Source: Leisingera sp. NJS204 (lineage in GTDB: Bacteria; Pseudomonadota; Alphaproteobacteria; Rhodobacterales; Rhodobacteraceae). Taken from it: DNA of 64,000 bases. Positions 1 through 64,000 of this stretch are shown in pieces. The translations under genes and the position numbers were made by a program. The stretch lies in the NCBI RefSeq assembly GCF_004123675.1, contig NZ_CP035417.1, forward strand, positions 1,603,501-1,667,500, written 5' to 3'. Numbering within the stretch: the first letter of the stretch is position 1; every line of letters begins with the position of its first letter. The notes under the pieces were generated by a model that worked only from the letters and a program-made list of their open reading frames with translations, searched no databases and was not told the DNA's origin.

Positions 1-8
1 TTGCCAGG

Positions 9-500
9 TCAACCCCGGCTGTTTGCCGCCGTTTCCAGCCACTCTTCCAGCTCAAGCACCATGTTGTCCTGGTCCTCGTCGGAAAGGCCGATGAATTCGC
101 GGGCTGGTATGCCGCCCCAGGGAATTGAAGCCCCGTTTGAAGCGGTGCCAAAGGCGCCTTTGGCGGCACCAAACTGCATGACAGCGGCCTGGATGGCATT
201 GGAGCCGTACTCCAGCCCGTCTTTGCTGGCCTCATAGAAGAGGCTGTTTCGCATGTCGCCTGATTGATTCAACGGCGCGCCATAGGACAGGCCCAGCTTG
301 GCGTAGCGGTCGATTGTCGTCTGGGACCGCGGCGCAAATGGGCTGCCGTCGGGGTTTTCGCCCTTCAGCATCCGGTCCTGGGTGGAGTTGATCAGGTATT
401 CGCCCAGGTCCGCCATCGCCTCGGAGGGATCGTCAAGCGCGTTCCGGAGCGCTTCCAGCATCGGGTCCAGGGTGTCCGTGTTGTAAACAAGTCCGCTCAT
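9..500 (-). CDS. Mu gpG-like virion morphogenesis / tail completion protein
   Basis: A 163-residue protein of the phage virion morphogenesis (Mu gpG) family, thought to act in head-tail joining or tail completion. The N-terminal half resembles the family, with a helix around residues 12-40 (LDPMLEALRNAL...) and the family-like 'NPDGSPFAPRSQTT' stretch at about 49-62. It ends cleanly with TGA. It is the last complete gene of the leftward head operon in this window, about 70 bp after the gp30 homologue; that gene order (portal, gp30, G) is Mu-like. Downstream Mu genes (protease/scaffold I, major head T) would lie to the left, outside the window. Confidence 0.8.
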   Translation of the reverse strand: MSGLVYNTDTLDPMLEALRNALDDPSEAMADLGEYLINSTQDRMLKGENPDGSPFAPRSQTTIDRYAKLGLSYGAPLNQSGDMRNSLFYEASKDGLEYGSNAIQAAVMQFGAAKGAFGTASNGASIPWGGIPAREFIGLSDEDQDNMVLELEEWLETAANSRG

Positions 501-572
501 GGCTATATTCTACCTGCTTTCGTTGGGGGCATCAGACCGCCAGGCTCATAACCTGGAACCGTGTTCGGGCGT

Positions 573-1832
573 TCAGGTCGGGGACCCTTCGGAAGCTCTT
601 CTTCCCCACATGGATTGAACTGCCAGCATCCGGCGTTTTCTGCCGCGGATCTCCATGGCCACCGTGTAGGTGACGCCGCCAATCCGGCGCGTGAACCGGA
701 CCACAGGCAATCCGGCCCGTGTCTCGCCCGCCTCCTCGATGACGTCCGGCTGGTTCAGAATTCGGGGCAGCAGCGCATAAGTTTCCGCACTGATGGGGAT
801 CTGGCCGCGCAGGGCTTCAGCAGTGCCGCCGTGTCCCGAAAGGATGTGCCGCACTGCAGGCGCGTCCAGCGTGAAGTGATAGTTCTCCAGATCGCTGCCC
901 AGCAAGTCATTCACCCGCTGGCGGTGCGCCTGGGTGAGGCGGCCCATGGTCCGCACCGGCTGCACGCTGCGGCCCTCCTGCACGGCCTTTGCATAGCGGC
1001 GCAGGTCGGTCATCAGCGACGGCAGGTTGCGGTAGGCGCTGGACAAGGCATCCTGTTGAACCGCCGGGAAATCGTCCAGATAGGCACGGGCAATTGAATA
1101 CGGCCAGTTTACCGTCTTCTTGGCCATGGCCTGCACCAGGTCGGCAACAGATGCGCCTGGCGCCTGGCCCCAGCCCTCATCTATGCCGGCGGGCGCGCCG
1201 GTTTCTGCCAGGGGAGCGTCCCAGCCGTCCCGGAGCTTTACACCCGGCTTGCCGCCGCGCCGGATCGCTCCGGCAATTGAGCGGGCGCCAAAGACATTGC
1301 AACTGCAGCCAAAGCCATTGGGCGGGAAAGCAAACGGCCAGAACGGATGATCGGCGGGAAGGATCAGCCCGTCCCAGGAGAGGTGCTGCAGGCGCGGTTC
1401 CAAGGATCCGCCGTGCCGGTATACCAGAAACGGAAAGTTGCCGTTGCGGAGCTGCGCCAGGCGCCCGGCCATGTAGCTGGTGCGCATATTGGTGCGGTAG
1501 ATGGTCCGCATCCGCCAGTTCCGGCCTTTTTCGCTGTCTTCGCCGGTCCAGCCGGTCCAGCCGCGCCGGGCTACAATGGCCCGGAAATCATCTTTGAACG
1601 CTTCAAAGCCGGTGCCTTCTACAATGGCTTTGTCCAGGGCGGCGGCCAGGTCTGCCAGCAGATCGGCCTTGGTGGCTCCGGCGACGGCAAGAGACCGGTC
1701 ATGAGCCGCGCCTTCCAGGTCATCCCACGCCACCGTGGGAACCAGGTCGCCGAGCCGCAGACGGAAGGCCGCAACCTGCTCCTTGAAAGGGCGGCGGAAG
1801 GTGGCCGCCAGCGCATCAGTCACCGGCTTCAT
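573..1832 (-). CDS. Phage Mu gp30-like head morphogenesis protein (Mu F family)
   Basis: A 419-residue minor head protein of the Phage_Mu_F family, needed for head assembly and found next to the portal in Mu-like and SPP1-like phages. The family core is visible at about residues 105-185: 'RTIYRTNMRTSYMAGR' followed by 'HLSWDGLILPADHPFW' and the cysteine-containing 'NGFGCSCNVF'. A C-terminal extension (about 300-419) contains a PBECR-like 'HFTLDAPAVRHILSGHG' stretch. The start lies inside the end of the portal gene (17-bp overlap), which suggests coupled translation. Confidence 0.85.
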   Translation of the reverse strand: MKPVTDALAATFRRPFKEQVAAFRLRLGDLVPTVAWDDLEGAAHDRSLAVAGATKADLLADLAAALDKAIVEGTGFEAFKDDFRAIVARRGWTGWTGEDSEKGRNWRMRTIYRTNMRTSYMAGRLAQLRNGNFPFLVYRHGGSLEPRLQHLSWDGLILPADHPFWPFAFPPNGFGCSCNVFGARSIAGAIRRGGKPGVKLRDGWDAPLAETGAPAGIDEGWGQAPGASVADLVQAMAKKTVNWPYSIARAYLDDFPAVQQDALSSAYRNLPSLMTDLRRYAKAVQEGRSVQPVRTMGRLTQAHRQRVNDLLGSDLENYHFTLDAPAVRHILSGHGGTAEALRGQIPISAETYALLPRILNQPDVIEEAGETRAGLPVVRFTRRIGGVTYTVAMEIRGRKRRMLAVQSMWGRRASEGSPT

Positions 1833-3459
1833 CCTCTACAGCAGCCCGCCCGCCGGCCGCCGCCGCCAGGATGGCATCGGAAAGGGAAGCGGTCAGCCCG
1901 GACGCATCCAGGTCGGAAAAGGAGTTCAGCAGGATGTCCCGTAATTCCTCAAGGCTGGACGCCGCTTCAAACATGGCTTCAATCTGATCCAGCATCCCGT
2001 CCACCGCCGGGCCTGCCTCACGCTCAAGCCGGGCGGTCAGATCCGCAATTGGCGACACCCCCGAAAAACCGCCCGTAGAGGGCTGTTCGGCCTGCAGGGC
2101 GGTATCGCCCCCTGAAAAACCGTTCCGGGTATAAAACCCCCCTTTAAAAATGCTCTCAGGGGTATTCCCGTTGCCTGCGCCCGGTTGCATTCCCGGCTGA
2201 GGCGGGGTTTCGGGCGGTTTGCCCAGAATTCGCTCCCCGCTCTTGGGCGCGGAAAGCCCGAGCTTGGCCAGGACTTCCTTTTCGGAAACCTGAAGACCCA
2301 CCTCGACCCAGGGCGTTGCGGCATCTGTCCAGGCCTTCAGGTCTTCGGCTTCAGGACGGGCAAGTTTCAATTGGGGATAGCGTTTTTGCGGCCCGAAATT
2401 CAGGTCAATAAACGGGCGTACCAGCATTTGGTTGAGAACACCGGCCAGCAGGCTGGCGTCGGCGGTTTCAATATCCTCCTGGACCTGCCGGTGCTCTTTG
2501 CCGGAGCCAAGCCCGCCGGTAACCGCGTCTGTGGTGGAGGTCTGCCCAAGAACCGCCTTGGAGGTCTGTTTGTCCAGCCAGTCGGCGCGCCGTTCATATA
2601 GGTCCACAGAGCCGCTGATATTCTGCGCCTCAATGAATTCCATCATCATGCTGTCCGGCATGATGGCCGCGCAATCCCCGGCGATATTGACCACCGCGTG
2701 ATAAAGCGTGTCCTTTTCCTCTTCAGAAGTGCCGGGGCCGTATTTCCCGATCCGGATAGGCTGGCCATAGGTCTGCGTGAAAATCGCCCAGTCCCGCTGG
2801 GTGAAGGCTTTGAACATCCAGGCCCAGGCGGCGGGCCGGGCAAGTCCGCCGCGCACCGGGAGGCCGGACTTGGCCTTGATCGGGGCAAAAATGAATTTGT
2901 AGGCGGGCAGGGGTTCTTCCTGGCCGCCTTCATTCAGCATCACCGGGGTACGCAGGTCTTTGCGCTGGAACCGGAACCAGCGCGGATCCCGCCATTCCAG
3001 CCGCTGGGGCACGGTCATTCCGTCCGCATGTTCCCAGATGATTTCGGTAAAGGAATAGCCCTTGCCGACACCATCCAGGATATCAAACAGCTCGCCCTGC
3101 AGCTCGTCACGGGTCAGCCAGTCGCGGAAGGCATCAGCGTGTTTTTTCTCTGCTGCTGTTGTCCCGCGCGTTGTCACGGTGGCAGGCAACTGGCTGACGG
3201 CCCGCTTTCGGGTGCCGACCACACCCAAATAATGCAGATCCCGCTCTTCAATGGTCTCGGCCAGTTCCAGGTACCGAACCGGGTCGCCCTGGTCAGCGGC
3301 CCGCAGGATATTGGCAAGCCGCACCGGGTCCAGCCCGTCGCCGGGATATCCGGACACAGGGGACCGCACACTGCCGAATGAAGCGGCAGCGATTTCCTCG
3401 GTCAGAGCCTTGCGGTCAACCGGACGGCCATAGGGATCAAGCACAGGAGATTTTGCCAT
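1816..3459 (-). CDS. Mu gp29-like portal protein (DUF935)
   Basis: The portal protein forms the dodecameric DNA entry ring at one head vertex. The chosen start is the ATG at 3459, which overlaps the TGA of the preceding small gene (TGATG) and gives 547 residues, normal for the family. An upstream in-frame start at 3492 would add 11 residues but lies inside that gene. The DUF935 signature region includes 'HYLGVVGTRKRAVSQLP' and 'WEHADG...LEWRDPRWFRF', followed by a long C-terminal tail rich in Pro/Gly. It follows the terminase and precedes gp30, as in Mu. Confidence 0.88.
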   Translation of the reverse strand: MAKSPVLDPYGRPVDRKALTEEIAAASFGSVRSPVSGYPGDGLDPVRLANILRAADQGDPVRYLELAETIEERDLHYLGVVGTRKRAVSQLPATVTTRGTTAAEKKHADAFRDWLTRDELQGELFDILDGVGKGYSFTEIIWEHADGMTVPQRLEWRDPRWFRFQRKDLRTPVMLNEGGQEEPLPAYKFIFAPIKAKSGLPVRGGLARPAAWAWMFKAFTQRDWAIFTQTYGQPIRIGKYGPGTSEEEKDTLYHAVVNIAGDCAAIMPDSMMMEFIEAQNISGSVDLYERRADWLDKQTSKAVLGQTSTTDAVTGGLGSGKEHRQVQEDIETADASLLAGVLNQMLVRPFIDLNFGPQKRYPQLKLARPEAEDLKAWTDAATPWVEVGLQVSEKEVLAKLGLSAPKSGERILGKPPETPPQPGMQPGAGNGNTPESIFKGGFYTRNGFSGGDTALQAEQPSTGGFSGVSPIADLTARLEREAGPAVDGMLDQIEAMFEAASSLEELRDILLNSFSDLDASGLTASLSDAILAAAAGGRAAVEDEAGD

Positions 3460-3647
3460 CAGCCGCGCCCCCGGAGTTTGCTCCACAGCCAATTGAAAAG
3501 ACCGGGCCGCGGGCTGGAAAAATCCTGACCGGCGGGGGCTGCGGTTTGCACTTGAGCCATTTTCACCCGCTCTTTCCGCAGTTCCATTACCTGCCGTTGC
3601 GCGCGGTGCGCTTTAAGCCGCTTGCGCTCTTTCTTTGTCCGGGCCAT
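3459..3647 (-). CDS. Small basic protein between terminase and portal
   Basis: A 62-residue, strongly basic protein beginning MARTKKERKRLKAHRAQR. Its ATG overlaps the terminase stop (TGATG) and its own stop overlaps the portal ATG (TGATG), so it is embedded by translational coupling on both sides; this is the main argument that it is real. Helical and Lys/Arg-rich at the N-terminus, with an aromatic patch (LFNWLW) near the C-terminus. Function unknown; a nucleic-acid or head-associated role would be a guess. Confidence 0.6.
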   Translation of the reverse strand: MARTKKERKRLKAHRAQRQVMELRKERVKMAQVQTAAPAGQDFSSPRPGLFNWLWSKLRGRG

Positions 3648-5359
3648 CAGAACCCCCCCTTGATTCGGGCGCCCAGCGGGCCGCTCCACGTGTTTTTCGG
3701 ATTATCCGCCGCTCTGTTCCGGGCCAGGCGTTCGGCGCCGGTCCTGGATGGTGCGGTGGTATTCTGCGGGGCCGCGGCGGCCCGGTAGCCGAACTCAACG
3801 AACCGCATCCGGGACGCGAAATGCGCCAGTGCCAGGCCGACGGCATAGTCGCCGTGGCGCCGCTTGACGCCTTTTTTCCCCTTGGCCAGCTCCTTGTCGC
3901 GGATATCGGGCACCTTGGGGATGCCCCGGATTTCCTTCACAGCGCGCAGGTCGGTCAGGTGATCCGCATCCGCACCGATTGAAATCATGTCGCCTTCAAA
4001 GGCGGTTTTAAGGGGCGGCATATTCACCCGGTACCATTCCAGGCTGAACTTGATTGCCCAGATCAGGCCGGGCGTTTCTTCGCTTTCGCGCAGGCCGAAC
4101 CGGCGGCCCATGTCTTCTGCCACAGTCCAGCCCATGCCGGTGGCATCAAAGGCAGCCCCCAGCAGGCGCGGCAGAACACATTCCAGAACGTCGCCGACAA
4201 TGGCCTTTTGCTCATTGCCTGGCACGTTGCGCATTTCCAGGGACATAGCTTCACGCCGCCGCAGGTTCTGCTCGAGCATCAAAAGCGGCAGGACCGAAAG
4301 ATCCGCCACCCTGGCAAAGTCAAACCCGGCCGCATAATGCGGCGTCATATCAAGCCCGCACAGAACCTGGTCCAGTTCGCGCATAAAGGGCCGCATGTGT
4401 TCGGACTGATGCTGCGGGGTCATGTGCAGGTAGTTGTCGGGCAGTTCCAGGCGCAGCACCGGGGCGTCAGCCGTCATGCGGGCCTCAATCAGCGGTGCGG
4501 CCAGCCAGGCGCCGGAGCCGGACTTCGGGATGCAGTGCAGCTCCTCGTCGGCGTCATCGCCGTAAACGGCGTGGATGCTGTCTATCCACTTCTGCTTTTC
4601 TTCCGGCGTGTCGGGCTTTCCCGTGACCAGGGCAATCCGTTCATAAAGCCCGGCGTCCACCGCCTCGTTGAAGGTGACGCGCACCACTTTGGCAATGTCG
4701 CCGCGCTCGCCGGAATTGACCTGGCGCACCAGGACATTGAAGGGGTTGCTGTCCCCGTCATGGGTGGAAATGACCAGGACCTTGCCGCCCCACATCAGGA
4801 GGGCGTTTGCCGCCTTCAGCATTTCGTCCAGCTCGTCGTGGAAGGCTGCCTCGTCAAAGATCACATAGCCCTGGCGTCCGCGCAGGGAACGTGGCTTGCT
4901 GGTCAGCGCGACGATTTCAAAGCCGCTGGCAAAGCGGATGCGGAAGGCGCTGATGTGCCGGTCTTCTTCGCCCTCTTTCTGATCCTTGAACAGGAAATCC
5001 TGCACCGCCGTTGCGGCAGGCATGAAGGCCTTGGCCCACATGGCGCAGGTGTCGATAAACTCGCGCGCCATATCCAGATTGAAGCCGATATAGAGCGTAT
5101 CCATGCCGCCCGCTGGCTTAGACGCGCCGGAGGTCAAGACAGCGTCTGCGCCCACGCCCCAGGTCATCCCGATACGGCGGGATTTCTCGCAGACCGTGAA
5201 CTGGTAGGCAGCCGTCGTTTGCAGGAGCTTGGTCTGGTACGGCAGCAAGACAGCCGGAAGGCCCTGGCTGGTGTCGATGATATCAGGAAAGGATTGCGCA
5301 CTGTCAGCGCGCAGTTGTTCCCATTCCGCGTCGGTGATTTGTCCGGTTTCGGCGCTCAT
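3647..5359 (-). CDS. Mu gp28-like large terminase subunit
   Basis: A 570-residue packaging motor: ATPase plus nuclease that drives phage DNA into the prohead. A Walker-A-like segment (EKSRRIGMTWG, about 58-68), Walker B with catalytic glutamate (VIFDEA, about 165-170) and a downstream 'STHDGDSNPF' coupling motif are visible. The C-terminal nuclease half includes 'GFDFARVADLSVLPLL', where the acidic residues fit an RNase-H-like active site. Preceded by the DUF3486 gene and followed by the portal, as in Mu-like phages. Confidence 0.92.
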   Translation of the reverse strand: MSAETGQITDAEWEQLRADSAQSFPDIIDTSQGLPAVLLPYQTKLLQTTAAYQFTVCEKSRRIGMTWGVGADAVLTSGASKPAGGMDTLYIGFNLDMAREFIDTCAMWAKAFMPAATAVQDFLFKDQKEGEEDRHISAFRIRFASGFEIVALTSKPRSLRGRQGYVIFDEAAFHDELDEMLKAANALLMWGGKVLVISTHDGDSNPFNVLVRQVNSGERGDIAKVVRVTFNEAVDAGLYERIALVTGKPDTPEEKQKWIDSIHAVYGDDADEELHCIPKSGSGAWLAAPLIEARMTADAPVLRLELPDNYLHMTPQHQSEHMRPFMRELDQVLCGLDMTPHYAAGFDFARVADLSVLPLLMLEQNLRRREAMSLEMRNVPGNEQKAIVGDVLECVLPRLLGAAFDATGMGWTVAEDMGRRFGLRESEETPGLIWAIKFSLEWYRVNMPPLKTAFEGDMISIGADADHLTDLRAVKEIRGIPKVPDIRDKELAKGKKGVKRRHGDYAVGLALAHFASRMRFVEFGYRAAAAPQNTTAPSRTGAERLARNRAADNPKNTWSGPLGARIKGGF

Positions 5360-5381
5360 GGACAGACCCCGGCAAGCGCAT

Positions 5382-5954
5382 TCATCGCTTGCCCCCGAAC
5401 AGGATTTGCTCCCGGATTGCCTCGACCGTTTCAGCCGTCATACCGAGCTGGGTTGCGGCTTTCGCCATGTCTCCAGCGGCCTCTTCTTTGGCCTTCAGCG
5501 CAATGCGGCCGCGCTCATCATCCATCAGCTTTTCGCGGATGCCGGAGCTGGCCATTACGTCTTTCATCATCTTGCCGATGAAATGCAGTTCGCGCGGATC
5601 GATCTCGCCGCCGTCCTTGCTCATTTGATGCTGCATGGATTTGAACGCCAGCGTGGTTAGCATCTGGAACAGCACGTTGTGCCGCTGGGCTTCTTCTTCC
5701 AGCCCGGCTTCGGTCATCCAGCTAGCAGCCCATTGGCTGGCCTGCTCCTGATACTTGACGAATTCGCGGTATTCCTGGCCGTACTCGTGAACCGCAGACT
5801 TGCCAATCTGCAGCTCTATGCCTTCTTCCTGCAGCTTGGCATTCAGGTCATCTGCGATTTTCTCATAACCGCTCCAGCCGCTGTTCTTCAGCGTCTCGTT
5901 CAGCCAGTCGCGCACCTCGCCTGGCATCATGTTGATTTTACGGGGGCGCGGCAT
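5382..5954 (-). CDS. Mu gp27-like protein, probable small terminase subunit (DUF3486)
   Basis: A 190-residue DUF3486 protein. This family sits directly upstream of the Mu-type large terminase and is taken to be the small, DNA-recognising subunit. The N-terminus MPRPRKINMMPGEVRDWLNETL and the HTH-like stretch 'IADDLNAKL...IGKSAVHEYGQEYR' match the family pattern, followed by long charged helices consistent with oligomerisation. 22 bp separate it from the terminase start. Confidence 0.85.
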   Translation of the reverse strand: MPRPRKINMMPGEVRDWLNETLKNSGWSGYEKIADDLNAKLQEEGIELQIGKSAVHEYGQEYREFVKYQEQASQWAASWMTEAGLEEEAQRHNVLFQMLTTLAFKSMQHQMSKDGGEIDPRELHFIGKMMKDVMASSGIREKLMDDERGRIALKAKEEAAGDMAKAATQLGMTAETVEAIREQILFGGKR

Positions 5955-5957
5955 GGA

Positions 5958-6257
5958 TCAGGCGCCCGGGTCCGGAAGCCGCACACCGGGGTCGGTGGCC
6001 TCATTTCGAGCAAGTCGCAGGCCGCGACGGGTCAGTTCCGCAATGACTACTTCATTGTCACCGGAGGTTTTGACAAAGCCCTTTTCTTCGAGCCAATGAA
6101 GATCCGCGACGGCTTCATTGTAGAACGTTGGAATGCCGCAACCCTTTGCCACCATTAACAAGATATCTGCATTTGTGGGGAGGTTGTTCACGCCAAGCAA
6201 ATGATGGAGAAAAACCCCTCGGCGAAGGACCCGTTGCTGTTTTTGATAACTGCTCAT
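5958..6257 (-). CDS. Mu gp26-like winged-helix phage protein
   Basis: A 99-residue protein resembling the small winged-helix proteins (VpaChn25_0724-type) that lie between DUF2730 and DUF3486 genes in Mu-like phages. Visible are a helix-turn-helix-like run 'NADILLMVAKGCGIPTFYNEAVADLHWLEEKGFV' and a wing 'VVIAELTRRGLRLA'. The start overlaps the end of the DUF2730 gene (ATGA). Role unknown in Mu; DNA binding is inferred from the fold only. Confidence 0.7.
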   Translation of the reverse strand: MSSYQKQQRVLRRGVFLHHLLGVNNLPTNADILLMVAKGCGIPTFYNEAVADLHWLEEKGFVKTSGDNEVVIAELTRRGLRLARNEATDPGVRLPDPGA

Positions 6258-6631
6258 TTCGTGAGGTTCCGTAGGTAGGTTTCGTGGCCTTGAACCGTGC
6301 GCTCTAAACGCCTCTGCCCTTCGGCAAGGGCTTGCATCTGGGTCGCAATCGCTCTGAGGGTGCCGTCCATTTCAGTCAGGGTGAGCTGAAGCTGATGGAC
6401 CTCTTCTTTCGCGGGCAGGTTTTCCACGATGTGTTGCAGGGATTGGATTTCCAGAGCGTGTTCGTCCATTCGTTTTGACCCGGTGTGAAACCGAGCGTCG
6501 ATTGTCTTGAACTGCTCTGAAAGGTCGTCGCCGCGGCGCCCGAACCAGGCATAAACTGCCGATCCGAGCGCCGCGACATAGGCGCCAGCCGTGAAGGCGT
6601 TAGACCACGTGAACGTGGGGTCGAACTCCAT
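6254..6631 (-). CDS. DUF2730 family membrane-anchored coiled-coil protein
   Basis: A 125-residue protein with one N-terminal membrane segment (about 12-30, FTAGAYVAALGSAVYAWFG) and then a long coiled coil (about 38-115) rich in Glu/Gln/Leu. This is the DUF2730 layout of Mu-like phages, where the gene lies between lysis and packaging genes. Function not established; a role in lysis or as a membrane-attached accessory is possible. Overlaps both neighbours by a few bases. Confidence 0.75.
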   Translation of the reverse strand: MEFDPTFTWSNAFTAGAYVAALGSAVYAWFGRRGDDLSEQFKTIDARFHTGSKRMDEHALEIQSLQHIVENLPAKEEVHQLQLTLTEMDGTLRAIATQMQALAEGQRRLERTVQGHETYLRNLTK

Positions 6632-6942
6632 CAGTGAAGCTCCCCCGACGGTTCCGGTTCGGCTGCGCCAATCGCCTGAAACTCTCTGCCATACCCAAGG
6701 ACACAGGCCGTACCGCCGGGCGATGTGGCCGATATCGTCCAGGTGCCGGTTTCCGGAGAAACGAACAGATGAATGGCATTGCCGTTCCTGGCGAGCATTT
6801 CAGCGGCGGGGGCCTCGCCGTACTTTTCAAAAAGAATGGCGGCCAGTTCATCGAAACGGGCATAGCACTGCGTAGCCGCGGCGGCGGGCTGGACGAAAAA
6901 GCCCAAGGCGATAGCGGCGGAAAGTGCGAGAACCCGGATCAT
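6631..6942 (-). CDS. Small exported protein in lysis cassette
   Basis: A 103-residue protein with a clear signal peptide (MIRVLALSAAIALGFFVQPAAA, cleavage near 22-23) and a mature part with two cysteines (about 26 and 80) that could form a disulfide. It sits between holin and DUF2730 genes with ATGA-type overlaps. The position would suit a spanin-type or periplasmic lysis accessory, but no Rz/Rz1 features (lipobox, proline-rich region) are present, so the function is unassigned. Confidence 0.65.
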   Translation of the reverse strand: MIRVLALSAAIALGFFVQPAAAATQCYARFDELAAILFEKYGEAPAAEMLARNGNAIHLFVSPETGTWTISATSPGGTACVLGYGREFQAIGAAEPEPSGELH

Positions 6943-7469
6943 GCCGCACCGCCTTTCATACCGGCAATCACCGCGTCCTTGTTCTTGGACCCGACCGACG
7001 AGCCAAAATAGAAGTTCAGCACCTGGCTAAGTCCGGTGGCCAGTGAGCCAATCAGCAGGGTGACAACCGGGCCGGTGGCCGCAGGCAGTTCGTACAAAGA
7101 CACATAGGCCAGGACCACAAAGAACCCGACAATCACAGCAGCGGCCAGAACGCCAGGAACCCAGTCCCTGGTCTGGACCTGGCGGGCGCGGGCGCTGGCG
7201 CGATCATCAGCGGCGATGCGTTCCAGCTCGATGCCGGCTGCCTGAAGCTGGGCGGCAAATTCTGCATCGACCTGCTTCAGCTTGGCCAGATCGGCGGCAG
7301 ATGCGCCCAGGATGGCCTGTTCCACCTCGTTGGAGGACGCGCCCTGGCGGCCCATGAATTGCGTGGCCAGGGCATCAACAGCCACCCCCGCCATAGGCCC
7401 GCCCAGGGCCGCCGCGACGGTCGGCGCAACAGTGCCCAGAAACCGGATGATCTTGGCTTTGTTTTTCAT
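6939..7469 (-). CDS. Holin-like membrane protein (three-TM type)
   Basis: A 176-residue protein with an N-terminal Gly/Ala-rich hydrophobic region, a central amphipathic helix (about 45-95) and two strong membrane segments near the C-terminus (about 108-128 and 135-155). It resembles the 'holin of 3TMs' family found next to endolysins in alphaproteobacterial phages and gene transfer agents. It overlaps the endolysin stop codon (ATGA), supporting a lysis role: permeabilising the inner membrane to release or activate the endolysin. Confidence 0.75.
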   Translation of the reverse strand: MKNKAKIIRFLGTVAPTVAAALGGPMAGVAVDALATQFMGRQGASSNEVEQAILGASAADLAKLKQVDAEFAAQLQAAGIELERIAADDRASARARQVQTRDWVPGVLAAAVIVGFFVVLAYVSLYELPAATGPVVTLLIGSLATGLSQVLNFYFGSSVGSKNKDAVIAGMKGGAA

Positions 7470-8353
7470 GTCTCAGCCCCTTTGAAGCCGGGTTTGGAAA
7501 TGGTGACAGGATCGGCGTAGCTTTCGGCAATCCACCCCTCGGCGCCGCCATAGATGACCTTCAGCCAGTCGCGCCCGGCGACGGTTACAGAGGCGATGAC
7601 CGGCACGCGGGTTTCATCGGGGATCTGCGCAATGACATTGGGATTGAAGCTGGGCCAGCGGCGCATATTGAGCGTGTCGCCGGGTGTGCTGATGATCACA
7701 AAATCGTCTGCCGCGGCGGGAATTTCCTCATCGCCCAGTTCCGCCTCGGCCGGGTCGGTGCGGCCAAGGATAAGCGACCGGATATGTTCCAGCGGGAAAA
7801 GCGGGTTGGTGTCCACCTTACGGCCGGGGGACACGTACCAGTGGGTGGTCATGTCTTCGAGAGTCGGAATGGACGAAAACAGCGTTTGCAGCAGGCCTAC
7901 CAGAGCTGCGATTTGCTCCTCGGTGTAGGGCATCCACAACCCGTGGCCGTGATGGGGCGTCTCGGCTTCTTCAATGCCGTATTCCAGAATGCTGAATTTC
8001 TGGCCGAACCAGGTGCGGGCGGATTGCTCCGATGCCCGCGTCATGCGGCCGGGGTTCACCATCTCGATGCCGATGGAGAACCCATTGCACCATTCGCGGC
8101 CATGATACTCTGATTTTCCGGCGTGGCTGGCTTTCCGGTTGACCGGGACCTGCTGCTCGATGTGCCCGTCACGCTCGATCACAAACTGGACCGACACCTT
8201 GGCGCCGTTGTCCTGCAAGTAGCGGGCGGCGTTGCCCTTTTCGATCCTGCTGGCGGTGTCGTGAAGAATGACCAGGCTGGGAGTGATCTCGTGGCCAATC
8301 CAGCGCGCTTCGTTGAAATCTATGCCAGTGACTCTGCCGTATTGGATGCCCAT
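7466..8353 (-). CDS. Endolysin: N-acetylmuramoyl-L-alanine amidase with C-terminal SH3 domain
   Basis: A 295-residue cell-wall lysin. The amidase_2 domain (about 1-190) shows zinc-ligand contexts 'VILHDTA' and 'TTHWYVSPGRKVDTNPLFP', plus 'FSIGIEM'. A C-terminal bacterial SH3 domain (about 220-285: STPGDTLNMRRWPSFNPNVIAQIPDET...GGAEGWIAESY) should bind peptidoglycan. The ATG at 8353 is preferred; a TTG at 8380 lies in a palindrome. No signal peptide, so it depends on the adjacent holin. Confidence 0.88.
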   Translation of the reverse strand: MGIQYGRVTGIDFNEARWIGHEITPSLVILHDTASRIEKGNAARYLQDNGAKVSVQFVIERDGHIEQQVPVNRKASHAGKSEYHGREWCNGFSIGIEMVNPGRMTRASEQSARTWFGQKFSILEYGIEEAETPHHGHGLWMPYTEEQIAALVGLLQTLFSSIPTLEDMTTHWYVSPGRKVDTNPLFPLEHIRSLILGRTDPAEAELGDEEIPAAADDFVIISTPGDTLNMRRWPSFNPNVIAQIPDETRVPVIASVTVAGRDWLKVIYGGAEGWIAESYADPVTISKPGFKGAET

Positions 8354-8367
8354 TTCCGGCCCCTTAA

Positions 8368-8387
8368 AACCCCATTTCAATGGGGTT
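8368..8387 (-). terminator. Palindrome between Mor-like gene and lysis genes; weak terminator or activator site
   Basis: A perfect 9-bp inverted repeat (AACCCCATT / AATGGGGTT) with a 2-bp loop. Read leftward it is followed by TTTTAA, resembling a weak intrinsic terminator ending the early transcript just after the Mor-like gene. Mor-family activators also bind dyads, so it could instead be part of a middle/late promoter. Confidence 0.45.
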
Positions 8388-8445
8388 CAAATTGGGGGAT
8401 CGGGACGGGACGATACACCCGCACCTATGTGCGGGGCAGTTGACG

Positions 8446-8838
8446 TCAGACGCCGGGAAACAGGGAAGGCTGGTTGGGGTCGGACTTGCGCCGCGCGCCG
8501 GGTTTCCGCAACCAGCGGCGGACGCTGACGTCGGTCACGCCAAGCTTGAGAGCAATTTGCACGGTTGGCAAGCCCTGAGAATGATAGACTGCAGCCCGCC
8601 ATTCCTTGACCAAGGGAACACGGCGTTGCAAGCGGTTTTCAATGGCTGCCAGCATCCGGGCCTTAGGGTAGCCAATCAGCTCAACAACTTTGGAACGGGC
8701 AGTCGGGTGGGTGGCGATGTAGGTTTCAACACCGCCAAAGGCTTCGAGAAAACGCAAGGTGTCCTCAAGCCCCAGGGCTTCCATATAGGGGTCCACCTGG
8801 GCAGGCGGCTTAGGAAAACTCAGTTCATCCTTTGCCAT
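8446..8838 (-). CDS. Mor-like middle/late transcription activator
   Basis: A 130-residue protein with the layout of the Mor/C activator family of Mu: an N-terminal dimerisation part ('LEDTLRFLEAFGGVETYIATHP', about 24-45; 'FGG..TYI' is the family hallmark), then 'VVELIGYPKARML', and a C-terminal helix-turn-helix ('TVQIALKLGVTDVSVRRWLRK', about 92-112). In Mu, Mor is the last early product and switches on middle transcription. Here it likewise sits at the boundary between early and lysis/head genes. Confidence 0.72.
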   Translation of the reverse strand: MAKDELSFPKPPAQVDPYMEALGLEDTLRFLEAFGGVETYIATHPTARSKVVELIGYPKARMLAAIENRLQRRVPLVKEWRAAVYHSQGLPTVQIALKLGVTDVSVRRWLRKPGARRKSDPNQPSLFPGV

Positions 8839-9088
8839 TGGTCCGGCCCTTCGGCGGCTTGCGGTTGGTTCGTTTTCCCCGGATCGGCAAAACAGTGGTC
8901 ACCACTCCATTGCGGACCTTATAGATATGGCCGCCGTGGATGATGCCTGTGGCCTCCGGAAACGCATCGCCAAGCGTCACAGCCTTGCCGATCCGGCGGC
9001 GGATTGCGTTGACGTTCACGCCCTTGACGCGCTCAAGGAACCGCAGGACAGCGTGGTCAGAAACTTGCAGGCGGCTTGGCTTTTTCAT
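8825..9088 (-). CDS. Conserved small early phage protein
   Basis: An 87-residue basic protein (MKKPSRLQVSDHAVLRFLERVKGVNVNAIRRRIG...). The 'SDHAVLRFLERV' opening resembles a short family seen in Mu-like phages next to gp16, and 'VVTTVLPIRGKR' looks like a β-hairpin. The arrangement (helix, RRR, strand, strand) faintly recalls RelE/BrnT-type small RNases, but nothing allows a functional call. It overlaps gp16 (ATGA) and the Mor-like gene (14 bp). Confidence 0.6.
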   Translation of the reverse strand: MKKPSRLQVSDHAVLRFLERVKGVNVNAIRRRIGKAVTLGDAFPEATGIIHGGHIYKVRNGVVTTVLPIRGKRTNRKPPKGRTNGKG

Positions 9089-9537
9089 CGCTGGTGGTCC
9101 TCCCAGGCGAAATCAATGTCCGCCCGTTTGCCCCAGCTTTTCAGGGCCTGAATAACCTGGTCGATCTGATCATGCTGGCGCAGCATATCCACGTCGGCGG
9201 GAACCGACTGCCAGGTGTTTTCGAACCGGGCGCGGACGAACTTGTTCAGGCCTTTGCGGCTGGGGTCGCGCAGTGCGCCGGCGGCACCCAGTTCACGCCA
9301 CAGAACATGGACTAGGCGCAGATCCGCGCGGGGCGCCAGTTTTTGCTTTTTGCCGCCGCTGCTGGCCTTGAAGCCGTCCGATTTAAGGCGCCTTAAAACG
9401 CTGTTCAGCTCGGCCTCATTCATGTCTTTCATGGAGGCTTTGCCGGTGACGGCAAGCTGCAGATCGCGGCGGCCGTCACTGTCCAGGCCCAGCTCGCGGC
9501 AGCCGACGTGGATTTTCTGCTGAAGCGCACGGGTCAT
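9085..9537 (-). CDS. Mu gp16-like protein (DUF1018)
   Basis: A 150-residue protein of the gp16/DUF1018 family, a marker of Mu-like early regions. Typical parts are 'KIHVGCRELGLDSDGRRDLQLAVTGKASMKDMNEAELNSVLRRLKSDGF' (1-55) and the C-terminal 'LRLVHVLWRELGAAGALRDPSRKGLNKFVRARF' (about 73-105). Function unknown. Coupled to both neighbours by overlapping start/stop codons. Confidence 0.85.
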   Translation of the reverse strand: MTRALQQKIHVGCRELGLDSDGRRDLQLAVTGKASMKDMNEAELNSVLRRLKSDGFKASSGGKKQKLAPRADLRLVHVLWRELGAAGALRDPSRKGLNKFVRARFENTWQSVPADVDMLRQHDQIDQVIQALKSWGKRADIDFAWEDHQR

Positions 9538-9791
9538 CAGGAACCCTCGCTCAGCGCGGCCGCAACCGGGTGGCTTGCAGCTTCGTCGGCTTTCATGCGC
9601 TGCAGTGCTTCGTCCATTTCTTCGCGCACAATGGCGTCAAAGCGTTCGGGGGAAATGCGGGAGACCTCCGCCCCCTGTTTCAGCAGCGCCACCGCGCTTC
9701 CCAGCACACGATTGGCCCAGCGTTTTTTCTGCGCATAAACGCGGAAGCTGCGCCGGGCTGCATCGCGGATTTCGTCTTCGGTCATTGCCAT
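9537..9791 (-). CDS. Small early phage protein, unknown function
   Basis: An 84-residue, largely helical charged protein (MAMTEDEIRDAARRSFRVYAQKKRWANRVLG...). No recognisable domain. It lies between DUF3164 (9-bp gap) and gp16 (start/stop overlap) and is therefore part of the early operon. Confidence 0.6.
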   Translation of the reverse strand: MAMTEDEIRDAARRSFRVYAQKKRWANRVLGSAVALLKQGAEVSRISPERFDAIVREEMDEALQRMKADEAASHPVAAALSEGS

Positions 9792-9800
9792 GTTTCGTCC

Positions 9801-10481
9801 TCACGCTTTGGCCAGATCGATGGCGATGTACTGCCAGGGGGCATCAACGCTCAAACGGCGGTAGCAGCGCGTATAAGACGCCGTGCCGACAACCCGCATC
9901 GCCATACGGATGGCTTTCATGGCCTGCTGCCAGCGCTCGTCGGCGATATCCTGGCGCAGCAGCATGAAAATCTCAGAGCGGTTGATTTGCCCCGTCTTGT
10001 CGGTGTTGAACGCGCGGGTGACGATGGAGCGGAGTTCCGGGCCAGCATCTGCGGCCCATTCATTCAGGCATTCGTCCAGCAGTTGCTTTGCAATCTGAAG
10101 TTCGGGGCCGAAGTCGATCCGGTCGGCAACTGAAACCGTGACCTTGTACAGGCTGTCATGGGACAGCAGGGTCATATTGCCTTTTTTGCCGCCAAGCTTG
10201 GCGCCGTATTCCTGCGCCAGAAGTTCTTCCAGAGCGAGAATGTCCTTATTGGTGTGGGCTTTGAAGCGCGATATTTGCTCCTGCAGCGGCAAGGCGTAGC
10301 TGACAATCTTGCGGACGGTTTCATCCATCAGCAGATCTTGAGCGTTTATGGTTTCGATTGGGTCCAGGCCGCCTTTGGCGTTGCTCATATAGGTGTTGCC
10401 GTTGGCCACAATCCGGCCGTCGGGAAGAGGAGCGGGATTGAATTGGCTCGGCCGGTTTTCTTGAGGGGACTGTTCAGTCAT
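9801..10481 (-). CDS. DUF3164 family early phage protein
   Basis: A 226-residue DUF3164 protein, a family conserved in Mu-like transposable phages and sometimes mislabelled 'sulfate transporter'. Diagnostic parts are the N-terminal 'LPDGRIVANGNTYMSNAKGGLDPIE', the central 'LALEELLAQEYGAKLGGKKGNMTLLSHDSLYKVTVSVADRI' and the C-terminal 'RWQQAMKAIRMAMRVVGTASYTRCYRR'. The function is not known; position in the early operon suggests a role in replication or its control. Confidence 0.85.
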   Translation of the reverse strand: MTEQSPQENRPSQFNPAPLPDGRIVANGNTYMSNAKGGLDPIETINAQDLLMDETVRKIVSYALPLQEQISRFKAHTNKDILALEELLAQEYGAKLGGKKGNMTLLSHDSLYKVTVSVADRIDFGPELQIAKQLLDECLNEWAADAGPELRSIVTRAFNTDKTGQINRSEIFMLLRQDIADERWQQAMKAIRMAMRVVGTASYTRCYRRLSVDAPWQYIAIDLAKA

Positions 10482-10514
10482 GAGTGATGGCTTTCAGTGA
10501 GAGGTGGAAAAGGA

Positions 10515-10598
10515 TCAGGCGCCTGTTGGGTCCAAGCGGTCGGCAATACTGCGCAGATGAATTGCAAGCCGGGTCTTGATCGGAAGCCGAACCTTCAT
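10515..10598 (-). CDS. 27-residue basic early peptide
   Basis: A very short frame beginning MKVRLPIKTRLAIHLRSIAD and ending DRLDPTGA. Its ATG overlaps the stop of the preceding HTH gene (ATGA), the same coupling used throughout this operon. It is basic and amphipathic. Real expression is inferred from the overlap only. Confidence 0.4.
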   Translation of the reverse strand: MKVRLPIKTRLAIHLRSIADRLDPTGA

Positions 10599-10969
10599 TC
10601 TTCGGGGTCCTTTCTGAACTTCGGGCAGGCGCGGCAGGCACGTATCATCCGGACCCGGAACGGGCTGGAATGTGTCCACTTTTCCGCACGGCGGCGGTGG
10701 GCCAGGCAGGCGGCGCTGGGGATCTCGGTTTTCAGAGCGGGGCAAAGAACCGGGGCACTCATGAAGACGTCGCGCACCGCAGCTTCAATGCGGACAAGCG
10801 AACCGCCATAGCGGTTGCGCATGGCCTGGCTGACAATTGTGGCGCTGAGGCCAAGTTTACTGGCAACAGAATTCTGCGAAGACTGGTCGCATTCGCGCAC
10901 CAGGACTTCGACCCAATCGGGCAGAACATCGCCCCAGCCGTCCTTAGCTAGTATCAAGCGGTCGCTCAT
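10595..10969 (-). CDS. Small HTH / cysteine-motif early phage protein
   Basis: A 124-residue protein. The first half contains a helix-turn-helix-like segment 'SVASKLGLSATIVSQAMRNRYGG' (about 35-57) of the type used by XRE/LacI proteins. The second half has cysteines and histidine ('APVLCPAL...ACLAHRRR...CRACPKF') that may bind a metal. The ATG at 10969 overlaps the upstream stop (TGATG) and is chosen over the GTG at 10972. Likely a DNA-binding early regulator, by inference. Confidence 0.6.
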   Translation of the reverse strand: MSDRLILAKDGWGDVLPDWVEVLVRECDQSSQNSVASKLGLSATIVSQAMRNRYGGSLVRIEAAVRDVFMSAPVLCPALKTEIPSAACLAHRRRAEKWTHSSPFRVRMIRACRACPKFRKDPEE

Positions 10970-11841
10970 CACAGGCGCCCTCCTGGAGCATAGACAATCT
11001 TGTCGTCGTTGCTGTCGATGATGACGGTCATGCTGCGTTTCCGGGGCGGCAGCGGGCCGGTGTTTTTGATCAGAGACAGCGGCGTGTCCGCCATCAGGTT
11101 CCGGGTGCGGGCGGCGGTGCGCAGATAGCCGGCGCGGCGCAAAATCCGGCAGTATTCCACAATGAACCGCTGGGGGATATCCGGGCGGGCCGGAGCCAGC
11201 GCGGCAAAGATATCAACCGGCCGGAACCGTTTCTGATGGCGGATTGCGGTCCAGACGGCGCCTTCTTTGGTGCTGCGCTTGTCTTTGGCGTCTTCGCGGG
11301 CCTCTTCCGGCGACTTCACCGAGAAGAACACCTTGCCCTTGCTGCGGCCCCAGACCCGCATGACGCCGGTCTGCTTCAGGCGGCTGAGAAACCGCGTCCG
11401 GATGGTTTCCGAAGCGCAGATGGTTTCAACATCCGCGTTGGTGAAGTAAGGCCGCTCGGAAATGTATTTCCAGATCTGCTGTTCTTCCAGGCTGCGCGGT
11501 TCAGCCGATGGAAGCTCAATATCCGCACCGGTCTCGCGCATCTTGTCCAGCAGCCGGTCCAGGCGGTTGCGGGACCAGGCTGTGTCCAGCTCATGCCCGT
11601 TTGCCGCCGCCATGATTTCCTTGGCTTCCTCAACGCCCCACACGGTGAAGAACTTGGTGGTGCCGTCGTTGCCGCATTCGGTGACAACGCCCTGGCGCTG
11701 CAAGGCGCGCAGGTAATTCTGCCGGGTCCAATCGCCTGCCTCGCAGTAGGTGGCAACGTCATGGTGGGTAAACCGCAGCCGGGTCTGGATGAATTCCAGG
11801 ATCTCTTTTTCGGCGGCGTTGCGGGTGGCGGTTTGGCTCAT
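10969..11841 (-). CDS. Early phage protein with repeated winged-helix-like domains
   Basis: A 290-residue protein with no assigned function. At least two similar winged-helix-like units are visible: 'EILEFIQTRLRFTHHDVATYCEAGDWTRQNYLRALQRQGVV' (about 13-55) and 'IWKYISERPYFTNADVETICASETIRTRFLSRLKQTGVM' (about 122-162), with a third weaker one around 195-245. The duplication suggests a multi-site DNA-binding protein. It starts four bases inside the MuB stop (ATGA), so it is co-translated with the transposition genes. Confidence 0.65.
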   Translation of the reverse strand: MSQTATRNAAEKEILEFIQTRLRFTHHDVATYCEAGDWTRQNYLRALQRQGVVTECGNDGTTKFFTVWGVEEAKEIMAAANGHELDTAWSRNRLDRLLDKMRETGADIELPSAEPRSLEEQQIWKYISERPYFTNADVETICASETIRTRFLSRLKQTGVMRVWGRSKGKVFFSVKSPEEAREDAKDKRSTKEGAVWTAIRHQKRFRPVDIFAALAPARPDIPQRFIVEYCRILRRAGYLRTAARTRNLMADTPLSLIKNTGPLPPRKRSMTVIIDSNDDKIVYAPGGRL

Positions 11842-12581
11842 TTCAGCCCCCTGCGCGGGCTGGGCGCATCCTTGCGGCGGAATTCAATACCGCCCCAGTC
11901 CTGCAGCGTCATGCTGGTCTGACCGAGCTTGTTTGCCTCGCCTTTGACCTGGGCAAGATCGGTCACCATGCGCCGCACGTTGCCGGTGTTGCGGTCCAGA
12001 ATGGCGTCCAGAAGATCCTCAGAAACCTCCACGCCTTCAGCATAAACGCTTGCCAGCAGGCCCGCATCTTTCAGGGTGGCCGGCTGCGCGGCGACCCAGG
12101 ACATAACCCGGCTGTCAATGAGTTCATATTTCCGGAGCTGCTGCGGGAATTCCTCCATGCCGATCATGACAACCGGGGTGTCCGAACCGTCATGCAAGTC
12201 CCGGATCAGCTCGATCACGCCGCGCCGGAAGGCATAATCCGCTTCATCGACAATCAGCGTGCGCCCGTCCAGTGCCAGTTCCTCGCAGGCCTGCAGAACC
12301 ATGTCAGGCACCACCCGCTTGGGCGCCACGCCCAGCTCGTTCAGCAGCCGTTCCAAAAAGGTCTTTTTTGTCCAATCGCCCTGCATCGAAATGTGGATGA
12401 CGTCAAAGGCAGAGGCGCAGAAGATGGCGCCGAAGGTCTTGCCGTAGCCGGGGTAGCCGTAAAACACCCCCAAGCCCGGCATTCCAAAGGTCCGGTTCTG
12501 CAGCTCGGTTACCAGCGCTGCCATCGTCGCCACGTTGGTCAACGGCTGTACGCTATTGCCGATTTCCAAGGTCTGTGTCAT
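11838..12581 (-). CDS. MuB-like transposition target-selection ATPase
   Basis: A 247-residue AAA+ ATPase. Walker A GYPGYGKT at 42-49, Walker B TLIVDEAD at 108-115 and sensor-like 'VVMIGMEE' at about 134-141. MuB family proteins coat target DNA, activate the transposase and give target immunity. Shorter than Mu B (312 aa), mostly for lack of a long N-terminal extension. Lies 66 bp after the transposase gene, in the canonical A-B order. Confidence 0.88.
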   Translation of the reverse strand: MTQTLEIGNSVQPLTNVATMAALVTELQNRTFGMPGLGVFYGYPGYGKTFGAIFCASAFDVIHISMQGDWTKKTFLERLLNELGVAPKRVVPDMVLQACEELALDGRTLIVDEADYAFRRGVIELIRDLHDGSDTPVVMIGMEEFPQQLRKYELIDSRVMSWVAAQPATLKDAGLLASVYAEGVEVSEDLLDAILDRNTGNVRRMVTDLAQVKGEANKLGQTSMTLQDWGGIEFRRKDAPSPRRGLK

Positions 12582-12647
12582 GCTCGCTCCTAGTCAATCA
12601 ATGCCGTCGCCATGGGGTCCAGCCAGGCGGCGGTTTTCTTTTGTGAT

Positions 12648-14786
12648 CTACCCGGCGTTATTGCCGCCGAATGCCTGTTTCAACGCTGCCAGCGCCTCGT
12701 ACTCCGAATGGGTTTGGTAGCCCTTCAGCCAGCCAGCCTCGCGCTCCCCGACCGGGTCGCCGTTTTGCTGCCGGCGCTCGATTTCCTGCGCTTGGGCAAA
12801 CCGGTCGTCTGCTGTTGCGGCCACTTTGAAGGCCTCCTGTTTGGGGGAGGGTTCGGATTTCTTCCGCCCATCGCCGATCTGCAGAATGAGGGCGTCCTGG
12901 GCGGCCTCGGCGCTGGGGTCCGAATGGTCCCGGAAGTTTGAAACCTTGGGCGTTTTGGGAAACACTGCCTTCACCACTTTGGCTTCCATCAGTGCGTTTG
13001 TTTCCTTGCTGATCCCGTTCAGATCGGCCCCGAGCTGTTTCGGAGTATGCGGCGCGTACAGCTCGGCCAGTTCCTTCTCCTTTTTGACGATATCGCGCTT
13101 CCGCTTGGCGGTGACGCGCGCATCCTCATGACTGAAGAAGCCGATTTTCTGCTGGCATTCAGCAAAGCCCAGGTGCGCGCCGTCGTGCGTGTAAATATGC
13201 ACCCCGCTGTGCAGGTTTTCGGGGTCAAAGCGGATCACAACCTTGCGGCCTGCATCCTGGCTCATCCAGTCGCAGTGATAGACATTGCCCAGAAACTTCA
13301 GGCTGCCATTGTTTTTGTGAAGCTTACCTGTGTCCTGGCCCATCAGCCAAAGATTGCGCTGTTCTTCGGTCGCCTTCAGGACATTGGCCGTGGCGTAACT
13401 TTCCGCGAAGGTCTCATCAAAGCTCCGGCCGGCTGCGGTGTCCGTGCGGCGGCCCGTCCGGGCATTGTGTTCTTCAATGCGCTCTTCCAGAACCTCAATA
13501 AACTCGTGCAGAGGAACGGCGTGGGAGCCGTAATTCTCGGGTTTGGCATCCGGACGGTTCCCCACATATGCGCCCGCGAAACGCACATCTTTAGCAATGT
13601 CATTTGCATGGCCGCCAAAGGCCCGCTCGATAGGTTTTGACTGGCCGCTTGCCGGTTGTGCCCATGTCAGGTTGATGCCCAGCAGCGTTAATACGCCGTG
13701 CGCATCATCTTCGCGCACCTTGAACCGGAACCGGGTAGGGGACCCGCCCGTCATCCACTTGTTTGCAAACTCGTGGCCGTTGTCGAACAGGCAACGCTTT
13801 GGGATGCCCCAACTGTCTACCATTTCTCCAAAGGCAGCCATCACCATGATTTTGTTCGGATCACAATCTACCCGCCAGGACAGGAACTTTCCTGAGTAGA
13901 GGTCCTGAAACGCAATCATTTGCGGGCGGCGGACCTTGCCATCCGGCCAGCGGACAAAAACATCAAACTTGTGGCAATCCGCGTTCACCGCTTCCAGTGC
14001 ATGTAGAGCGGATTTATCTCTGATCTGCGCAGGAAAGCAGCGTATCAGCCCGCGCGGGCCTTCGCGTTTGTACACTTGGGTGGTGCGCGGCACTTCGGCA
14101 TCCATCCAGCGTTTTGCGGTTTTCAGGATTGGAAACTCCCAGCCCCGATGGCTCGCAACACGAACCGCGTCACGGTAGCTCTGTGCAAATGTCGGCCCCT
14201 CCATCCGCAGGAAGGCACTTTTCAGCCAGTCCATGAACATTCTGAACTTGCCGCGGTCCTCAGTTTTGGTGCGCTTTTTGGGTGGCTGGGGCGCCAGATA
14301 GGCCAGGTGATCCGCCGCCGGAATTCCTTCAATCAGCCCGAGCCAATTGTAGATAGTGCGCGGGCTGATCTTGTATTCATCAGCAATGAACCCCACGGCT
14401 TGAACATGAACCGTGCCGCTGCTGTGCAGCAGCTCCACTTTCGCAAGCACATCCAGTCTACGTGCAGCCTCGTCCTTGTTTTTTTGGGACAGCTTTTCAT
14501 AAGCCACCCAGGCGGTCGCCCGGTCTGGGCGCTCCGGTTGCGCTGGTGTTTCTGCCGCCTGCATCACCAGTTTTTGACGGGCGGCAGCGGGCAGGACAGA
14601 CCAGTGATAGGACCACCCGCCGCCGCGCCCAGGCTTGCGCTTGATGGCTCCGGGCACCTTGCGCCAGCCGCTGCGCTCAGCAAAGGCGTTTACGTTCTGC
14701 ACCGTGCCGGGCAACCCCGGCAGTTTTGCCTCGGCAATCTCTGCCGCCGTCCACCATTCTTTTTCGGGAGTGATGCCGCTGCCCAT
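12648..14786 (-). CDS. MuA-like DDE transposase
   Basis: A 712-residue transposase for phage integration and replicative transposition. The N-terminal Mu-type winged helix is at 10-70 (EWWTAAEIAEAKLPGLPGTVQNVNAFAERSGW). The catalytic triad fits D270 (VNAD), D335 (CLFDNGHEFANKW) and E387 (SGQSKPIERAFGG), close to MuA's D269/D336/E392. The Mu_transposase C-terminal region follows, then a charged tail for partner contacts. Length and all catalytic residues are intact. Its ATG overlaps the ParB-like stop (TAATG). Confidence 0.93.
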   Translation of the reverse strand: MGSGITPEKEWWTAAEIAEAKLPGLPGTVQNVNAFAERSGWRKVPGAIKRKPGRGGGWSYHWSVLPAAARQKLVMQAAETPAQPERPDRATAWVAYEKLSQKNKDEAARRLDVLAKVELLHSSGTVHVQAVGFIADEYKISPRTIYNWLGLIEGIPAADHLAYLAPQPPKKRTKTEDRGKFRMFMDWLKSAFLRMEGPTFAQSYRDAVRVASHRGWEFPILKTAKRWMDAEVPRTTQVYKREGPRGLIRCFPAQIRDKSALHALEAVNADCHKFDVFVRWPDGKVRRPQMIAFQDLYSGKFLSWRVDCDPNKIMVMAAFGEMVDSWGIPKRCLFDNGHEFANKWMTGGSPTRFRFKVREDDAHGVLTLLGINLTWAQPASGQSKPIERAFGGHANDIAKDVRFAGAYVGNRPDAKPENYGSHAVPLHEFIEVLEERIEEHNARTGRRTDTAAGRSFDETFAESYATANVLKATEEQRNLWLMGQDTGKLHKNNGSLKFLGNVYHCDWMSQDAGRKVVIRFDPENLHSGVHIYTHDGAHLGFAECQQKIGFFSHEDARVTAKRKRDIVKKEKELAELYAPHTPKQLGADLNGISKETNALMEAKVVKAVFPKTPKVSNFRDHSDPSAEAAQDALILQIGDGRKKSEPSPKQEAFKVAATADDRFAQAQEIERRQQNGDPVGEREAGWLKGYQTHSEYEALAALKQAFGGNNAG

Positions 14787-15805
14787 TATCCGGCCTCCCG
14801 GTTGTGGGCTTGGAACATCACAACTTCAGAAGCGGGCGTTTCGCTGTCTCCGGCATCCTGCAGATGTTCCAGCAGCTCATCGCGGAATTCCGCCGCAAAC
14901 TGCGCCCGTGCAGCTTTGGAACCGCGCCGCCAGGCGTCGGCAATCTTGGCAACCTGCTGGTCTGTGGTGGATTGCACCGCCGCTCCGGGTACTTTCTTGC
15001 GGTCTAGAACCTCTTTGGCGGATTTCGCCTCCCCCATGCCCAGGGCCGCGCAGATCGCGCTTCGATCCGCCTGTTCGCCGCACTTGGCTATGTGTTCCAG
15101 GTCTTTGAATTGCACCTTGTTCGGTGCGTTCCGCAGTTGGCTGATTTCCTCTTTGGACAGCTTTTCGCCGACACTGATCAGGCGCTGCATTGTCTTCTGA
15201 GATTTTCCAAATGTTTCAGCAGCGTTGGCGCTGAATGATGCAAGCGACATTTTGTCGTTTGCATCCCAGCGGCCGTGCGCGCCAGCTTTGCCTTGCGCTG
15301 TCTCGGGGTTTTCCCGCTCATACAGCTCTTTGTGCGCAGCCAGAAAAACGGCCATATCCAGCGGTGTCAGCGGGGCGCCGGCCACATTGGCATCAACTTC
15401 AATCCGGATGGCCTGGTCATTGGTGCATTCGCTGACCTTGACCGGCACTTCTTCCAGCCCGGCTTCCTTGGCGGCGGTCAGGCGGTGCAAGCCGTCCATC
15501 AGCCGGTAGCCGTCTTTGACCCTGCGCACCAGCAGCGGCTGCAGGATGCTGCCGACCTCTTGGATGGACGACACGATGCTGGCAACCGCCGTGGGTGAGG
15601 CGGTGCGCAAGCGTTCTTCCACTTGGATATCAGCAACCGGAAGGATTTGAATTTTCTGCCAATTTGGAGGGGTCATTGGGGATGCTCCACTTTGATTGAA
15701 TTCAGCGGTTTCAAGGGAAGGCCTGCCGTTCTTTGCGGCATGGCCAGCGGTGTCAGCGCGCAGGCGGGGCTTGAAACTGCCCGTCATAATCTGCGCACCA
15801 GGCAT
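14786..15805 (-). CDS. ParB/Spo0J-like N-terminal domain protein of the early region
   Basis: A 339-residue protein with a ParB-type nuclease/CTPase fold near the N-terminus: 'ILPVADIQVEERLR' (about 53-67), 'IVSSIQEVGSILQPLLVRRVKDGYRLMDGLHRLTAAKEAG' (about 77-117) containing the family's G..R..A pattern, and a helical DNA-binding region ('SANAAETFGKSQKTMQRLI'). The start at 15805 is coupled to the upstream stop (TGATG). An ATG at 15676 with a GGAG upstream would give a 296-aa protein without the unconserved leader. Such genes precede MuA in several alphaproteobacterial Mu-like phages; role unknown. Confidence 0.75.
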   Translation of the reverse strand: MPGAQIMTGSFKPRLRADTAGHAAKNGRPSLETAEFNQSGASPMTPPNWQKIQILPVADIQVEERLRTASPTAVASIVSSIQEVGSILQPLLVRRVKDGYRLMDGLHRLTAAKEAGLEEVPVKVSECTNDQAIRIEVDANVAGAPLTPLDMAVFLAAHKELYERENPETAQGKAGAHGRWDANDKMSLASFSANAAETFGKSQKTMQRLISVGEKLSKEEISQLRNAPNKVQFKDLEHIAKCGEQADRSAICAALGMGEAKSAKEVLDRKKVPGAAVQSTTDQQVAKIADAWRRGSKAARAQFAAEFRDELLEHLQDAGDSETPASEVVMFQAHNREAG

Positions 15806-16095
15806 CAGTGCTTGCGGGCCAGGAAGTCGTTGAAATCGTCCAGGGCGCCGTCACTCGCCAGGCTGGAGACAAGGTCAGCGACCCGGCGCTGCGCTTCGGC
15901 CATAGCCTCAACTGCTGCGTCCACATCAGCAGCGCATTCGCCAATCGTATTCCAGCCGTGTGCTCGGGCCATCTTGTGACGGCTTGCAGCGATAACCAGG
16001 CGGTCGCGCTGTTTTGCATACTCGGCCGCTGCGCCGTGCAGCTCAGTGGCTCGGTGAAGAACAGAATTCTTGGTGAAAAAGTCGTTTCCGGTCAT
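15805..16095 (-). CDS. Small helical early phage protein
   Basis: A 96-residue protein starting MTGNDFFTKNSVLHRATELHG. The ATG at 16095 overlaps the stop of the preceding gene (ATGA) and has a GGAG upstream; a longer frame from 16188 would bury most of that gene. Mostly helical, with a run 'AAVEAMAEAQRRVADLVSSLA' suggesting a coiled coil. No known domain. Confidence 0.6.
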   Translation of the reverse strand: MTGNDFFTKNSVLHRATELHGAAAEYAKQRDRLVIAASRHKMARAHGWNTIGECAADVDAAVEAMAEAQRRVADLVSSLASDGALDDFNDFLARKH

Positions 16096-16376
16096 TTCAA
16101 AAAGGCTCCAAACAAAAGCAGGGAGGGCAGGGCGAAGGCGCAAACGCCCCCAATCAGGTCGTCGAAAAGGTCCGAGGGGTTTGGCCACACAGCGCGGAAC
16201 CCTTGGCCCCAGCCCGCTAGAAATGAAGCAAGGCTGGGACCCGTTCCGGTGAGTGGTACGCGGGAATAAAAAGGCCCCGGCAGCGCACCCCCATGGCTGC
16301 CGGGAAGTTGAACCAGGCCGCTGCTAGCAGGCGTGCGGGACTGGCTGGACGGGTGTTCTTTTTGAATGCTGGTCAC
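16092..16376 (-). CDS. Small membrane protein of the early operon
   Basis: A 94-residue protein with a GTG start overlapping the stop of the upstream HTH gene (GTGA). The first two thirds are polar and Pro/Gly-rich; a single hydrophobic segment near the C-terminus (about 71-92, DLIGGVCAFALPSLLLFGAFL) should be membrane-inserted. Coupled start and stop support its reality; function unknown. Confidence 0.5.
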   Translation of the reverse strand: MTSIQKEHPSSQSRTPASSGLVQLPGSHGGALPGPFYSRVPLTGTGPSLASFLAGWGQGFRAVWPNPSDLFDDLIGGVCAFALPSLLLFGAFLK

Positions 16377-16744
16377 TGGCCTGCCTCCCTCCTGCCGGAG
16401 AGAGGGGGCAGATCATCAGCAGATAAACTGCGACGATCTCGCATGGGGCCGTGCATTTCCTCGTCGTAACTACCTGATTCTTTAAGGTGTGGAACGACGT
16501 CGTCGCCTGCATTCGCTACCCGATACCCCAAGGTGTACAGAACCGTCCTGACAGTCAGGGTATTCGGGTTGGGAACCTGTCCGTCCTTCAGTCTGCGAAT
16601 TTGCTTCCCAGAGAGGCCGCAAGACCTGGCAAAGCTTTCGCAAGAAACCGTGGTGAAGCCCCGGTTCATCTGGTCAAGCTCTTTGCGGAGAAGCCCTGCG
16701 AACTGCTGTCCGCTCAAGTGGTGAATTATTGTTTCTGGTGCCAT
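16373..16744 (-). CDS. HTH protein, first gene of the lytic operon (Ner-like position)
   Basis: A 123-residue protein with a helix-turn-helix 'SFARSCGLSGKQIRRLKDGQVPNPNTLTVRTVLYTLGY' (about 37-74), XRE-like. The ATG is preceded by GGAGG five bases upstream. It is divergent from the repressor gene and opens the leftward early operon, the place of Ner (Cro-like) in Mu. A role in turning down early and repressor transcription is inferred from position and fold. Confidence 0.68.
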   Translation of the reverse strand: MAPETIIHHLSGQQFAGLLRKELDQMNRGFTTVSCESFARSCGLSGKQIRRLKDGQVPNPNTLTVRTVLYTLGYRVANAGDDVVPHLKESGSYDEEMHGPMRDRRSLSADDLPPLSGRREAGQ

Positions 16745-16946
16745 CGGGTCCTCCGTTGGGTTAAACGGTAGCCTTAAAAGACCAGTGTAACAACCCTAAA
16801 AGACCAGCAACATGCCGTAAAGGGTCGAGAGATTATCGCAAAAGGTGGCGGTTAACCCCTTTTTGCTGGATGGGTGAACTTAAAAGTCCGCCTGCTGGAC
16901 TTTTATTTCCGTTTGCTGGACAAATAATTCCGTGTAAGGTTCGCGC
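16745..16946. promoter_or_regulatory. Divergent prophage immunity control region with repeated operator-like motifs
   Basis: A 202-bp AT-richer intergenic region between the divergent HTH genes. Direct repeats TTAAAAGACCAG and CTAAAAGACCAG occur at about 16774-16805. The related half-sites TTGCTGGA (twice) and GCTGGACTTTT lie at about 16863-16920. AAAAGTCC and GGACTTTT form a perfect 8-bp inverted repeat at about 16883-16905. This pattern fits repressor and Ner operators over two opposed promoters. Confidence 0.6.
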
Positions 16947-17291
16947 ATGAGCAAACCAGGCAAGAATAATTCAGACTCAAAGAGTGAGGGGGTCGAGGCG
17001 TGGAGGAAGCGCCTGCGTCAAGCCCTGGATGACCGTAACCTTGACTATGATAAGGTGTCGTTGGAGAGCGATAGCGGAGCTGAGTATGTAAGCCGGGTGC
17101 TGTCAGGCCGCTTTAACCCGACGGTCGGTAAGCTTATGAAAATATGCGAAGTTGCAAACATTGATATGGCTTGGTTGTTTTCTGATGATCCATCATCCGA
17201 GAGCCAGTCCGTGGTTGAGAAGGCTGCGGACCTCTCAGAAAATGATGCCGAGCTAGTCAGCCGACTCATCAAGAGTGCGCGCCCGCGCTGA
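16947..17291 (+). CDS. Candidate prophage repressor (XRE-type HTH)
   Basis: A 114-residue protein with an HTH in 'WRKRLRQALDDRNLDYDKVSLESDSGAEYVSRVLSGRFNPTVGKLMKICEVANIDMAWLF' (about 19-78), the classic λ-type fold of small phage repressors. It has no peptidase tail, so LexA-style cleavage is not expected. It is divergent from the lytic operon, across a region with repeated motifs. It is followed by an intrinsic terminator and then luxR on the same strand. Identity as the lysogeny repressor is an inference. Confidence 0.68.
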   Translation: MSKPGKNNSDSKSEGVEAWRKRLRQALDDRNLDYDKVSLESDSGAEYVSRVLSGRFNPTVGKLMKICEVANIDMAWLFSDDPSSESQSVVEKAADLSENDAELVSRLIKSARPR

Positions 17292-17320
17292 TTTAATTCT
17301 ATCCATTGCTTGTTCGAACA

Positions 17321-17349
17321 GCCGGGTTCCTTCGCCCGGCTTTTTTTTG
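17321..17349 (+). terminator. Intrinsic terminator after the repressor gene
   Basis: GCCGGG / CCCGGC hairpin followed directly by eight T residues, 30 bp past the repressor stop. It should separate repressor transcription from luxR. Confidence 0.85.
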
Positions 17350-17430
17350 TTTGCTTGCTCCACTTCATGAACAATCCTTTGCAGCGTTTCGGCGGTGATC
17401 CCGTCTTCGTTCATCTGGTTGCCTATCGAG

Positions 17431-17456
17431 GTGAAGTATCACTTGTGATACTTCAC
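17431..17456. promoter_or_regulatory. Perfect 26-bp palindrome upstream of luxR (candidate lux box)
   Basis: GTGAAGTATCAC, TT, GTGATACTTCAC: a perfect 12-bp inverted repeat ending 50 bp before the luxR start. The core TATCACTTGTGATA recurs with one change in front of luxI. Position and symmetry fit binding of a LuxR-type dimer or another HTH dimer controlling luxR. Confidence 0.7.
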
Positions 17457-17506
17457 GCATTGCGGTATTCATGTGTCACATTACATACTAAGCGTGTGCA
17501 TCCAAT

Positions 17507-18124
17507 ATGATTAGTGATATAGCGGGCGTCCATTTGCGGACGCTGGATAACATTTCTGAGTGCGGTTTTTCGCTGGGAGTTGGCTTCGACGGCGCGAATA
17601 TTGCCTTTCTAAAGTCGACCTACTCGAGAGAATGGCAGGAGCGGTACGTCGCTCAAAGATACCTCGACCTAGACCCGACAATAAAATACGGGGTCGCTGG
17701 AACCGGTTCTATTACTTGGGAAGAACTGAGGGTGCGCTATCCTGAAAGCGATAGGTTCTTTGATGACGCCGCCAGGCACGGCCTAGTACAGGGAAACACC
17801 CTTTCAATTCATGTTGACGGGCAAGTGTCGATAGTGAGCAGCAGCGGACCCAAGTGGACCGATGCTGAGCGGCGGCTCGCGAAAGCCGCCTTGTATACCC
17901 TCTACTCACTGCATCACGAACAAACCCGGCACTATTCCATATCACGGCAGGCGCAGGATGTTCTTCGCCTCATGTGTGCGGGGTTTAAAGATCAGGAAAT
18001 TGCCGAAAGGCTCGGGGTAAAGCTGGAAACTGTTCGCCAGCGCCGCAGAGGGGCTATGCAGGCAGTTGAGGCTACCTCCACCGCGCAGTTGATATCACTA
18101 GTGATAAAATTCGGGCTTATCTAA
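17507..18124 (+). CDS. LuxR-family acyl-homoserine-lactone receptor/regulator
   Basis: A 205-residue quorum-sensing transcription factor. The autoinducer-binding domain (about 10-135) keeps the classic ligand-pocket residues: W43 and Y47 in 'EWQERYVAQRY', D56 and P57 in 'DLDP', W71 in 'ITWEEL'. The C-terminal GerE-type HTH is 'QAQDVLRLMCAGFKDQEIAERLGVKLETVRQRRRGAM' (about 147-184). It is somewhat shorter than TraR/LuxR (about 235-250 aa) at the N-terminus. It lies 61 bp upstream of luxI on the same strand and next to the phage immunity region. No strong Shine-Dalgarno is seen at the ATG. Confidence 0.88.
   Translation: MISDIAGVHLRTLDNISECGFSLGVGFDGANIAFLKSTYSREWQERYVAQRYLDLDPTIKYGVAGTGSITWEELRVRYPESDRFFDDAARHGLVQGNTLSIHVDGQVSIVSSSGPKWTDAERRLAKAALYTLYSLHHEQTRHYSISRQAQDVLRLMCAGFKDQEIAERLGVKLETVRQRRRGAMQAVEATSTAQLISLVIKFGLI
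18093..18106. promoter_or_regulatory. Second palindrome, inside the 3' end of luxR and upstream of luxI
   Basis: TATCACTAGTGATA, a perfect 14-bp palindrome differing by one central base from the core of the palindrome before luxR. It lies 80 bp upstream of the luxI ATG, within the last luxR codons, and so is a candidate control site for luxI. Confidence 0.6.
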
Positions 18125-18185
18125 AGACCAAGGATTCCATTCAAAATGGGCTCTTTGAACATGGCGCTGCAACTAGGAGAGCGCC

Positions 18186-18851
18186 ATGCAATTACACGTC
18201 TTTTCATTCGAACACCGCCGCGCCTTTGAGGCGGTTTATTCAGGGTTTCTGGCCCTGCGCAAACTTAAGCTGGTGGACGAACTTGGCTGGGGTTTGGTCC
18301 ATGATGGCCACTTTGAGCAGGATCAATATGACCGAACAGGTGCAGTCTATTCCATCGTTACGCAGGGCGGTCGCGTGATCGCCGGCGCCCGTGCGGCGTC
18401 ATGCGCAGGCAATGACGGGTATTGGACCTACATGCTGCAGGACGCCAGAGACGGCAAAATCCCAGGTATCCCTGGCGGACTGCTCAATGACTACCCGGAA
18501 ACGAACCTGACATGGGAATGCACCCGCTTTGTTATGGATGAGACCCGAGCAGATCAGGCGCACCCATCTATCGAGACAAAACTCGTCGTCGCCGGGTTGT
18601 GCAGGGCTGCCTTCGGGCTTGGAGCATCCGAGCTTATGTCGCTTTCGCCGCAAGGGCTGGGGCCTCTGCTACGGCGGTTCGGGTACCAGATCCGCAGGGA
18701 GGCGGCCCGCTACAATTGCGAGGACGACGGACGGCAGTACCGCGCTTTTCGGATGGAGTGTGATCCAGGAGTTAATCAATATCTAGCTGCACGCTATCTT
18801 TCGCCGGGTTCTGCTACTGCGTTGCGCGAGGAACTGAAAGGGGCGGCTTAA
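18186..18851 (+). CDS. LuxI-family acyl-homoserine-lactone synthase
   Basis: A 221-residue autoinducer synthase making an AHL from S-adenosylmethionine and an acyl-ACP. The invariant family residues are present: R25 and W35 (RKLKLVDELGW), D46 and D49 (EQDQYD), R69 (GARAA), E111 and R114 (WECTRF). The acyl-chain pocket half is intact, so activity is expected; chain length cannot be predicted. GGAG lies 7 nt before the ATG. It pairs with the upstream luxR. About 300 bp of gene-free DNA follow before a PARIS defence system on the other strand. Confidence 0.9.
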   Translation: MQLHVFSFEHRRAFEAVYSGFLALRKLKLVDELGWGLVHDGHFEQDQYDRTGAVYSIVTQGGRVIAGARAASCAGNDGYWTYMLQDARDGKIPGIPGGLLNDYPETNLTWECTRFVMDETRADQAHPSIETKLVVAGLCRAAFGLGASELMSLSPQGLGPLLRRFGYQIRREAARYNCEDDGRQYRAFRMECDPGVNQYLAARYLSPGSATALREELKGAA

Positions 18852-18885
18852 CCCAAATTCAGCAAGCCAAAAGAGCGGCTGCAAA

Positions 18886-18953
18886 ACTTACATAACGGCC
18901 CTTATGGCGCCGCCGCGAGGCGGTGCCATAGTGAACATAAGCGCGCTTATAGC
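18886..18953. repeat. Two dif-like dyads and a GC hairpin in the luxI-ariB gap
   Basis: This lies in the 342-bp gene-free stretch 18852-19193. ACATAA-CGGCCC-TTATGG (18891-18908) and ACATAA-GCGCGC-TTATAG (18936-18953) share the Xer/dif layout of CATAA and TTATG arms around a 6-bp centre. Between them is a 12-bp stem (TATGGCGCCGCC / GGCGGTGCCATA, one wobble) with a GCGA loop at 18905-18930. No gene is seen in the rest of the gap. Confidence 0.5.
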
Positions 18954-19165
18954 GCGTTAGTTGGGATCAGAGTTGTTCGCGCAGGTCTGAGCCCATAGCG
19001 GACCTTGATAGTTGGTTTAGTGCCGAAGCAGCAAGTAGGCTTTCAGCACCGAAAGCGTCCGCTTCCAATCAAAGGGGAGCCACTAAGCCAGGAACAGGTC
19101 GCCACCCCAACGCAGCGCAAACTCTTCATACCTAGCTAGTGGAATTAGGCAAAAGCGACAAAGTC

Positions 19166-19182
19166 AAGTTACATAAGGGGAG
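19166..19182. repeat. dif-like half-site downstream of the PARIS genes
   Basis: AAGTTACATAAGGGGAG: the arm ACATAA followed by the same GGGG centre as the dif-like site at 22085 on the far side of the PARIS genes. The second arm (CACTCAGG) is not conserved. The identical ten bases ACATAAGGGG form a direct repeat bracketing the defence module. Confidence 0.45.
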
Positions 19183-19193
19183 CACTCAGGCTA

Positions 19194-20102
19194 CTAGCCC
19201 AATCTAGATTCCAAGAACTCCGTCAATGAAGGCGGGTAGGGAACGCGCCCTGCGAGAAGTTCAACAACGCGAGCGCCTGCAAGACTCTCTGGCTCTCTAA
19301 TTTTTTTCTTTTTCGCAGTTTTTCGCCTGTCGTTTTCTTCTTTAATTGCAAGTTGGGCTGATCTCGAGAAAATCCAGGCATGGTACTTCCCGCGGCAAAT
19401 CGTATTGAAGTCTAGGGGGAGTATGGCGCGATACCATCTGACTTGCAGATTTAGAGGAGGCACACCTTTTCCCGAATCCACCTTTCTCTTGAAGTTTAGA
19501 AAACACTGTCCGCAAAATAGTAGTCTCCCATCGCTGGTCACTTTAAGAAGAGACCCCATGGAGTTAGTGTTGTTTAAGTTTGGGCTGCAAGAAGCATCCT
19601 TGGCAGCCAGTATCCAAGCCGCAAGAGCATACATTCTAGTTCTAATTTCACACTGTATTTCCTGCATGCGGTCTTTTAGGCGATTTGCATCTTTTGTTGG
19701 AACGGCGAGGATGTCTGTCAAAAGAACATTGGCAGCCTCATCAGAGGACATCATATTCTCAATCGAATAACCGTCTGTTATGTAAAGAGCGTCGCTTTTC
19801 GTTGCTTGCCGACTTAGTAAGTCATCGTAGTCTCTATCTACAAAAAATAATGTCAATACATTGTAAGATTTTTCAACAGAATCTCGGGCGTCCACGACGT
19901 TCCATTTCCCCCCACAATTGTATGATAGGATTTTTCTGGAACCCGCCAATCTCCTTATTTCAGGCAGATAGTAAATGAAGTCCTCTTCCCCTTCCAGGAA
20001 AACATGAATTTCATTTTCATCTTGGTAGGACGCAATGAATTCATGTACCGCAGCATTTTCCGAAAAAGCCTCAGCGGCAAGATAATCGGCATAGTCCTCC
20101 AA
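19194..20102 (-). CDS. ariB: AriB-like PARIS effector (DUF4435, Toprim-type nuclease)
   Basis: A 302-residue DUF4435 protein. Toprim-type acidic positions are visible: 'FLEGEEDFIYY' (glutamates 37-40, D41) and 'FFVDRDYDD' (D89, D91, D93). The family signature 'DGYSIENMM' follows at 110-118. In characterised PARIS systems AriB is held by the AriA ATPase and, once released by a phage trigger such as T7 Ocr, acts as a toxic nuclease cleaving tRNA. The likely start is a TTG at 20102 with AGGA upstream, 17 nt after the ariA stop. Base composition is clearly AT-richer than the flanks, indicating transfer. Confidence 0.85.
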   Translation of the reverse strand: MEDYADYLAAEAFSENAAVHEFIASYQDENEIHVFLEGEEDFIYYLPEIRRLAGSRKILSYNCGGKWNVVDARDSVEKSYNVLTLFFVDRDYDDLLSRQATKSDALYITDGYSIENMMSSDEAANVLLTDILAVPTKDANRLKDRMQEIQCEIRTRMYALAAWILAAKDASCSPNLNNTNSMGSLLKVTSDGRLLFCGQCFLNFKRKVDSGKGVPPLNLQVRWYRAILPLDFNTICRGKYHAWIFSRSAQLAIKEENDRRKTAKKKKIREPESLAGARVVELLAGRVPYPPSLTEFLESRLG

Positions 20103-20119
20103 TGTTCCTGCCCTCCCGA

Positions 20120-21523
20120 TCAGTACATGTTCTTGCGAAGATCTAACGCATGATGCCGGAGGCTATTTTGATATACAAACGGGCTATGCGTTACAGAGAG
20201 CAGGAAGCTGCATCTATTGCTTTTCAAAATGTCCTCTAGGAAACGTTTTTGCCATGGGACTGATAGCGATAACTCAGGCTCATCAATGATTACGGTCTGG
20301 ACTTCTTGCTTGTCCAAGAAAAGATGAGCAAAAACAGAAATAACTTGTTTTTCGCCTGATGAGAGTAAGCTCAGGTCGATAGGGCCAGACACTTGATCGA
20401 AGATTGCGGTGCTGAAAGTCGTCTCGTCGTATACAATCTGCTTCCTAGGAAGGAGGTAGTCGTTGCAAGTCTCGACGAAAGATAGGATATCCCCTTCTTT
20501 TTGGGATATCTCTTCATTAACGACCACCAATCTCGAGAAGTAGTGTGCCAAGAAGCGATCATGAACACTAATCGAGTCCAAAGTGTTTGACCTGATAGAT
20601 GTAACTTTTTGCCTAAGTAGATCTTTGTCATTATCGGACAAAATATCCTCACTCACACGCCCTAGAATTTTTGAAAGAGCCGAGTCGGAAAGGTCTCGAA
20701 TTTGTTCAACATTGAAGTCGTCGGCCTGCCCTCTAATAACGTCCTTCAGATACAGGCCTGATAGCTCATTGAATTTTGAAAGAGAAAAATCTCTTAACTC
20801 ATTTGCTAACCCGCTCAACCGTTTTCGAACATCGTTCATGCCAAAGCTTACAAGGTCTATGTAGTAACGAGAGGACCTCGTGAGCTCTAATTCGCCGTCG
20901 GATGAAAGGTCTTCTCGAAACTTCCTTCGGAGCTTAGGGGAGATTTCGCGGAGATCTTTTTCTATTCTCCTATAAGTGGGTAGAAATAAAGTTCTCCCTG
21001 GCATGTATTTTTCCAATTGGGCTTCCACATTTCTCTTCGGCAGGGAGAAGAAATCATCATCATCGTGCTCCATTCTCCTACGCAGAGAATACATAAAGTG
21101 CCTGAATTGGTCAGATGATAAATCGTCGGAGAGATAATCTCTCCAGTTTGGCATAGCCCTCCCCGATGACACAAGATCTCCTAGAAACTCTTCCAATCGA
21201 TCCTCTGACTTCAGCTTGCTTAAAATATCGAATGTTTTTGATGACGGGCTGAGATCGTCAAAAACGCTCGCAATTCTTGAAAGTCCAGTGATTTCATCTC
21301 GACCGATTTCAATTGCGTCGTCGCCAAACCAGAGTGCTATCCGATCAAACCTATAGTCTACCAACCTGCTCCACTGTCTCGAAACAAAATAGTAGAAAAT
21401 ATTAGCGACGCTACTTTTTCCTATCCCGTTGGGGCCAACTAATATGCCACAGTTTTCAAGGAAGTTGATATCGACATCGACCGCATCAAATAGACTAAAG
21501 ATCTGAAACCTTGAGGGATGCAT
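20120..21523 (-). CDS. ariA: AriA-like PARIS sensor ATPase (AAA/ABC-type)
   Basis: A 467-residue ABC/SMC-like ATPase. Walker A GPNGIGKS at 30-37, signature LSSGEKQ at 387-393, Walker B VIIDEPE at 411-417 and the switch histidine in 'SVTHSP' (446). The middle (about 90-350) is mostly helical. The ATG at 21523 has GGAG nine bases upstream; a longer frame to 21661 lacks support. The partner directly downstream is a DUF4435 protein, the combination that defines PARIS. OLD or Gabija ATPases are less likely, because no fused Toprim domain or UvrD-like helicase is present. Confidence 0.85.
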   Translation of the reverse strand: MHPSRFQIFSLFDAVDVDINFLENCGILVGPNGIGKSSVANIFYYFVSRQWSRLVDYRFDRIALWFGDDAIEIGRDEITGLSRIASVFDDLSPSSKTFDILSKLKSEDRLEEFLGDLVSSGRAMPNWRDYLSDDLSSDQFRHFMYSLRRRMEHDDDDFFSLPKRNVEAQLEKYMPGRTLFLPTYRRIEKDLREISPKLRRKFREDLSSDGELELTRSSRYYIDLVSFGMNDVRKRLSGLANELRDFSLSKFNELSGLYLKDVIRGQADDFNVEQIRDLSDSALSKILGRVSEDILSDNDKDLLRQKVTSIRSNTLDSISVHDRFLAHYFSRLVVVNEEISQKEGDILSFVETCNDYLLPRKQIVYDETTFSTAIFDQVSGPIDLSLLSSGEKQVISVFAHLFLDKQEVQTVIIDEPELSLSVPWQKRFLEDILKSNRCSFLLSVTHSPFVYQNSLRHHALDLRKNMY

Positions 21524-21926
21524 TGTCCCAAACTCCTGCTGTCCAGTTGCTTTGACTTTGCACGTTAGAAGCCGAAGCGCAACACAGCTATAAGATGGGT
21601 GGGCGCTGAACTTGTTCAGCCAAGGGTGTTGTAGAAGCTGCTGCAGCGAGCCTGTAACCAAGGGCTCTTTGTCGAGAGTGAATTTCCTTTACTCACTATG
21701 GTAGGCATGCACTGTAGTGAGTTTGCTGAAACGTTGAGACATTGCGTTTGCGGGAGTGTTCCAACTTCCCAATCCTGATGTCGCAACAGATGTTGGAGGG
21801 GGCTGTTGCGAACCATTAAGTTTTGAGTGGTCGCTCAGTTTGCGTGCGCAGCGAAAGTCTGCAAAGTCCGCCGTGCACAACTTCCTTTCCTAGCTCACCT
21901 TCCCAAGGCAAGGCTGGAGGGTGTTT

Positions 21927-21961
21927 CAGCCCGAACCAAAATCACGTTCAAGTTCGGGCTG
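21927..21961. terminator. Strong hairpin in the gap upstream of ariA
   Basis: A perfect 10-bp inverted repeat CAGCCCGAAC / GTTCGGGCTG with a 15-nt loop and no T-run. It lies in the gene-free stretch 21524-22084, which also has GTTCAAGTTCGG repeated at about 21949 and 22050 and otherwise shows nothing recognisable. Terminator or processing hairpin; uncertain. Confidence 0.35.
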
Positions 21962-22084
21962 AGCGTCGCGCGAGGCAAGCTTTCTCTACTGCTTTGATTT
22001 TAGGCGTTTAACCCCATTCTTGAACGCTTGTTCGAACTTCCGCCTCCTTCGTTCAAGTTCGGCGGCTCAAATTGGCGGTCTGAA

Positions 22085-22110
22085 ATTTAACATAAGGGGC
22101 ATTATCGCCC
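22085..22110. repeat. dif-like Xer recombination site upstream of PARIS
   Basis: ATTTAACATAA, GGGGCA, TTATCGCCC. The first arm is identical to the reverse complement of the XerD-binding arm of bacterial dif (TTATGTTAAAT). It is followed by a 6-bp centre and a TTATCG arm like the XerC side. It shares ACATAAGGGG with the half-site at 19166. Confidence 0.5.
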
Positions 22111-22164
22111 TTGTGAGGGCCTGTTTTCCCTTATTCTACAAGGTCTAGGGCAGGGGAGAGAGTT

Positions 22165-22472
22165 TGCAACGGGAAGTGTCCCAAAATCTGCTGAGAGCGC
22201 TGTAAGGGCCATTTTTCCGGGTATTGAAGGACAAACACCCCAGGCCACTTTCCAGCTTTAGATCTTCCTGAATGCCCTTTTTTATATGGCTCTATCCGGG
22301 TTCTTCCGGCTTTGTCCGGCCTCTTCCGGTTACTGCAATATCAAGTGTCTCCTAACAGCAACTCGTTTTCGCGAATTCCCTGATTTTTAGGCCTGAAACC
22401 GGGGTTTAGCCAGTCCGGAAATCCGCCGGTCCCGCGATTTGACGCCGGGATTTTGGGACACTTCCCATTGCA
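22165..22472. repeat. Miniature inverted-repeat element with TG...CA ends
   Basis: About 308 bp bounded by 24-bp inverted repeats with a single mismatch (22165-22188 and 22449-22472; core GGGAAGTGTCCCAAAATC). The element begins TG and ends CA. A third copy of the core (GGGACACTTCCCATTGCA) follows at 22477-22494. No coding capacity. It may be a MITE or IS remnant, or a pair of transposase-binding ends of the Mu-like prophage, whose right end should lie near here. Confidence 0.55.
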
Positions 22473-22605
22473 GTACGGGACACTTCCCATTGCAATACTC
22501 GGCAATCCGCCGCCCAAAACGTAAAAAAACGCCGGGCGGCAGAGGGTTTTAAAGGGTGCTTAAAGGGTGGCTTTACGCTTTTTGAAGGCTTCGAGGCGCC
22601 GTAAC

Positions 22606-23376
22606 CTAAGCACAGTCTTGAACCTGGCTCTGCCTGAGACAGGCCGTCAGCCGCGCTTCCGCAACTTTGTAGATCTCCGGCACCAGCTCGCAGCCAAAGA
22701 ACGGGCGGCCGGAGGCGAGGGCGGCGGCGCCGGTGGTGCCGCTGCCCATGAATGGGTCCAGGACCGGAGCGCCGTCTTCGGTGATCGACAAAAGCCAATC
22801 CATCACCTCAACCGGCTTCTGCGTCTGATGCAGCTTGTTGCGGGTCACATTGGATTTGCGGAAGCAGCCCGGCAGGATGCGATTGGCGCCAGGCTTCTTT
22901 TGCCCGTTGGTGCCCCAGACGATGTATTCGCACTGATGGCGGAAGGCGCCTTTCTGCGGCCGCACACCTTCGGTCTTGTCCCAGACGCTGATGCCCTTCC
23001 AGTGCAGGCCCGCAATCTGCACCGCATCGGTAAAGACGGGAAGCTGGCGCCAGTCGCAGAAGATCCCGAAATAACCGCCGGGTTCTAGCACCCGCCGCGC
23101 AGCGCTCAGCCAGGAAACGGTGAAACGCAGATTTGAGCGCTGGTCCATGGTCTCTCCGGCAAAGTCAGGCAGAGTATTGCGGCTGAGGGTGCCGCAATAC
23201 TTCCGGCCGGTCTGGGTCGTGACAGTCCGCTGGCTGCCTCCGGACGAATACGGCGGATCGGCAAACAGCCCGCCGACGCTGGCAGGGCTGAGGCTGTCCA
23301 GGAAGGTCAGGGCGTCGGCCTGGGCGATGGTGAGGCCGGGGGCGGCCTCAGATTTGATCTTCGAAATGGGGTTCAT
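22606..23376 (-). CDS. Phage DNA methyltransferase in the mom position
   Basis: A 256-residue amino-methyltransferase: catalytic DPPY at 40-43, then 'QTQKPVEVM' (about 184-192) and SAM-binding DPFMGSGT at 207-214, the β-type order. It probably methylates adenine N6 (DPPY), protecting phage DNA from restriction. The ATG at 23376 is chosen (AAGG upstream); a GTG at 23403 is also in frame. The start lies inside the end of com, exactly as mom does in Mu. In FluMu-like prophages a non-specific adenine methyltransferase (Hin1523/Nma1821 type) replaces mom. No partner nuclease is seen. Confidence 0.85.
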   Translation of the reverse strand: MNPISKIKSEAAPGLTIAQADALTFLDSLSPASVGGLFADPPYSSGGSQRTVTTQTGRKYCGTLSRNTLPDFAGETMDQRSNLRFTVSWLSAARRVLEPGGYFGIFCDWRQLPVFTDAVQIAGLHWKGISVWDKTEGVRPQKGAFRHQCEYIVWGTNGQKKPGANRILPGCFRKSNVTRNKLHQTQKPVEVMDWLLSITEDGAPVLDPFMGSGTTGAAALASGRPFFGCELVPEIYKVAEARLTACLRQSQVQDCA

Positions 23377-23563
23377 GGCTTTGAGCCTTTCCGTCACGCT
23401 CACTGGATTGAACCGGGCGCTTTGGTGAAGGGCTCTGCGGCCTCAGGGAATTATGTGCCTTGCATCTAGGGCACTTGATGGCGAGCGTGCCGCTGAGGGC
23501 GCCAGGCTCGATTTTAAATAACAATCTGCGGCATTCGCCGCAACGCTGGTCTTGCAGCTTCAA
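23348..23563 (-). CDS. com: Com-like zinc-finger translational activator
   Basis: A 71-residue protein matching Mu Com: CxxC ('RCGECRRLLFK', Cys 8 and 11) and a second CxxC ('IKCPRCKAHN', Cys 31 and 34) forming a zinc site. Mu Com binds mom mRNA and opens a hairpin that hides its start. The start is a TTG with GGAG nine bases upstream. The gene overlaps the start of the downstream methyltransferase, so the same control is expected. The charged tail after residue 40 is longer than a minimal finger needs. Confidence 0.85.
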   Translation of the reverse strand: MKLQDQRCGECRRLLFKIEPGALSGTLAIKCPRCKAHNSLRPQSPSPKRPVQSSERDGKAQSHEPHFEDQI

Positions 23564-23713
23564 GTGGAATCACTCCAAAGAGGCCGGGTCCTCGAGGACA
23601 GGGAGCGGCCAAGAGTGTTAGATGGTCGGCGGGGTCAGGTGTGAGAACTATGGCCCCGTGTTAAGGGGTGGTGATACCCCCCTTGGCCTCCCGTTACCGG
23701 GCGGCGGGTTGTT

Positions 23714-24136
23714 TCAGGTTTCAGCCGCAGGGGCTGCCGGAGCGGCGGTAAATGCGGCCGACACATCAAACCCGGCCAGCTCCGCATCGTTGAGTGCGGT
23801 GATCTGCGCCTCCACGGCTTCTTCCGCATCAAAGCAACCCTGCACATGGGCTGCGACGGCGGCGGTGATCTGCTCCAGATCTGCGCGCGTCAGCTTGATC
23901 CAGCCATCGGGGGCCTTCCAGGAGAACGGCTCGCTTTTGATGCCCAGTTGCAGAGCGCTCAAGGCTTCGGTGAGGTCGGCGCGGGTTGTGCGGTCTGTGC
24001 GGGCGTGGAAGCCGCTGGGCAGGGTGATGCCGCCGTTTTGGATCTTCCACCGGGTGTCGGCCAGATCGGCCAGGAGTGCCGTGCGGGCCGCCGCTGCGAC
24101 CTGCTCGGAGGTGGTGATTTTCAGGGAAAACGTCAT
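23714..24136 (-). CDS. DUF4376-like tail-region protein
   Basis: A 140-residue protein beginning MTFSLKITTSEQVAAAART. The 'WKIQNGGITLPSGFHARTDRTTRADLTEALSALQLG' section resembles DUF4376 proteins encoded at the ends of phage tail-fibre clusters ('G..F.ADA.SR..L..A'). It starts inside the end of the preceding gene (ATGA). Probably a tail-fibre accessory or assembly protein; exact role unknown. An Ala/Pro tail ends the protein. Confidence 0.65.
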   Translation of the reverse strand: MTFSLKITTSEQVAAAARTALLADLADTRWKIQNGGITLPSGFHARTDRTTRADLTEALSALQLGIKSEPFSWKAPDGWIKLTRADLEQITAAVAAHVQGCFDAEEAVEAQITALNDAELAGFDVSAAFTAAPAAPAAET

Positions 24137-24465
24137 GCTGCTGCCTCGCTGGCCAGGGGTTTGCGGACAATCGGGTCAGGCACCTCTCCGATGATGACCA
24201 TGAACACAGGCTGGACAGCGGGCTGATCCGGCTCTGCGGTTGCGTCTGAATAGATCCAGCGCAGTTGCACACGCAGCCCGCCATCGATCCGCTCGATGCG
24301 TCCTATGAAAGGGTGGTTGTCGCCCCCCGGTTCGGCAAAGCCGCCATCAGGCACGGCGGAAAGGTCATAGGGCACGCCGTCCACGGTGATCACATCGCCG
24401 TTCACGCTGGCGCTGGTTTCAGGCTGGCCGGGCAGACCGGCGACACAGATGCAGGTTACTTTCAT
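24133..24465 (-). CDS. Tail-region protein, unknown function
   Basis: A 110-residue protein from ATG 24465, with a good Shine-Dalgarno (AAAGGAG). Mostly short β-strands (MKVTCICVAGL..., 'VNGDVITVDGVPYDLSAVPDGG', 'GLRVQLRWIYSD'). The 'V.G....VDG..YDLS..PDG' pattern resembles small proteins seen next to tail fibres in roseobacter phages, without a known role. Coupled to the following DUF4376-like gene. Confidence 0.6.
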   Translation of the reverse strand: MKVTCICVAGLPGQPETSASVNGDVITVDGVPYDLSAVPDGGFAEPGGDNHPFIGRIERIDGGLRVQLRWIYSDATAEPDQPAVQPVFMVIIGEVPDPIVRKPLASEAAA

Positions 24466-24476
24466 GATGATCTCCT

Positions 24477-25538
24477 TTAATACCAGCGGCCGATTGCGAT
24501 CAGGCTGACGGCACCGCCAACACGCGCACCGCTGGTGTTCCAATGGTTAAAATCGACGTTTGAATTTGTGGGCGGGCGTGCTGAAACAAAGCTGGCGTCC
24601 GAACTCGTCCGGCCTGCGCCGGCCACGACAAGACCAGAGGCCGTTGCGAACACAGCCGGGAAGGTCCAGGTGCTGTCCGCAGAAGTGCCGGGCGCAACGG
24701 TATCGGTGCAGATCTGCGTGCCGTCAGCAAAGCGCACATACTCGCCATTGGTATTACTGCCGCGCTCGGGGTCCATCCGCCGCCAAGTCCCGAAGGAGAC
24801 CGGACCCGCCCCGTCCTGAACGCGGATCCACATCTCACCGTTGTTGCCGAACGCAATCTGAACCATGCCACCGGCAGCGCTGCTGGGGATCCGGTTCAGA
24901 TGCATCAGTACGCCCGCAGTGCTGGGCGCATCGGTGTGCGTGCTGGCATACCGGTAAAGGCCGGTGATAGTGATCGCCGAAAGCTCTGTGCCCGCAAAAG
25001 TGTTTGCCGATCCGTTCGCGGCATCATGACCCCAGCCGAAAGCCCCCGCCGTCAACAGTTTTCCAATTGCGGCATCAAGCCAATGGCCCTGCACCGCCGC
25101 GCCGCTGGCCACACCTTCCTTGAGGCGGAGCTGCCAATTGCCTCCGGCCTTCAGCGCCACCTCATTGCTGGACGGCCAGCCGAGGCCGGTGTCTTCATCG
25201 CCCAGCTTGACCACATCAGTGCTGAACTTGCCCTGTCCGGGGCCGTCCGCAACGGCTTGAAACGCGCCGGTCAGCGCCTGCACGCTGGCCACCACATCAT
25301 GCGCCAGCGACATGGTGGGGAACAGCGCATAGATCTGCCCGGCCGCCGTTGCGCCCTGGTACACAGGGGTGATTGTCAAAATCGTGCCGCTGCTGACCGC
25401 CAGCACCTCATAGACCCGCCCGTCCGGGCCGACAAAGCCCCAGCCCGCCTGCGCGCTGCCAAAGAAGCTGGTGCCGGTTCCGGTGACGATTGCGCTGCCG
25501 TTCACAACGCTGACTGTTCCTGCCTTTGGCCATGCCAT
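24477..25538 (-). CDS. Tail fibre / receptor-binding protein
   Basis: A 353-residue β-rich protein. The N-terminal domain (about 1-75, 'VVNGSAIVTGTGTSFFG...WGFVGPDGRVYEVLAVSSGTILTITPVYQGATAAGQIYAL') is typical of fibres that dock on tail tips. A knob-like part follows ('GNNGEMWIRVQDGAGPVSFGTWRRM', about 230-255), and the end 'NVDFNHWNTSGARVGGAVSLIAIGRWY' is a common fibre-tip ending. Good Shine-Dalgarno (AAGGAG). It follows tail-tip gene J and probably sets host range. Confidence 0.78.
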   Translation of the reverse strand: MAWPKAGTVSVVNGSAIVTGTGTSFFGSAQAGWGFVGPDGRVYEVLAVSSGTILTITPVYQGATAAGQIYALFPTMSLAHDVVASVQALTGAFQAVADGPGQGKFSTDVVKLGDEDTGLGWPSSNEVALKAGGNWQLRLKEGVASGAAVQGHWLDAAIGKLLTAGAFGWGHDAANGSANTFAGTELSAITITGLYRYASTHTDAPSTAGVLMHLNRIPSSAAGGMVQIAFGNNGEMWIRVQDGAGPVSFGTWRRMDPERGSNTNGEYVRFADGTQICTDTVAPGTSADSTWTFPAVFATASGLVVAGAGRTSSDASFVSARPPTNSNVDFNHWNTSGARVGGAVSLIAIGRWY

Positions 25539-25551
25539 AGGGCTGCTCTCC

Positions 25552-27963
25552 TTATGTTACCTGGAACACTGTCCATTCGATTTTCGGGTTGTTGAAATAG
25601 ACGCCGCCCTGGGCCTCCAGATCGATTGCCAGGAACACCCGCTGATCGCTGCCGCTGGCCCAATGCGGGTTCACCAGGGCGGCGGGGTCCTTGCTCCAAG
25701 ACGCTGCCGGATCGGGGTTGGCGCCGCCGAAGCCATTCCAGCGCGCGCCGGGCTGGATCGATGTATTGAGCGTCCAGAAGGTGTTGTTGGGGTCCATGCC
25801 GCCCGGTGCGGTGCCGGTGGTGGTGACCGATGCGGCAGCGGCCAGGGCAAACCGCTGCGCCTGCCAGACGTCCAGCTTGCCAACCCGGATGCCGGTATTC
25901 ACAAAGGCCCAGCGGGCGCCATCGCCGATTTGTCCCGGAGCCGTAAAGGACCCCTGCGCCAGGACCATAGGCCGGGAAAACACAGCGCCGGCCACTTTCA
26001 GCGCATTGTTCTTGAAGTCGATCTTTACGCCTTCGGTCGGGATCCCGTTTGCGTCCTCCGCATAATCAGGGGACTCCAGGCTTCCGGCGATCTCAGCATT
26101 GCCGATTGAGCCGTCGCGGATCGCCGCCTTGCGTATGTAAACACCTTCGGGAACCAGAATGCCGCCGACCATGGTGTCCTCAGTATAGACCACAAAGGGG
26201 CTGCGCTTCTGCGCGCCATCTGCCGAGACGATTGCAAACTTATCCGCCTGAAACGCTATCTCGGATGCGGGTTCGCCCTCGTCATCCAGATCAGACCGCA
26301 CCACCATTCCCGCCACATGGCCGTTGTTGTCGATGCGCAGGGTGAATTCCCCCATCACCCCGTCCACAGTCTGCATGGTCTGCTGAATGCTGGTGCTGTT
26401 GTCGCCAACATCGGATTGCAACTGAGTGATCGCCGTGGCCTGGCTGGACACAGCCCCCTCAGCATCGCTGACGCGGGTGTCCAACTGGCTGAGGGCGGTG
26501 GCCTGCCCGGCAGCATTGCCCTCGGCATCATCCAGACGGCTGTCCAAGCTGATGAGGCTCTGGCCGTGGCTGATGATCACGCCTTCCGCACTTGTGACCC
26601 GCGCGTCCAGTTGCGACTGCGCCGTGGCCTGGCCGGAAATACCCGCCTCCGCGCTATCCAGGCGGGCCTCAAGGCTGATCAGGCTCTGGCTGTGGCTGGT
26701 GATCGCACCTTCTGCTGTGCTGACACGGGTTGTCAGCGCGCTGGAGGCTGCGGCCTGGGCGGCAATGTCGCCATCCAAGCGGACCTCCAGGGCATCTATG
26801 CTGCTGGCCAGAGCAGCGTCGCCGCTGGCGCGCACCAGCTTTTCCGATTCAATCAGCGCCACGCTGTTTTCAATCGCCACACCAAGGCTTGCAGTGATGG
26901 CCGCTGTTGCGCTGCGGTCATCATCCACCCGCGCCCGGATGTCCTGAGTGGCATAGGCAATCTGGGTCTTCAGGGCTTCGCGCTGTTCATAAGCCAGCAG
27001 CAATTGCTCCAGGGTGGCAACATCCTGCAGCGCCATCTGATCATGCAGGTTGCGCACGTCGCTTACGGACTGGGTGATTGCCGGGCCGTCCAGGGTGCCG
27101 ATCTGCACCTCTGCCGTGGACAGGCGGCTTTCGGCGGCGTCAAAATCCGCCTGATCCACCTTCAGGGTGATGGCCTCTTGGGCGGCGTCGATATCCACTT
27201 CTGCCGAACTCAGGCGGGCGTCCATCCCGTCCACTTCGGTTTGCGTGGCCTTCAGGGCGATGGCCGCCTCCGCCGCGTCCAGATCTGCCTCCACCTGGTT
27301 TACCCGCAACTGCAGGTCGCCCACGACGGGGATCTGGCTCGGGTCCAGTACCGCATTGGAAATCTGCTGATTGACCCAGGCTTGGGTGGCCGACAGTGTG
27401 ATAGAGGCTTCGGCAGCGGACAGCCGGATTTCCGCCGTGCTGATCCGTTCGGCTTCCGCCTCCACGCCGTAGATCCGCACCGTGCCGGTGTCCGGGTCCT
27501 GGTAGATCCCGGCATCCGCCATGCGCCCGTCGATTTCGGACAGCTTGGTCAGCATCCAAAGCACTTTGTCCCCGATGACCCCCAGCGCCTCTGCCGCATG
27601 GAAGCTCTGCACGTCACGGATCTCCAGATCCCGCCGCACCGCGCCTTCCAGCGGCGCGATCTTGTCCAGGACAAGCTGGTCGTCCAGCGCGGCAGCGGCG
27701 GCATTGGCATCATCGGTGATTGCCTGCCAGGTCTCATCGGCCAGCATGTCCGGCTGCAGCTTGAACGCGGGCGTGGTGACCGGCAGCCAGGCGGTCCACT
27801 TGGTGTCTCTGGTCTTTGATATGGCCTTGGCGCGGGTCTCGTATTCTGTGCCGCCCTGCATCGGTTCCAGGCGGAAACTGCCCAGCTCCGGATCGGCGGT
27901 GCTGGCGCTGAAGCGGTCATCGTCGCCGTCTTTGACCCGCACTTGGAAGTGAGCCTCCCCCAA
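25552..27963 (-). pseudogene. Tail-tip protein J (host specificity), 5'-truncated by IS3
   Basis: 803 codons corresponding to the C-terminal part of a λ-J-like central tail-tip protein. It opens in a fibronectin-like repeat ('FRLEPMQGGTEYETRAKAISKTRDTKWTAWLPV'), continues through a long set of about 25-residue coiled-coil repeats (L..R...AE......Q...) at about residues 390-535, then 'FTLRIDNNGHVAGMVVRSD' and a β-rich C-terminus. The frame begins exactly at the left end of the IS3-type element. The missing 5' half is not found on the other side of the IS, so the gene is broken. A λ-type J indicates a siphovirus-like tail rather than a Mu myovirus tail. Confidence 0.8.
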
Positions 27964-28006
27964 TGAAGTGGTCCGCGCCTATGTTTAGGAAAGCGGAGGA
28001 CCATAG

Positions 28007-28306
28007 ATGGCCATTAAGAGACCCAAGCCTGAAGAGAACGTCGTGAAGTTACGGCAGGTTGAAACTCTGATGGGGCAAGGCATGCCCCGCATAAATGCGA
28101 TCCGTCAGATCGGCGTTATGGAACAGACCTACTATCGCTGGAAGATCGAAGCATCGAACGCCATTGGTTCGAGAGAGATGCTGAGGGTACGGCGGAATGG
28201 GCACGGAACAGCCTAAAGAACTAAAGCGGCTGCAGAAGGAAAACGAGCGGCTTCGCCGGGCAGTTTCGGACCTGACACTGGACAAATTGATCCTGTCCGA
28301 GGCCTG
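28007..28306 (+). pseudogene. IS3-family transposase orfA, frameshifted
   Basis: The N-terminal HTH part (MAIKRPKPEENVVKLRQVETL...MEQTYYRWKIE) is followed by a roughly 34-bp insert that breaks the frame. The rest (GYGGMGTEQPKELKRLQKENERLRRAV...LILSEA), with the leucine-zipper region, reads in another frame and ends at TGA 28306. Confidence 0.8.
28151..28184. repeat. Short palindromic insert in orfA
   Basis: About 34 bp absent from the expected IS3 reading frame. AGCATC (28150) pairs with GATGCT (28177) and GAAC with GTTC inside, giving an interrupted hairpin. Its length shifts the frame by +1. Confidence 0.5.
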
Positions 28307-28639
28307 AACGGGCGGAGCCCCTGAGCCCCTCCCGCCGCCGGGCCTGCATTGATCATGTGCGCAGCCAGATGAAGGTTTCCGAGCGTCGCGTTTGCCGCGT
28401 TCTGGGCCAGCACCGGTCCACACAGCGGCGAGTGCCGCAGGGACGTGCTGACGAGGAATGCCTGGTCGCGGACATGATCGAGCTGACACGTCAGTATGGC
28501 CGGTACGGCTACCGCCGGGTTGCGGCCCTGCTGCGGGACGCTGGCTGGCAGGTGAATGATAAACGTGTCGAACGTTTATGGCGGCGGGAGGGGCTGAAGG
28601 TTCCAAGGAAGCAGCCCAAGAGGGGACGGCTCTGGCTCA

Positions 28640-28680
28640 ACCCTCTCGGGACATTGCTTCGCAATGCCCTGCCGGGCAGT
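28640..28680. repeat. Short palindromic insert in orfB
   Basis: About 40 bp interrupting the codons for 'RLWLN-DGSCVR'. It contains CATTGC-TTC-GCAATG flanked by GGG and CCC, a compact hairpin. It shifts the frame. Confidence 0.5.
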
Positions 28681-29123
28681 GGACGGATCATGTGTCCGGC
28701 TGCGTCCGGAATATCGCAACCACGTCTGGTCGTACGACTTTGTGCATCACCGAACGGATGATGGCAGGGCTTTTAGAACATTGAACATTCTGGACGAGTA
28801 TAGCCGGGAATACCTTGCGGTCCGAGTGAAGCGGAAGCTGAATGCAAACGAAGTCATCGATGCACTGACGGATCTGTTTATCCTACGTGGCGTGCCGGCA
28901 TTCATTCGGTCAGACAATGGCCCTGAGTTCATAGCTCAGGCCGTCAGGGGGTGGATCAAAGCCGTTGGCGCCAAGACTGCTTTCATTGAACCGGGGTCGC
29001 CTTGGGAGAACGGATACTGCGAAAGTTTCAACGGGCGCATGCGGGACGAACTGCTGAACGGGGAGGTCTTCTATTCGCTACGCGAGGCCCAAATTATCAT
29101 CGAAAACTGGAGGAAGCATTACA

Positions 29124-30355
29124 TGAATTAGTCTCGATGTGATCTGACACCGCCCCCATTTTTTCAAATTGGATTGGGGGCGGTGGTTCCCTTGAAGGGA
29201 GATGGTTGTCCGTTTTGATGGTGGTGCCAACCAAACCATCGAAACGAGGAAACCACGATGTTGAATACTACCGACAAGATCATCAAACACAAAACCGGCC
29301 TGCTGAATCTGGCCGAGGAACTGGGGAATGTCTCGAAAGCCTGTCAGGTGATGGGCTATAGCCGGGATACTTTCTATCGCTACAAGTCAGCCGTTGAAGA
29401 AGGCGGCGTGGAAGCGCTGTTTGAGCGCACCCGGCGCAAGCCCAATCTGGCAAACCGGGTGGACGACGCGACCGAGCAGGCCGTCATCAAATCCGCCACT
29501 GATTTCCCGGCCTACGGTCAGGCCCGCACTTCGAACGAGTTGCGTAAGCTGGGTGTCTTCGTCTCACCCTCGGGTGTCCGGTCGATCTGGCTGCGGCACG
29601 ATCTGGCGAACTTCAAGGCCCGGCTGAGGGCGTTGGAAGCCAAGGTGGCCGAGGACGGCATGATCCTGACCGAGGCCCAGGTGCAGGCGCTGGAGAAGAA
29701 GAAGCTCGACGATGAAGCCTGCGGCGAGGTGGAAACAGCCCATCCCGGCTATCTGGGATCACAGGACACGTTTTATGTCGGCACCCTCAAGGGCGTCGGG
29801 CGGGTCTATCAGCAGACTTACGTGGACACCTATTGCAAGGTGGCGCATGCCAAGCTCTACACCACCAAAACACCGATCACCGCAGCCGACCTGCTCAATG
29901 ACCGAGTGCTGCCATTCCATGACGAGCACGACCTGCCGGTGCTGCGGATCATGACAGATCGCGGGACGGAATACTGCGGGCGCGTCGACAAACACGATTT
30001 CCAGCTCTTCCTGGCGATCAACGATATCGACCACACCAAAACCAAGGTGAAATCACCGCAGACCAATGGCATCTGCGAACGGTTTCACAAGACGGTGTTG
30101 CAGGAGTTTTATCAGGTCGCGTTCCGCAAGAAGCTCTACGACAGCATCGAAGCCTTGCAGGCCGATCTGGACGAATGGCTGCACCACTACAACCACGAGC
30201 GCACTCATCAGGGCAAAATGTGTTGCGGCAGAACGCCGTTTCAGACCATGATCGAGGGCAAAGAAATCTGGAAGGAAAAGTTCCTGAACCAAACTTGACC
30301 TGACAGACGCCGCCGGAAAAACGGCCAACTGTCAGATCACATCGGAACCACTACA
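29124..30355 (+). mobile_element. IS481-family insertion sequence with 7-bp target duplication
   Basis: 1232 bp starting TG and ending CA. The terminal repeats share CGATGTGATCTGACA after a weaker outer section (26 bp compared). CATTACA flanks both sides (29117-29123 and 30356-30362), a 7-bp target duplication. Removing the element and one copy restores the IS3 orfB reading frame. It appears intact and inserted most recently in this pile-up. Confidence 0.9.
29258..30298 (+). CDS. IS481-family DDE transposase
   Basis: A 346-residue transposase. N-terminal HTH ('GNVSKACQVMGYSRDTFYRYKSAVEEGGVEALFERTRRKPN', about 24-64), an HTH_32-like second domain, then the rve integrase core with 'QTYVDTYCKVAHAKLY', 'RIMTDRGTEYCG' and 'SPQTNGICERFHKT' holding the DDE residues. 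The C-terminal 'YNHERTHQGKMCCGRTPFQTM' is typical of the family. Complete, no frameshift. Confidence 0.93.
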   Translation: MLNTTDKIIKHKTGLLNLAEELGNVSKACQVMGYSRDTFYRYKSAVEEGGVEALFERTRRKPNLANRVDDATEQAVIKSATDFPAYGQARTSNELRKLGVFVSPSGVRSIWLRHDLANFKARLRALEAKVAEDGMILTEAQVQALEKKKLDDEACGEVETAHPGYLGSQDTFYVGTLKGVGRVYQQTYVDTYCKVAHAKLYTTKTPITAADLLNDRVLPFHDEHDLPVLRIMTDRGTEYCGRVDKHDFQLFLAINDIDHTKTKVKSPQTNGICERFHKTVLQEFYQVAFRKKLYDSIEALQADLDEWLHHYNHERTHQGKMCCGRTPFQTMIEGKEIWKEKFLNQT

Positions 30356-30472
30356 CATTACAACACCAAACGCCCCCGCAGTGCTCTGGGCTACCGCCCG
30401 CCTGCGCCAGAGGCCAATGTCCAGATGGACCAAAGGCCAACCATGTACTAACTTTCAATCTGGACCACTCCA

Positions 30473-30800
30473 GTGGGGCCGCTCAACGACCCCGGGATCG
30501 ACAGCAGCCCGCATTGCTTGCCGATAGACAGCTCAGAATTGGCAGGTTCGACCATTTTACGCCTCACCTGCCGGTCCACGGCTTGCGCTTTCGTGACAAA
30601 AAATCGATGGCAACTACCAACTCCCCGATCTTGGCGTGCAGTTCTTTAACCTGCTCTTCGCCGATCTCCGGGCCTTTCTTGCTGCCACGCTTGAACACAC
30701 CGGATGCCCCTCCAGTAGCGCCCGCTTCCAGCCGTGGATCATCGTGGCTTAAACACCAAACTGGCTTGCCACCTCAGCGACAGTCCGTTCGCGGTTCAAC
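30473..30800 (-). pseudogene. Remnant of a second IS3-type element (end of orfA and start of orfB)
   Basis: On the minus strand, a degraded orfA reads '...LNRERTVAEVASQFGV', then 'ATMIHGWKRALLEG' and 'RGSKKGPEIGEEQVKELHAKIGELVVAIDFLSRKRKPW', with a stop and a frameshift, ending at 30564. It is followed by the start of orfB, 'MVEPANSELSIGKQCGLLSIPGS' (30555 leftward), cut off at the 30472 junction. The DNA from about 30800 to 31130 holds no recognisable intact gene. Confidence 0.75.
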
Positions 30801-31159
30801 GGCTGGTCGATCACAGCAGGAAAATGGGACCCGTAGTCACGCAGTTAGACCTGCGTGCTTTTGGGGGTCGGCAGAAAATCAAGGATCGACTGTGCCTGAT
30901 GCGCATCGCCCTCGAAACTCAGCCGGAAGGTGCCAGGCGCGCCGTGCGCGGGATAGCGCCGGGAAGGACGGCCTTGGCAAGATCTCCGGATAGTGCGCCA
31001 ACCCTGACCCTTTCGCCTGTTTCCAGCGGCCGCCAGGAATGGTTTTCTGCGACCCGCTGGGTCATCCAGGGCATGTGCCGGTTTTCCAGGCCGCCGCCGA
31101 AATCAACGCGGGCACTGGATTGCCGTGCCGGTTGTTTTATGCAAGATGTTTCGTTAAAT

Positions 31160-31909
31160 ATGAAAGATCTTACGCATATGGCGCTTATTCACAAAAAAAT
31201 CTCCGCGCTTTTGACGGATATGAACCTATCCAACCGGCAGGCGGCGCTGAAATGCGGGATCCCCTATGGCACTTTCAATAGCGCGCTGAAGAACGAGCGT
31301 GAGATCGGCTGGAGCATGCTGGATGCGCTGGCGCGCGGGCTGGGGGTGTCGTTTCACTATTTCTCGTCGGACACTGCTGATCTTGAGCTGCTGCCGGACC
31401 GCCGGGCGGAGGAGGCTGGACGCAAGGCATTTGAAATTCTCAATGCCCAGTTGCAATCGGCTGCCCGCTCCCGCCAGTACCGCGGCTGCGACGTGTCGCT
31501 GCAGGACTTCCTGGACTGGTGGTTTGCCAACAGCGGCCGCCTGGAAGGCTTTGACCAGCTGCAGCATCAGGTGGATTTGTTCAGCCCGCCGGATGCGGAG
31601 AAAAACCGCATTCAGCCGATCAAGTCAGGTCCGGCCAGCCTGGCCTCGATTTGCTTTGAGGTGGCAAGCAGCGAGCAGCTGCGGAACACCCTGAACGGGT
31701 TCAGCGACAGGCTAAATTCTGATCTGGTATTGGCGCACAGCGAGGCGATCAGCCGCGGCGAGCCGGTGATCACCCATCCGTCGATCGACGTGAACCTGCT
31801 GAACGGGCGCCGCTTTACCCGGCAGTACCGGCGGGTTTTGGCACCGGTATATTTACCGGACGGCAAGCTGATGGTGGCCAACTTCTCACAGGATATCAAA
31901 TTTGGCTAA
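31160..31909 (+). CDS. HTH transcriptional regulator
   Basis: A 249-residue protein with an N-terminal XRE-like HTH ('ISALLTDMNLSNRQAALKCGIPYGTFNSALKNEREIGWSMLDALARGLGVSF', about 12-64) and a C-terminal part of about 150 residues that may be a PAS-like sensor ('RFTRQYRRVLAPVYLPDGKLMVANFSQDI' at the end). Starts at 31139, 31160 and 31178 are all possible; the longer open frame upstream is IS debris. It is convergent with the next gene and overlaps it by 24 bp. Ligand and targets unknown. Confidence 0.6.
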   Translation: MKDLTHMALIHKKISALLTDMNLSNRQAALKCGIPYGTFNSALKNEREIGWSMLDALARGLGVSFHYFSSDTADLELLPDRRAEEAGRKAFEILNAQLQSAARSRQYRGCDVSLQDFLDWWFANSGRLEGFDQLQHQVDLFSPPDAEKNRIQPIKSGPASLASICFEVASSEQLRNTLNGFSDRLNSDLVLAHSEAISRGEPVITHPSIDVNLLNGRRFTRQYRRVLAPVYLPDGKLMVANFSQDIKFG

Positions 31910-32572
31910 ATCGCTTTGCAGCATGTGTTCCATTTCCAGCCGGGATGCGCCGACAAACCATTCGGTGCTGCTGCGCACTTCCGGTTCCGGATCGCGCCAT
32001 TTCTGCGCCCGCGGAATTGCCCGGCTGAAGCCGTAGACCAGGTCCAGCCGGGCCTGCATGTGGCGGTCGGGGATAAAGGCGTAGATCCAGTCCACATCCC
32101 ATTTCTGGATCGCCAGGATTTGAAAGATCCGCATAAAAGGCTCTAGCCGTTCCGCCCGTTTGCCGCGATGGCCGGGCAGAAAGTTCAGCTCGCCGATATA
32201 GGCCAGGCGGCCGCTGACCTCCCGCGCCAGCGGTTCTGCGACGCTTTCAACGCCGCCGCCTGCATCGTTGGGAAACTGATGCCGCGAGGTGCGCAGCAGA
32301 AACTCAGCCAGGGTTTCGCGGCCCAGATCCTGCAGCATGGAGGCAGCACCGCCGACATAGGTGTCGCCCTCCTTCAGGAACAGCCAAAAGGCCGAGTTCC
32401 GGGTGTGGTCGGCCCGTTCGATGGCAAAACCCGGCATCTGGAACCGGCGGCCGGTTTCGGCGGCGGCGTCGGGCACTTTCTCAAAATCCGTGAACATTTC
32501 GACCTGAAGGCCGGCCTGCGAAAGCGCGTTCAAATATCCCGAAAGCGTTTTGCCCAAATCCAGAAAGTTCAT
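31886..32572 (-). CDS. Conserved protein, possibly GNAT-like, unknown function
   Basis: A 228-residue protein with no confident family. The central 'SAFWLFLKEGDTYVGGAASMLQDLGRE' and 'LAYIGELNFLPGHRGKRAERLEPFMRIFQILAIQKWDVDWIYAFIPDRHMQAR' would suit an acyltransferase fold (strand, R-G-x-G/K-like turn, helix), but this is a weak inference. Its stop overlaps the end of the HTH regulator running the other way. Confidence 0.5.
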   Translation of the reverse strand: MNFLDLGKTLSGYLNALSQAGLQVEMFTDFEKVPDAAAETGRRFQMPGFAIERADHTRNSAFWLFLKEGDTYVGGAASMLQDLGRETLAEFLLRTSRHQFPNDAGGGVESVAEPLAREVSGRLAYIGELNFLPGHRGKRAERLEPFMRIFQILAIQKWDVDWIYAFIPDRHMQARLDLVYGFSRAIPRAQKWRDPEPEVRSSTEWFVGASRLEMEHMLQSDLAKFDIL

Positions 32573-32758
32573 AAAGGTCCCCCGTCACAAAAATTATGTA
32601 TCCGGATAGCCCGGATCGTCTCCTGACGCCGCCTCAGAGTGCATGTTCACTAAAATCTTAACTACTTTTGCGGTAAATTGTTTGAAATTCAAACTGAACT
32701 CTCCGCCACGTGCATTCCGGTGGCCGCGAATGGGTATCGCTTGTTTTGAATAACAAAA

Positions 32759-32783
32759 AGCCCGGCAACTGCGCTGCCGGGCT
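32759..32783 (-). terminator. Intrinsic terminator after queF
   Basis: AGCCCGGCA / TGCCGGGCT hairpin with a T-run on the leftward transcript, 30 bp after the queF stop; it closes the que operon. Confidence 0.85.
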
Positions 32784-32812
32784 GAGCTGTGTCAAAGGTG
32801 CTTTGGGTTGTG

Positions 32813-33277
32813 TCAGCCGCGGCCGCGGTAGGGGGGCACGCCTTGGTCGGGGATCCAGACGCCCTCAGGCATCGGGCCGGTTTGCCAGAACACATCAATC
32901 GGAATGCCGCCGCGCGGATACCAGTAGCCGCCGATGCGCAGCCATTGCGGCTGCAGGAAGTCCGCCAGCCGGCGGGCGATGGAGACCGTGCAATCCTCGT
33001 GAAAGGCGCCGTGATTGCGGAAGGAGGTCAGGAAAAGCTTCAGCGATTTGCTTTCCACCAGCCACTCACCGGGTACGTAGTCGATCACCAGATGGGCAAA
33101 ATCCGGCTGGCCGGTCATCGGGCAAAGGGAGGTGAACTCCGGTGCGGTGAAGCGCACGTTATAGGCCGTGTCGGACTGCGGGTTCTGCACCCGCTCCAGT
33201 TCTGCCTGTTCCGGGCTGGCCGGCACCACGGTATCGCCGCCCAGCTGTTTCAGATTGCTGTAGATGCTGTCAGACAT
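32813..33277 (-). CDS. queF: preQ0 reductase (NADPH-dependent 7-cyano-7-deazaguanine reductase)
   Basis: A 154-residue short-type (YkvM-like) QueF that reduces preQ0 to preQ1 in queuosine synthesis. Catalytic Cys52 in '[12 protein letters not shown]', Asp59, and the QueF motif 'ESKSLKL' (75-81) are present. The start at 33277 is chosen because the upstream in-frame codons lie in the intergenic gap. It is 16 bp downstream of queE and is the last gene of the operon. Confidence 0.93.
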
Positions 33278-33293
33278 GTCAGGGTTCCTATGT

Positions 33294-34004
33294 TCAGACG
33301 CCGCGTTTGTTGCCCCAAACCAGCACATGCAGCTGGGGCAGGACGCGGGGGGTGAACCAGCGGTCGCCGGTCACTTTTTCAATCAGCCACAACAGCCGGT
33401 CTGTGGCTTGGTTCAGATCGACCGGCAGGGAGGGGTCAACTTCCGGATTGCCGGGCTGCAGATACAATGGCAGTCCGGGATGGCGCTCCGCGGCGGCCTT
33501 GGCCCAGGCGTAATCCTTGTCGTCAAAGATCACGATCTTAATTACTGTCTGGCCGCAGCCCTTGGCGGCTTCAAGACATAGGTCAAAGGCTTTCCAATCC
33601 ACTCTTTCACCGCTGGACGGCGGCTTGGGGCTGAGCACCAAAGTGTCAAGATCACCAAACCACGGCTTGCTGACGGACCCTTGGGTTTCGCAGGCAAAGC
33701 GGTAGCCTTCGGTCTTGCCGTATGCGATTACCGGGGCGAAGTCCTGGATCGCCGGATTGCCGCCGGAGATCGACACCGTCAATGGCTTGCCGCCGGACAG
33801 GCGGCGCACTTCGCCCATGACTTCCTCTGGCGTCATCACCGCCCAGTCGTGGCGGTTGGCGCTGTCCACCGCATGCATGCTGTCGCACCAGGAACAGCGG
33901 TAATCACAGCCGCCGGCGCGCACAAACACTGTGGGCTCCCCGATCAAAGCGCCTTCGCCTTGGATGGTGGGGCCGAAGATTTCGGCAATGCGCAGGGATG
34001 TCAT
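33294..34004 (-). CDS. queE: 7-carboxy-7-deazaguanine synthase (radical SAM)
   Basis: A 236-residue radical-SAM enzyme converting 6-carboxytetrahydropterin to 7-carboxy-7-deazaguanine. The cluster motif CxxxCxxC is at C33, C37 and C40 ([12 protein letters not shown]); '[10 protein letters not shown]' at 9-18 is the QueE opening. The start overlaps the queD stop (ATGA). Confidence 0.94.
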
Positions 34005-34354
34005 GGCCGGTACTCCGCCCAGGTCTTGGGGGTCTCCGAGACTTTCACCGCAGCAACCTCAGGCCAGCGCGCATGGCACCAGTCATAGAAATGCTTGGCC
34101 ATGTTTTCAGCCGTTGAATGCCCCTCCAGCACGTCGTTCAGATGCCGGTGGTCAAAGGTCCCGTCGATGTATTCTTTCAGCGGTTTCAGCTCATGATAGT
34201 CGCGCACAAAGCCATCCGCGTTCAGCTCCTTGGCCGTCAGTTCCACCACCACCACGTAGTTGTGCCCATGCAGCCGGGCGCATTGGTGGTCAGTCGGCAG
34301 ATGGGTCAGCTGATGCGAGGCGGAGAAATGGAACTCCTTGGTGATCCGGAACAT
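34001..34354 (-). CDS. queD: 6-carboxytetrahydropterin synthase
   Basis: A 117-residue QueD making 6-carboxy-5,6,7,8-tetrahydropterin from dihydroneopterin triphosphate. Zinc ligands H14, H29 and H31 and the catalytic Cys25 are visible ('[26 protein letters not shown]'), with 'FDHRHLND' and 'ENMA' further on. ATG 34354 overlaps the queC stop (TGATG). Confidence 0.94.
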
Positions 34355-35055
34355 CAGGCACCGTCCTTGGCGGCAATCGCCTGCTGCCAGAAATCGGGGT
34401 CGGCGTAATCCGTCGGATCCTCGGCACCGGCCAGATGAAATGCCTCGCGCCGTTCCACGCAGGTACCGCAGCGCCCGCAGTGCTTTTCGCCGCCCTTGTA
34501 GCAGGACCATGTATCGGCAAACGGTGTGTTGTGCTTGGCGCCGGCGGTGACAATGTCGGCCTTGGAGCGGTGCACAAACGGGGTGTAAAGCCGCACGTCG
34601 GCATAGCCATCCAACGCCGCCCGCTGCATCGCGTCAAAGGCCTCGGTGAAAGCCGGGCGGCAGTCCGGATAGATGAAGTGATCGCCGCCATGCACCGCCG
34701 TGGCCACGGCCTCATCGCCATTGGCGGCAGCGATGCCATAGGCGATGGTCAGCATGATGGCGTTGCGGTTCGGCACCACGGTAACCTTCATGGAGTCTTC
34801 TTCGTAATGGCCGTCCGGCACGTCGATATCATCGGTCAGGGCCGAGCCGGAAAGGGCTGCGCCGATACTGCGCATGTCGATGATGTCATGCGGCACGCCA
34901 AGCCGCACAGCGGCGGCGGCGGCATAGTCGAGCTCCTTCTTGTGGCGCTGGCCGTAATCAAAGGAGACAAGACGGGTCAGCTGATGTTCATCAGCAACCA
35001 TATGGGCAAGCGAAACGGAATCCAGCCCGCCCGAGCAGATAACGATAGTCTTCAT
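34354..35055 (-). CDS. queC: 7-cyano-7-deazaguanine (preQ0) synthase
   Basis: A 233-residue PP-loop ATPase converting CDG to preQ0. PP-loop SGGLDS at 8-13; zinc cysteines near the end in 'CYKGGEKHCGRCGTCVERREAF'. ATG 35055 follows a preQ1-I aptamer whose 3' end is the ribosome-binding site, so translation of queC, and through coupling queD and queE, should fall when preQ1 is plentiful. Confidence 0.95.
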   Translation of the reverse strand: MKTIVICSGGLDSVSLAHMVADEHQLTRLVSFDYGQRHKKELDYAAAAAVRLGVPHDIIDMRSIGAALSGSALTDDIDVPDGHYEEDSMKVTVVPNRNAIMLTIAYGIAAANGDEAVATAVHGGDHFIYPDCRPAFTEAFDAMQRAALDGYADVRLYTPFVHRSKADIVTAGAKHNTPFADTWSCYKGGEKHCGRCGTCVERREAFHLAGAEDPTDYADPDFWQQAIAAKDGA

Positions 35056-35063
35056 TTTTGTAC

Positions 35064-35097
35064 CCTTGTTTTGGTGACCGGGTAGGCTGCGACCGGT
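35064..35097 (-). promoter_or_regulatory. preQ1-I riboswitch in the queC leader
   Basis: On the minus strand: stem ACCGG...CCGGT around the loop TCGCAGCCTAC, then the A-rich tail CACCAAAACAAGG. Loop and tail closely match the small preQ1-I aptamer of Thermoanaerobacter (GGUCGCAG...AAAACAAGG). The tail's AAGG lies 9 nt before the queC ATG, so pseudoknot formation would hide the Shine-Dalgarno: a translational OFF switch. Confidence 0.85.
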
Positions 35098-35230
35098 GCG
35101 GCGCATATAGCTGTGCATGGCTTAACGCGCAAGAGGCGGGCGGATAGCGCACTTTTTGCAGGTGATGTTGGAGATTTTTGAAAATGTCTTTCGCGCCCTC
35201 CCAAGGTCAGGCGCGGGCCTCATGTTGGCG

Positions 35231-36121
35231 CTATACAGGAGGCAGTTCACCCTCCAGCCACTCCAGAAACGCCCGCGTCGCCGGAGTGCTGGCATGGCTG
35301 GGGGGCGGCATCAGGAAATAGTTCTCCAGCAATTCCGCTGAATGCCCGCTGGGTTTGACCAATTGGCCGCTTTCCAGCAGCCCGCCGGCCAGCGTGTCGT
35401 GCGACATGGAGATACCGGCGCCATTCACCGCCGCTGTCATGGCGATCACGTAGGTGGAGGCCAGATTGATCTCGTGATTGCGTTCAAACATGCGCCCTTG
35501 CGACTTGAACCACGCCCCCCAAGAGCCTGTCACACCGCCGCAATCCAGCAGGGTCCCGGTTTCGAAATCAACTTTTCCGTCCTGATAACCCGGCGCGCAG
35601 ACAGGGTAGAACCGGTCCCGCGTCAGCCGGACGGCGGCGGCGGACATGTCGGCAGGACGGCCAAAACGGATCTCGGTGCCTGCATTGGCGGCATGACGTT
35701 CGGGATCCCAGATCGGGGTCACGATGTTCAGTACCAGCCAGGGGAACTTTTCGTACAGACGAGGCAGGCGGGGGGACAGCCAGAACACCGAAAAGGCCAT
35801 ATTGCACTGCAAAACCAAGTGCCGCCCCTGATCGCCGCCGGTGAAAGCCTGCGTTCCGGCTGCAATCAGGTCAAAGGCCTCGCGCACGATGGGCGTGTAA
35901 TTGGCGCCGGCTTCGGAAAGTTCCAGCGCGCGGGTTTTGCGGATGAACAGCTCGCGGCCCAGAAAGGTCTCCAGGCTGCGCACATGCTGGCTGATTGCCG
36001 ATTGCGTCAGGTTCAGCTCACCTGCGGCACGGGTGAAGGACAGATGCCGCGCGCTGGCCTCAAATGCGCGCAGCCAAGTGAGCGGGGGCAGCGAAGAAGA
36101 GGGTGAGACAGGAGAAGACAC
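35231..36121 (-). CDS. LysR-type transcriptional regulator (GcvA-like)
   Basis: A 296-residue LysR regulator. N-terminal winged HTH ('LTWLRAFEASARHLSFTRAAGELNLTQSAISQHVRSLETFLGRELFIRK', about 13-62) and a C-terminal substrate-binding domain. It starts at a GTG and is divergent from the aldolase/desaturase/Rieske genes, which it probably controls through the palindrome between them. The effector is unknown. Confidence 0.85.
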   Translation of the reverse strand: MSSPVSPSSSLPPLTWLRAFEASARHLSFTRAAGELNLTQSAISQHVRSLETFLGRELFIRKTRALELSEAGANYTPIVREAFDLIAAGTQAFTGGDQGRHLVLQCNMAFSVFWLSPRLPRLYEKFPWLVLNIVTPIWDPERHAANAGTEIRFGRPADMSAAAVRLTRDRFYPVCAPGYQDGKVDFETGTLLDCGGVTGSWGAWFKSQGRMFERNHEINLASTYVIAMTAAVNGAGISMSHDTLAGGLLESGQLVKPSGHSAELLENYFLMPPPSHASTPATRAFLEWLEGELPPV

Positions 36122-36134
36122 GGACGCACGACCT

Positions 36135-36157
36135 ATGCATTAATTCAATTAATGCAT
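36135..36157. promoter_or_regulatory. Perfect 23-bp palindrome, candidate LysR operator
   Basis: ATGCATTAATT-C-AATTAATGCAT, an 11-bp inverted repeat around one base in the divergent promoter region, 14 bp from the regulator start. It contains the T-N11-A pattern expected of LysR sites. Confidence 0.65.
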
Positions 36158-36234
36158 TAGCGCTGAATCAATCATTTGTCAGCCGGCAATTCTGCTGGCA
36201 CCACTTGTGCATCAACACTATCGGAGGCGTCAGA

Positions 36235-36993
36235 ATGAACAAGCAAGCGGATCTCAGCCCGAACCTCACCCATTGGCAGGAGCGCGTCGATATGGCTGCT
36301 GCGTTCCGCTGGACGGCCAAGCTGGACATGCATGAGGCGGTGGCCAACCACTTCAGCCTGGCGGTGAGCGAGGACGGCAGCCAGTTTCTGATGAACCCCA
36401 ATCAGGTGCATTTTGCCCGGGTCAAAGCCTCGGATCTGTTGCTGCTGGATGCCAATGACCCCAAGACGATGGACCGCCCCGATGCGCCGGACCCGACCGC
36501 CTGGGGGCTGCACGGCTCGATCCACCGCCTGTGTCCCCATGCGCGCTGCGTGATGCACGTGCATTCGATCCACGCCACTGTGCTGGCCTGCCTGGCCGAC
36601 AGCACCCTGCCGCCGATCGACCAGAACACAGCAACCTTCTACAACCGCTATGTGATAGACAACGGCTTTGGCGGCTTGGCGTTTGACGACGAGGGCGCGC
36701 GCTGCGCGTCGATGCTGACCGACCCCAAGGTCAAGACCATGATCATGGGCAACCACGGGGTGCTGATCATTGGGGACAGTGCCGCGGACACTTTCAACCG
36801 GCTCTATTATTTCGAGCGTGCCGCAGAGACCTATATCCGGGCGCTGCAAACCGGCCAGAAACTGCGGGTGCTGAGCGATGAAGTCGCCGAGAAAACTGCG
36901 CAGGAGCTGGAGGATTACCCCGACCAGGCCGAACGCCACCTGGCCGAGTTGAAAGCGATCCTCGACGACGAAGGCTCCAATTACGCGAGCTAA
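36235..36993 (+). CDS. Class II aldolase/adducin family protein
   Basis: A 252-residue class II aldolase-fold enzyme. Metal-site histidines are in 'CVMHVHSIHATVLACL' (HxH) and 'IMGNHGVLIIG'. Family members are aldolases, epimerases or decarboxylases acting on small hydroxy-acids or sugar phosphates; the substrate cannot be read from sequence. ATG 36235 has a GGAGG-like Shine-Dalgarno (CGGAGG). It is the first gene of a rightward set with a fatty-acid-desaturase-type enzyme and a Rieske ferredoxin. Confidence 0.82.
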   Translation: MNKQADLSPNLTHWQERVDMAAAFRWTAKLDMHEAVANHFSLAVSEDGSQFLMNPNQVHFARVKASDLLLLDANDPKTMDRPDAPDPTAWGLHGSIHRLCPHARCVMHVHSIHATVLACLADSTLPPIDQNTATFYNRYVIDNGFGGLAFDDEGARCASMLTDPKVKTMIMGNHGVLIIGDSAADTFNRLYYFERAAETYIRALQTGQKLRVLSDEVAEKTAQELEDYPDQAERHLAELKAILDDEGSNYAS

Positions 36994-37100
36994 GGCAGGC
37001 CTCCCCATGCAGGCAATGAAGCCACGGTCAGTTCAGCGGACTGCCCGGAGGGTTGCTGCACCCGTCAGACACATCACTTCAGCCATCCAGAAGGTTACAG

Positions 37101-38129
37101 ATGCCGGATTACATCCCCACAAATGCCGCGTCTTCCGGGGTGAAACTCGACAAGAAAACGCTGAAATCCATCGCTGCCCGCAGCGATAAGCCCGGCCTGA
37201 TCTATATCGCTCAATGGGTTGCTTTTCTGTCGGCCACCGGCGCGCTGGTCTGGGCAACGCTCGGCACGCTCTGGGTCTGGCCCGCAATGCTGCTGCACGG
37301 CATCTTCCTGACCGTGCCGGCCTATTCCTTCAGCCATGAAACCGCGCACGGCACCGCCTTCCGCAGCCGCTGGCTGAACGAGGCAGTGCTGTGGGTCACC
37401 TCGTTCCTCTACATGGAGGAGCCGCTGCACCGCCGCTACACCCACACCAACCACCACACCCATACCTGGTGGGTGGGCAAAGACAGCCAGATGCCGTTCG
37501 ACACGCCGATGGGCTTTGGCGGCTGGCTGGCCGAGATCAGCGGCTTTGCCCTGCTGCGCTTCCACATGCAGGTGTTCGTGTGTCTGGCAGCGGGCCGCTA
37601 CACCGACACGATGAAGATGGTCACGCCCGAAGGCGGGTTTGCCAAGATGACCCGCAACGCGCGCATTATGCTGATGATCTATGCGCTGATCGCCGCAGCG
37701 CCGTTTTTTGGCATCTGGTGGGTGGTCTGGTTCCTGGTGATCCCGCGCATCCTGGGGGCTCCCGTCATGCTGCTGTTCACCCTGATCCAGCACGTGGAGC
37801 TGCAGGAGAATTCGCCATCGATACTGGAGAGCACCCGGTCGTTCCGCAGCAACCGGCTGGCTGAATTCCTCTATATGAAGATGAACAACCACGTCGAACA
37901 CCATCTGTATCCGCAGGTGCCGTTCCACGCGCTGCCCAAACTGGCCGAGGCGTTGCAGGATCAGCTGCCGCAGCCGGATCCGGGCTTCTGCAAGACCAAT
38001 CTTGAGGTGATGTCGGTGGTGCTGCGCCGCTCACTGGGGCGCCAGACCAAGGCCGCCAGCATCCGCCAGGCGCCGCATATGATCACCGGGGGCGGCCCGG
38101 TGGAACGTGTCGCGCAGCGGACAATGTGA
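37101..38129 (+). CDS. Membrane di-iron fatty-acid desaturase/hydroxylase family protein
   Basis: A 342-residue integral membrane oxygenase with three histidine boxes: HETAHG (about 82-87), HRRYTHTNHHTHT (about 111-123) and HVEHH (about 266-270), all ligands present. Membrane segments surround residues 33-75 and 190-230. Such enzymes need an electron donor, and the next gene is a Rieske ferredoxin. Alkane, β-carotene or alkyl-group hydroxylation are alternatives to acyl desaturation. ATG 37101 has AGAAGG upstream. Confidence 0.85.
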   Translation: MPDYIPTNAASSGVKLDKKTLKSIAARSDKPGLIYIAQWVAFLSATGALVWATLGTLWVWPAMLLHGIFLTVPAYSFSHETAHGTAFRSRWLNEAVLWVTSFLYMEEPLHRRYTHTNHHTHTWWVGKDSQMPFDTPMGFGGWLAEISGFALLRFHMQVFVCLAAGRYTDTMKMVTPEGGFAKMTRNARIMLMIYALIAAAPFFGIWWVVWFLVIPRILGAPVMLLFTLIQHVELQENSPSILESTRSFRSNRLAEFLYMKMNNHVEHHLYPQVPFHALPKLAEALQDQLPQPDPGFCKTNLEVMSVVLRRSLGRQTKAASIRQAPHMITGGGPVERVAQRTM

Positions 38130-38163
38130 GTTAGGCCGGAAAATACCAATCAGGAGCCACAGC

Positions 38164-38475
38164 ATGAGCCAATGGATAGACGCCTGCGCCACCGATGACA
38201 TCGACGAGGAAGACCTGATCTCCTGGCAGCATGGCGGCAAATCATACGCGATCTACAACACCAAAAAGGGGTTCTTTGCCTCGGATCTGATCTGCACCCA
38301 TGAAGAGCAGAGCCTGGAGGACGGGCTGGTGATTGATTGCGTCATCGAATGCCCGCTGCATGGCGGCCGGTTTGATATCTGCACCGGCAAGGCGTTGTCG
38401 GCACCGGTGCATAAAGATCTTAATACCTATCCTGTCAGGGTCGAGGGCGGCCGGGTGTTTGTGGAAACCGGCTGA
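38164..38475 (+). CDS. Rieske-type [2Fe-2S] ferredoxin
   Basis: A 103-residue Rieske ferredoxin: CTH (about 43-45) and CPLHGG (about 62-67) supply two Cys and two His ligands, as in MocE/NirD-like dioxygenase ferredoxins. It is 34 bp after the desaturase-type gene and probably feeds it electrons. A GC hairpin terminator follows. Confidence 0.9.
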   Translation: MSQWIDACATDDIDEEDLISWQHGGKSYAIYNTKKGFFASDLICTHEEQSLEDGLVIDCVIECPLHGGRFDICTGKALSAPVHKDLNTYPVRVEGGRVFVETG

Positions 38476-38505
38476 CAGCTTCCTCCCCCGGAGTGTCAGC
38501 TGCTG

Positions 38506-38527
38506 GCGGCCCTTCGGGGCCGCTTTT
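38506..38527 (+). terminator. Intrinsic terminator after the Rieske gene
   Basis: GCGGCCC-TTCG-GGGCCGC followed by TTTT. Confidence 0.85.
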
Positions 38528-38633
38528 CCCCTCTTCTTTCACTGGCTTGCCATCTGATCCTGATCAAGGCGGGAGCACTCGCGAATCCCTATGCCTGATC
38601 TCAAAGAGACACGACAGGCTTAGGAGAGACCTC

Positions 38634-38822
38634 ATGTTGCGCCTTGCATCCGTTCTATATTCGCTGATTGGTTCCAGCCTGGCAGGCGTCGGCGTCATCG
38701 CGGTTCTGGTCGCAGGGCTGGTGTCGACCCAGGCCATTCTGGCCTCGGCGGCCATTGGTGCGATTGCCGGGTTGCCGGTGGCCTGGCTGGTGGCCAAACA
38801 GCTTTATGCCCGCGGCGCCTAG
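38634..38822 (+). CDS. Small two-TM membrane protein
   Basis: 62 residues with two hydrophobic helices (about 4-28 and 32-55) joined by a short turn, after a good Shine-Dalgarno (AGGAGAG). Similar short proteins are widespread in Rhodobacteraceae and often mislabelled as CTP synthetase. Function unknown. Its stop overlaps the end of the convergent hydrolase gene. Confidence 0.65.
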   Translation: MLRLASVLYSLIGSSLAGVGVIAVLVAGLVSTQAILASAAIGAIAGLPVAWLVAKQLYARGA

Positions 38823-39577
38823 GCGTTCAGGAACACCCGCGCGGCGGCTTCGAACTCGCGCGGCTTTTCGGCGTGCAGCCAATGGCCCGCACCGGGCAAT
38901 TTGGCAAAGCGGGCGGCGGGAAAGCGCGCACGGATCTCGTCGCGGTGTTCGGGCAGCACGTAGTCCGATTCAGCCCCGGACAGGAACAGCGCAGGCCCCT
39001 CCCACGCGGCATCCGTGTCAGGGAAGGACATGATGTCCGGCATCTGATCCGCCAGCGTGTCCAGGTTCAGTTTCCAGCGCTTGTTCGGAATATCCAGCGA
39101 TTGGGTGAAAAAGCTTTGCAGTGCAGGTTCCACCCCTGCCTCGGCCAGTTGCGCCGCGGCCTCCGGGCGGCGCGCAACTGTCTCCAGGTCGACCGTGCGC
39201 ATGGCGTGGATGTATTGAATCTGGGTATGGCCATAGGCAACCGGCGCGATGTCGGCAACCACCAGGCGGTGTACCGCATCAGGGTGGTTAAGAGCCAGCG
39301 TCATTGCCGCCTTGCCGCCCATTGAATGTCCGATCACATCCATCCTGCCGCCATGCGCGGCAATCACTTCGGCCAGGTCTTCGGCCAGTTCAGGATAGCT
39401 GTGGCTTTCGGTCCGCGGGCTGTCGCCGTGGTTGCGCATATCCGCCGCAACCACCAGCCGCTCATCCGACAGGCGTTTGGCAATAACACCCCAGTTCCGG
39501 GCCGAGCCGTAAAGACCGTGGGCAATCAGCAGCGGGGTTTTGTTTGTGGCGGTGCCATGTGTGATCGTGTTCAGCAT
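38819..39577 (-). CDS. Alpha/beta-fold hydrolase (YbfF-like esterase)
   Basis: A 252-residue α/β hydrolase. Nucleophile elbow GHSMGG (Ser about 98), oxyanion region 'LLIAHGLYGSARNWG' (16-30), acid in the 'SGAESDYV' loop and catalytic His in 'PGAGHWLHAEKP'. This matches the YbfF acyl-ester hydrolase group. The ATG at 39577 gives the normal 250-aa length. Confidence 0.85.
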   Translation of the reverse strand: MLNTITHGTATNKTPLLIAHGLYGSARNWGVIAKRLSDERLVVAADMRNHGDSPRTESHSYPELAEDLAEVIAAHGGRMDVIGHSMGGKAAMTLALNHPDAVHRLVVADIAPVAYGHTQIQYIHAMRTVDLETVARRPEAAAQLAEAGVEPALQSFFTQSLDIPNKRWKLNLDTLADQMPDIMSFPDTDAAWEGPALFLSGAESDYVLPEHRDEIRARFPAARFAKLPGAGHWLHAEKPREFEAAARVFLNA

Positions 39578-39680
39578 AAGCTCTAGATACCCGCGCAGGC
39601 AAAGGCTTGCCACCCCCATTGAGACAGCCGCAGGCGCAGGTTAGGGTGGCGGTGAACAGCAGCTGAGGGAGAGTGCCGGA

Positions 39681-40046
39681 ATGGCCGCCAGCCTGGACCA
39701 GGATATCGAGGACATCCGTACGTTGCTGAAGGAGCGCGAACAGGCCTCCGGCGATCTGGCCGCGGCATTGAAGCGGGCGCGCCGCCGCCTGCCGCGCCGG
39801 GTCTATAAACAGGGCATGAAACTCGCCGATGCGCTGCCGATGCTGGAACACCCCAAGCTGCGGCCGACTGTTGACGAAAAACCGCTGCGCGGCGCCGCAC
39901 GCGAAGTGAAGGCGCATTTGCAGAAAATCGACCTGGCAGACCGGCGCAAGGGCTTTTGGCTGGGGGTGCTGGGCAGTGCGGCGTTTTCCCTTCTGGTGGT
40001 GCTGATCCTGCTGGTCGTTGTGTTGCGCTGGCGCGGTCTGATCTGA
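39681..40046 (+). CDS. Membrane-anchored helical protein, unknown function
   Basis: 121 residues: a charged, helical N-terminal region (1-90) and one C-terminal membrane anchor (about 92-114, GFWLGVLGSAAFSLLVVLILLVVVL). No known domain. Confidence 0.6.
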   Translation: MAASLDQDIEDIRTLLKEREQASGDLAAALKRARRRLPRRVYKQGMKLADALPMLEHPKLRPTVDEKPLRGAAREVKAHLQKIDLADRRKGFWLGVLGSAAFSLLVVLILLVVVLRWRGLI

Positions 40047-40080
40047 TTTCCCGCTTTACCCCGCCGCTGCCTTCGGTATT

Positions 40081-40095
40081 TTGAACGTGGTTCAA
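40081..40095. promoter_or_regulatory. TetR-type operator upstream of the TetR gene
   Basis: TTGAACGTGGTTCAA, an imperfect dyad of the same family as three copies downstream of the regulator gene; implies autoregulation. Confidence 0.65.
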
Positions 40096-40112
40096 GATGA
40101 AGGCGAGGCGCC

Positions 40113-40709
40113 ATGGCAGGCAAAGTAGAAGCGCGCAAGGCGGCGCTGCGGGAAAAACTGGTGGAAGCGGCAGAGATCCGCATTGCCCGTGACGGGGCAG
40201 GGGCGTTGCGCGCCCGTGATCTGGCGCAGGATGCGGGCTGTGCGCTGGGGGCGATCTACAACGCATTCGACGATTTGAACGCCATCATAATGGCGGTGAA
40301 CGGCCGCACCTTCCGCAGGCTTGGGGCCGCTGTCAGGGCATCGGTGGAACACGCCGCCGCGGAGCCGCCCGCCAGCCGCCTGATCCTGATGAGCAACGCC
40401 TACCTGCACTTTGCCATCGCGAACACCAACCTGTGGCGGGCGCTGTTTGATTTGCAGATGACCGCAGAGGGGCCAGTGCCCGGCTGGTATCTGGAGGCGC
40501 TGGAGGGGCTCTTTGCCAATATCGCCCGGCCAGTGGGGGAGCTGTTCCCGGGGATGGGCGCAGAGGAGACCGGCCTGATGGTGCGGGCGCTGTTTTCTTC
40601 TGTTCATGGCATTGTGCTGTTGGGGCTGGAGCGGCGTATTTCGGGGGTGCCTCCCCATCAGATCGAAACGATGATTGCCCAGGTGCTCAATCAAATCGGC
40701 AGTAAGTGA
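40113..40709 (+). CDS. TetR-family transcriptional regulator
   Basis: A 198-residue TetR protein: HTH 'LRARDLAQDAGCALGAIYNAFDDLNAIIMAVN' (about 32-63) and a C-terminal ligand domain of the WHG type ('LWRALFDLQMTAEGPVPGWY'). It is bracketed by four TTGAAC-N3-GTTCAA-like sites, one before it and three before pspA, so it probably represses itself and pspA-yiaA. Confidence 0.87.
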   Translation: MAGKVEARKAALREKLVEAAEIRIARDGAGALRARDLAQDAGCALGAIYNAFDDLNAIIMAVNGRTFRRLGAAVRASVEHAAAEPPASRLILMSNAYLHFAIANTNLWRALFDLQMTAEGPVPGWYLEALEGLFANIARPVGELFPGMGAEETGLMVRALFSSVHGIVLLGLERRISGVPPHQIETMIAQVLNQIGSK

Positions 40710-40713
40710 ATTT

Positions 40714-40787
40714 TTGAACGACGTTCAAAATAGTTCTTGAACAGCGTTCAGGATTGTGCGATCACTCTTCCTGTGAACGATGTTCAA
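40714..40787. promoter_or_regulatory. Three TetR-type operators in front of pspA
   Basis: TTGAACGACGTTCAA (40714-40728, perfect), TTGAACAGCGTTCAG (40737-40751) and GTGAACGATGTTCAA (40773-40787, ending 13 bp before the pspA ATG). Regular spacing and similarity to the site at 40081 indicate cooperative binding by the neighbouring TetR. Confidence 0.75.
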
Positions 40788-40800
40788 GATGGAGGAAGAG

Positions 40801-41478
40801 ATGTTCGCCACTCTGAAGACCCTGATCACCGGTGCCAATGCCCGGGCCGAGGAACAGCTGCGGGAGACCTATTCGATCGAGCTGATCACCCAAAAGATCC
40901 GCGAGGCCGAAGGCAATCTGAAGGCGGCCAAGCTGACCTTGGCCAGCCTGATCCAACGCCAGCGCGCTGAGTTGCGCCAGATCGAGACCCTGCAAACCCG
41001 TGTGCACGACCTGATGGCACGGGCCGGCGAAGCGCTGGAAGGCGGGCGCGAGGATCTGGCGCAAAGCGCAGCCCAGGCAGTTGCCGAGATGGAGAACGAG
41101 CTGACAGTCCGCCGCCAGACCCTGGACCGGCTGGACACAAGGATCTTGCAATTGCGCCAGTCGGTGGAAACCGCCAGCCGCCGCATCACCGACCTGAAGC
41201 AGGGCGCCATTGCCGCCCGTGCTACCCGGCGCGAACAGGACATCCAGCGCCGCCTGCGCCGCCACACCGGCGGTGACAGCCCGGCTGAGGAGGCCGAGGC
41301 GCTGATCAGCGAAGTCCTGCAGCGCGATGACCCGTTTGAGCAGGGCGAGATCCTGCGTGAAATCGACGGCGAGCTGAACAGCAGCTCCATCGCCGATGAT
41401 CTGGCGGACGCCGGTTTCGGCCCCCGCAGCCGCAGCACCGCCGCCGATGTGCTGAACCGGCTGAAAGCCAAAGACTGA
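40801..41478 (+). CDS. pspA: PspA/IM30 (ESCRT-III-like) membrane-stress protein
   Basis: 225 residues of almost pure coiled coil (about 20-180) with the PspA opening 'MFATLKTLITGANARAEEQL'. PspA-family proteins coat and stabilise the inner membrane under stress. The start at 40801 has GGAGGAAGAG upstream, better than the ATG at 40780. Here control is by a TetR protein; no pspF or σ54 system is seen. Confidence 0.85.
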   Translation: MFATLKTLITGANARAEEQLRETYSIELITQKIREAEGNLKAAKLTLASLIQRQRAELRQIETLQTRVHDLMARAGEALEGGREDLAQSAAQAVAEMENELTVRRQTLDRLDTRILQLRQSVETASRRITDLKQGAIAARATRREQDIQRRLRRHTGGDSPAEEAEALISEVLQRDDPFEQGEILREIDGELNSSSIADDLADAGFGPRSRSTAADVLNRLKAKD

Positions 41479-41549
41479 CCGGGCACAGCCCAGGCATCTC
41501 CCGGACCGCCGGGCAACCTCAAGAAATTTTTGAATACTGGAGCAAAGAC

Positions 41550-41837
41550 ATGTTTACCGACAGCACTGACAACAAACTGATTATCCTGCTGAACGTCGCC
41601 GGCGTCGCCATCGCCTATGCGATGCTGGGGGTGTCGCTGTGGCTTTCCACCGAAGTACCGCTTGCCACCAAAGGCTATTGGGGCATGGGCGTGCTCTTGC
41701 TGACGCTCAGCTTGATCAACGTGGTGAAGTACCGGTTCGATCATCGCTCCAGCGAAGACCGCATCCGCAAGATCGAAGATGCCCGCAACGAAAAGCTGCT
41801 GGAAGACGCGCTTTTGGACGCGAAACAGGATCTTTGA
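41550..41837 (+). CDS. YiaA/YiaB family inner-membrane protein
   Basis: 95 residues with two membrane helices (about 11-32 and 43-61) and a charged helical C-terminus ('YRFDHRSSEDRIRKIEDARNEKLLEDALLD'). Fits the YiaA/YiaB domain family. It lies 71 bp after pspA and probably shares its envelope-stress regulation. Confidence 0.75.
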   Translation: MFTDSTDNKLIILLNVAGVAIAYAMLGVSLWLSTEVPLATKGYWGMGVLLLTLSLINVVKYRFDHRSSEDRIRKIEDARNEKLLEDALLDAKQDL

Positions 41838-41862
41838 TCCGCAATAAGTGAAACAGGCCCGG

Positions 41863-41885
41863 CGCCCGCCATTTATTGGCGGGCG
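41863..41885. terminator. Terminator between yiaA-like and methyltransferase genes
   Basis: CGCCCGCCA / TGGCGGGCG hairpin followed by TTT, between convergent genes. Confidence 0.7.
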
Positions 41886-41903
41886 TTTGCCGTGCCGCCG
41901 TAT

Positions 41904-42629
41904 TCAGCCAGCCGGCTTTTGCCACTCCATCAGGTAGAGATAGGGAGCCCGGTTGTAGCTGTCCGCCCGCTCGCCGCCCGTCGCCATGGGTTCGTCAAAA
42001 TGGGTCAGCTGCAGCCCTGCGTTCAGCAATGCTTGCATGTAGAACGCCTGCGGCCGGTGCCAGTTCTTTATCCGCATCCCATTCCATTCGCCCCAATGGT
42101 GGTGTTCTTCGAAATAGCGGTCGATGCACATATTCGCCGCGCCGTCCTGATCACGTGTCCAGCCTCCGCCTTTGGATTGCGAGGCTGTGATCCAGCTGTT
42201 GAGGTTGGCAATCAGCAGATGACCTCCCGGCGCCAGCACCCGCGTCATCTCGGCGATTGCACGTTTCGTGTCTGGAATGTCGATCAGTGTCAAATAGCTG
42301 ACTACGATGTCGAAACTGGCGTCTGCAAATGGCAGAGCTTCTGCAGTACCTTTTACAAACCTCTGATCAGACAGGGCTTCCGCATGCCGGAGGAGGGCAT
42401 CTGTCGGATCCAACCCGGTTACGTTTCCTGCGAAGGGCGCGAGCATCCGGCAAAACCGGCCCTCGCCGCACCCCACGTCGAGAATGCGCGGGCTTGGCCG
42501 GAGACGCACACGGTTCAGCATCGGGTGATCCAGAACATGTTGCCGGCTGAAGTCGCCGCTTACCCCCATCAGTGTGATCCAGGCGTCAGCAGAGGCCTGC
42601 CATCCATTGTCCATCACAGGCTCTCCCAT
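41904..42629 (-). CDS. Class I SAM-dependent methyltransferase
   Basis: A 241-residue methyltransferase with motif I 'ILDVGCGEGRFCRML' (about 49-63), 'VTGLDPTD' for the ribose-binding acidic residue and 'FDIVVSYLTLIDI' (motif II/IV region). Methyltransf_11-like; substrate unknown. A start at 42614 (MDNGWQ) is also possible. Confidence 0.82.
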   Translation of the reverse strand: MGEPVMDNGWQASADAWITLMGVSGDFSRQHVLDHPMLNRVRLRPSPRILDVGCGEGRFCRMLAPFAGNVTGLDPTDALLRHAEALSDQRFVKGTAEALPFADASFDIVVSYLTLIDIPDTKRAIAEMTRVLAPGGHLLIANLNSWITASQSKGGGWTRDQDGAANMCIDRYFEEHHHWGEWNGMRIKNWHRPQAFYMQALLNAGLQLTHFDEPMATGGERADSYNRAPYLYLMEWQKPAG

Positions 42630-42682
42630 ACTGCATACGCGAAAGGGGAGTAGTGGTGGCTGACAGGCTTGCCGTCAATAAG

Positions 42683-42712
42683 AAACGCCGCGGCATTTGA
42701 GCCGCGGCGTTT
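42683..42712 (-). terminator. Intrinsic terminator after glyA
   Basis: AAACGCCGCGGC / GCCGCGGCGTTT, a 12-bp perfect stem, with T-rich sequence on both sides, just beyond the glyA stop. Confidence 0.85.
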
Positions 42713-42736
42713 GGTTTTTTTATGTTTTTCAGTCTC

Positions 42737-44032
42737 TTACAGGTTCGGGTACAGCGGGAATCTGGCGCAGAGATCCGCGACCTTGGCGCGCACCGCCGCT
42801 TCCACATCCGCATTGCCGTCTTCACCGTTGGCGGCCAGCCCGTCGATCACCTCGATGATCAGATCGGCGATCTGGCGGAACTCAGCTTCGCCGAAGCCGC
42901 GGGTGGTGCCGGCCGGGGTCCCGAGGCGCAGGCCCGAGGTCACGGTGGGCTTTTCCGGGTCGAACGGGATGCCGTTCTTGTTGGTGGTGATATGGGCCCG
43001 CCCCAGCGCCTTGTCGGCGATGTTGCCGGTCACGCCTTTGGGACGCAGATCGACCAGCATCACATGGGTATCGGTGCCGCCGGTGACGATGTCCAGCCCG
43101 CCCTGGATCAGCTGGTCTGCCAGCGCCGCCGCGTTTGCCTTGACCTGCTTCTGGTAGGTCTTGAACTCAGGCTTCAGCGCCTCGCCAAAGGCCGCCGCCT
43201 TGCCTGCGATCACATGCATCAGCGGGCCGCCCTGGATGCCGGGGAAAATAGCCGAGTTCACTTTCTTGGCAATCGCCTCGTCATTGGTCACGATCATGCC
43301 GCCGCGCGGGCCGCGCAGGGTTTTATGGGTGGTGGTGGTGGCCACATGCGCATGCGGGAACGGCGAGGGGTGCTCACCGGCGGCGATCAGGCCCGCGATA
43401 TGGGCCATGTCGACCATGAAATAGGCGCCGACGCTGTCGGCGATTTCACGGAACTTGGCAAAGTCGATCTGGCGCGGGATGGCGGAGCCGCCGGCGATGA
43501 TCAGCTTGGGCTGGTGCTCGGTGGCCAGCGCCTGGATCTGGTCGTAGTCGATCAGGTTGTCGCTTTCGCGCACGCCGTAATGCACCGCGTTGAACCACTT
43601 GCCCGACTGGTTGGGACGCGCGCCATGGGTCAGGTGGCCACCGGAGGCCAGATCCATGCCGAGGATGGTATCGCCGGGCTGGATCAGCGCCTGGAACACG
43701 CCCTGGTTGGCCTGGCTGCCGGAGTTCGGCTGCACATTGGCAAACTCACAGCCGAACAGTGCCTTGGCGCGGTCGATGGCCAGGTTTTCAGCCACGTCCA
43801 CATACTGGCAGCCGCCGTAATACCGGCGCCCCGGATAGCCTTCGGCATATTTGTTGGTCAGCACAGAGCCTTGCGCTTCCATCACCGCCGCCGAGACGAT
43901 GTTCTCGGAGGCAATCAGCTCGATCTCGTCGCGCTGGCGGCCCAGCTCGGCGGTGATCGACGCATAAAGCTCAGGGTCGCGCTCGGAGAGGGTTTGGGTG
44001 AAAAAGCCGGGGTCACGGGTCGCTTCAGTCAT
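42737..44032 (-). CDS. glyA: Serine hydroxymethyltransferase
   Basis: A 431-residue PLP enzyme interconverting serine and glycine with tetrahydrofolate, the main one-carbon source. Family blocks: '[11 protein letters not shown]', '[14 protein letters not shown]', '[12 protein letters not shown]', and the PLP lysine in '[14 protein letters not shown]'. The start at 44032 gives the standard length. Monocistronic, with its own terminator. Confidence 0.96.
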
Positions 44033-44201
44033 AGTGGCTCCGTTGGAGTAAGGATCAGAACTGAGGGATTTCCTATCGGAAACTTCCTTGCGCAGGAAGC
44101 CTGTAAAGCGACATTTCCCTGCGACAGAACGGCAACTATGGTCTTTGCCGGAAAGCTGTGATTGTTTCGGAACCAGATGCCTAACACCGGAAACAGATTT
44201 C

Positions 44202-44963
44202 ATGAGTTTGAGAATCGCCTTTCTGGCCAGTGAGGCCGAAATTGCGCAACAGGCCCTGGGCACTCTGCGTAACAGATACGGGCATGTGCCGCCCGCCGAA
44301 GCCGGTATTGTTGTGGCCCTGGGCGGTGACGGTTTCATGCTGCGCACATTGCTTGCGATGGTGGATCATCCGGCGCCGGTTTACGGGATGAACCGCGGCA
44401 CCGTTGGCTTTCTGATGAATGAGTACCGTGAAGACGGGCTGATCGAGCGGCTTGAAGAAGCCGTGCAGGAAATCATCAATCCGCTGTCGATGACCGCAAT
44501 GGACCGCCGCGGCGCGGTGCATAAGGCGCTGGCCATCAACGAAGTGTCTCTGCTGCGGGCAGGACCGCAGGCGGCACGGCTCAGAGTATCCGTGGACGGG
44601 CGCGTGCGGATGGACGAACTGGTCTGCGATGGCGCCTTGGTCTCCACCCCTGCGGGCTCCACTGCCTATAATTATTCTGCCCATGGCCCGATCCTGCCGA
44701 TCGGGGCGGATGTGCTGGCGCTGACGGCGATTGCCGCTTTCCGGCCGCGGCGCTGGCGCGGAGCGCTTTTGCCTAGCAACGCTATGGTGCGCTTTGATGT
44801 GCTGGAGGCCGGCAAACGCCCGGTGATGGCTGACGCGGATTCGAATTCGGTGGCCGATATTGATTGGGTCGAGATCCGCACTGATCCGCAAATACGCCAT
44901 AAAATCCTGTTCGATCCGGGTCATGGCCTGGAAGAAAGGCTTATATCCGAGCAGTTTACGTAA
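44202..44963 (+). CDS. nadK: NAD kinase
   Basis: A 253-residue NAD kinase producing NADP+. The GGDG motif ('[17 protein letters not shown]') and 'NEVSLLR', '[23 protein letters not shown]' (the conserved TPTGSTAY-type block) are present. Divergent from glyA across about 170 bp. Confidence 0.93.
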
Positions 44964-45420
44964 CCGTTTAACGAAGAGTTCACGGATTTGTGAACATCCC
45001 GGTAACGATTATATGCGATGGTTTACCCACAGGCGGACGTGGGTGGTAATTGCCCAAGGGCAGAATGCCATAGAGCCGTACCGGCGTGTTTTGTACGTTC
45101 CTGTTTATTTAGTTACCTGCCGGTCATGCCTACGAAACCTGCGCCAGAACGCCAGGTTCGCTGAATGCGGCGAGGCGACCGCTGTTTGTAGTGAGTGATC
45201 TCGGTATGGAAGTTCCCCGGGGGCGGTTCAGTCCGTTCCCCGGGACCATTCGCAAAACGAGCGTGAACAGGCAAGACGGGCGTGAACAGGCTGTGCGAGA
45301 ATAGGCTGTACGTGAAGATGCATACACCCGCCATTGCGCCCATCCGGACTATTTCTGGGCGATCTCCAATTTGAACCTTTGGGACCCGCTGATGCTGCCG
45401 TTTGCCGGCTGACTGTGAAA
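44964..45420. other. Gene-free stretch with short direct repeats
   Basis: 457 bp between nadK and the amidase gene. GCGTGAACAGGC occurs twice (45261 and 45280), and GTTCAC/GTGAAC form a small dyad just after nadK. Open frames here lack family resemblance and are not called. Confidence 0.4.
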
Positions 45421-46866
45421 TCAGGCGCTTCCGCCCGCCTGTATCTGGTCCCACAGCGGCAGGCACATGCGGCCTGCGCGGGCTTCAATCGCGGCGCAGG
45501 CGTCCACTGCCAGATCCTCGCGCCAGCGGCGGGCGGCGATCTGCACATTGATCGGCTGCGGCCCCTTGGGCAGCTGCGCCAGCCGGGCGGGGACCGAGGC
45601 GGCAGGCAGGCCGAGGAAGTTCATCGCATAGGAATAAACTGCGCAGCCGAGCACCTCATGCACGCCTTCGGCGCCTTCGGTGTCGCGGTCCGGCTTGAAA
45701 AAGGGCTGCGGCAGGAACGGCGACAAGACCAGCGGGTATTCTTCCATGAACAGGGACCATTGCCGCGCGTAATGGGTGCGCGCGGCCATCATTCGCAGCA
45801 GCTCATCGCCGGCAAAGGGCGGGAACTCCTGGAAATATACGGCAAAGATGTCGCGCACGGTCTGGGAGCCTGCCGCGTCCACGTCATCCTTCATCAGCGC
45901 ATGGACCTCGCCCATCAATGCGCGGTAACCGTTGCGCCCGGCCTCGAACACATTGGGCGGTTCCGCTTCCTCCACCAAATAGCCTGCGTCGGTCAGCGCC
46001 GAGCGGGCAAAATCCAGCGCGGCCTCGACTTCGGGGTGCAGATCATAGCCATGGGTGTTCTTGGTGAATGCGACCTTGACCGGGCCGCTCACCGCTTTGC
46101 CAAACCACGGTACCGGCACATGGAAGGGGTCGCGCGGGTCTGCGGCAATCAGGGAGGGCATTGACAGATGCAGGTCTTCTGCCGAACGGGCAATCAGCCC
46201 TTGCACTGACATCAGCTGCGCCAGCAGCCCGCGTTCGGCGGATTGGCTGGGGTTCCAGGCCGGCACCCGGCCCAGGCCAGGCTTCACTGTTACCGCGCCA
46301 TTGGCGGCCGCTGGAAAGCGCAAGGATCCGCCTATGTCATTGCCATGCGCCAGCGCGCCGATCCCGGCCATCACCGCAGCCCCTGCGCCGCCGGAGGAGC
46401 CGCCCGGCGAGATATGCCGCCCCCAAGGGTTATAGGTGCGGCCATGCAGCGGATTGTCGGTATCGGCCCGGAAGGAAAACTCCGGCGTATTTGTCCGCCC
46501 GATCACCACCGCCCCGGCCTTTTGCAGGTTTTCCACCACCGGGGCGTCTGCAGGCGCTATCAAATCCTTCAGCGCCGGGACGCCGTTGGAGGTGGCATGG
46601 CCCGTTTGATCCACGTTGATCTTGATGGTGACCGGCACGCCATGCAGCGGGCCGGGAACAGCACCGCCTGCGCGTTCCGTGTCGAGCGCGCGGGCGCGCT
46701 CCAGTGCCTCGGCGCTCAGGTCTTCAACCACGGCATTCAGCGCCGGGTTCACCGCGTTCATCCGGTCAATGGAGGCTTGCACGGCATCTTCGGCGCTCAG
46801 GTCTCCGGTGCGGGTCCGTTTTGTCAGTTCCGTTGCACTCAGGCGCCATAGATCCGGTTTTGTCAT
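45421..46866 (-). CDS. Amidase signature family amidase
   Basis: A 481-residue amidase with the Ser-cisSer-Lys triad: Lys in 'VTIKINVDQTG', the Gly/Ser block 'SPGGSSGGAGAAVMAG', and the nucleophile in 'GNDIGGSLRFPAAANG'. Related to indoleacetamide hydrolase and GatA-like enzymes, but no gatB/gatC is near, so a stand-alone amide hydrolase is likely. ATG at 46866. Confidence 0.85.
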   Translation of the reverse strand: MTKPDLWRLSATELTKRTRTGDLSAEDAVQASIDRMNAVNPALNAVVEDLSAEALERARALDTERAGGAVPGPLHGVPVTIKINVDQTGHATSNGVPALKDLIAPADAPVVENLQKAGAVVIGRTNTPEFSFRADTDNPLHGRTYNPWGRHISPGGSSGGAGAAVMAGIGALAHGNDIGGSLRFPAAANGAVTVKPGLGRVPAWNPSQSAERGLLAQLMSVQGLIARSAEDLHLSMPSLIAADPRDPFHVPVPWFGKAVSGPVKVAFTKNTHGYDLHPEVEAALDFARSALTDAGYLVEEAEPPNVFEAGRNGYRALMGEVHALMKDDVDAAGSQTVRDIFAVYFQEFPPFAGDELLRMMAARTHYARQWSLFMEEYPLVLSPFLPQPFFKPDRDTEGAEGVHEVLGCAVYSYAMNFLGLPAASVPARLAQLPKGPQPINVQIAARRWREDLAVDACAAIEARAGRMCLPLWDQIQAGGSA

Positions 46867-47467
46867 GCTCAAGCCTCCCTGGCCGCAGCCTAGGAGGGCA
46901 GGGCTGAGTTGCAAGGGAAACCGGGCGGAAAAGGGCCGGAATTCTGCAAGAACTCCACCGAGGTTCAGGACCTGTCAGGTTTGTCTGTCAGCGTGACAGA
47001 TCGCATATGAGCGCGCGATGGCACGTCTGGAAATTGTTTCCCCAAGCCCATGGCGGGCGGCGCGACACGATAAGCGCAGTTGAAAGCGGCAAAGCCTGAT
47101 CAAAACCATGCTGGGCGGAATGCAGGATCAGCGGCGCACGGCGAGGCGGCGCGGCAGATGCCAGAAGGCCGTTTCTGTGTCATGGGTCTTGCCGCAGGGG
47201 GTGATTCCCTGATTGCAGCCGCCATATCCGGGGGGGGAATTTGCAGATTTGCAATTCTGGCGGGGCTTTCCTGAATATTCTCCTGCAAAGACCTGTTTGC
47301 AAAGTGGTTTGGGTGCAAACCGCAAACCATGTGTAAATTTTGTGAATTCAGGCTGTCTGCCTGTTCGGAACCTGTAAATTTATTGACCAACCTTGCGTGC
47401 AGGGGCAGCAAAACTTGCCCGTTTGCCGCTTTCTCGCCTAGGCAAAGAGCAGGAGGAGACGATCACT
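46867..47467. promoter_or_regulatory. Long upstream region of prpE with TTTGCAAA-type sites
   Basis: A 600-bp gene-free region. TTTGCAAA occurs at 47296-47303, TTTGCAGATTTGCAA at 47240-47254 and GCAAACCGCAAACC at about 47315. TTTGCAAA half-sites are known for the RamB/PccR/ScfR-type regulators of short-chain acyl-CoA metabolism, so propionate-responsive control of prpE is plausible. Confidence 0.5.
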
Positions 47468-49357
47468 ATGGGATATCAGGATATTTATGCCGGCTGGAAA
47501 CAGGACCCGGAACGGTTTTGGATGGAGGCCGCACAGGCGATCAACTGGGATGAAGCCCCGAAACAGGCGCTGTTAGATAAGGGTGATGGCCTTTATGAAT
47601 GGTTTTCCGATGCCAAGGTGAACACCTGCTACAACGCCGTTGACCGCCATGTGGAACAGGGCCGCGGCGAACAGACCGCGATCATCTATGACAGCCCGGT
47701 CACCCATACCAAGCGTGAAATCTCCTATGTCGAGCTGCGCAACCGGGTCGCCACACTGGCCGGTGCGCTGCGTGCGAAAGGCATCGAAAAGGGCGACCGG
47801 GTCATCATCTATATGCCGATGATCCCAGAAGCGCTGGAGGCGATGCTGGCCTGCGCACGCATCGGGGCTGTGCATTCGGTGGTGTTCGGCGGCTTTGCCT
47901 CCAACGAGCTGGCGGTGCGGATCGACGATGCCAAGCCCAAGGCGATCATCGCCGCGTCCTGCGGGATCGAGCCGGGCCGCACCGTGCATTACAAACCGCT
48001 GCTGGATGGCGCCATCGACCTGTCTGAGCACAAGCCGGAATTCTGCGTGATCTTTCAGCGCGAACAGGAAGTGGCGGATCTGATCCCGGGCCGCGACGTG
48101 AACTGGCACGGGTTCCAATACGGTGTGGAACCCGCCGAATGTGTGCCCGTCGAGGGCAACCACCCCTCCTATATCCTCTACACCTCCGGCACCACCGGCC
48201 AGCCCAAAGGCGTGATCCGTCATACCGCGGGCCAGCTGGTGGCGCTGAACTGGACGATGAAAAACATCTACAACGTCGATCCGGGCGATGTGTTCTGGGC
48301 GGCGTCGGATGTGGGCTGGGTCGTTGGGCACAGCTACATCTGCTATGCGCCGCTGATCCATGGCAACACCACAATTGTGTTTGAGGGCAAGCCGGTCGGC
48401 ACACCGGATGCGGGCACATTCTGGCGGGTGATTTCCGAGCATAAGGTCAAAAGCTTCTTCACTGCCCCTACCGCCTTTCGCGCAGTGAAGCGGGAGGATC
48501 CCAAGGGCGAATTCGTCAAGAAATACGATCTGAGCTGCCTGCAGCAGGTTTACCTGGCCGGCGAGCGCGCCGACCCCGACACCATTACCTGGGCGCAGGA
48601 TCAGCTGAAGGTGCCGGTGGTGGACCATTGGTGGCAGACCGAAACCGGCTGGTCGATTGCCGCCAACCCGCTGGGGATCGAAGAACTGCCGACCAAGCTT
48701 GGCTCGCCTGCGGTGCCGATGCCTGGCTATGAGGTGGACATTCTGGACGAAGGCGGCAACCCGGTGGCGCCGGGCGAACTGGGCGCAATTGCGGTCAAGC
48801 TGCCGCTGCCGCCGGGAACCTTGCCGACGCTGTGGAACGCTGAAGAGCGGTTCAAGAAAAGCTACCTCACTACATTTCCCGGCTATTACGAGACCGGCGA
48901 TGCCGGCATGAAGGACGAGGACGGCTATCTCTATATCATGGCGCGCACTGATGATGTGATCAACGTGGCGGGGCATCGTCTCTCGACCGGCGGCATGGAG
49001 GAAGTGCTGGCGGGCCACCCGGATGTTGCCGAATGCGCCGTGATCGGCGTGGCGGACAGCCTTAAGGGGCAGATGCCGGTTGGCTTCCTCTGCCTGAACT
49101 CAGGCGCCGGCCGCGATCATGGCGAGGTGGCGGCCGAGGTCGTCAAACTGGTACGGGAGAAGATCGGCCCGGTTGCCGCCTTCAAACTGGCGGTGGTGGT
49201 GGACCGGCTGCCCAAGACCCGCTCCGGCAAGATCCTGCGCGGCACCATGGTGAACATTGCGGATGGCACGCCGTGGAAGATGCCGGCGACCATTGACGAT
49301 CCGGCTGTCCTGGATGAAATCAAGGGTGCTTTGCAAACAATCGGTTACGCCAGCTAA
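47468..49357 (+). CDS. prpE: Propionyl-CoA synthetase
   Basis: A 629-residue AMP-forming acyl-CoA synthetase. A-motifs: 'YILYTSGTTGQPKGV' (P-loop), 'WWQTETGWSIA', 'YYETGDAGMKDEDGY', and the acylation lysine in 'KTRSGKILRGTM'. The ACS-type N-terminal domain, and 'FGGFASNELAVRIDDAKPK' with overall length, fit PrpE rather than Acs (about 650 aa). It activates propionate (and acetate) for the methylmalonyl-CoA route, also used in DMSP metabolism. Confidence 0.9.
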   Translation: MGYQDIYAGWKQDPERFWMEAAQAINWDEAPKQALLDKGDGLYEWFSDAKVNTCYNAVDRHVEQGRGEQTAIIYDSPVTHTKREISYVELRNRVATLAGALRAKGIEKGDRVIIYMPMIPEALEAMLACARIGAVHSVVFGGFASNELAVRIDDAKPKAIIAASCGIEPGRTVHYKPLLDGAIDLSEHKPEFCVIFQREQEVADLIPGRDVNWHGFQYGVEPAECVPVEGNHPSYILYTSGTTGQPKGVIRHTAGQLVALNWTMKNIYNVDPGDVFWAASDVGWVVGHSYICYAPLIHGNTTIVFEGKPVGTPDAGTFWRVISEHKVKSFFTAPTAFRAVKREDPKGEFVKKYDLSCLQQVYLAGERADPDTITWAQDQLKVPVVDHWWQTETGWSIAANPLGIEELPTKLGSPAVPMPGYEVDILDEGGNPVAPGELGAIAVKLPLPPGTLPTLWNAEERFKKSYLTTFPGYYETGDAGMKDEDGYLYIMARTDDVINVAGHRLSTGGMEEVLAGHPDVAECAVIGVADSLKGQMPVGFLCLNSGAGRDHGEVAAEVVKLVREKIGPVAAFKLAVVVDRLPKTRSGKILRGTMVNIADGTPWKMPATIDDPAVLDEIKGALQTIGYAS

Positions 49358-49452
49358 GCGCAGGGTGGTTCCCTGCATGAAAGCCGCTAGGAAATCCCGC
49401 GATCTCCTGGCGGCGCAGGAAACATTGATGTCCGGCCGTCAACCCGGCCTGG

Positions 49453-49854
49453 CTACCGCGGATCCTGGTCGCTGCTCTGGCCATAGCGGGGCAGCCTGTC
49501 TTTCAGCTCCAGCCAGCTCACATGTTCGGAGTGGAAGACATGAAACCTGGGGGGCATATCCCCAGGACATTCCAAAGTCGCCGTGTACATGTGGATGTTC
49601 ACCGCATCCCGTGCGGTGCGATAAGCCATCTGGGTGCCGCAGGCGCCGCAGAACAGCCGCTCGACACCGTCAGAGGAATTGTAGATCTGCGGCTCTGCAC
49701 CGGACCACGCGACTGCCGTATGCGGCAGTCCGAAAAATGCGGTGACAGGTGCCGCGCAGTTGCGGCGGCAATCGGCGCAGTGGCAATAGCAGCTCCAGGC
49801 CGCCTCGGCCTGGCTCTCCCAATGCACGGCGCCGCAGTGGCAATGCCCTCTCAT
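49453..49854 (-). CDS. GFA/CENP-V family zinc protein
   Basis: 133 residues with CxCGAxxW-like 'GHCHCGAVHW' (3-12), 'CYCHCADCRR' (22-31) and 'LFCGACGTQMAYR', the cysteine set of the glutathione-dependent formaldehyde-activating (GFA) family. Many members are not formaldehyde enzymes, so the substrate is open. Confidence 0.85.
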   Translation of the reverse strand: MRGHCHCGAVHWESQAEAAWSCYCHCADCRRNCAAPVTAFFGLPHTAVAWSGAEPQIYNSSDGVERLFCGACGTQMAYRTARDAVNIHMYTATLECPGDMPPRFHVFHSEHVSWLELKDRLPRYGQSSDQDPR

Positions 49855-49916
49855 GGCTGGTCCCTCGCTGTTGGCTTCCCTGGACAGGCGGCCAACGGTA
49901 ATTCCAAGCCGCAGGA

Positions 49917-52190
49917 CTAACCGTAGTGCGCCACCGGGGTGCCGGCAATGGCGGCCATGTTCAATAGCCCGCGCGCGGTGATCGAAGGGGAAACGATATG
50001 GGCGCGGTTGCCCATGCCCATCAGGATCGGCCCGACCTCCAGCCCGCCGGCCCGCATTTTCAGGATGTTGCGCACGCCTGAGGCGGCATCGGCATGGGCA
50101 AAGATCAGCACATTGGCCGCGCCCTCCAGCCGCGAATTGGGGAAAATCCGCTCACGCAGTTCGGGATCCAGCGCACTGTCGATGTTCATCTCGCCCTCAT
50201 AGGCAAAATCCCGGTGCCTTTCGTCCAGGATCTCCAGCGCGGCGCGCAGGCGGCTGCCGGTGTCGCAGGCGATATTGCCGAATTGCGACTGCGAACACAG
50301 CGCGATCTTCGGCTCCAGGCCAAAGCGGCGCACGTGGCGGGCGGCGCCGATCACGGTTTCCGCAATCTGTTCCGGCGTCGGCTCGATCCGCACATGGGTG
50401 TCGGCAATGAACAGCGGCCCGTCCTCCAGGATCATCAGCGACAACGCCCCGTGCGGCGCATAGCTGTTGCCGCCCAGAACCTGTTCGACATAGTTCATGT
50501 GCCAGCGGTATTCACCAAAGGTGCCGCAAATCAGGCTGTCCGCTTCGCCGCGATGAACCATAATGGCGCCAATTGCAGTGGTATTGGTGCGCATGATCGC
50601 CTTGGCCAGGTCCGGGGTCACCCCGCGCCGCTGCATCACCTTGTGATAGCTGTTCCAATAGTCGTAGTAGCGCGGGTCGTTCTCTGGGTTCACCAGCTGA
50701 AAATCGCGCCCTGGCCGCACATCCAGCCCCAGCCGCTCACAGCGGCGCCCGATCACTTCCGGACGGCCGATCAGGATCGGGGTCTCGGTTGTCTCTTCCA
50801 GGATCGCCTGCGCCGCACGCAGCACCCGCTCATCCTCGCCCTCGCTGAACACGATCCGGCGGGACGCGGCGCGGGCGGCCTCGAACACCGGTCGCATCAG
50901 CAGTGCGGATTTGAATACCGTCTGGTTCAGCTTCTGCTTATAGGCCTCGATATCCTCAATCGGGCGGGTTGCTACGCCGCTGTCCATTGCCGCCTTGGCA
51001 ACGGCGGAGGAGACCACCGCCACCAGCCGCGGGTCGAAGGGTTTGGGGATCAGGTAATCGGCGCCGAAATTCAGCTGCTCGCCTTTGTAGGCAGCCGCGG
51101 CTTCGGCGCTGGTTGTGGCGCGGGCCAGTTCGGCAATGCCGTCGACGCAGGCGATCTGCATCTGGTCGTTGATCTCGGTTGCCCCGACATCCAGCGCGCC
51201 GCGGAAGATGAATGGGAAGCACAGCACGTTGTTGACCTGATTGGGGAAATCGCTGCGGCCCGTGGCGATGATCGCCTCCGGTGCCACCTGGCGCGCCGCC
51301 TCCGGCATGATTTCCGGCGTCGGGTTCGCCAGTGCAAAGATGATCGGGCGGTCCGCCATCTTTGCCACCATTTCGGGCTTCAGCACGTTCGGGCCGGACA
51401 GGCCAAGGAACAGATCCGCGCCGTCCATCACCTGGCCCAGCGCGCGCAGGTCCGACGCCTGGGCAAAGGCCGCCTTCTGCGGGTTCATATCCTCCTCGCG
51501 GCCTTCATAAACCAGACCGTGAATGTCGCAGAGCCAGATATTTTCGCGCTTCACCCCCAGTTTCACCAGCATGTTGAGGCAGGCAATCCCCGCCGCACCG
51601 CCGCCGGTGGAGACGATCTTGATGTCCTCAAACGACTTGCCCGCCACATGCAGGGCGTTCTTGGCGGCCGCGCCCACAACAATTGCGGTGCCGTGCTGGT
51701 CGTCATGAAACACCGGAATGCCCATCCGCTCACGGCAGATCTTCTCGACGATAAAACAGTCTGGCGCCTTGATGTCTTCGAGGTTGATGGCGCCGAACGT
51801 CGGCTCCAGCGAGCAGACGATATCCGCCAGCTTTTCCGGATCGCTCTCATTCACTTCAATGTCAAAACAATCGATGCCCGCGAAGTTCTTGAACAGGACC
51901 GCCTTGCCTTCCATCACCGGTTTTGAGGCCAGCGCGCCGATGTTGCCCAGCCCCAGAACCGCTGAACCGTTCGACACAACGGCCACCAGATTCCCGCGAG
52001 AGGTATAGCGGGCAGCATTGGCGGCGTCCGCTTTGATCTCGGTGCAGGCCTCTGCCACACCGGGTGAATAGGCGCGTGCCAGATCGCGCCCGTTGGCCAT
52101 CGGTTTGGTCGCGCGGATCTCCAGTTTACCGGGCCGCGGAAACTCGTGATAGTTGAGCGCGGCTTGGCGCAGGTTCTGTGAATCGGACAT
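49917..52190 (-). CDS. maeB: NADP-dependent malic enzyme (MaeB type, with phosphotransacetylase-like domain)
   Basis: 757 residues: malic enzyme domains at about 1-425 ('YSPGVAEACTEIKAD', 'SDPEKLADIVCSLEPTFGAINLEDIKAPDCF', 'FHDDQHGTAIV', NADP site 'VSTGGGAAGIACLNML'), then a PTA-like domain (about 430-757) that is usually regulatory rather than catalytic. It decarboxylates malate to pyruvate and supplies NADPH. Confidence 0.95.
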   Translation of the reverse strand: MSDSQNLRQAALNYHEFPRPGKLEIRATKPMANGRDLARAYSPGVAEACTEIKADAANAARYTSRGNLVAVVSNGSAVLGLGNIGALASKPVMEGKAVLFKNFAGIDCFDIEVNESDPEKLADIVCSLEPTFGAINLEDIKAPDCFIVEKICRERMGIPVFHDDQHGTAIVVGAAAKNALHVAGKSFEDIKIVSTGGGAAGIACLNMLVKLGVKRENIWLCDIHGLVYEGREEDMNPQKAAFAQASDLRALGQVMDGADLFLGLSGPNVLKPEMVAKMADRPIIFALANPTPEIMPEAARQVAPEAIIATGRSDFPNQVNNVLCFPFIFRGALDVGATEINDQMQIACVDGIAELARATTSAEAAAAYKGEQLNFGADYLIPKPFDPRLVAVVSSAVAKAAMDSGVATRPIEDIEAYKQKLNQTVFKSALLMRPVFEAARAASRRIVFSEGEDERVLRAAQAILEETTETPILIGRPEVIGRRCERLGLDVRPGRDFQLVNPENDPRYYDYWNSYHKVMQRRGVTPDLAKAIMRTNTTAIGAIMVHRGEADSLICGTFGEYRWHMNYVEQVLGGNSYAPHGALSLMILEDGPLFIADTHVRIEPTPEQIAETVIGAARHVRRFGLEPKIALCSQSQFGNIACDTGSRLRAALEILDERHRDFAYEGEMNIDSALDPELRERIFPNSRLEGAANVLIFAHADAASGVRNILKMRAGGLEVGPILMGMGNRAHIVSPSITARGLLNMAAIAGTPVAHYG

Positions 52191-52754
52191 CTGGCGCTCC
52201 TGAAGATCAGTATTGTTTAGTGTTAAACCATTTTTCTTGCCGGAAACCTAGCCCAAACTGACGCAAATGAACGCCAGTACTGGCAAGCGGCGGCTTCTTG
52301 CGTGAATTCTGCCTTGCGGACGCCTTTGCCGGCAAATGAAAAGGGAATAAAATCGGGGCGCACAGTTGCCGGATTTTGCCTGCGCAAGCCGGAGCGGTTC
52401 TTTGGTATAGTGCCGATTGCCAAAGCCTTGGGGAGGAAAACGGACATAATCAAACGGCGGATGACTTGCGGATTGCGGGTTTTCCAGCCGCCGGGTGTAC
52501 TGCGGGCTGCTAGAAAACCAAAGACATCCTTGGCGACCGCTGTATTCTGACTGAAGATCTTAGTTGGTTTTACAAAGGCCCGCCGCCTGGCCGGCCCCTG
52601 AAACAACGTGAAACTACTGAACGTGGATTGGTTTTGCTTGTTCGGCTTCACACCGGGATGCCAAGTGAACTGCATAGCAGGGCTTTCGCTCTGCGGGGCA
52701 TATCAGCTAGGCTGCGGCATTCTGACCAGATGATCAAAAACCGGGGAAACACCC
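52191..52754. other. Gene-free stretch between maeB and cdd
   Basis: 564 bp holding the divergent promoters of maeB and the salvage operon. No RNA gene, repeat or conserved frame was recognised. Confidence 0.4.
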
Positions 52755-53147
52755 ATGAGCCTCAAAGCCGCCGCAACCGCCGTCCGCGAAAACGCCCACG
52801 CGCCGTACTCCAATTTCAAGGTTGGCGCCGCCATCCGCTCGTCCAGCGGCCAGATCTACGTCGGCTGCAATGTTGAAAACGTCGCCTATCCGGAGGGCAC
52901 ATGCGCCGAGGCCGGGGCCATCGCCGCCATGGTGGCCGCGGGCGAAAAGCAGCTGGCAGAGGTCTATGTGATCGCCGACTGCCCCTCTCCAATCCCGCCC
53001 TGCGGCGGCTGCCGTCAGAAGCTCAAGGAGTTTGGCACAGGAGAGGTGAAAGTGACCCTGGCAACCACTGACGGCGCTGAGAAGGACACTACAATCGGCG
53101 ATCTGCTGCCGGGCGCTTTTGACGTGGACCATATGGAGCGCAGCTGA
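52755..53147 (+). CDS. cdd: Cytidine deaminase
   Basis: A 130-residue homotetrameric-type cytidine deaminase: zinc/catalytic 'CAEAGAIAAM' (C50, E52) and 'PCGGCRQ' (C83, C86), with 'YSNFKVGAAI' and the 'CNVENVAYPEG' substrate loop. First gene of a pyrimidine salvage operon; its stop overlaps the deoA ATG. Confidence 0.95.
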   Translation: MSLKAAATAVRENAHAPYSNFKVGAAIRSSSGQIYVGCNVENVAYPEGTCAEAGAIAAMVAAGEKQLAEVYVIADCPSPIPPCGGCRQKLKEFGTGEVKVTLATTDGAEKDTTIGDLLPGAFDVDHMERS

Positions 53148-54451
53148 TGGACGCCCGCGCCATCAATGCAACGCTCCGGCGCGGTCAAACACCGGGCGAG
53201 GACGCACTGCGCTGGTTTGCCGAAGGGCTGGCCAATGGCGCGGTCTCGGACGCGCAGGCCGGGGCCTTTGCCATGGCGGTCTGCCTGCAGGGCCTCAGCG
53301 TCGAGGGCCGCCGCGCCCTGACGCTGGCGATGCGCGACACCGGTGATGTGCTGGCATGGGATCTGGACGGGCCGGTTCTGGACAAACACTCCACCGGCGG
53401 GGTGGGGGACTGTGTGTCGCTGCTTCTGGCGCCTGCGCTGGCTGCTTGCGGCGCCTATGTGCCGATGATCTCGGGCCGCGGCCTGGGCCACACCGGCGGT
53501 ACTTTGGACAAGCTGGAAGCGATCCCCGGTGTTTCCACCAGCGTCAGCGAAGACCACCTGCGCCGCATGATGCAGGACATGGGCTGCGCCATTGCCGGCG
53601 CCACTGCGCGGATCGCACCTGCGGATAAGCGGCTTTATGCGATCCGCGACGTGACCGCGACGGTGGACAGCCTCGACCTGATCACCGCCTCGATCCTGTC
53701 CAAAAAACTCGCCGCCAGCCCGGATGCGCTGGTGCTGGACGTGAAAATCGGCTCCGGCGCCTTTATGAAAACCGCCGATGACGCCCGTGCGCTGGCGCAG
53801 TCGCTGTGCGATACCGCCAATGCCGCCGGCTGCCGCACTTCGGCGCTGATCACCGACATGAACCAGCCGCTGGCGCCCGCCCTGGGCAATGCGCTGGAGG
53901 TGGCCGAGGTGATGCGGGTTCTGACAGGGCAGGCGGCTGGCCCCCTGGCCGGGATTTCCGCGGTGTTGGGCGGCGAATTGCTGGCCCATGCCGGGCTGGC
54001 AGCCGATGCAGGGGATGGCGCGGCAAAGATCACCGCAACCCTTGCCGATGGCCGCGCGGCAGAGCGGTTTGCCCGTATGATTGCCGCCATGGGCGGCCCC
54101 GCGGATTTCGCCGCCAAATGGCATGATCATCTGCCCGGCGCTGAGGTTGTGCGTGATGTGAAAGCGCCAATCGCCGGCTGCGTCTCGGCAATGAACGGCG
54201 AAGCCCTGGGCCTGACCGTTGTCAGCCTTGGCGGCGGCCGCATGGTGGAGAGTGACGAAATCCATCCCGGCGTTGGCATTTCCGGCATAGCCCGCCTGGG
54301 GCAGCAGGTCGGGGCAGGGGATGTCCTGGCCCGCATTCACGCGGCCAGCGATGATGCGGCAGACAGGGCCGAGGCTTCCCTCCTGGCCGCCATTGCCATC
54401 GGCGATGCGCCGGATGCGCTGCCGCCGCTGGTTCACGAAAGGATCTCCTGA
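53147..54451 (+). CDS. deoA: Thymidine phosphorylase
   Basis: A 434-residue phosphorylase splitting thymidine/deoxyuridine into base and deoxyribose-1-phosphate. The signature 'SGRGLGHTGGTLDKLEAIPG' and phosphate-binding 'DKHSTGGVGD' are present. It overlaps cdd and deoB by single-codon TGATG junctions. Confidence 0.96.
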   Translation: MDARAINATLRRGQTPGEDALRWFAEGLANGAVSDAQAGAFAMAVCLQGLSVEGRRALTLAMRDTGDVLAWDLDGPVLDKHSTGGVGDCVSLLLAPALAACGAYVPMISGRGLGHTGGTLDKLEAIPGVSTSVSEDHLRRMMQDMGCAIAGATARIAPADKRLYAIRDVTATVDSLDLITASILSKKLAASPDALVLDVKIGSGAFMKTADDARALAQSLCDTANAAGCRTSALITDMNQPLAPALGNALEVAEVMRVLTGQAAGPLAGISAVLGGELLAHAGLAADAGDGAAKITATLADGRAAERFARMIAAMGGPADFAAKWHDHLPGAEVVRDVKAPIAGCVSAMNGEALGLTVVSLGGGRMVESDEIHPGVGISGIARLGQQVGAGDVLARIHAASDDAADRAEASLLAAIAIGDAPDALPPLVHERIS

Positions 54452-55662
54452 TGCCCCGTGCCTTCCTTGTGGTGATGGATTCCGTTGGCATCGGCGGTGC
54501 GCCGGACGCCGGGACGTTCTTCAACGGCGATCTGCCGGATCTCGGCGCCAACACATTGGCCCATATCGTCCAGGCCTGTGCTGCGGGTGAGGCCGAGGAG
54601 GGCAGAAGCGGCCCGCTGCAGGTACCCAGCATGGAGCGCCTTGGCCTAGGCGCAGCAATGCGGCTGGCGTCCTCAGTGCCGTTTCCGGGCCTGACTGCAG
54701 AGCCGCAGGGCCGCTGGGGCTGTGCCAGCGAAGTCAGCCGCGGCAAGGACACGCCCTCGGGTCACTGGGAACTGGCGGGGCTGCCGGTGCCCTGGGACTG
54801 GCATTACTTCCCCGATCAGGCGCTGTCTTTCCCCGAAGACCTAACGGCCTTTGTGGCGGAGGAGGCCGGCACCGATGGCATCCTCGGCAATTGCCACGCT
54901 TCCGGCACGGTGATCCTAAACGACCTTGGCGCCGAACACATGCGGACCGGCAAGCCGATATGCTACACCTCCGCCGACAGCGTCTTTCAGATCGCCGCGC
55001 ATGAGGGCACATTCGGCCTCGACCGCCTGCTGGCCCTGTGCAAATCCATCGCCCCCCGCCTGCACGCGATGAAGGTGGGACGGGTTATTGCGCGGCCTTT
55101 CCTTGGCTCGGCGGAGGACGGGTTCACCCGCACAACCAATCGCCGCGACTATGCGATCACCCCGCCGGCACCTGTGCTGACCAATTGGGTGCAGGACGCC
55201 GGCGGCAAGGTCCATGCTATCGGCAAGATCGGTGATATCTTCACTATGTCCGGCATTGATACATTGGAAAAAGGCCCTGATGCCAAGCTGATGCAGCATC
55301 TCTTTGATGCAGTGGAGATGGCAGAGGAGGGCAGTCTGACATTCGCCAACTTTGTTGAGTTCGACAGCATGTACGGCCACACCCGCGACATCGCCGGTTA
55401 TGCCCGCGCGCTGGAGTGGTTCGACGCGGAACTGGGGCGGCTGCTGGCAAAGCTGCGCCCGGATGACATGCTCGTGCTCACCGCTGATCACGGCAATGAT
55501 CCCAGCTGGCCCGGCAGTGACCACACCCGCGAACAAGTGCCGGTTCTGGTCGCAGGGCTTGACGCCGGCCCCGTCGGGCAGGTCAAATTCGCCGATGTGG
55601 GCGCCTCTATTGCGGCCCATTTGAACGTCCCGGCTCAGGGCCCCGGCAAGAGCTTTCTTTGA
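54451..55662 (+). CDS. deoB: Phosphopentomutase
   Basis: A 403-residue alkaline-phosphatase-superfamily mutase converting (deoxy)ribose-1-phosphate to the 5-phosphate. Metal-site motifs: 'VVMDSVGIGGAPDA' at the N-terminus, 'GKDTPSGHWEL' and 'LTADHGNDPSWPGSDHTRE' near the C-terminus. Confidence 0.95.
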   Translation: MPRAFLVVMDSVGIGGAPDAGTFFNGDLPDLGANTLAHIVQACAAGEAEEGRSGPLQVPSMERLGLGAAMRLASSVPFPGLTAEPQGRWGCASEVSRGKDTPSGHWELAGLPVPWDWHYFPDQALSFPEDLTAFVAEEAGTDGILGNCHASGTVILNDLGAEHMRTGKPICYTSADSVFQIAAHEGTFGLDRLLALCKSIAPRLHAMKVGRVIARPFLGSAEDGFTRTTNRRDYAITPPAPVLTNWVQDAGGKVHAIGKIGDIFTMSGIDTLEKGPDAKLMQHLFDAVEMAEEGSLTFANFVEFDSMYGHTRDIAGYARALEWFDAELGRLLAKLRPDDMLVLTADHGNDPSWPGSDHTREQVPVLVAGLDAGPVGQVKFADVGASIAAHLNVPAQGPGKSFL

Positions 55663-55753
55663 CTTCATGGTCAAAACCCGCTTGCCAGCCGCGGCCAGGC
55701 CCGTAAAAGCGCTGCAAACAGAACCGCCGCAAACAAAAAAGTAGGAGTGCCCC

Positions 55754-56386
55754 ATGACCGACCACCTGACCGTTGTTGATCACCCGCTTGTGCAGCACAA
55801 GCTGACCCTGATGCGGGACAAGGGCACATCCACGGCCGGCTTCCGCCGCCTGCTGCGCGAGATTACCCAGCTCTTGGCCTATGAAATCACCCGCGGAATG
55901 GAGCTGACCACAACCAGCATCGAAACCCCGATGGAGGAAATGGACGCGCCGATCCTGGCCGGCAAGAAACTGGCGCTGGTGTCGATCCTGCGCGCGGGCA
56001 ACGGTATGCTGGACGGGGTGTTGGAGCTGATCCCCTCGGCCCGTGTCGGCTTTGTCGGCCTTTACCGGGACGAGGAAACTCTGGAACCGGTGCAGTATTA
56101 CTTCAAAGCGCCCGAAGCGCTGGAAGACCGGCTGGTGATCGCGGTGGACCCGATGCTGGCCACCGGCAACAGCTCAGCTGCGGCCATTGATCTGTTGAAG
56201 GAGGCCGGCGCCAACAACATCCGTTTCCTGTGCCTTCTGGCCTCGCCCGAGGGTGTTGCACGGATGAAGGAAGCGCACCCGGATGTGCCGATCGTCACCG
56301 CCTCGCTGGACCGGCAGCTGAACGAGAAGGGCTACATTCTGCCCGGTCTGGGAGATGCCGGCGACCGGATGTTCGGCACCAAATGA
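55754..56386 (+). CDS. upp: Uracil phosphoribosyltransferase
   Basis: A 210-residue enzyme making UMP from uracil and PRPP. PRPP loop '[21 protein letters not shown]', '[11 protein letters not shown]' and the uracil-binding end '[19 protein letters not shown]' are present. It completes the salvage set 91 bp after deoB; a 10-bp hairpin (GGCCAAGGCA / TGCCTTGGCC, about 56400) lies just beyond. Confidence 0.96.
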
Positions 56387-56571
56387 TCTGATCGGAAACG
56401 GCCAAGGCAGCCCTGATTGCCTTGGCCGGACTGCCCGGCTGCCGCCCGTGGCACGAAAACTAGTTCCAATTTGCGCAAATATTGCCGCCGTGCGGCCTTA
56501 TTGTTGCCGCAGAATCTTTACTCACAGGCCGGATTCGGGCATCCTGCAGCCATATTTTGTGGGGCTCAGGA

Positions 56572-57888
56572 ATGAAAATAACTAGAATTATTGCACTGGC
56601 CATCATCGCGGGGACAACCGGGGCAGCAGGTATACAGGCGCAAACCCTGCGTGAAACCAGCCCGCCCTCCGAATTTCCGCCTGCCTCCTACGCGGGCAAG
56701 CAATATGTGGACAGCCGCGGCTGTGTCTACATCCGTGCAGGCATCGACGGCAATGTCACTTGGGTGCCGCGGGTCTCCCGCTCGCGCAAGCAGATCTGCG
56801 GCTATGCACCAACCAAGCTGGCGGGCGCCACGCGAACGCAGCAGGCAGCCCCGGCACCGGAGCTGATCACCCTTGACCCGGGCCAGCAGCCGGCACAATC
56901 GAATGCGGGCGCCGCGGCGCCCAGGGTTGTCACCACGGCCAAACCGCGCCGCACAACGCAATCCACCAGCGCCCGGCCTGCAGCCGCTCCGGCGCCGTTG
57001 CCGAAACCGGCAGTCAAAAGGGTCGTGCGGGTGACGCCCAAGCCGGCACCGGCACCAGCCCCGGCAGCGCCCGCTCCGGCAGCAGTGCAGCCCGCAGGCA
57101 GCGGTGCTTGCGCCGGGCTATCTGATATCAGCCGCCAGTACTCCAATGCCACCGGCGCGCGCTGCGGCCCGCAAACTGTTCCGCCGGTGACCTACGGCGG
57201 GCAGGACAGCGGCGCGCAGTCCTCTCTGCGCCTCACCCCGAATACACGTGTGGTGCAGACGCACATCTACCAGGACCGCCGCCTCAGCAACAGTTTCACG
57301 GTGCCCGAAGGCTATCGCCCGGTCTGGACCGACGGGCGGCTGAACCCGCAGCGTGCGGTGCGTACCGTGCGTCCGGCCGTGGTGACCGGTTTTGCCCAGG
57401 CCCCGGCCGGCTATCTGACAGTGGAACGTGAGGATGGCCGCCTGAACCCGATGCGCGGCGTGCGCACGCCCGAGGGTGATGCGCAGATGGCGCAGGTCTG
57501 GACCAATGGGGTGCCGCGCCGTCTGGTGCAGCTGCCATTGGACCGTGCCACGCTGACACTGCCGCGCAATGTGCGCCGCAGCCCGGCCGAAGCGCAGCCG
57601 TCGGGCCTGCGCTTGTCCTCCCGCTCGGCACCGGATGCGGCGGTGCCGCAGCAGGCCGCATCGCGGCGGTACATTCGCGCCGCAACCTTTGCCGGTGCCG
57701 CTGAGGCCCAGACCGCAGCGCGGCAGCTTGCCGCTGCCGGCCTGCCGGTGCGCCTTGGCACAGTCAGCCGCAGAGGGCAGCCCTACAAGGTGGTTTTGGC
57801 AGGCCCGTTTCAAGCCGATGACCAGGCCGCCGCAGCCTTGGCCAAGGCCCGCAATGCTGGTTTCACCGGCGCCCGGATCAGTAAATAA
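56572..57888 (+). CDS. Secreted SPOR-domain protein
   Basis: A 438-residue exported protein: signal peptide 1-23 (MKITRIIALAIIAGTTGAAGIQA), an N-terminal conserved part with two cysteines ('SRGCVYIRAGIDGNVTWVPRVSRSRKQICGY'), a Pro/Ala-rich linker (about 85-180), two 'DGRLNP.R.VRT' repeats (about 250 and 290), and a C-terminal SPOR domain ('YIRAATFAGAAEAQTAARQLAAAGLPVRL...YKVVLAGPF', about 364-435) that binds denuded septal peptidoglycan. Likely a division or envelope protein. Confidence 0.82.
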   Translation: MKITRIIALAIIAGTTGAAGIQAQTLRETSPPSEFPPASYAGKQYVDSRGCVYIRAGIDGNVTWVPRVSRSRKQICGYAPTKLAGATRTQQAAPAPELITLDPGQQPAQSNAGAAAPRVVTTAKPRRTTQSTSARPAAAPAPLPKPAVKRVVRVTPKPAPAPAPAAPAPAAVQPAGSGACAGLSDISRQYSNATGARCGPQTVPPVTYGGQDSGAQSSLRLTPNTRVVQTHIYQDRRLSNSFTVPEGYRPVWTDGRLNPQRAVRTVRPAVVTGFAQAPAGYLTVEREDGRLNPMRGVRTPEGDAQMAQVWTNGVPRRLVQLPLDRATLTLPRNVRRSPAEAQPSGLRLSSRSAPDAAVPQQAASRRYIRAATFAGAAEAQTAARQLAAAGLPVRLGTVSRRGQPYKVVLAGPFQADDQAAAALAKARNAGFTGARISK

Positions 57889-58088
57889 CATCGGGGCAGG
57901 GCCTGCCCCTGCCTCTGCAAAGACGGTCAGCCCCCCCTGCGGTCCGAAGGCGGAATGCACCAATGAGCGCATAATGGCCCGTTCCTGACACCATCAGGGG
58001 CGGGCTTTGTGTTCTGTGCCGCAGCTGCTCCAGTTTCTGTATGAACAATTGTGCCGCCCGTATTGCGCCGGGACCCAAAGGCGGGCGC

Positions 58089-59099
58089 CTAGCCGCAGAT
58101 GTTCTGCAATTGAACCCAGTCGCGGTCATTCAGCAGCGGCTTCTGGTCGCGGCCTGCCATCGGGTCCGCCTCGATCAGCCCCAGCACCGTTTCACCGGTG
58201 ATGTCCAGCGCGTAGGCATAAGGCGATGAGGGCAGCGCTGCGCGGGCGAACTCGGCCAGCAGCACCTGATCCGGCAGTGCCGGGCGCGGACTGGCCAGGG
58301 TCGCCTCGGAATAGGCATCCAGGGCAGCGCGGTCCAGCTCGCCCGTGGTCAGCAGTTTGAAGGCGGCCATGACACCGCCGGCCTCCAGCAGTTCGAACAT
58401 CGGGTCGCTGGCCTCAGCCCGGGCGCGTTCCGCCAGGATGGCGCCGGCCGCAACTGCCGGATCCTCGAAATCCTCAACGAACGAACGGTTCAGCAGCACG
58501 ATGCCGCCAGGCAGATGCAGGCTGCCGGGAATGCCTGAGCGAAGCACCGCCAGCTGCCGCACCCCGGTGCGCGCTGCCAGATCCCGCAGGATCGGAGCGG
58601 CTTCCGGCGTCGCGCAGGCCGGCCCCGAGACCCGCTCGATCCGGCCAAGCAGGGCTTGGCCGATGGCCTTGCGCTTAATGTCAGGAACCACGCTGACAGC
58701 ATGCCGGGTGACAGCACCAGGCAGCCACAAAACCAGCAGCGCCAGCACCAGCGCAAAGGTGCCCAGGATACTGACAGCCCGCAGCCGCCCGGGCCGCGCG
58801 CGGGAACGGCCGATGGCGTTTTGCACCCGGGCTATCGCCTCCAGCATGGCGGTCTCGTCCTGACCCAGTTCCAGTGTCTCGCCGGGGTCACCATCGGGGT
58901 GGAACAAGGCCGGGAACGCTCCGGGATTGGCGCGTTCGACCGCTGCCAGCGACCAGTGGGCCAGCGGCAGGTCATTCATGCTTGCGATGGTCAGCGTCGC
59001 ATCGCCCAGCGAAATAATCACATCCCGCCGCTGCGCCTCCCGGTTCGCGCGCCACAAACCCGCAGCCTCCAGCCGCTCAAATTCCCTCAATGCCGTCAT
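58089..59099 (-). CDS. Membrane protein resembling a degenerate M48-type peptidase
   Basis: 336 residues with one membrane segment (about 111-130, VSILGTFALVLALLVLWLPG). The region 'LRSGIPGSLHLPGGIVLLNRSFVEDFEDPAVAAGAILAERAR' recalls the 'LPGG.....R.L......E..A.L.HE..H' block of M48 zinc peptidases. The HExxH motif is absent ('ILAERARAE' stands in its place), so catalysis by that mechanism is not expected. Function unknown. Confidence 0.6.
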   Translation of the reverse strand: MTALREFERLEAAGLWRANREAQRRDVIISLGDATLTIASMNDLPLAHWSLAAVERANPGAFPALFHPDGDPGETLELGQDETAMLEAIARVQNAIGRSRARPGRLRAVSILGTFALVLALLVLWLPGAVTRHAVSVVPDIKRKAIGQALLGRIERVSGPACATPEAAPILRDLAARTGVRQLAVLRSGIPGSLHLPGGIVLLNRSFVEDFEDPAVAAGAILAERARAEASDPMFELLEAGGVMAAFKLLTTGELDRAALDAYSEATLASPRPALPDQVLLAEFARAALPSSPYAYALDITGETVLGLIEADPMAGRDQKPLLNDRDWVQLQNICG

Positions 59100-59154
59100 G
59101 CAGCCAGCCCGGCCCCCGTTCTTATCGTTGCCAGCAGGATAATCACATAAAACA

Positions 59155-59180
59155 GGGGCAGCAAATTGCTTTGCTGCCCC
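59155..59180 (-). terminator. Intrinsic terminator after the acyl-CoA ligase gene
   Basis: GGGGCAGCAAA / TTTGCTGCCCC, an 11-bp perfect stem, followed leftward by TGTTTTAT. Confidence 0.85.
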
Positions 59181-59204
59181 CGGATGCTGTTTCGCCGCGA
59201 AAAA

Positions 59205-60833
59205 TTACAGGTTCTTGGCGATATTCCTCAGTTCGAACTTCTGGATCTTGCCGGTGGAGGTTTTCGGCAGCTCTTGGAACACCACTTTCTTGGGCGACTT
59301 GAAACCCGCCAGCGTCTCGCGGGTGAAGGCGATCAAAGCAGCAGCATCTTCCGCGGCACCCGGTTTCAGCTCGACAAAGGCACAAGGCACCTCGCCCCAT
59401 TTGTCGTCCGGCATCGCAGCGACCGCGGCCAGCAGCACATCCGGATGCGCCATCAGCACGCCTTCTACTTCAACCGAGGAGATGTTTTCGCCGCCCGAGA
59501 TGATGATGTCCTTGGCCCGGTCGGCGATCTGGATGTAGCCGTCGGGGTGCTGCACTGCCAGGTCGCCGGAGTTGAAATAGCCGTCCTTGAACGCCTCTGC
59601 TGTGGCCTCCGGGTTCTTCAGATAGCCCTTCATCACCACATTGCCGCGCAAGGCGATCTCGCCCTGGCTCTGGCCATCTTTGGGCAGGGTGTTGTGATCG
59701 CTGTCGCGCACCACCACCGGCTCCAGCATCGGCATGGAAACCCCCTGGCGGGATTTCTTGGCGGCAATGCCGGCCTTGTCCAGCCCGTCCCATTCAGCGG
59801 CCTTCCAGTAGCATTCGGTGACATGGCCATAGGTTTCGGTCAGCCCGTAAACATGGGTGATGTTAAAGCCCAGATCCTCGATCTTGGACAGGGTTGCGGG
59901 CGCTGGCGGGGCGCCTGCGGTGAAGACCTCCACCGTGTGATCAAAGGTGCGGCGCTCTTCGTCCAGCGCATTGACCAGCATGTTCAGCACAATCGGCGCA
60001 CCGCCGAAATGGCTGACGCCCTCATAGTGGATGGCGTTATAGATGTTCTGCGCGGTGACATCGCGGCAGCAGACCAGGGTGCCGCCCACCACCGGCATCA
60101 TCCAGGTGTGGTTCCAGCCGTTGCAGTGAAACAGCGGCACGATGGTCAGGTAGACCGGATGCAGCACCATGCGCCAGGACACCACCGTGCCCATGGTCAT
60201 CAGATACGCGCCGCGGTGGTGGTAAACCACACCCTTGGGCCGCCCGGTGGTGCCGGAGGTATAGTTCAGCGCCAGGCTTTCCCATTCATCCCCGGGCATG
60301 ATCCATTGGAAGTCCGCATCGCCGCTGGCCAGCAGCGCCTCGTATTCCATATGCCGGCCGGTGGCGTGCCAGGTGGCCTGATCATCCGCCACTTCGATCA
60401 AAACCGGGGCCGGGCCTTCCATTTCCTCGACGGCGGCTTCGGCCAGTTCCAGGAACTGCGGGTCGACCAGCACCGCCTTGGCTTCGCCGTGGTCAAAGAT
60501 ATAGGCGACTGTGCCCACGTCCAACCGGGTGTTGATGGTGTTCAAGACCGCACCGCAGGCGGGCACGCCGAAATGCGCCTCGGCCTGGGCCGGGATATTC
60601 GGCAGCAGGGTGGCCACCACGTCGCCCGGCTTCACTCCCAGTTTGGTCAGGCCCGAAGCCAGCCGGCTGCAGCGGCCGTGGTATTCGGCATAAGTTTTGC
60701 GGTGCTTGCCATAGCTTACCGCCAGATGCTCCGGAAACACCTGCGCCGCCCGCTGCAGATGCGACAGCGGCGTCAGCGGCACATAATTCGCGGCGGTCTT
60801 CTCCAGACCGGTTTCATCCGCCATCCACCCCAT
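59205..60833 (-). CDS. AMP-forming acyl-CoA synthetase
   Basis: A 542-residue fatty-acyl/aryl-CoA ligase: P-loop 'ALNYTSGTTGRPKGVVYHHRG', 'VYGLTETYG', 'FNSGDLAVQHPDGYIQIADRAKDIIISGGENISSVEVE' and the lysine in 'KTSTGKIQKFELR'. The long N-terminal part and 'PLFHCNGWNHTWMMP' match the medium/short-chain ligase group common in roseobacters, which includes DMSP-pathway DmdB-like enzymes; the substrate is not assignable here. ATG 60833 follows GGGGAGG. Confidence 0.88.
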   Translation of the reverse strand: MGWMADETGLEKTAANYVPLTPLSHLQRAAQVFPEHLAVSYGKHRKTYAEYHGRCSRLASGLTKLGVKPGDVVATLLPNIPAQAEAHFGVPACGAVLNTINTRLDVGTVAYIFDHGEAKAVLVDPQFLELAEAAVEEMEGPAPVLIEVADDQATWHATGRHMEYEALLASGDADFQWIMPGDEWESLALNYTSGTTGRPKGVVYHHRGAYLMTMGTVVSWRMVLHPVYLTIVPLFHCNGWNHTWMMPVVGGTLVCCRDVTAQNIYNAIHYEGVSHFGGAPIVLNMLVNALDEERRTFDHTVEVFTAGAPPAPATLSKIEDLGFNITHVYGLTETYGHVTECYWKAAEWDGLDKAGIAAKKSRQGVSMPMLEPVVVRDSDHNTLPKDGQSQGEIALRGNVVMKGYLKNPEATAEAFKDGYFNSGDLAVQHPDGYIQIADRAKDIIISGGENISSVEVEGVLMAHPDVLLAAVAAMPDDKWGEVPCAFVELKPGAAEDAAALIAFTRETLAGFKSPKKVVFQELPKTSTGKIQKFELRNIAKNL

Positions 60834-60909
60834 CAGTTTCCTCCCCTGAATCACTTTGGTGTCGTTTAGAGAACAGATATTGCGGAAAGTTGCGGGCAAT
60901 GGGAAGGGT

Positions 60910-61833
60910 ATGAAACAAACAGCGACCCTTTCCGCAGAAACCGGCAGCCAGACGGCGGCCGCGCACGCCATGCTGGCAGCCATGCTGATTATCGGCATTA
61001 CCGACAATGCGGTCCCGCTGATGGCCGAACAGATCGGGCTGGGGCAGTTCTACCTGCTGCGAAGTTTTGTCGCGCTGCCGTTCCTGTGGCTGATGGCGCG
61101 GGCCGGGCTGGGCGGCCTGGCGCCGCGCCGGATGGGGGCGGTGCTGCTGCGGGCGGTGCTGGTTGCGGTGGCGATGGTGTTCTATTTTGCTGCTGTCGCG
61201 CTGATGCCGATCGCACAGGCGCTGGCGGGGCTGTTCACCTCGCCGATCATCATTGTGCTTATCTCGGTTCTGTTTCTGAAAATGCAGATTGGCTGGGTCC
61301 GCATCGGCGCCGTGCTGTTTGGGTTTTCCGGGGTGCTGATGGTGCTGCAGCCCGACCCGGCAGCCTTCAATTGGCTGATCCTGCTGCCGGTAGCAGGCGG
61401 GCTGTTCTACGCATTGGGGTCGCTGGCCACCGGCCTTTACTGCCAGGGCGAAAGCACGGTGGCGATGCTGTTCATCTACCTGCTGGTGCAGGGCGCACTG
61501 GGGGCGATGCTGCTCACCGGGCTGGAAATCTGGCCGCAAGCCGTGCCCGCTGGCGCCGATGGATTTGTCACCCGCGGCTGGGTCTGGCCGCTGTGGGAGA
61601 TATCGCATCTGATCCTGCTGCAGGGCTGCGCGGCAGTTGGCGGCGTGTTCCTGATCACCAAGGCCTACCAGCTGGGCGAAGCGTCCTTTGTGGCGGTGTT
61701 TGAATATTCGGTGATGATCGTCGGACCGGGTGTTGCCTGGGCCTATTGGGGCCAGGCGCTGAACATCTGGCAGATGCTGGGGATCACCCTGATCATTGCC
61801 GCCGGCACCACCATTGCGGTGCGCTCAAGGTAG
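60910..61833 (+). CDS. DMT/EamA-family transporter
   Basis: 307 residues with about ten hydrophobic helices arranged as two EamA repeats (about 20-140 and 160-305). Typical of drug/metabolite exporters; substrate unknown. The chosen start (MKQTATLS) has GAAGGG upstream. Divergent from the acyl-CoA ligase. Confidence 0.82.
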   Translation: MKQTATLSAETGSQTAAAHAMLAAMLIIGITDNAVPLMAEQIGLGQFYLLRSFVALPFLWLMARAGLGGLAPRRMGAVLLRAVLVAVAMVFYFAAVALMPIAQALAGLFTSPIIIVLISVLFLKMQIGWVRIGAVLFGFSGVLMVLQPDPAAFNWLILLPVAGGLFYALGSLATGLYCQGESTVAMLFIYLLVQGALGAMLLTGLEIWPQAVPAGADGFVTRGWVWPLWEISHLILLQGCAAVGGVFLITKAYQLGEASFVAVFEYSVMIVGPGVAWAYWGQALNIWQMLGITLIIAAGTTIAVRSR

Positions 61834-62007
61834 CTGGTCAGGGGCGCTGCCCCTCTTGGCCCTATAGGCCAATTCACCCCGGAGTATTTACGCAAAGGTG
61901 AAATGGGCCGGGGGTGCTTTGGGTTTGCCGTTCACCGGGGCAGAGCGTTCTGCAGGCCTGCGCACATCAGCATTTCCAACTGCGGATCAATGGCCTAGGG
62001 TCGGCTC

Positions 62008-62673
62008 ATGATCCTGTCTCCGGGCCGCAAATACGTCTTTATCCATATCCCCAAGACCGGTGGAACAGCGCTGGCCCTGGCGTTGGAGGCGCGCGCCATG
62101 GCCAATGACATGATGCTGGGCGACACCCCAAAAGCGCTGAAACGCCGCCGCCGTCTGAAGGACACGCCGACCCGCGGGCGGCTGTGGAAACACTCGACGC
62201 TGGCTGACATCGAAGGGCTGGTGCCGGATCGCACATTGCGGTCGCTGTTTGCCTTTACCCTGGTGCGCAACCCGTGGGACCGGGCGGTGAGCTATTACCA
62301 TTGGCTGCGCGGGCAGAGCTTCAGCCACCCGGCAATCCGTCTGGCACAAGAACTGGAGTTCCGCGGCTTTGTGCAGCACCCGGAGATCATCAGCGCGTTC
62401 CGCGGCAGCCCGGCGGCCTCATACATGCGCCACGCGGACGGGGCAGAGCAGTGCCGGCTGTACATCCGGCTGGAGCATTTTCACGACGATGCCCAGCCTC
62501 TGTTCAGCCACCTCGGGTTTTCTCTGGACCTGCCGCGGGTCAATGACAGCGACCGGCAGCGGGACTGGCGGGCCTATTACGATGATCGTGCAGCCGGGGC
62601 GGTGGCGGAGGCCTGCGCGCAGGATATCGCGCAATTTGAATACTCTTTTAACGATTCCCCTCTATCCAGGTGA
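62008..62673 (+). CDS. Sulfotransferase family 2 domain protein
   Basis: 221 residues with the PAPS 5'-phosphosulfate loop 'FIHIPKTGGTALALAL' (about 11-26) and 3'-phosphate motif 'FTLVRNPWDRAVSYYHWL' (about 83-100), both complete. Such enzymes sulfate carbohydrates or lipids in roseobacters; the acceptor is unknown. Confidence 0.85.
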   Translation: MILSPGRKYVFIHIPKTGGTALALALEARAMANDMMLGDTPKALKRRRRLKDTPTRGRLWKHSTLADIEGLVPDRTLRSLFAFTLVRNPWDRAVSYYHWLRGQSFSHPAIRLAQELEFRGFVQHPEIISAFRGSPAASYMRHADGAEQCRLYIRLEHFHDDAQPLFSHLGFSLDLPRVNDSDRQRDWRAYYDDRAAGAVAEACAQDIAQFEYSFNDSPLSR

Positions 62674-62784
62674 CCGGGAAAGGCGCTTTTGCGGCCCCCG
62701 GGGCGGATCGGCCAACGGGGATTTGCCAAAGCGTGAAAGTTGAGGCCAGCCTGGGAATGCCTGGGCCGCAGGAAAGGAAACCGG

Positions 62785-63465
62785 ATGCTGGATTGGCTTC
62801 TGAAACGTTCGCAGGTCTCTATGGGACGGGCATTGAACAGCGGTTTTCCACTGGTTTCCGTCGGGCAGGGCGGGTTTCTGGCTGGCACGCATGTGGCCTC
62901 GAACCTGGGCTGGCGCCCGGTTGAAGCGCTGACGCCAGGCGACAAAGTGCTGACATTCGATCATGGCATGCAGGAGATTGTGGAACTGCAGCGCGAAACC
63001 ATCGTTCCGGGCGACGGCGATCTGGATCCGGCCCGCTGTCCGCTGCTGGTGCCGCGTGATGCGCTGATGAACCGGGTGCCGCTGTGGCTGATGCCGGATC
63101 AGGGCGTGCTGCTGGAGAGCGATCTGGTGGAGGATGTTCAGGGTGACCCCTTTGCGGTTGTGCCCGCCGCCGCGCTGGAGGGTTACCGGGGGATCCGCCG
63201 GATGCATCCCGGTGCGCAGCTGGAGCTGGTCACGCCGCGGTTTGCCCAGGATCAGGTGATTTACCTGGAGGCCGGAATGCTGGGTTTCGCAGCCGCGCCA
63301 GTCAACTTGATGTGCGGGCGTATCTTTACCGAAGAAGGCACTTACCGTGTGCTGCCGCCGGATGAGGCGCGCGGTCTGGTCTTGTCGATGATGGCCGAGG
63401 AAGAGCGCTGGGGCGCGCCTGGCGCGGCCTCGGCTGCGGCCCAATATCAGCAACCGCTGAATTGA
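62785..63465 (+). CDS. Hint-domain protein
   Basis: 226 residues with a Hint (Hedgehog/intein) module: 'GFLAGTHVASNLGWRPVEALTPGDKVLTFDHGMQEI' (about 30-67) with the usual 'G..V....G...V..L..GD.V' pattern, and 'LVPRDALMNRVPLWLMPDQGVLLES' (the 'SPqHrvll' equivalent, here MPDQGVLL). The expected first-position Cys/Ser of a self-splicing Hint is not obvious, so autoprocessing is uncertain. Hint_2 proteins are abundant in Rhodobacterales. Confidence 0.75.
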   Translation: MLDWLLKRSQVSMGRALNSGFPLVSVGQGGFLAGTHVASNLGWRPVEALTPGDKVLTFDHGMQEIVELQRETIVPGDGDLDPARCPLLVPRDALMNRVPLWLMPDQGVLLESDLVEDVQGDPFAVVPAAALEGYRGIRRMHPGAQLELVTPRFAQDQVIYLEAGMLGFAAAPVNLMCGRIFTEEGTYRVLPPDEARGLVLSMMAEEERWGAPGAASAAAQYQQPLN

Positions 63466-63516
63466 GCGGGACCATCCGCCGCTAAACTGAGCAGGCAGCA
63501 CACCATTCGGAGCAGT

Positions 63517-63548
63517 AAAAAACGGCCAGGGAATGCCCTGGCCGTTTT
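63517..63548. terminator. Bidirectional intrinsic terminator
   Basis: AAAACGGCCAGGG-aatg-CCCTGGCCGTTTT, a perfect 13-bp stem with A- and T-runs, between convergent genes. Confidence 0.92.
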
Positions 63549-63576
63549 GTGTTTTCCGTTGCAGTTACCGTTGCCG

Positions 63577-64000
63577 TCAGGCGGCGGCGGATTTCTCCGG
63601 GTCGAAACGGCCATAGAAGCTTTGGCCCTTGTTCGCCATGTCGCGCAGCAGATCCGGGCAGGCAAAGCGTTCGCCGTACTGCGCGGCCAGCTGATCGCAG
63701 CGTTCAGCTGCGTAAGGCGTGCCGATGATGTCCAGCCAGCTTAAGGGGCCGCCGGACCATGGCGCAAAGCCCCAGGCCAGAACCGCGCCCACGTCGCCTT
63801 CGCGGATGTCCATAAGCACACCTTCCTCCAGTGCGCGCACCGCCTCCAGCACCTGCGCAAACATCAGCCGTTCCTGGACTTCGATCAGCTCGGGCTGTTC
63901 GGACGCCTGCGGGTATTTCTCCTGCAGGCCTTTCCAGTATTCAACGCGCTTGCCCTTGTCGTCATAGTCAAAGAAGCCTGCGTTGGCTTTGCGGCCCAGA
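63577..64000 (-). CDS. C-terminal end of a FadB/FadJ-like 3-hydroxyacyl-CoA dehydrogenase (partial)
   Basis: The frame runs off the right edge. It reads 'GRKANAGFFDYDDKGKRVEYWKGL...VQERLMFAQVLEAVRALEEGVLMDIREGDVGAVLAWGFAPWSGGPLSWLDIIG' and ends 'GQSFYGRFDPEKSAAA'. This is the 3HCDH C-terminal domain of the multifunctional β-oxidation protein ('G.GF..Y', 'E..R', 'D.....G.GF..W.GGP'). Confidence 0.88.
   Translation of the reverse strand, partial: LGRKANAGFFDYDDKGKRVEYWKGLQEKYPQASEQPELIEVQERLMFAQVLEAVRALEEGVLMDIREGDVGAVLAWGFAPWSGGPLSWLDIIGTPYAAERCDQLAAQYGERFACPDLLRDMANKGQSFYGRFDPEKSAAA

Follow-up and report, generated by a model that had tools for sequence, protein, structure and literature searches.

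A Mu-like prophage of Leisingera carries an acyl-homoserine lactone module that probably serves as its lysis–lysogeny switch

The Mu-like prophage P1 of Leisingera sp. NJS204 carries an xre-luxR-luxI module that we read, with a probability of about 0.8, as its lysis–lysogeny switch, driven by an acyl-homoserine lactone (acyl-HSL) of the phage's own making; the signalling circuit very probably lets the phage gauge how many of the surrounding cells are lysogens already. Phage luxI-luxR lysogeny switches are already known as a kind, since in Roseobacter prophages, including a Mu-like one, hth and the divergent xre-luxR-luxI genes act as a lysogeny switch governed by homoserine lactone (PMC13345283, bioRxiv July 2026), and the locus analyzed here adds a member. 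It also brings features not found in the main text of that preprint, namely a fifth gene, a palindromic core, a variable cargo slot, and Mu-free module copies nested within the phage clade. Table 1 lists the features of the window, by which we mean the whole 64,000-nucleotide stretch of DNA analyzed.

Table 1. Features of prophage P1 and its switch region, in window coordinates
Feature	Position	Strand	Description	Basis
Prophage P1, part in window	1..22357	-		End repeats, termini; PHROGs for head, tail, terminase, portal, lysis genes
MuB-like gene	11838..12581	-	Transposition ATPase	PHROG 296, 9.1e-50
MuA	12648..14786	-	Transposase	PHROG 310, 1.7e-146
ParB-like gene	14786..15805	-	Early gene run	PHROG 3264, 8.2e-58
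hth	16373..16744	-	First gene of leftward run with ParB, MuA, MuB	Position, homologues
Candidate operator	16881..16905	.	TAAAAGTCC-N7-GGACTTTTA, between hth and xre	Repeats in window sequence
xre	16947..17291	+	XRE-type regulator, 114 aa	ORF coordinates; Pfam HTH_3
Small fifth gene	17253..17414	-	53 aa; convergent with xre, 39-bp overlap; start 92 bp from luxR start	
Perfect 12+2+12 palindrome	17430..17455	.	GTGAAGTATCACTTGTGATACTTCAC, between small gene and luxR	
luxR	17507..18124	+	Acyl-HSL receptor/regulator, 205 aa	Pfam; PDB matches
luxI	18186..18851	+	Acyl-HSL synthase, 221 aa	Pfam, residues, model fold
ariB-like cargo	19194..20102	-		Pfam DUF4435 4.1e-19; PADLOC AriB 1.6e-18
ariA-like cargo	20120..21661	-	AAA ATPase	PADLOC AriA 8.9e-24
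Phage end repeat L2	22165..22182	-	169 bp from L1	
Phage end repeat L1 and left terminus	22334..22357	-	TGCAATATCAAGTGTCTCCTAACA, terminus at 22357	

A preliminary description of the locus had placed xre, luxR, and luxI on one strand, divergent from MuA and MuB; ORF coordinates and family matches agree, and the positions it gave for the three genes were verified. It had not included hth, the small gene, the PARIS genes, or the prophage end. The three co-directional genes, with hth divergent directly upstream at the head of the ParB-MuA-MuB genes, fit the layout of the phage switch. The hth gene, which returned no Pfam or PHROG match, is identified by position as the counterpart of hth in PMC13345283, and homologues occupy the same place in five other prophages (G200, G304, G597, G409, and G400). 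XRE matches Pfam HTH_3 (E 6.4e-6) and shares 49–96% identity with its counterparts in seven other modules. Between the window and G400, pN/pS values of 0.21 for luxI, 0.12 for luxR, and 0.07 for xre indicate purifying selection on all three genes.

LuxR has both the autoinducer-binding (Autoind_bind, 1.9e-18) and GerE (2.3e-6) domains of an acyl-HSL receptor, and its PDB matches are RhlR, TraR, and LasR. The preliminary description had called its ligand pocket intact, and W43, Y47, D56, and W71 do align with TraR positions that we take to be ligand-pocket residues. LuxI scores slightly below the Pfam cut-off of 24 bits for Autoind_synth (23.4 bits, E 4.9e-5), and reached 21 bits in the search of its own genome. 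The seven residues proposed earlier as invariant (R25, W35, D46, D49, R69, E111, and R114) are so across the seven sequences of alignment A7, and the 12 best PDB matches of the predicted model are all acyl-HSL synthases (best E 1.3e-10), although mean pLDDT is only 55. Both the conserved residues and the fold of this low-confidence model are those of an acyl-HSL synthase.

P1 is an apparently complete Mu-like prophage. Matches of MuA, MuB, and ParB to their families span nearly the entire proteins, and the MuA, MuB, head, tail, and lysis genes are ordered as in the Mu-like Rhodovulum phage vB_RhkS_P1. Given the chosen right terminus, which lies 17.6 kb before the window, its whole length is about 39,949 bp (G000:C1:1585909-1625857). 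GCGGG, a candidate for the 5-bp target duplication of a Mu-like phage, stands just before this right end, with a matching copy present in G409 and absent in the window, in a flank that is repetitive. The left terminus is marked by end repeats 3.5 kb past luxI, and the luxR-luxI pair is therefore inside the phage. In P1 and the prophages of G409, G400, G597, and G304, the left end lies 2.3–5.5 kb past luxI, with an L1–L2 spacing of 169 bp in all but G597 (167 bp); in G597 and G304, L2 was detected only at five mismatches to the L1 pattern. G200 yielded no left-end repeat pair at ≤ 4 mismatches in the 20 kb scanned. The host flank of G409 is that of the window, and no flank matching the window's was found for G400, G597, or G304.

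The module adjoins MuA in six prophages (the window, G409, G400, G597, G304, and G200); three of the five besides P1 belong to other genera, making four genera overall. The preliminary description had not located the prophage edge and allowed that luxR-luxI might be host DNA just outside it, in a family where luxI-like genes are common (150/295 genomes at E 1e-5). No phage end was found between xre and luxR, where an attachment boundary would have spoken for host DNA; left-end repeats lie past luxI in five prophages at ≥ 2 host sites, the same gene order recurs beside MuA in the four genera, and in the trees the phage copies group in a single clade, separate from the ordinary luxRI of hosts. 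With the left end located beyond luxI in five prophages, we rejected the host-DNA reading, whose probability we consider negligible. Nor is the locus a conserved fixture of the host site without the prophage: one prophage-free site was compared across 21 genomes of the genus. Three of them have the module after the marker gene, and blastn of 1.0–1.5 kb detected none in the other 18, the window's included. The outgroup, taken to be host luxRI, comprised 39 of 40 family luxI loci, those without a Mu gene match in the stretch examined (mostly 20 kb; 6.0 and 3.4 kb for two).

Scans of viral contigs with LuxI, the LuxR pair, and the LuxI pair turned up one IMG/VR contig and no other; it shares 16.7 kb with the window without a difference. 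XRE added one more. Genome contigs yielded nothing with LuxR and six named loci with XRE. The phages collection held no close LuxI or LuxR, with three weak records each, and the top-listed plasmid match to LuxI had 33.6% identity.

Mu-free copies of the module are nested within the phage clade. One of them, in G340 (no Mu gene match in 60 kb), diverges earlier in the LuxI tree than the copy in the Mu-like phage of G597; the xre tree is poorly resolved. Because such copies exist in Leisingera, the module can live without the phage. This bears on a reading in which luxRI is cargo of benefit to the host, an extra quorum-sensing circuit without phage control: the prophage-free copies persist intact and under purifying selection, and in G412 an intact luxI lies beside Mu-like tail genes although luxR is cut. 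However, the module occupies the switch position, facing away from hth and the transposition genes, and what lies past it varies between phages; xre is retained along with luxRI; and relatives use the module as a switch (PMC13345283). We consider the host-cargo reading very unlikely.

The preferred reading, a phage-owned switch, draws on Phage A and Phage B of Phaeobacter inhibens T5, whose four module genes match those of the window in order and orientation (PMC13345283). Both Phage A and P1 are Mu-like prophages of Roseobacter-group bacteria; the two are compared by gene arrangement, the Phage A sequence not having been identified among the genomes searched. Control of lysogeny by the module has been demonstrated in Phage A, and homoserine lactone production, promoter logic, and induction upon signalling block have been demonstrated in the analogues. 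Gene content, order, location within the phage ends, conservation, and selection are observed in P1 itself, and by analogy its LuxI product and promoters would behave as in these phages. In a lysogen, LuxR with the LuxI product, together with XRE, would drive the rightward promoter (xre, luxR, luxI), and the same LuxR-signal and XRE would hold down the leftward one (hth, then ParB, MuA, and MuB). Signal would accumulate with the number of lysogens, and the phage would therefore stay dormant when most neighbours carry it; a drop in signal, or its antagonism, would lead to transposition and lysis. The 53-aa protein, whose gene shares the palindrome region with luxR and overlaps the 3' end of xre, may tune or oppose XRE or LuxR.

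The function demonstrated in Phage A supports the earlier suggestion of an element that emits a density signal, senses it, and thereby biases lysogeny. Two other points made earlier require amendment. The "HTH repressor" is indeed an HTH regulator, but a plain repressor role is too simple, because XRE of Phage A is required for activation of the lysogeny promoter (PMC13345283). Synthase–receptor pairs next to a phage repressor had been called rare, which does not fit the Roseobacter group, since luxI occurs in 53 of 93 predicted Roseobacter prophages, in a set gathered outward from luxI-bearing ones (PMC13345283). That preprint reports no cI/Ner-like regulator in its phages, whereas the xre of the window resembles, weakly, several PHROG regulator/repressor families. 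Its main text, to which our comparison is confined, mentions no small gene, palindrome, cargo, anti-phage genes, or Leisingera; the window adds to the Phage A/B module the fifth small gene, the palindromic core, and PARIS cargo.

The intergenic DNA holds candidate control sites. Half-sites related to the candidate operator recur in the window sequence at 16773-16785, 16795-16807, 16862-16870, and 16912-16920. The palindrome before luxR is perfect in the window and G409, and its core, TATYAYTTGTKATA, is readable in all 13 window-type modules. A terminator-like stem (17320-17341) lies between xre and luxR, its form kept in G409, partly kept in G400, and lost in the others; luxRI may therefore also be transcribed from a separate promoter, in contrast to the simple three-gene operon described in PMC13345283. 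A promoter scan found two sites, against 1.5 in shuffles.

The small gene, 162 nt including its stop, runs antiparallel between xre and luxR and was found in 13/13 window-type modules, a count that leaves out L133 and L080 with their weak xre matches. Its frame has no stops and a pN/pS of 0.40, versus 0.51–1.40 and 7–26 stops in the other five frames, a pattern indicating purifying selection. The protein is predicted to form a two-helix hairpin (pLDDT 80.7). It matched no PHROGs family, the small proteins of other modules giving stray single-member matches (best E 0.025), and BFVD returned nothing at E ≤ 0.001. The small-protein profile had no match at E 0.01 in L133 (G404:C57), L129 (G488), L127, or L104. 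Because L133 and L129, diverged xre-luxR-luxI arrangements with weak xre matches (3e-11 and 1e-8), give no profile match, the small gene is not general to every such arrangement. In a second, diverged module type, an ORF of 52–59 aa lies at the same place in 6/6 modules examined, a set that leaves out a seventh, less well fitting module (L245). Its pN/pS is 0.42–0.72, with one + strand frame likewise stop-free at 0.70, and we do not claim homology between the small genes of the two types.

The same gene invites comparison with Aeromonas phages Apop and ARM81ld, which share an XRE, a LuxR, and a counter-oriented gene of ~50 codons (PMC10432266). In Apop, LuxR-HSL and XRE activate a 156-nt ORF counter-oriented to xre-luxR, leading to lysis, and in the TF-smORF module as described there the small protein inactivates the phage repressor; we liken the small gene of the window to it by size and orientation alone. 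P1 might accordingly work the other way round, with signal at high density triggering lysis as XRE and LuxR-signal switch on the small gene, whose product disables the repressor, and its own counter-oriented gene adjoins luxR with the palindrome between. However, Apop has a separate cI and responds to the C4-HSL that its Aeromonas hosts make, and the Aeromonas phages, for which the account in PMC10432266 mentions no luxI, take a host-made signal as the cue for lysis. Their small gene lies upstream of xre, whereas that of P1 occupies the xre–luxR interval within the module. In Phage A, which is Mu-like and has a luxI of its own, the signal serves lysogeny (PMC13345283). We consider the signal-for-lysis reading unlikely, and retain that of a lysogeny-promoting signal.

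Within the lysogeny-promoting reading, the 53-aa protein could be a fifth, unrecognised component of the switch, acting quickly against XRE or LuxR to flip it as signal falls. This would unite the lysogeny modules with the Aeromonas XRE-LuxR-smORF lysis modules, in a switch set beside an exchangeable cargo slot that holds known anti-phage gene types in two of the six phages. We offer this proposal tentatively and think it doubtful, the lack of a small-protein match in the diverged arrangements having lowered its odds slightly.

The stretch from luxI to the left end is a variable cargo slot, its content differing between phages; the left-end repeat pair past luxI, with differing cargo, was found in 5/6 of these prophages. 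In the window, a DUF4435 gene adjoins an AAA ATPase gene, as in the anti-phage system PARIS (AriA-AriB), and the PADLOC models identify both members of the pair. Known here from its genes, PARIS thus travels in a Mu-like phage as cargo, next to the quorum-sensing switch; another phage has a DSR1-like gene in the slot.

In its use of a diffusible, phage-made signal reporting lysogen density, the P1 module resembles arbitrium, whose components are named AimP-AimR. Arbitrium uses a peptide and the AimR receptor, whereas the P1 module has luxI and luxR and hence acyl-HSL. Arbitrium is the phage-made diffusible signal of lysogen density in SPbeta-like Bacillus phages (as cited in PMC13345283).

Lysogeny control by an acyl-HSL that the phage itself makes has come to light only very recently. 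P1 contributes a natural relative from a different host lineage, with the phage ends placed around the module. The module occurs in Mu-like phages of four genera as well as in host chromosomes without Mu genes nearby. If the small gene is functional and the tested phages have it too, its position in the xre–luxR interval, overlapping the xre 3' end, means that constructs built with four genes may have included it unnoticed. The cargo slot beside the switch raises the question of whether density sensing is linked to phage–phage exclusion.

The xre, luxR and luxI genes lie on the plus strand where the preliminary description had placed them, and its MuA and MuB genes were found on the opposite strand, together with hth and a ParB-like gene. 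LuxI scored 23.4 bits (E 4.9e-5) in the profile search against Autoind_synth, for which the cut-off is 24. The seven LuxI residues named earlier as invariant showed no variation in an alignment of seven sequences, and all 12 of the best PDB matches to the LuxI model (mean pLDDT 55) are acyl-HSL synthases (TofI, MesI, BjaI, RpaI, EsaI, and LasI). LuxR matched RhlR, TraR, and LasR in the PDB. The host genome carries three further luxI-like genes, at C5:33133, C1:839778, and C1:2178334.

Probable switch genes and left-end repeats of the Mu-like prophage P1 in the window.
Feature	Position	Strand	Description
hth	16373-16744	-	First gene of the strand bearing MuA and MuB
xre	16947-17291	+	Pfam HTH_3 profile match
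Fifth gene	17253-17414	-	ORF of 53 codons between xre and luxR
luxR	17507-18124	+	Profile matches to autoinducer-binding domain and GerE
luxI	18186-18851	+	Autoind_synth profile match
L2, left-end repeat	22165		169 bp from L1
L1, left-end repeat	22334		Terminus CTAACA ends at 22357

A repeat of 18-24 bp (GGGACACTTCCCATTGCA and variants) occurs in opposite orientation at the two prophage ends. Such a pair also lies beyond luxI in prophages G409, G400, and G304, again 169 bp apart, and in G597, where the spacing is 167 bp (L2 of G597 and G304 matched with 5 mismatches); the distance from luxI is 2.3-5.5 kb across prophages with a located pair. The right end of P1 lies 17.6 kb before the window start, and with the right terminus chosen at C1:1585909 the prophage measures 39,949 bp. 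Nine further P1 proteins were scanned, with terminase subunits, portal, minor head, tape-measure, tail fibre, and amidase families among them; a tenth protein in that scan came from P2, a prophage remnant. Because the end repeats lie beyond luxI and P1 holds these further phage genes, the luxRI pair is phage DNA, and the earlier concern that it might be host DNA outside the prophage is dispelled.

The Mu-type ends sought in the preliminary description were located as end repeats and a left terminus, and a candidate host duplication was recovered in part. GCGGG stands just before the chosen right terminus of P1 and, in G409, just after the left one; the G409 prophage occupies the same host place, since the flanks match at 95.6% identity over 2.3 kb. 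The window's own copy after the left terminus appears to have been lost by a short deletion between CAGC repeats. Because the flank consists of TGTAGCGGG repeats, this 5-bp duplication agrees with Mu-type insertion without proving it. Comparison of the window's right flank with the flanks of G400, G597, and G304 (0.7 kb only for G304) gave no host match.

A profile made from LuxR of the window and of G200 set phage-type LuxR sharply apart from host LuxR among 394 family genomes (four at 236-417 bits, the next at 82 bits). It matched 11 of 21 genus genomes at E 1e-20 and 14 of 390 genomes of the order at 1e-21, six of these with at least 173 bits. In six prophages (window, G409, G400, G597, G304, and G200), from hosts of four genera by genus code, hth, xre, luxR, and luxI stand beside ParB, MuA, and MuB with one and the same gene order. 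Six genus genomes (G394, G398, G397, G411, G395, and G404) have xre-luxR-luxI with no Mu gene match in a 20-kb stretch; the G408 copy is on a 3.1-kb contig, and in G412 luxI is intact but luxR is cut, with Mu-like tail genes (judged by eye) alongside. Where G394 carries its copy, 3 of 21 genus genomes have the module next to the marker gene, and blastn of fetched 1.0-1.5 kb found no module there in the other 18.

A tree of 60 LuxI proteins groups those of phage type in a single clade of 15 (support 99/96). Its earliest branches are the Mu-phage copies from G200 and G304, followed by G340, for which 60 kb gave no match to Mu genes, and then the G597 Mu-phage copy; Mu-free Leisingera copies are nested within it. 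The LuxR tree (25 rows) recovers the same clade, G488 included (99/97). The trees are unrooted and sample few lineages; with a root among host luxRI, their branching would favour movement of the module from phages into chromosomes.

A diverged xre-luxR-luxI module occupies the same place in Mu-like phages at loci L245, L247, L251, L254, and L156, whose MuA is 39-64% identical to the window's. Because phages with related MuA hold a diverged module at the same place, swapping of the module between phages is suggested. Genome G409 carries both the window type (C1:2430273, L118) and the diverged type (C1:2087310, L280), the L280 LuxI being 68% identical to that of L156; this recalls the polylysogen of Phaeobacter inhibens. 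Other diverged luxR-luxI pairs, each preceded by a weak xre match, are found at loci L133 (G404:C57) and L129 (G488). Two phage records named Acinetobacter phage MD-2021a (CAKLQH020000009.1 and CAKLQF020000013.1) have genes with the annotations lasI and sdiA, whose identity to LuxI and LuxR of the window is 24-25%.

Thirteen of 15 xre matches examined belong to window-type modules, and all 13 carry the fifth gene, which encodes 53 aa in 12 and 58 aa in G200. It overlaps xre by 39 bp (42 bp in G200). Outside the overlap its frame is stop-free with a pooled pN/pS of 0.40 over seven pairs compared, against 7-26 stops and pN/pS of 0.51-1.40 in the other five frames of that region. AlphaFold predicts two helices (pLDDT 80.7); the window's protein fell into no PHROG family, and its fold had no BFVD match at E ≤ 0.001. 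Six modules of the diverged type, in which LuxI and LuxR are distant from those of the window, have an ORF of 52-59 aa at the same place, on weaker evidence, and L133 and L129 gave no match to the small-protein profile. In the Aeromonas phage Apop, according to PMC10432266, a small counter-oriented gene is switched on by XRE together with LuxR-HSL, and its product inactivates the repressor; by analogy, we propose that the small protein may be an antagonist of XRE or LuxR.

In all 13 modules luxR and luxI are separated by 61 bp, and xre and luxR by 207-218 bp. Between the fifth-gene start and luxR is a palindrome whose core can be read in each of the 13; in the window and G409 it is perfect across 26 nt. 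The hth-xre gap contains candidate operators with a TAAAAGTCC-N7-GGACTTTTA palindrome.

The slot between luxI and the left end varies between phages, while the adjoining switch is conserved. It holds AriB- and AriA-like genes (PARIS, an anti-phage system) in the window, and a DSR1-like protein (E 1.2e-77) together with an SNase-like gene in G200, whose left end was not located. By eye, the slot contents were judged to be an 802-aa protein of SIR2-like appearance in G400, three other ORFs >200 aa in G409, a gene with a methyltransferase look in G597, and a 486-aa ORF in G304.

The left end of P1 directly abuts P2, what is left of another Mu-like prophage related to it (window 22356-27948). The right ends of P1 and P2 share 93-94% identity, and P2 breaks off close to transposase-like ORFs at 28.6-30.3 kb (judged by eye). 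Of the five prophages whose left end was located, all except G400 have right-end-type repeats immediately after it (window 22334-22500, L118, L128, and L103 were among the ends inspected), as if these phages prefer to insert where the right end of an already resident related phage lies. At the P2 right end (22606-23563) are a DNA methyltransferase and a zinc-ribbon-like small ORF, in what we take to be the position of mom and com in phage Mu.

This kind of switch is already known from a July 2026 preprint (PMC13345283), and titles and abstract starts in the open PMC literature yielded no further study of acyl-HSL switches made by phages. In its main text the preprint does not mention smORF, antisense, palindrome, lux box, cargo, anti-phage, defense, or Leisingera; as far as that text goes, this makes the defence cargo, the fifth gene, and the core of the palindrome apparent additions rather than certain firsts. 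According to the same text, blocking the signal in Phage A, a Mu-family prophage of P. inhibens T5, leads to structural gene expression and lysis. Phage A and the window share the same four genes. By analogy with Phage A, and because hth heads the strand with MuA and MuB, a falling signal would be expected to lead to transposition in P1.
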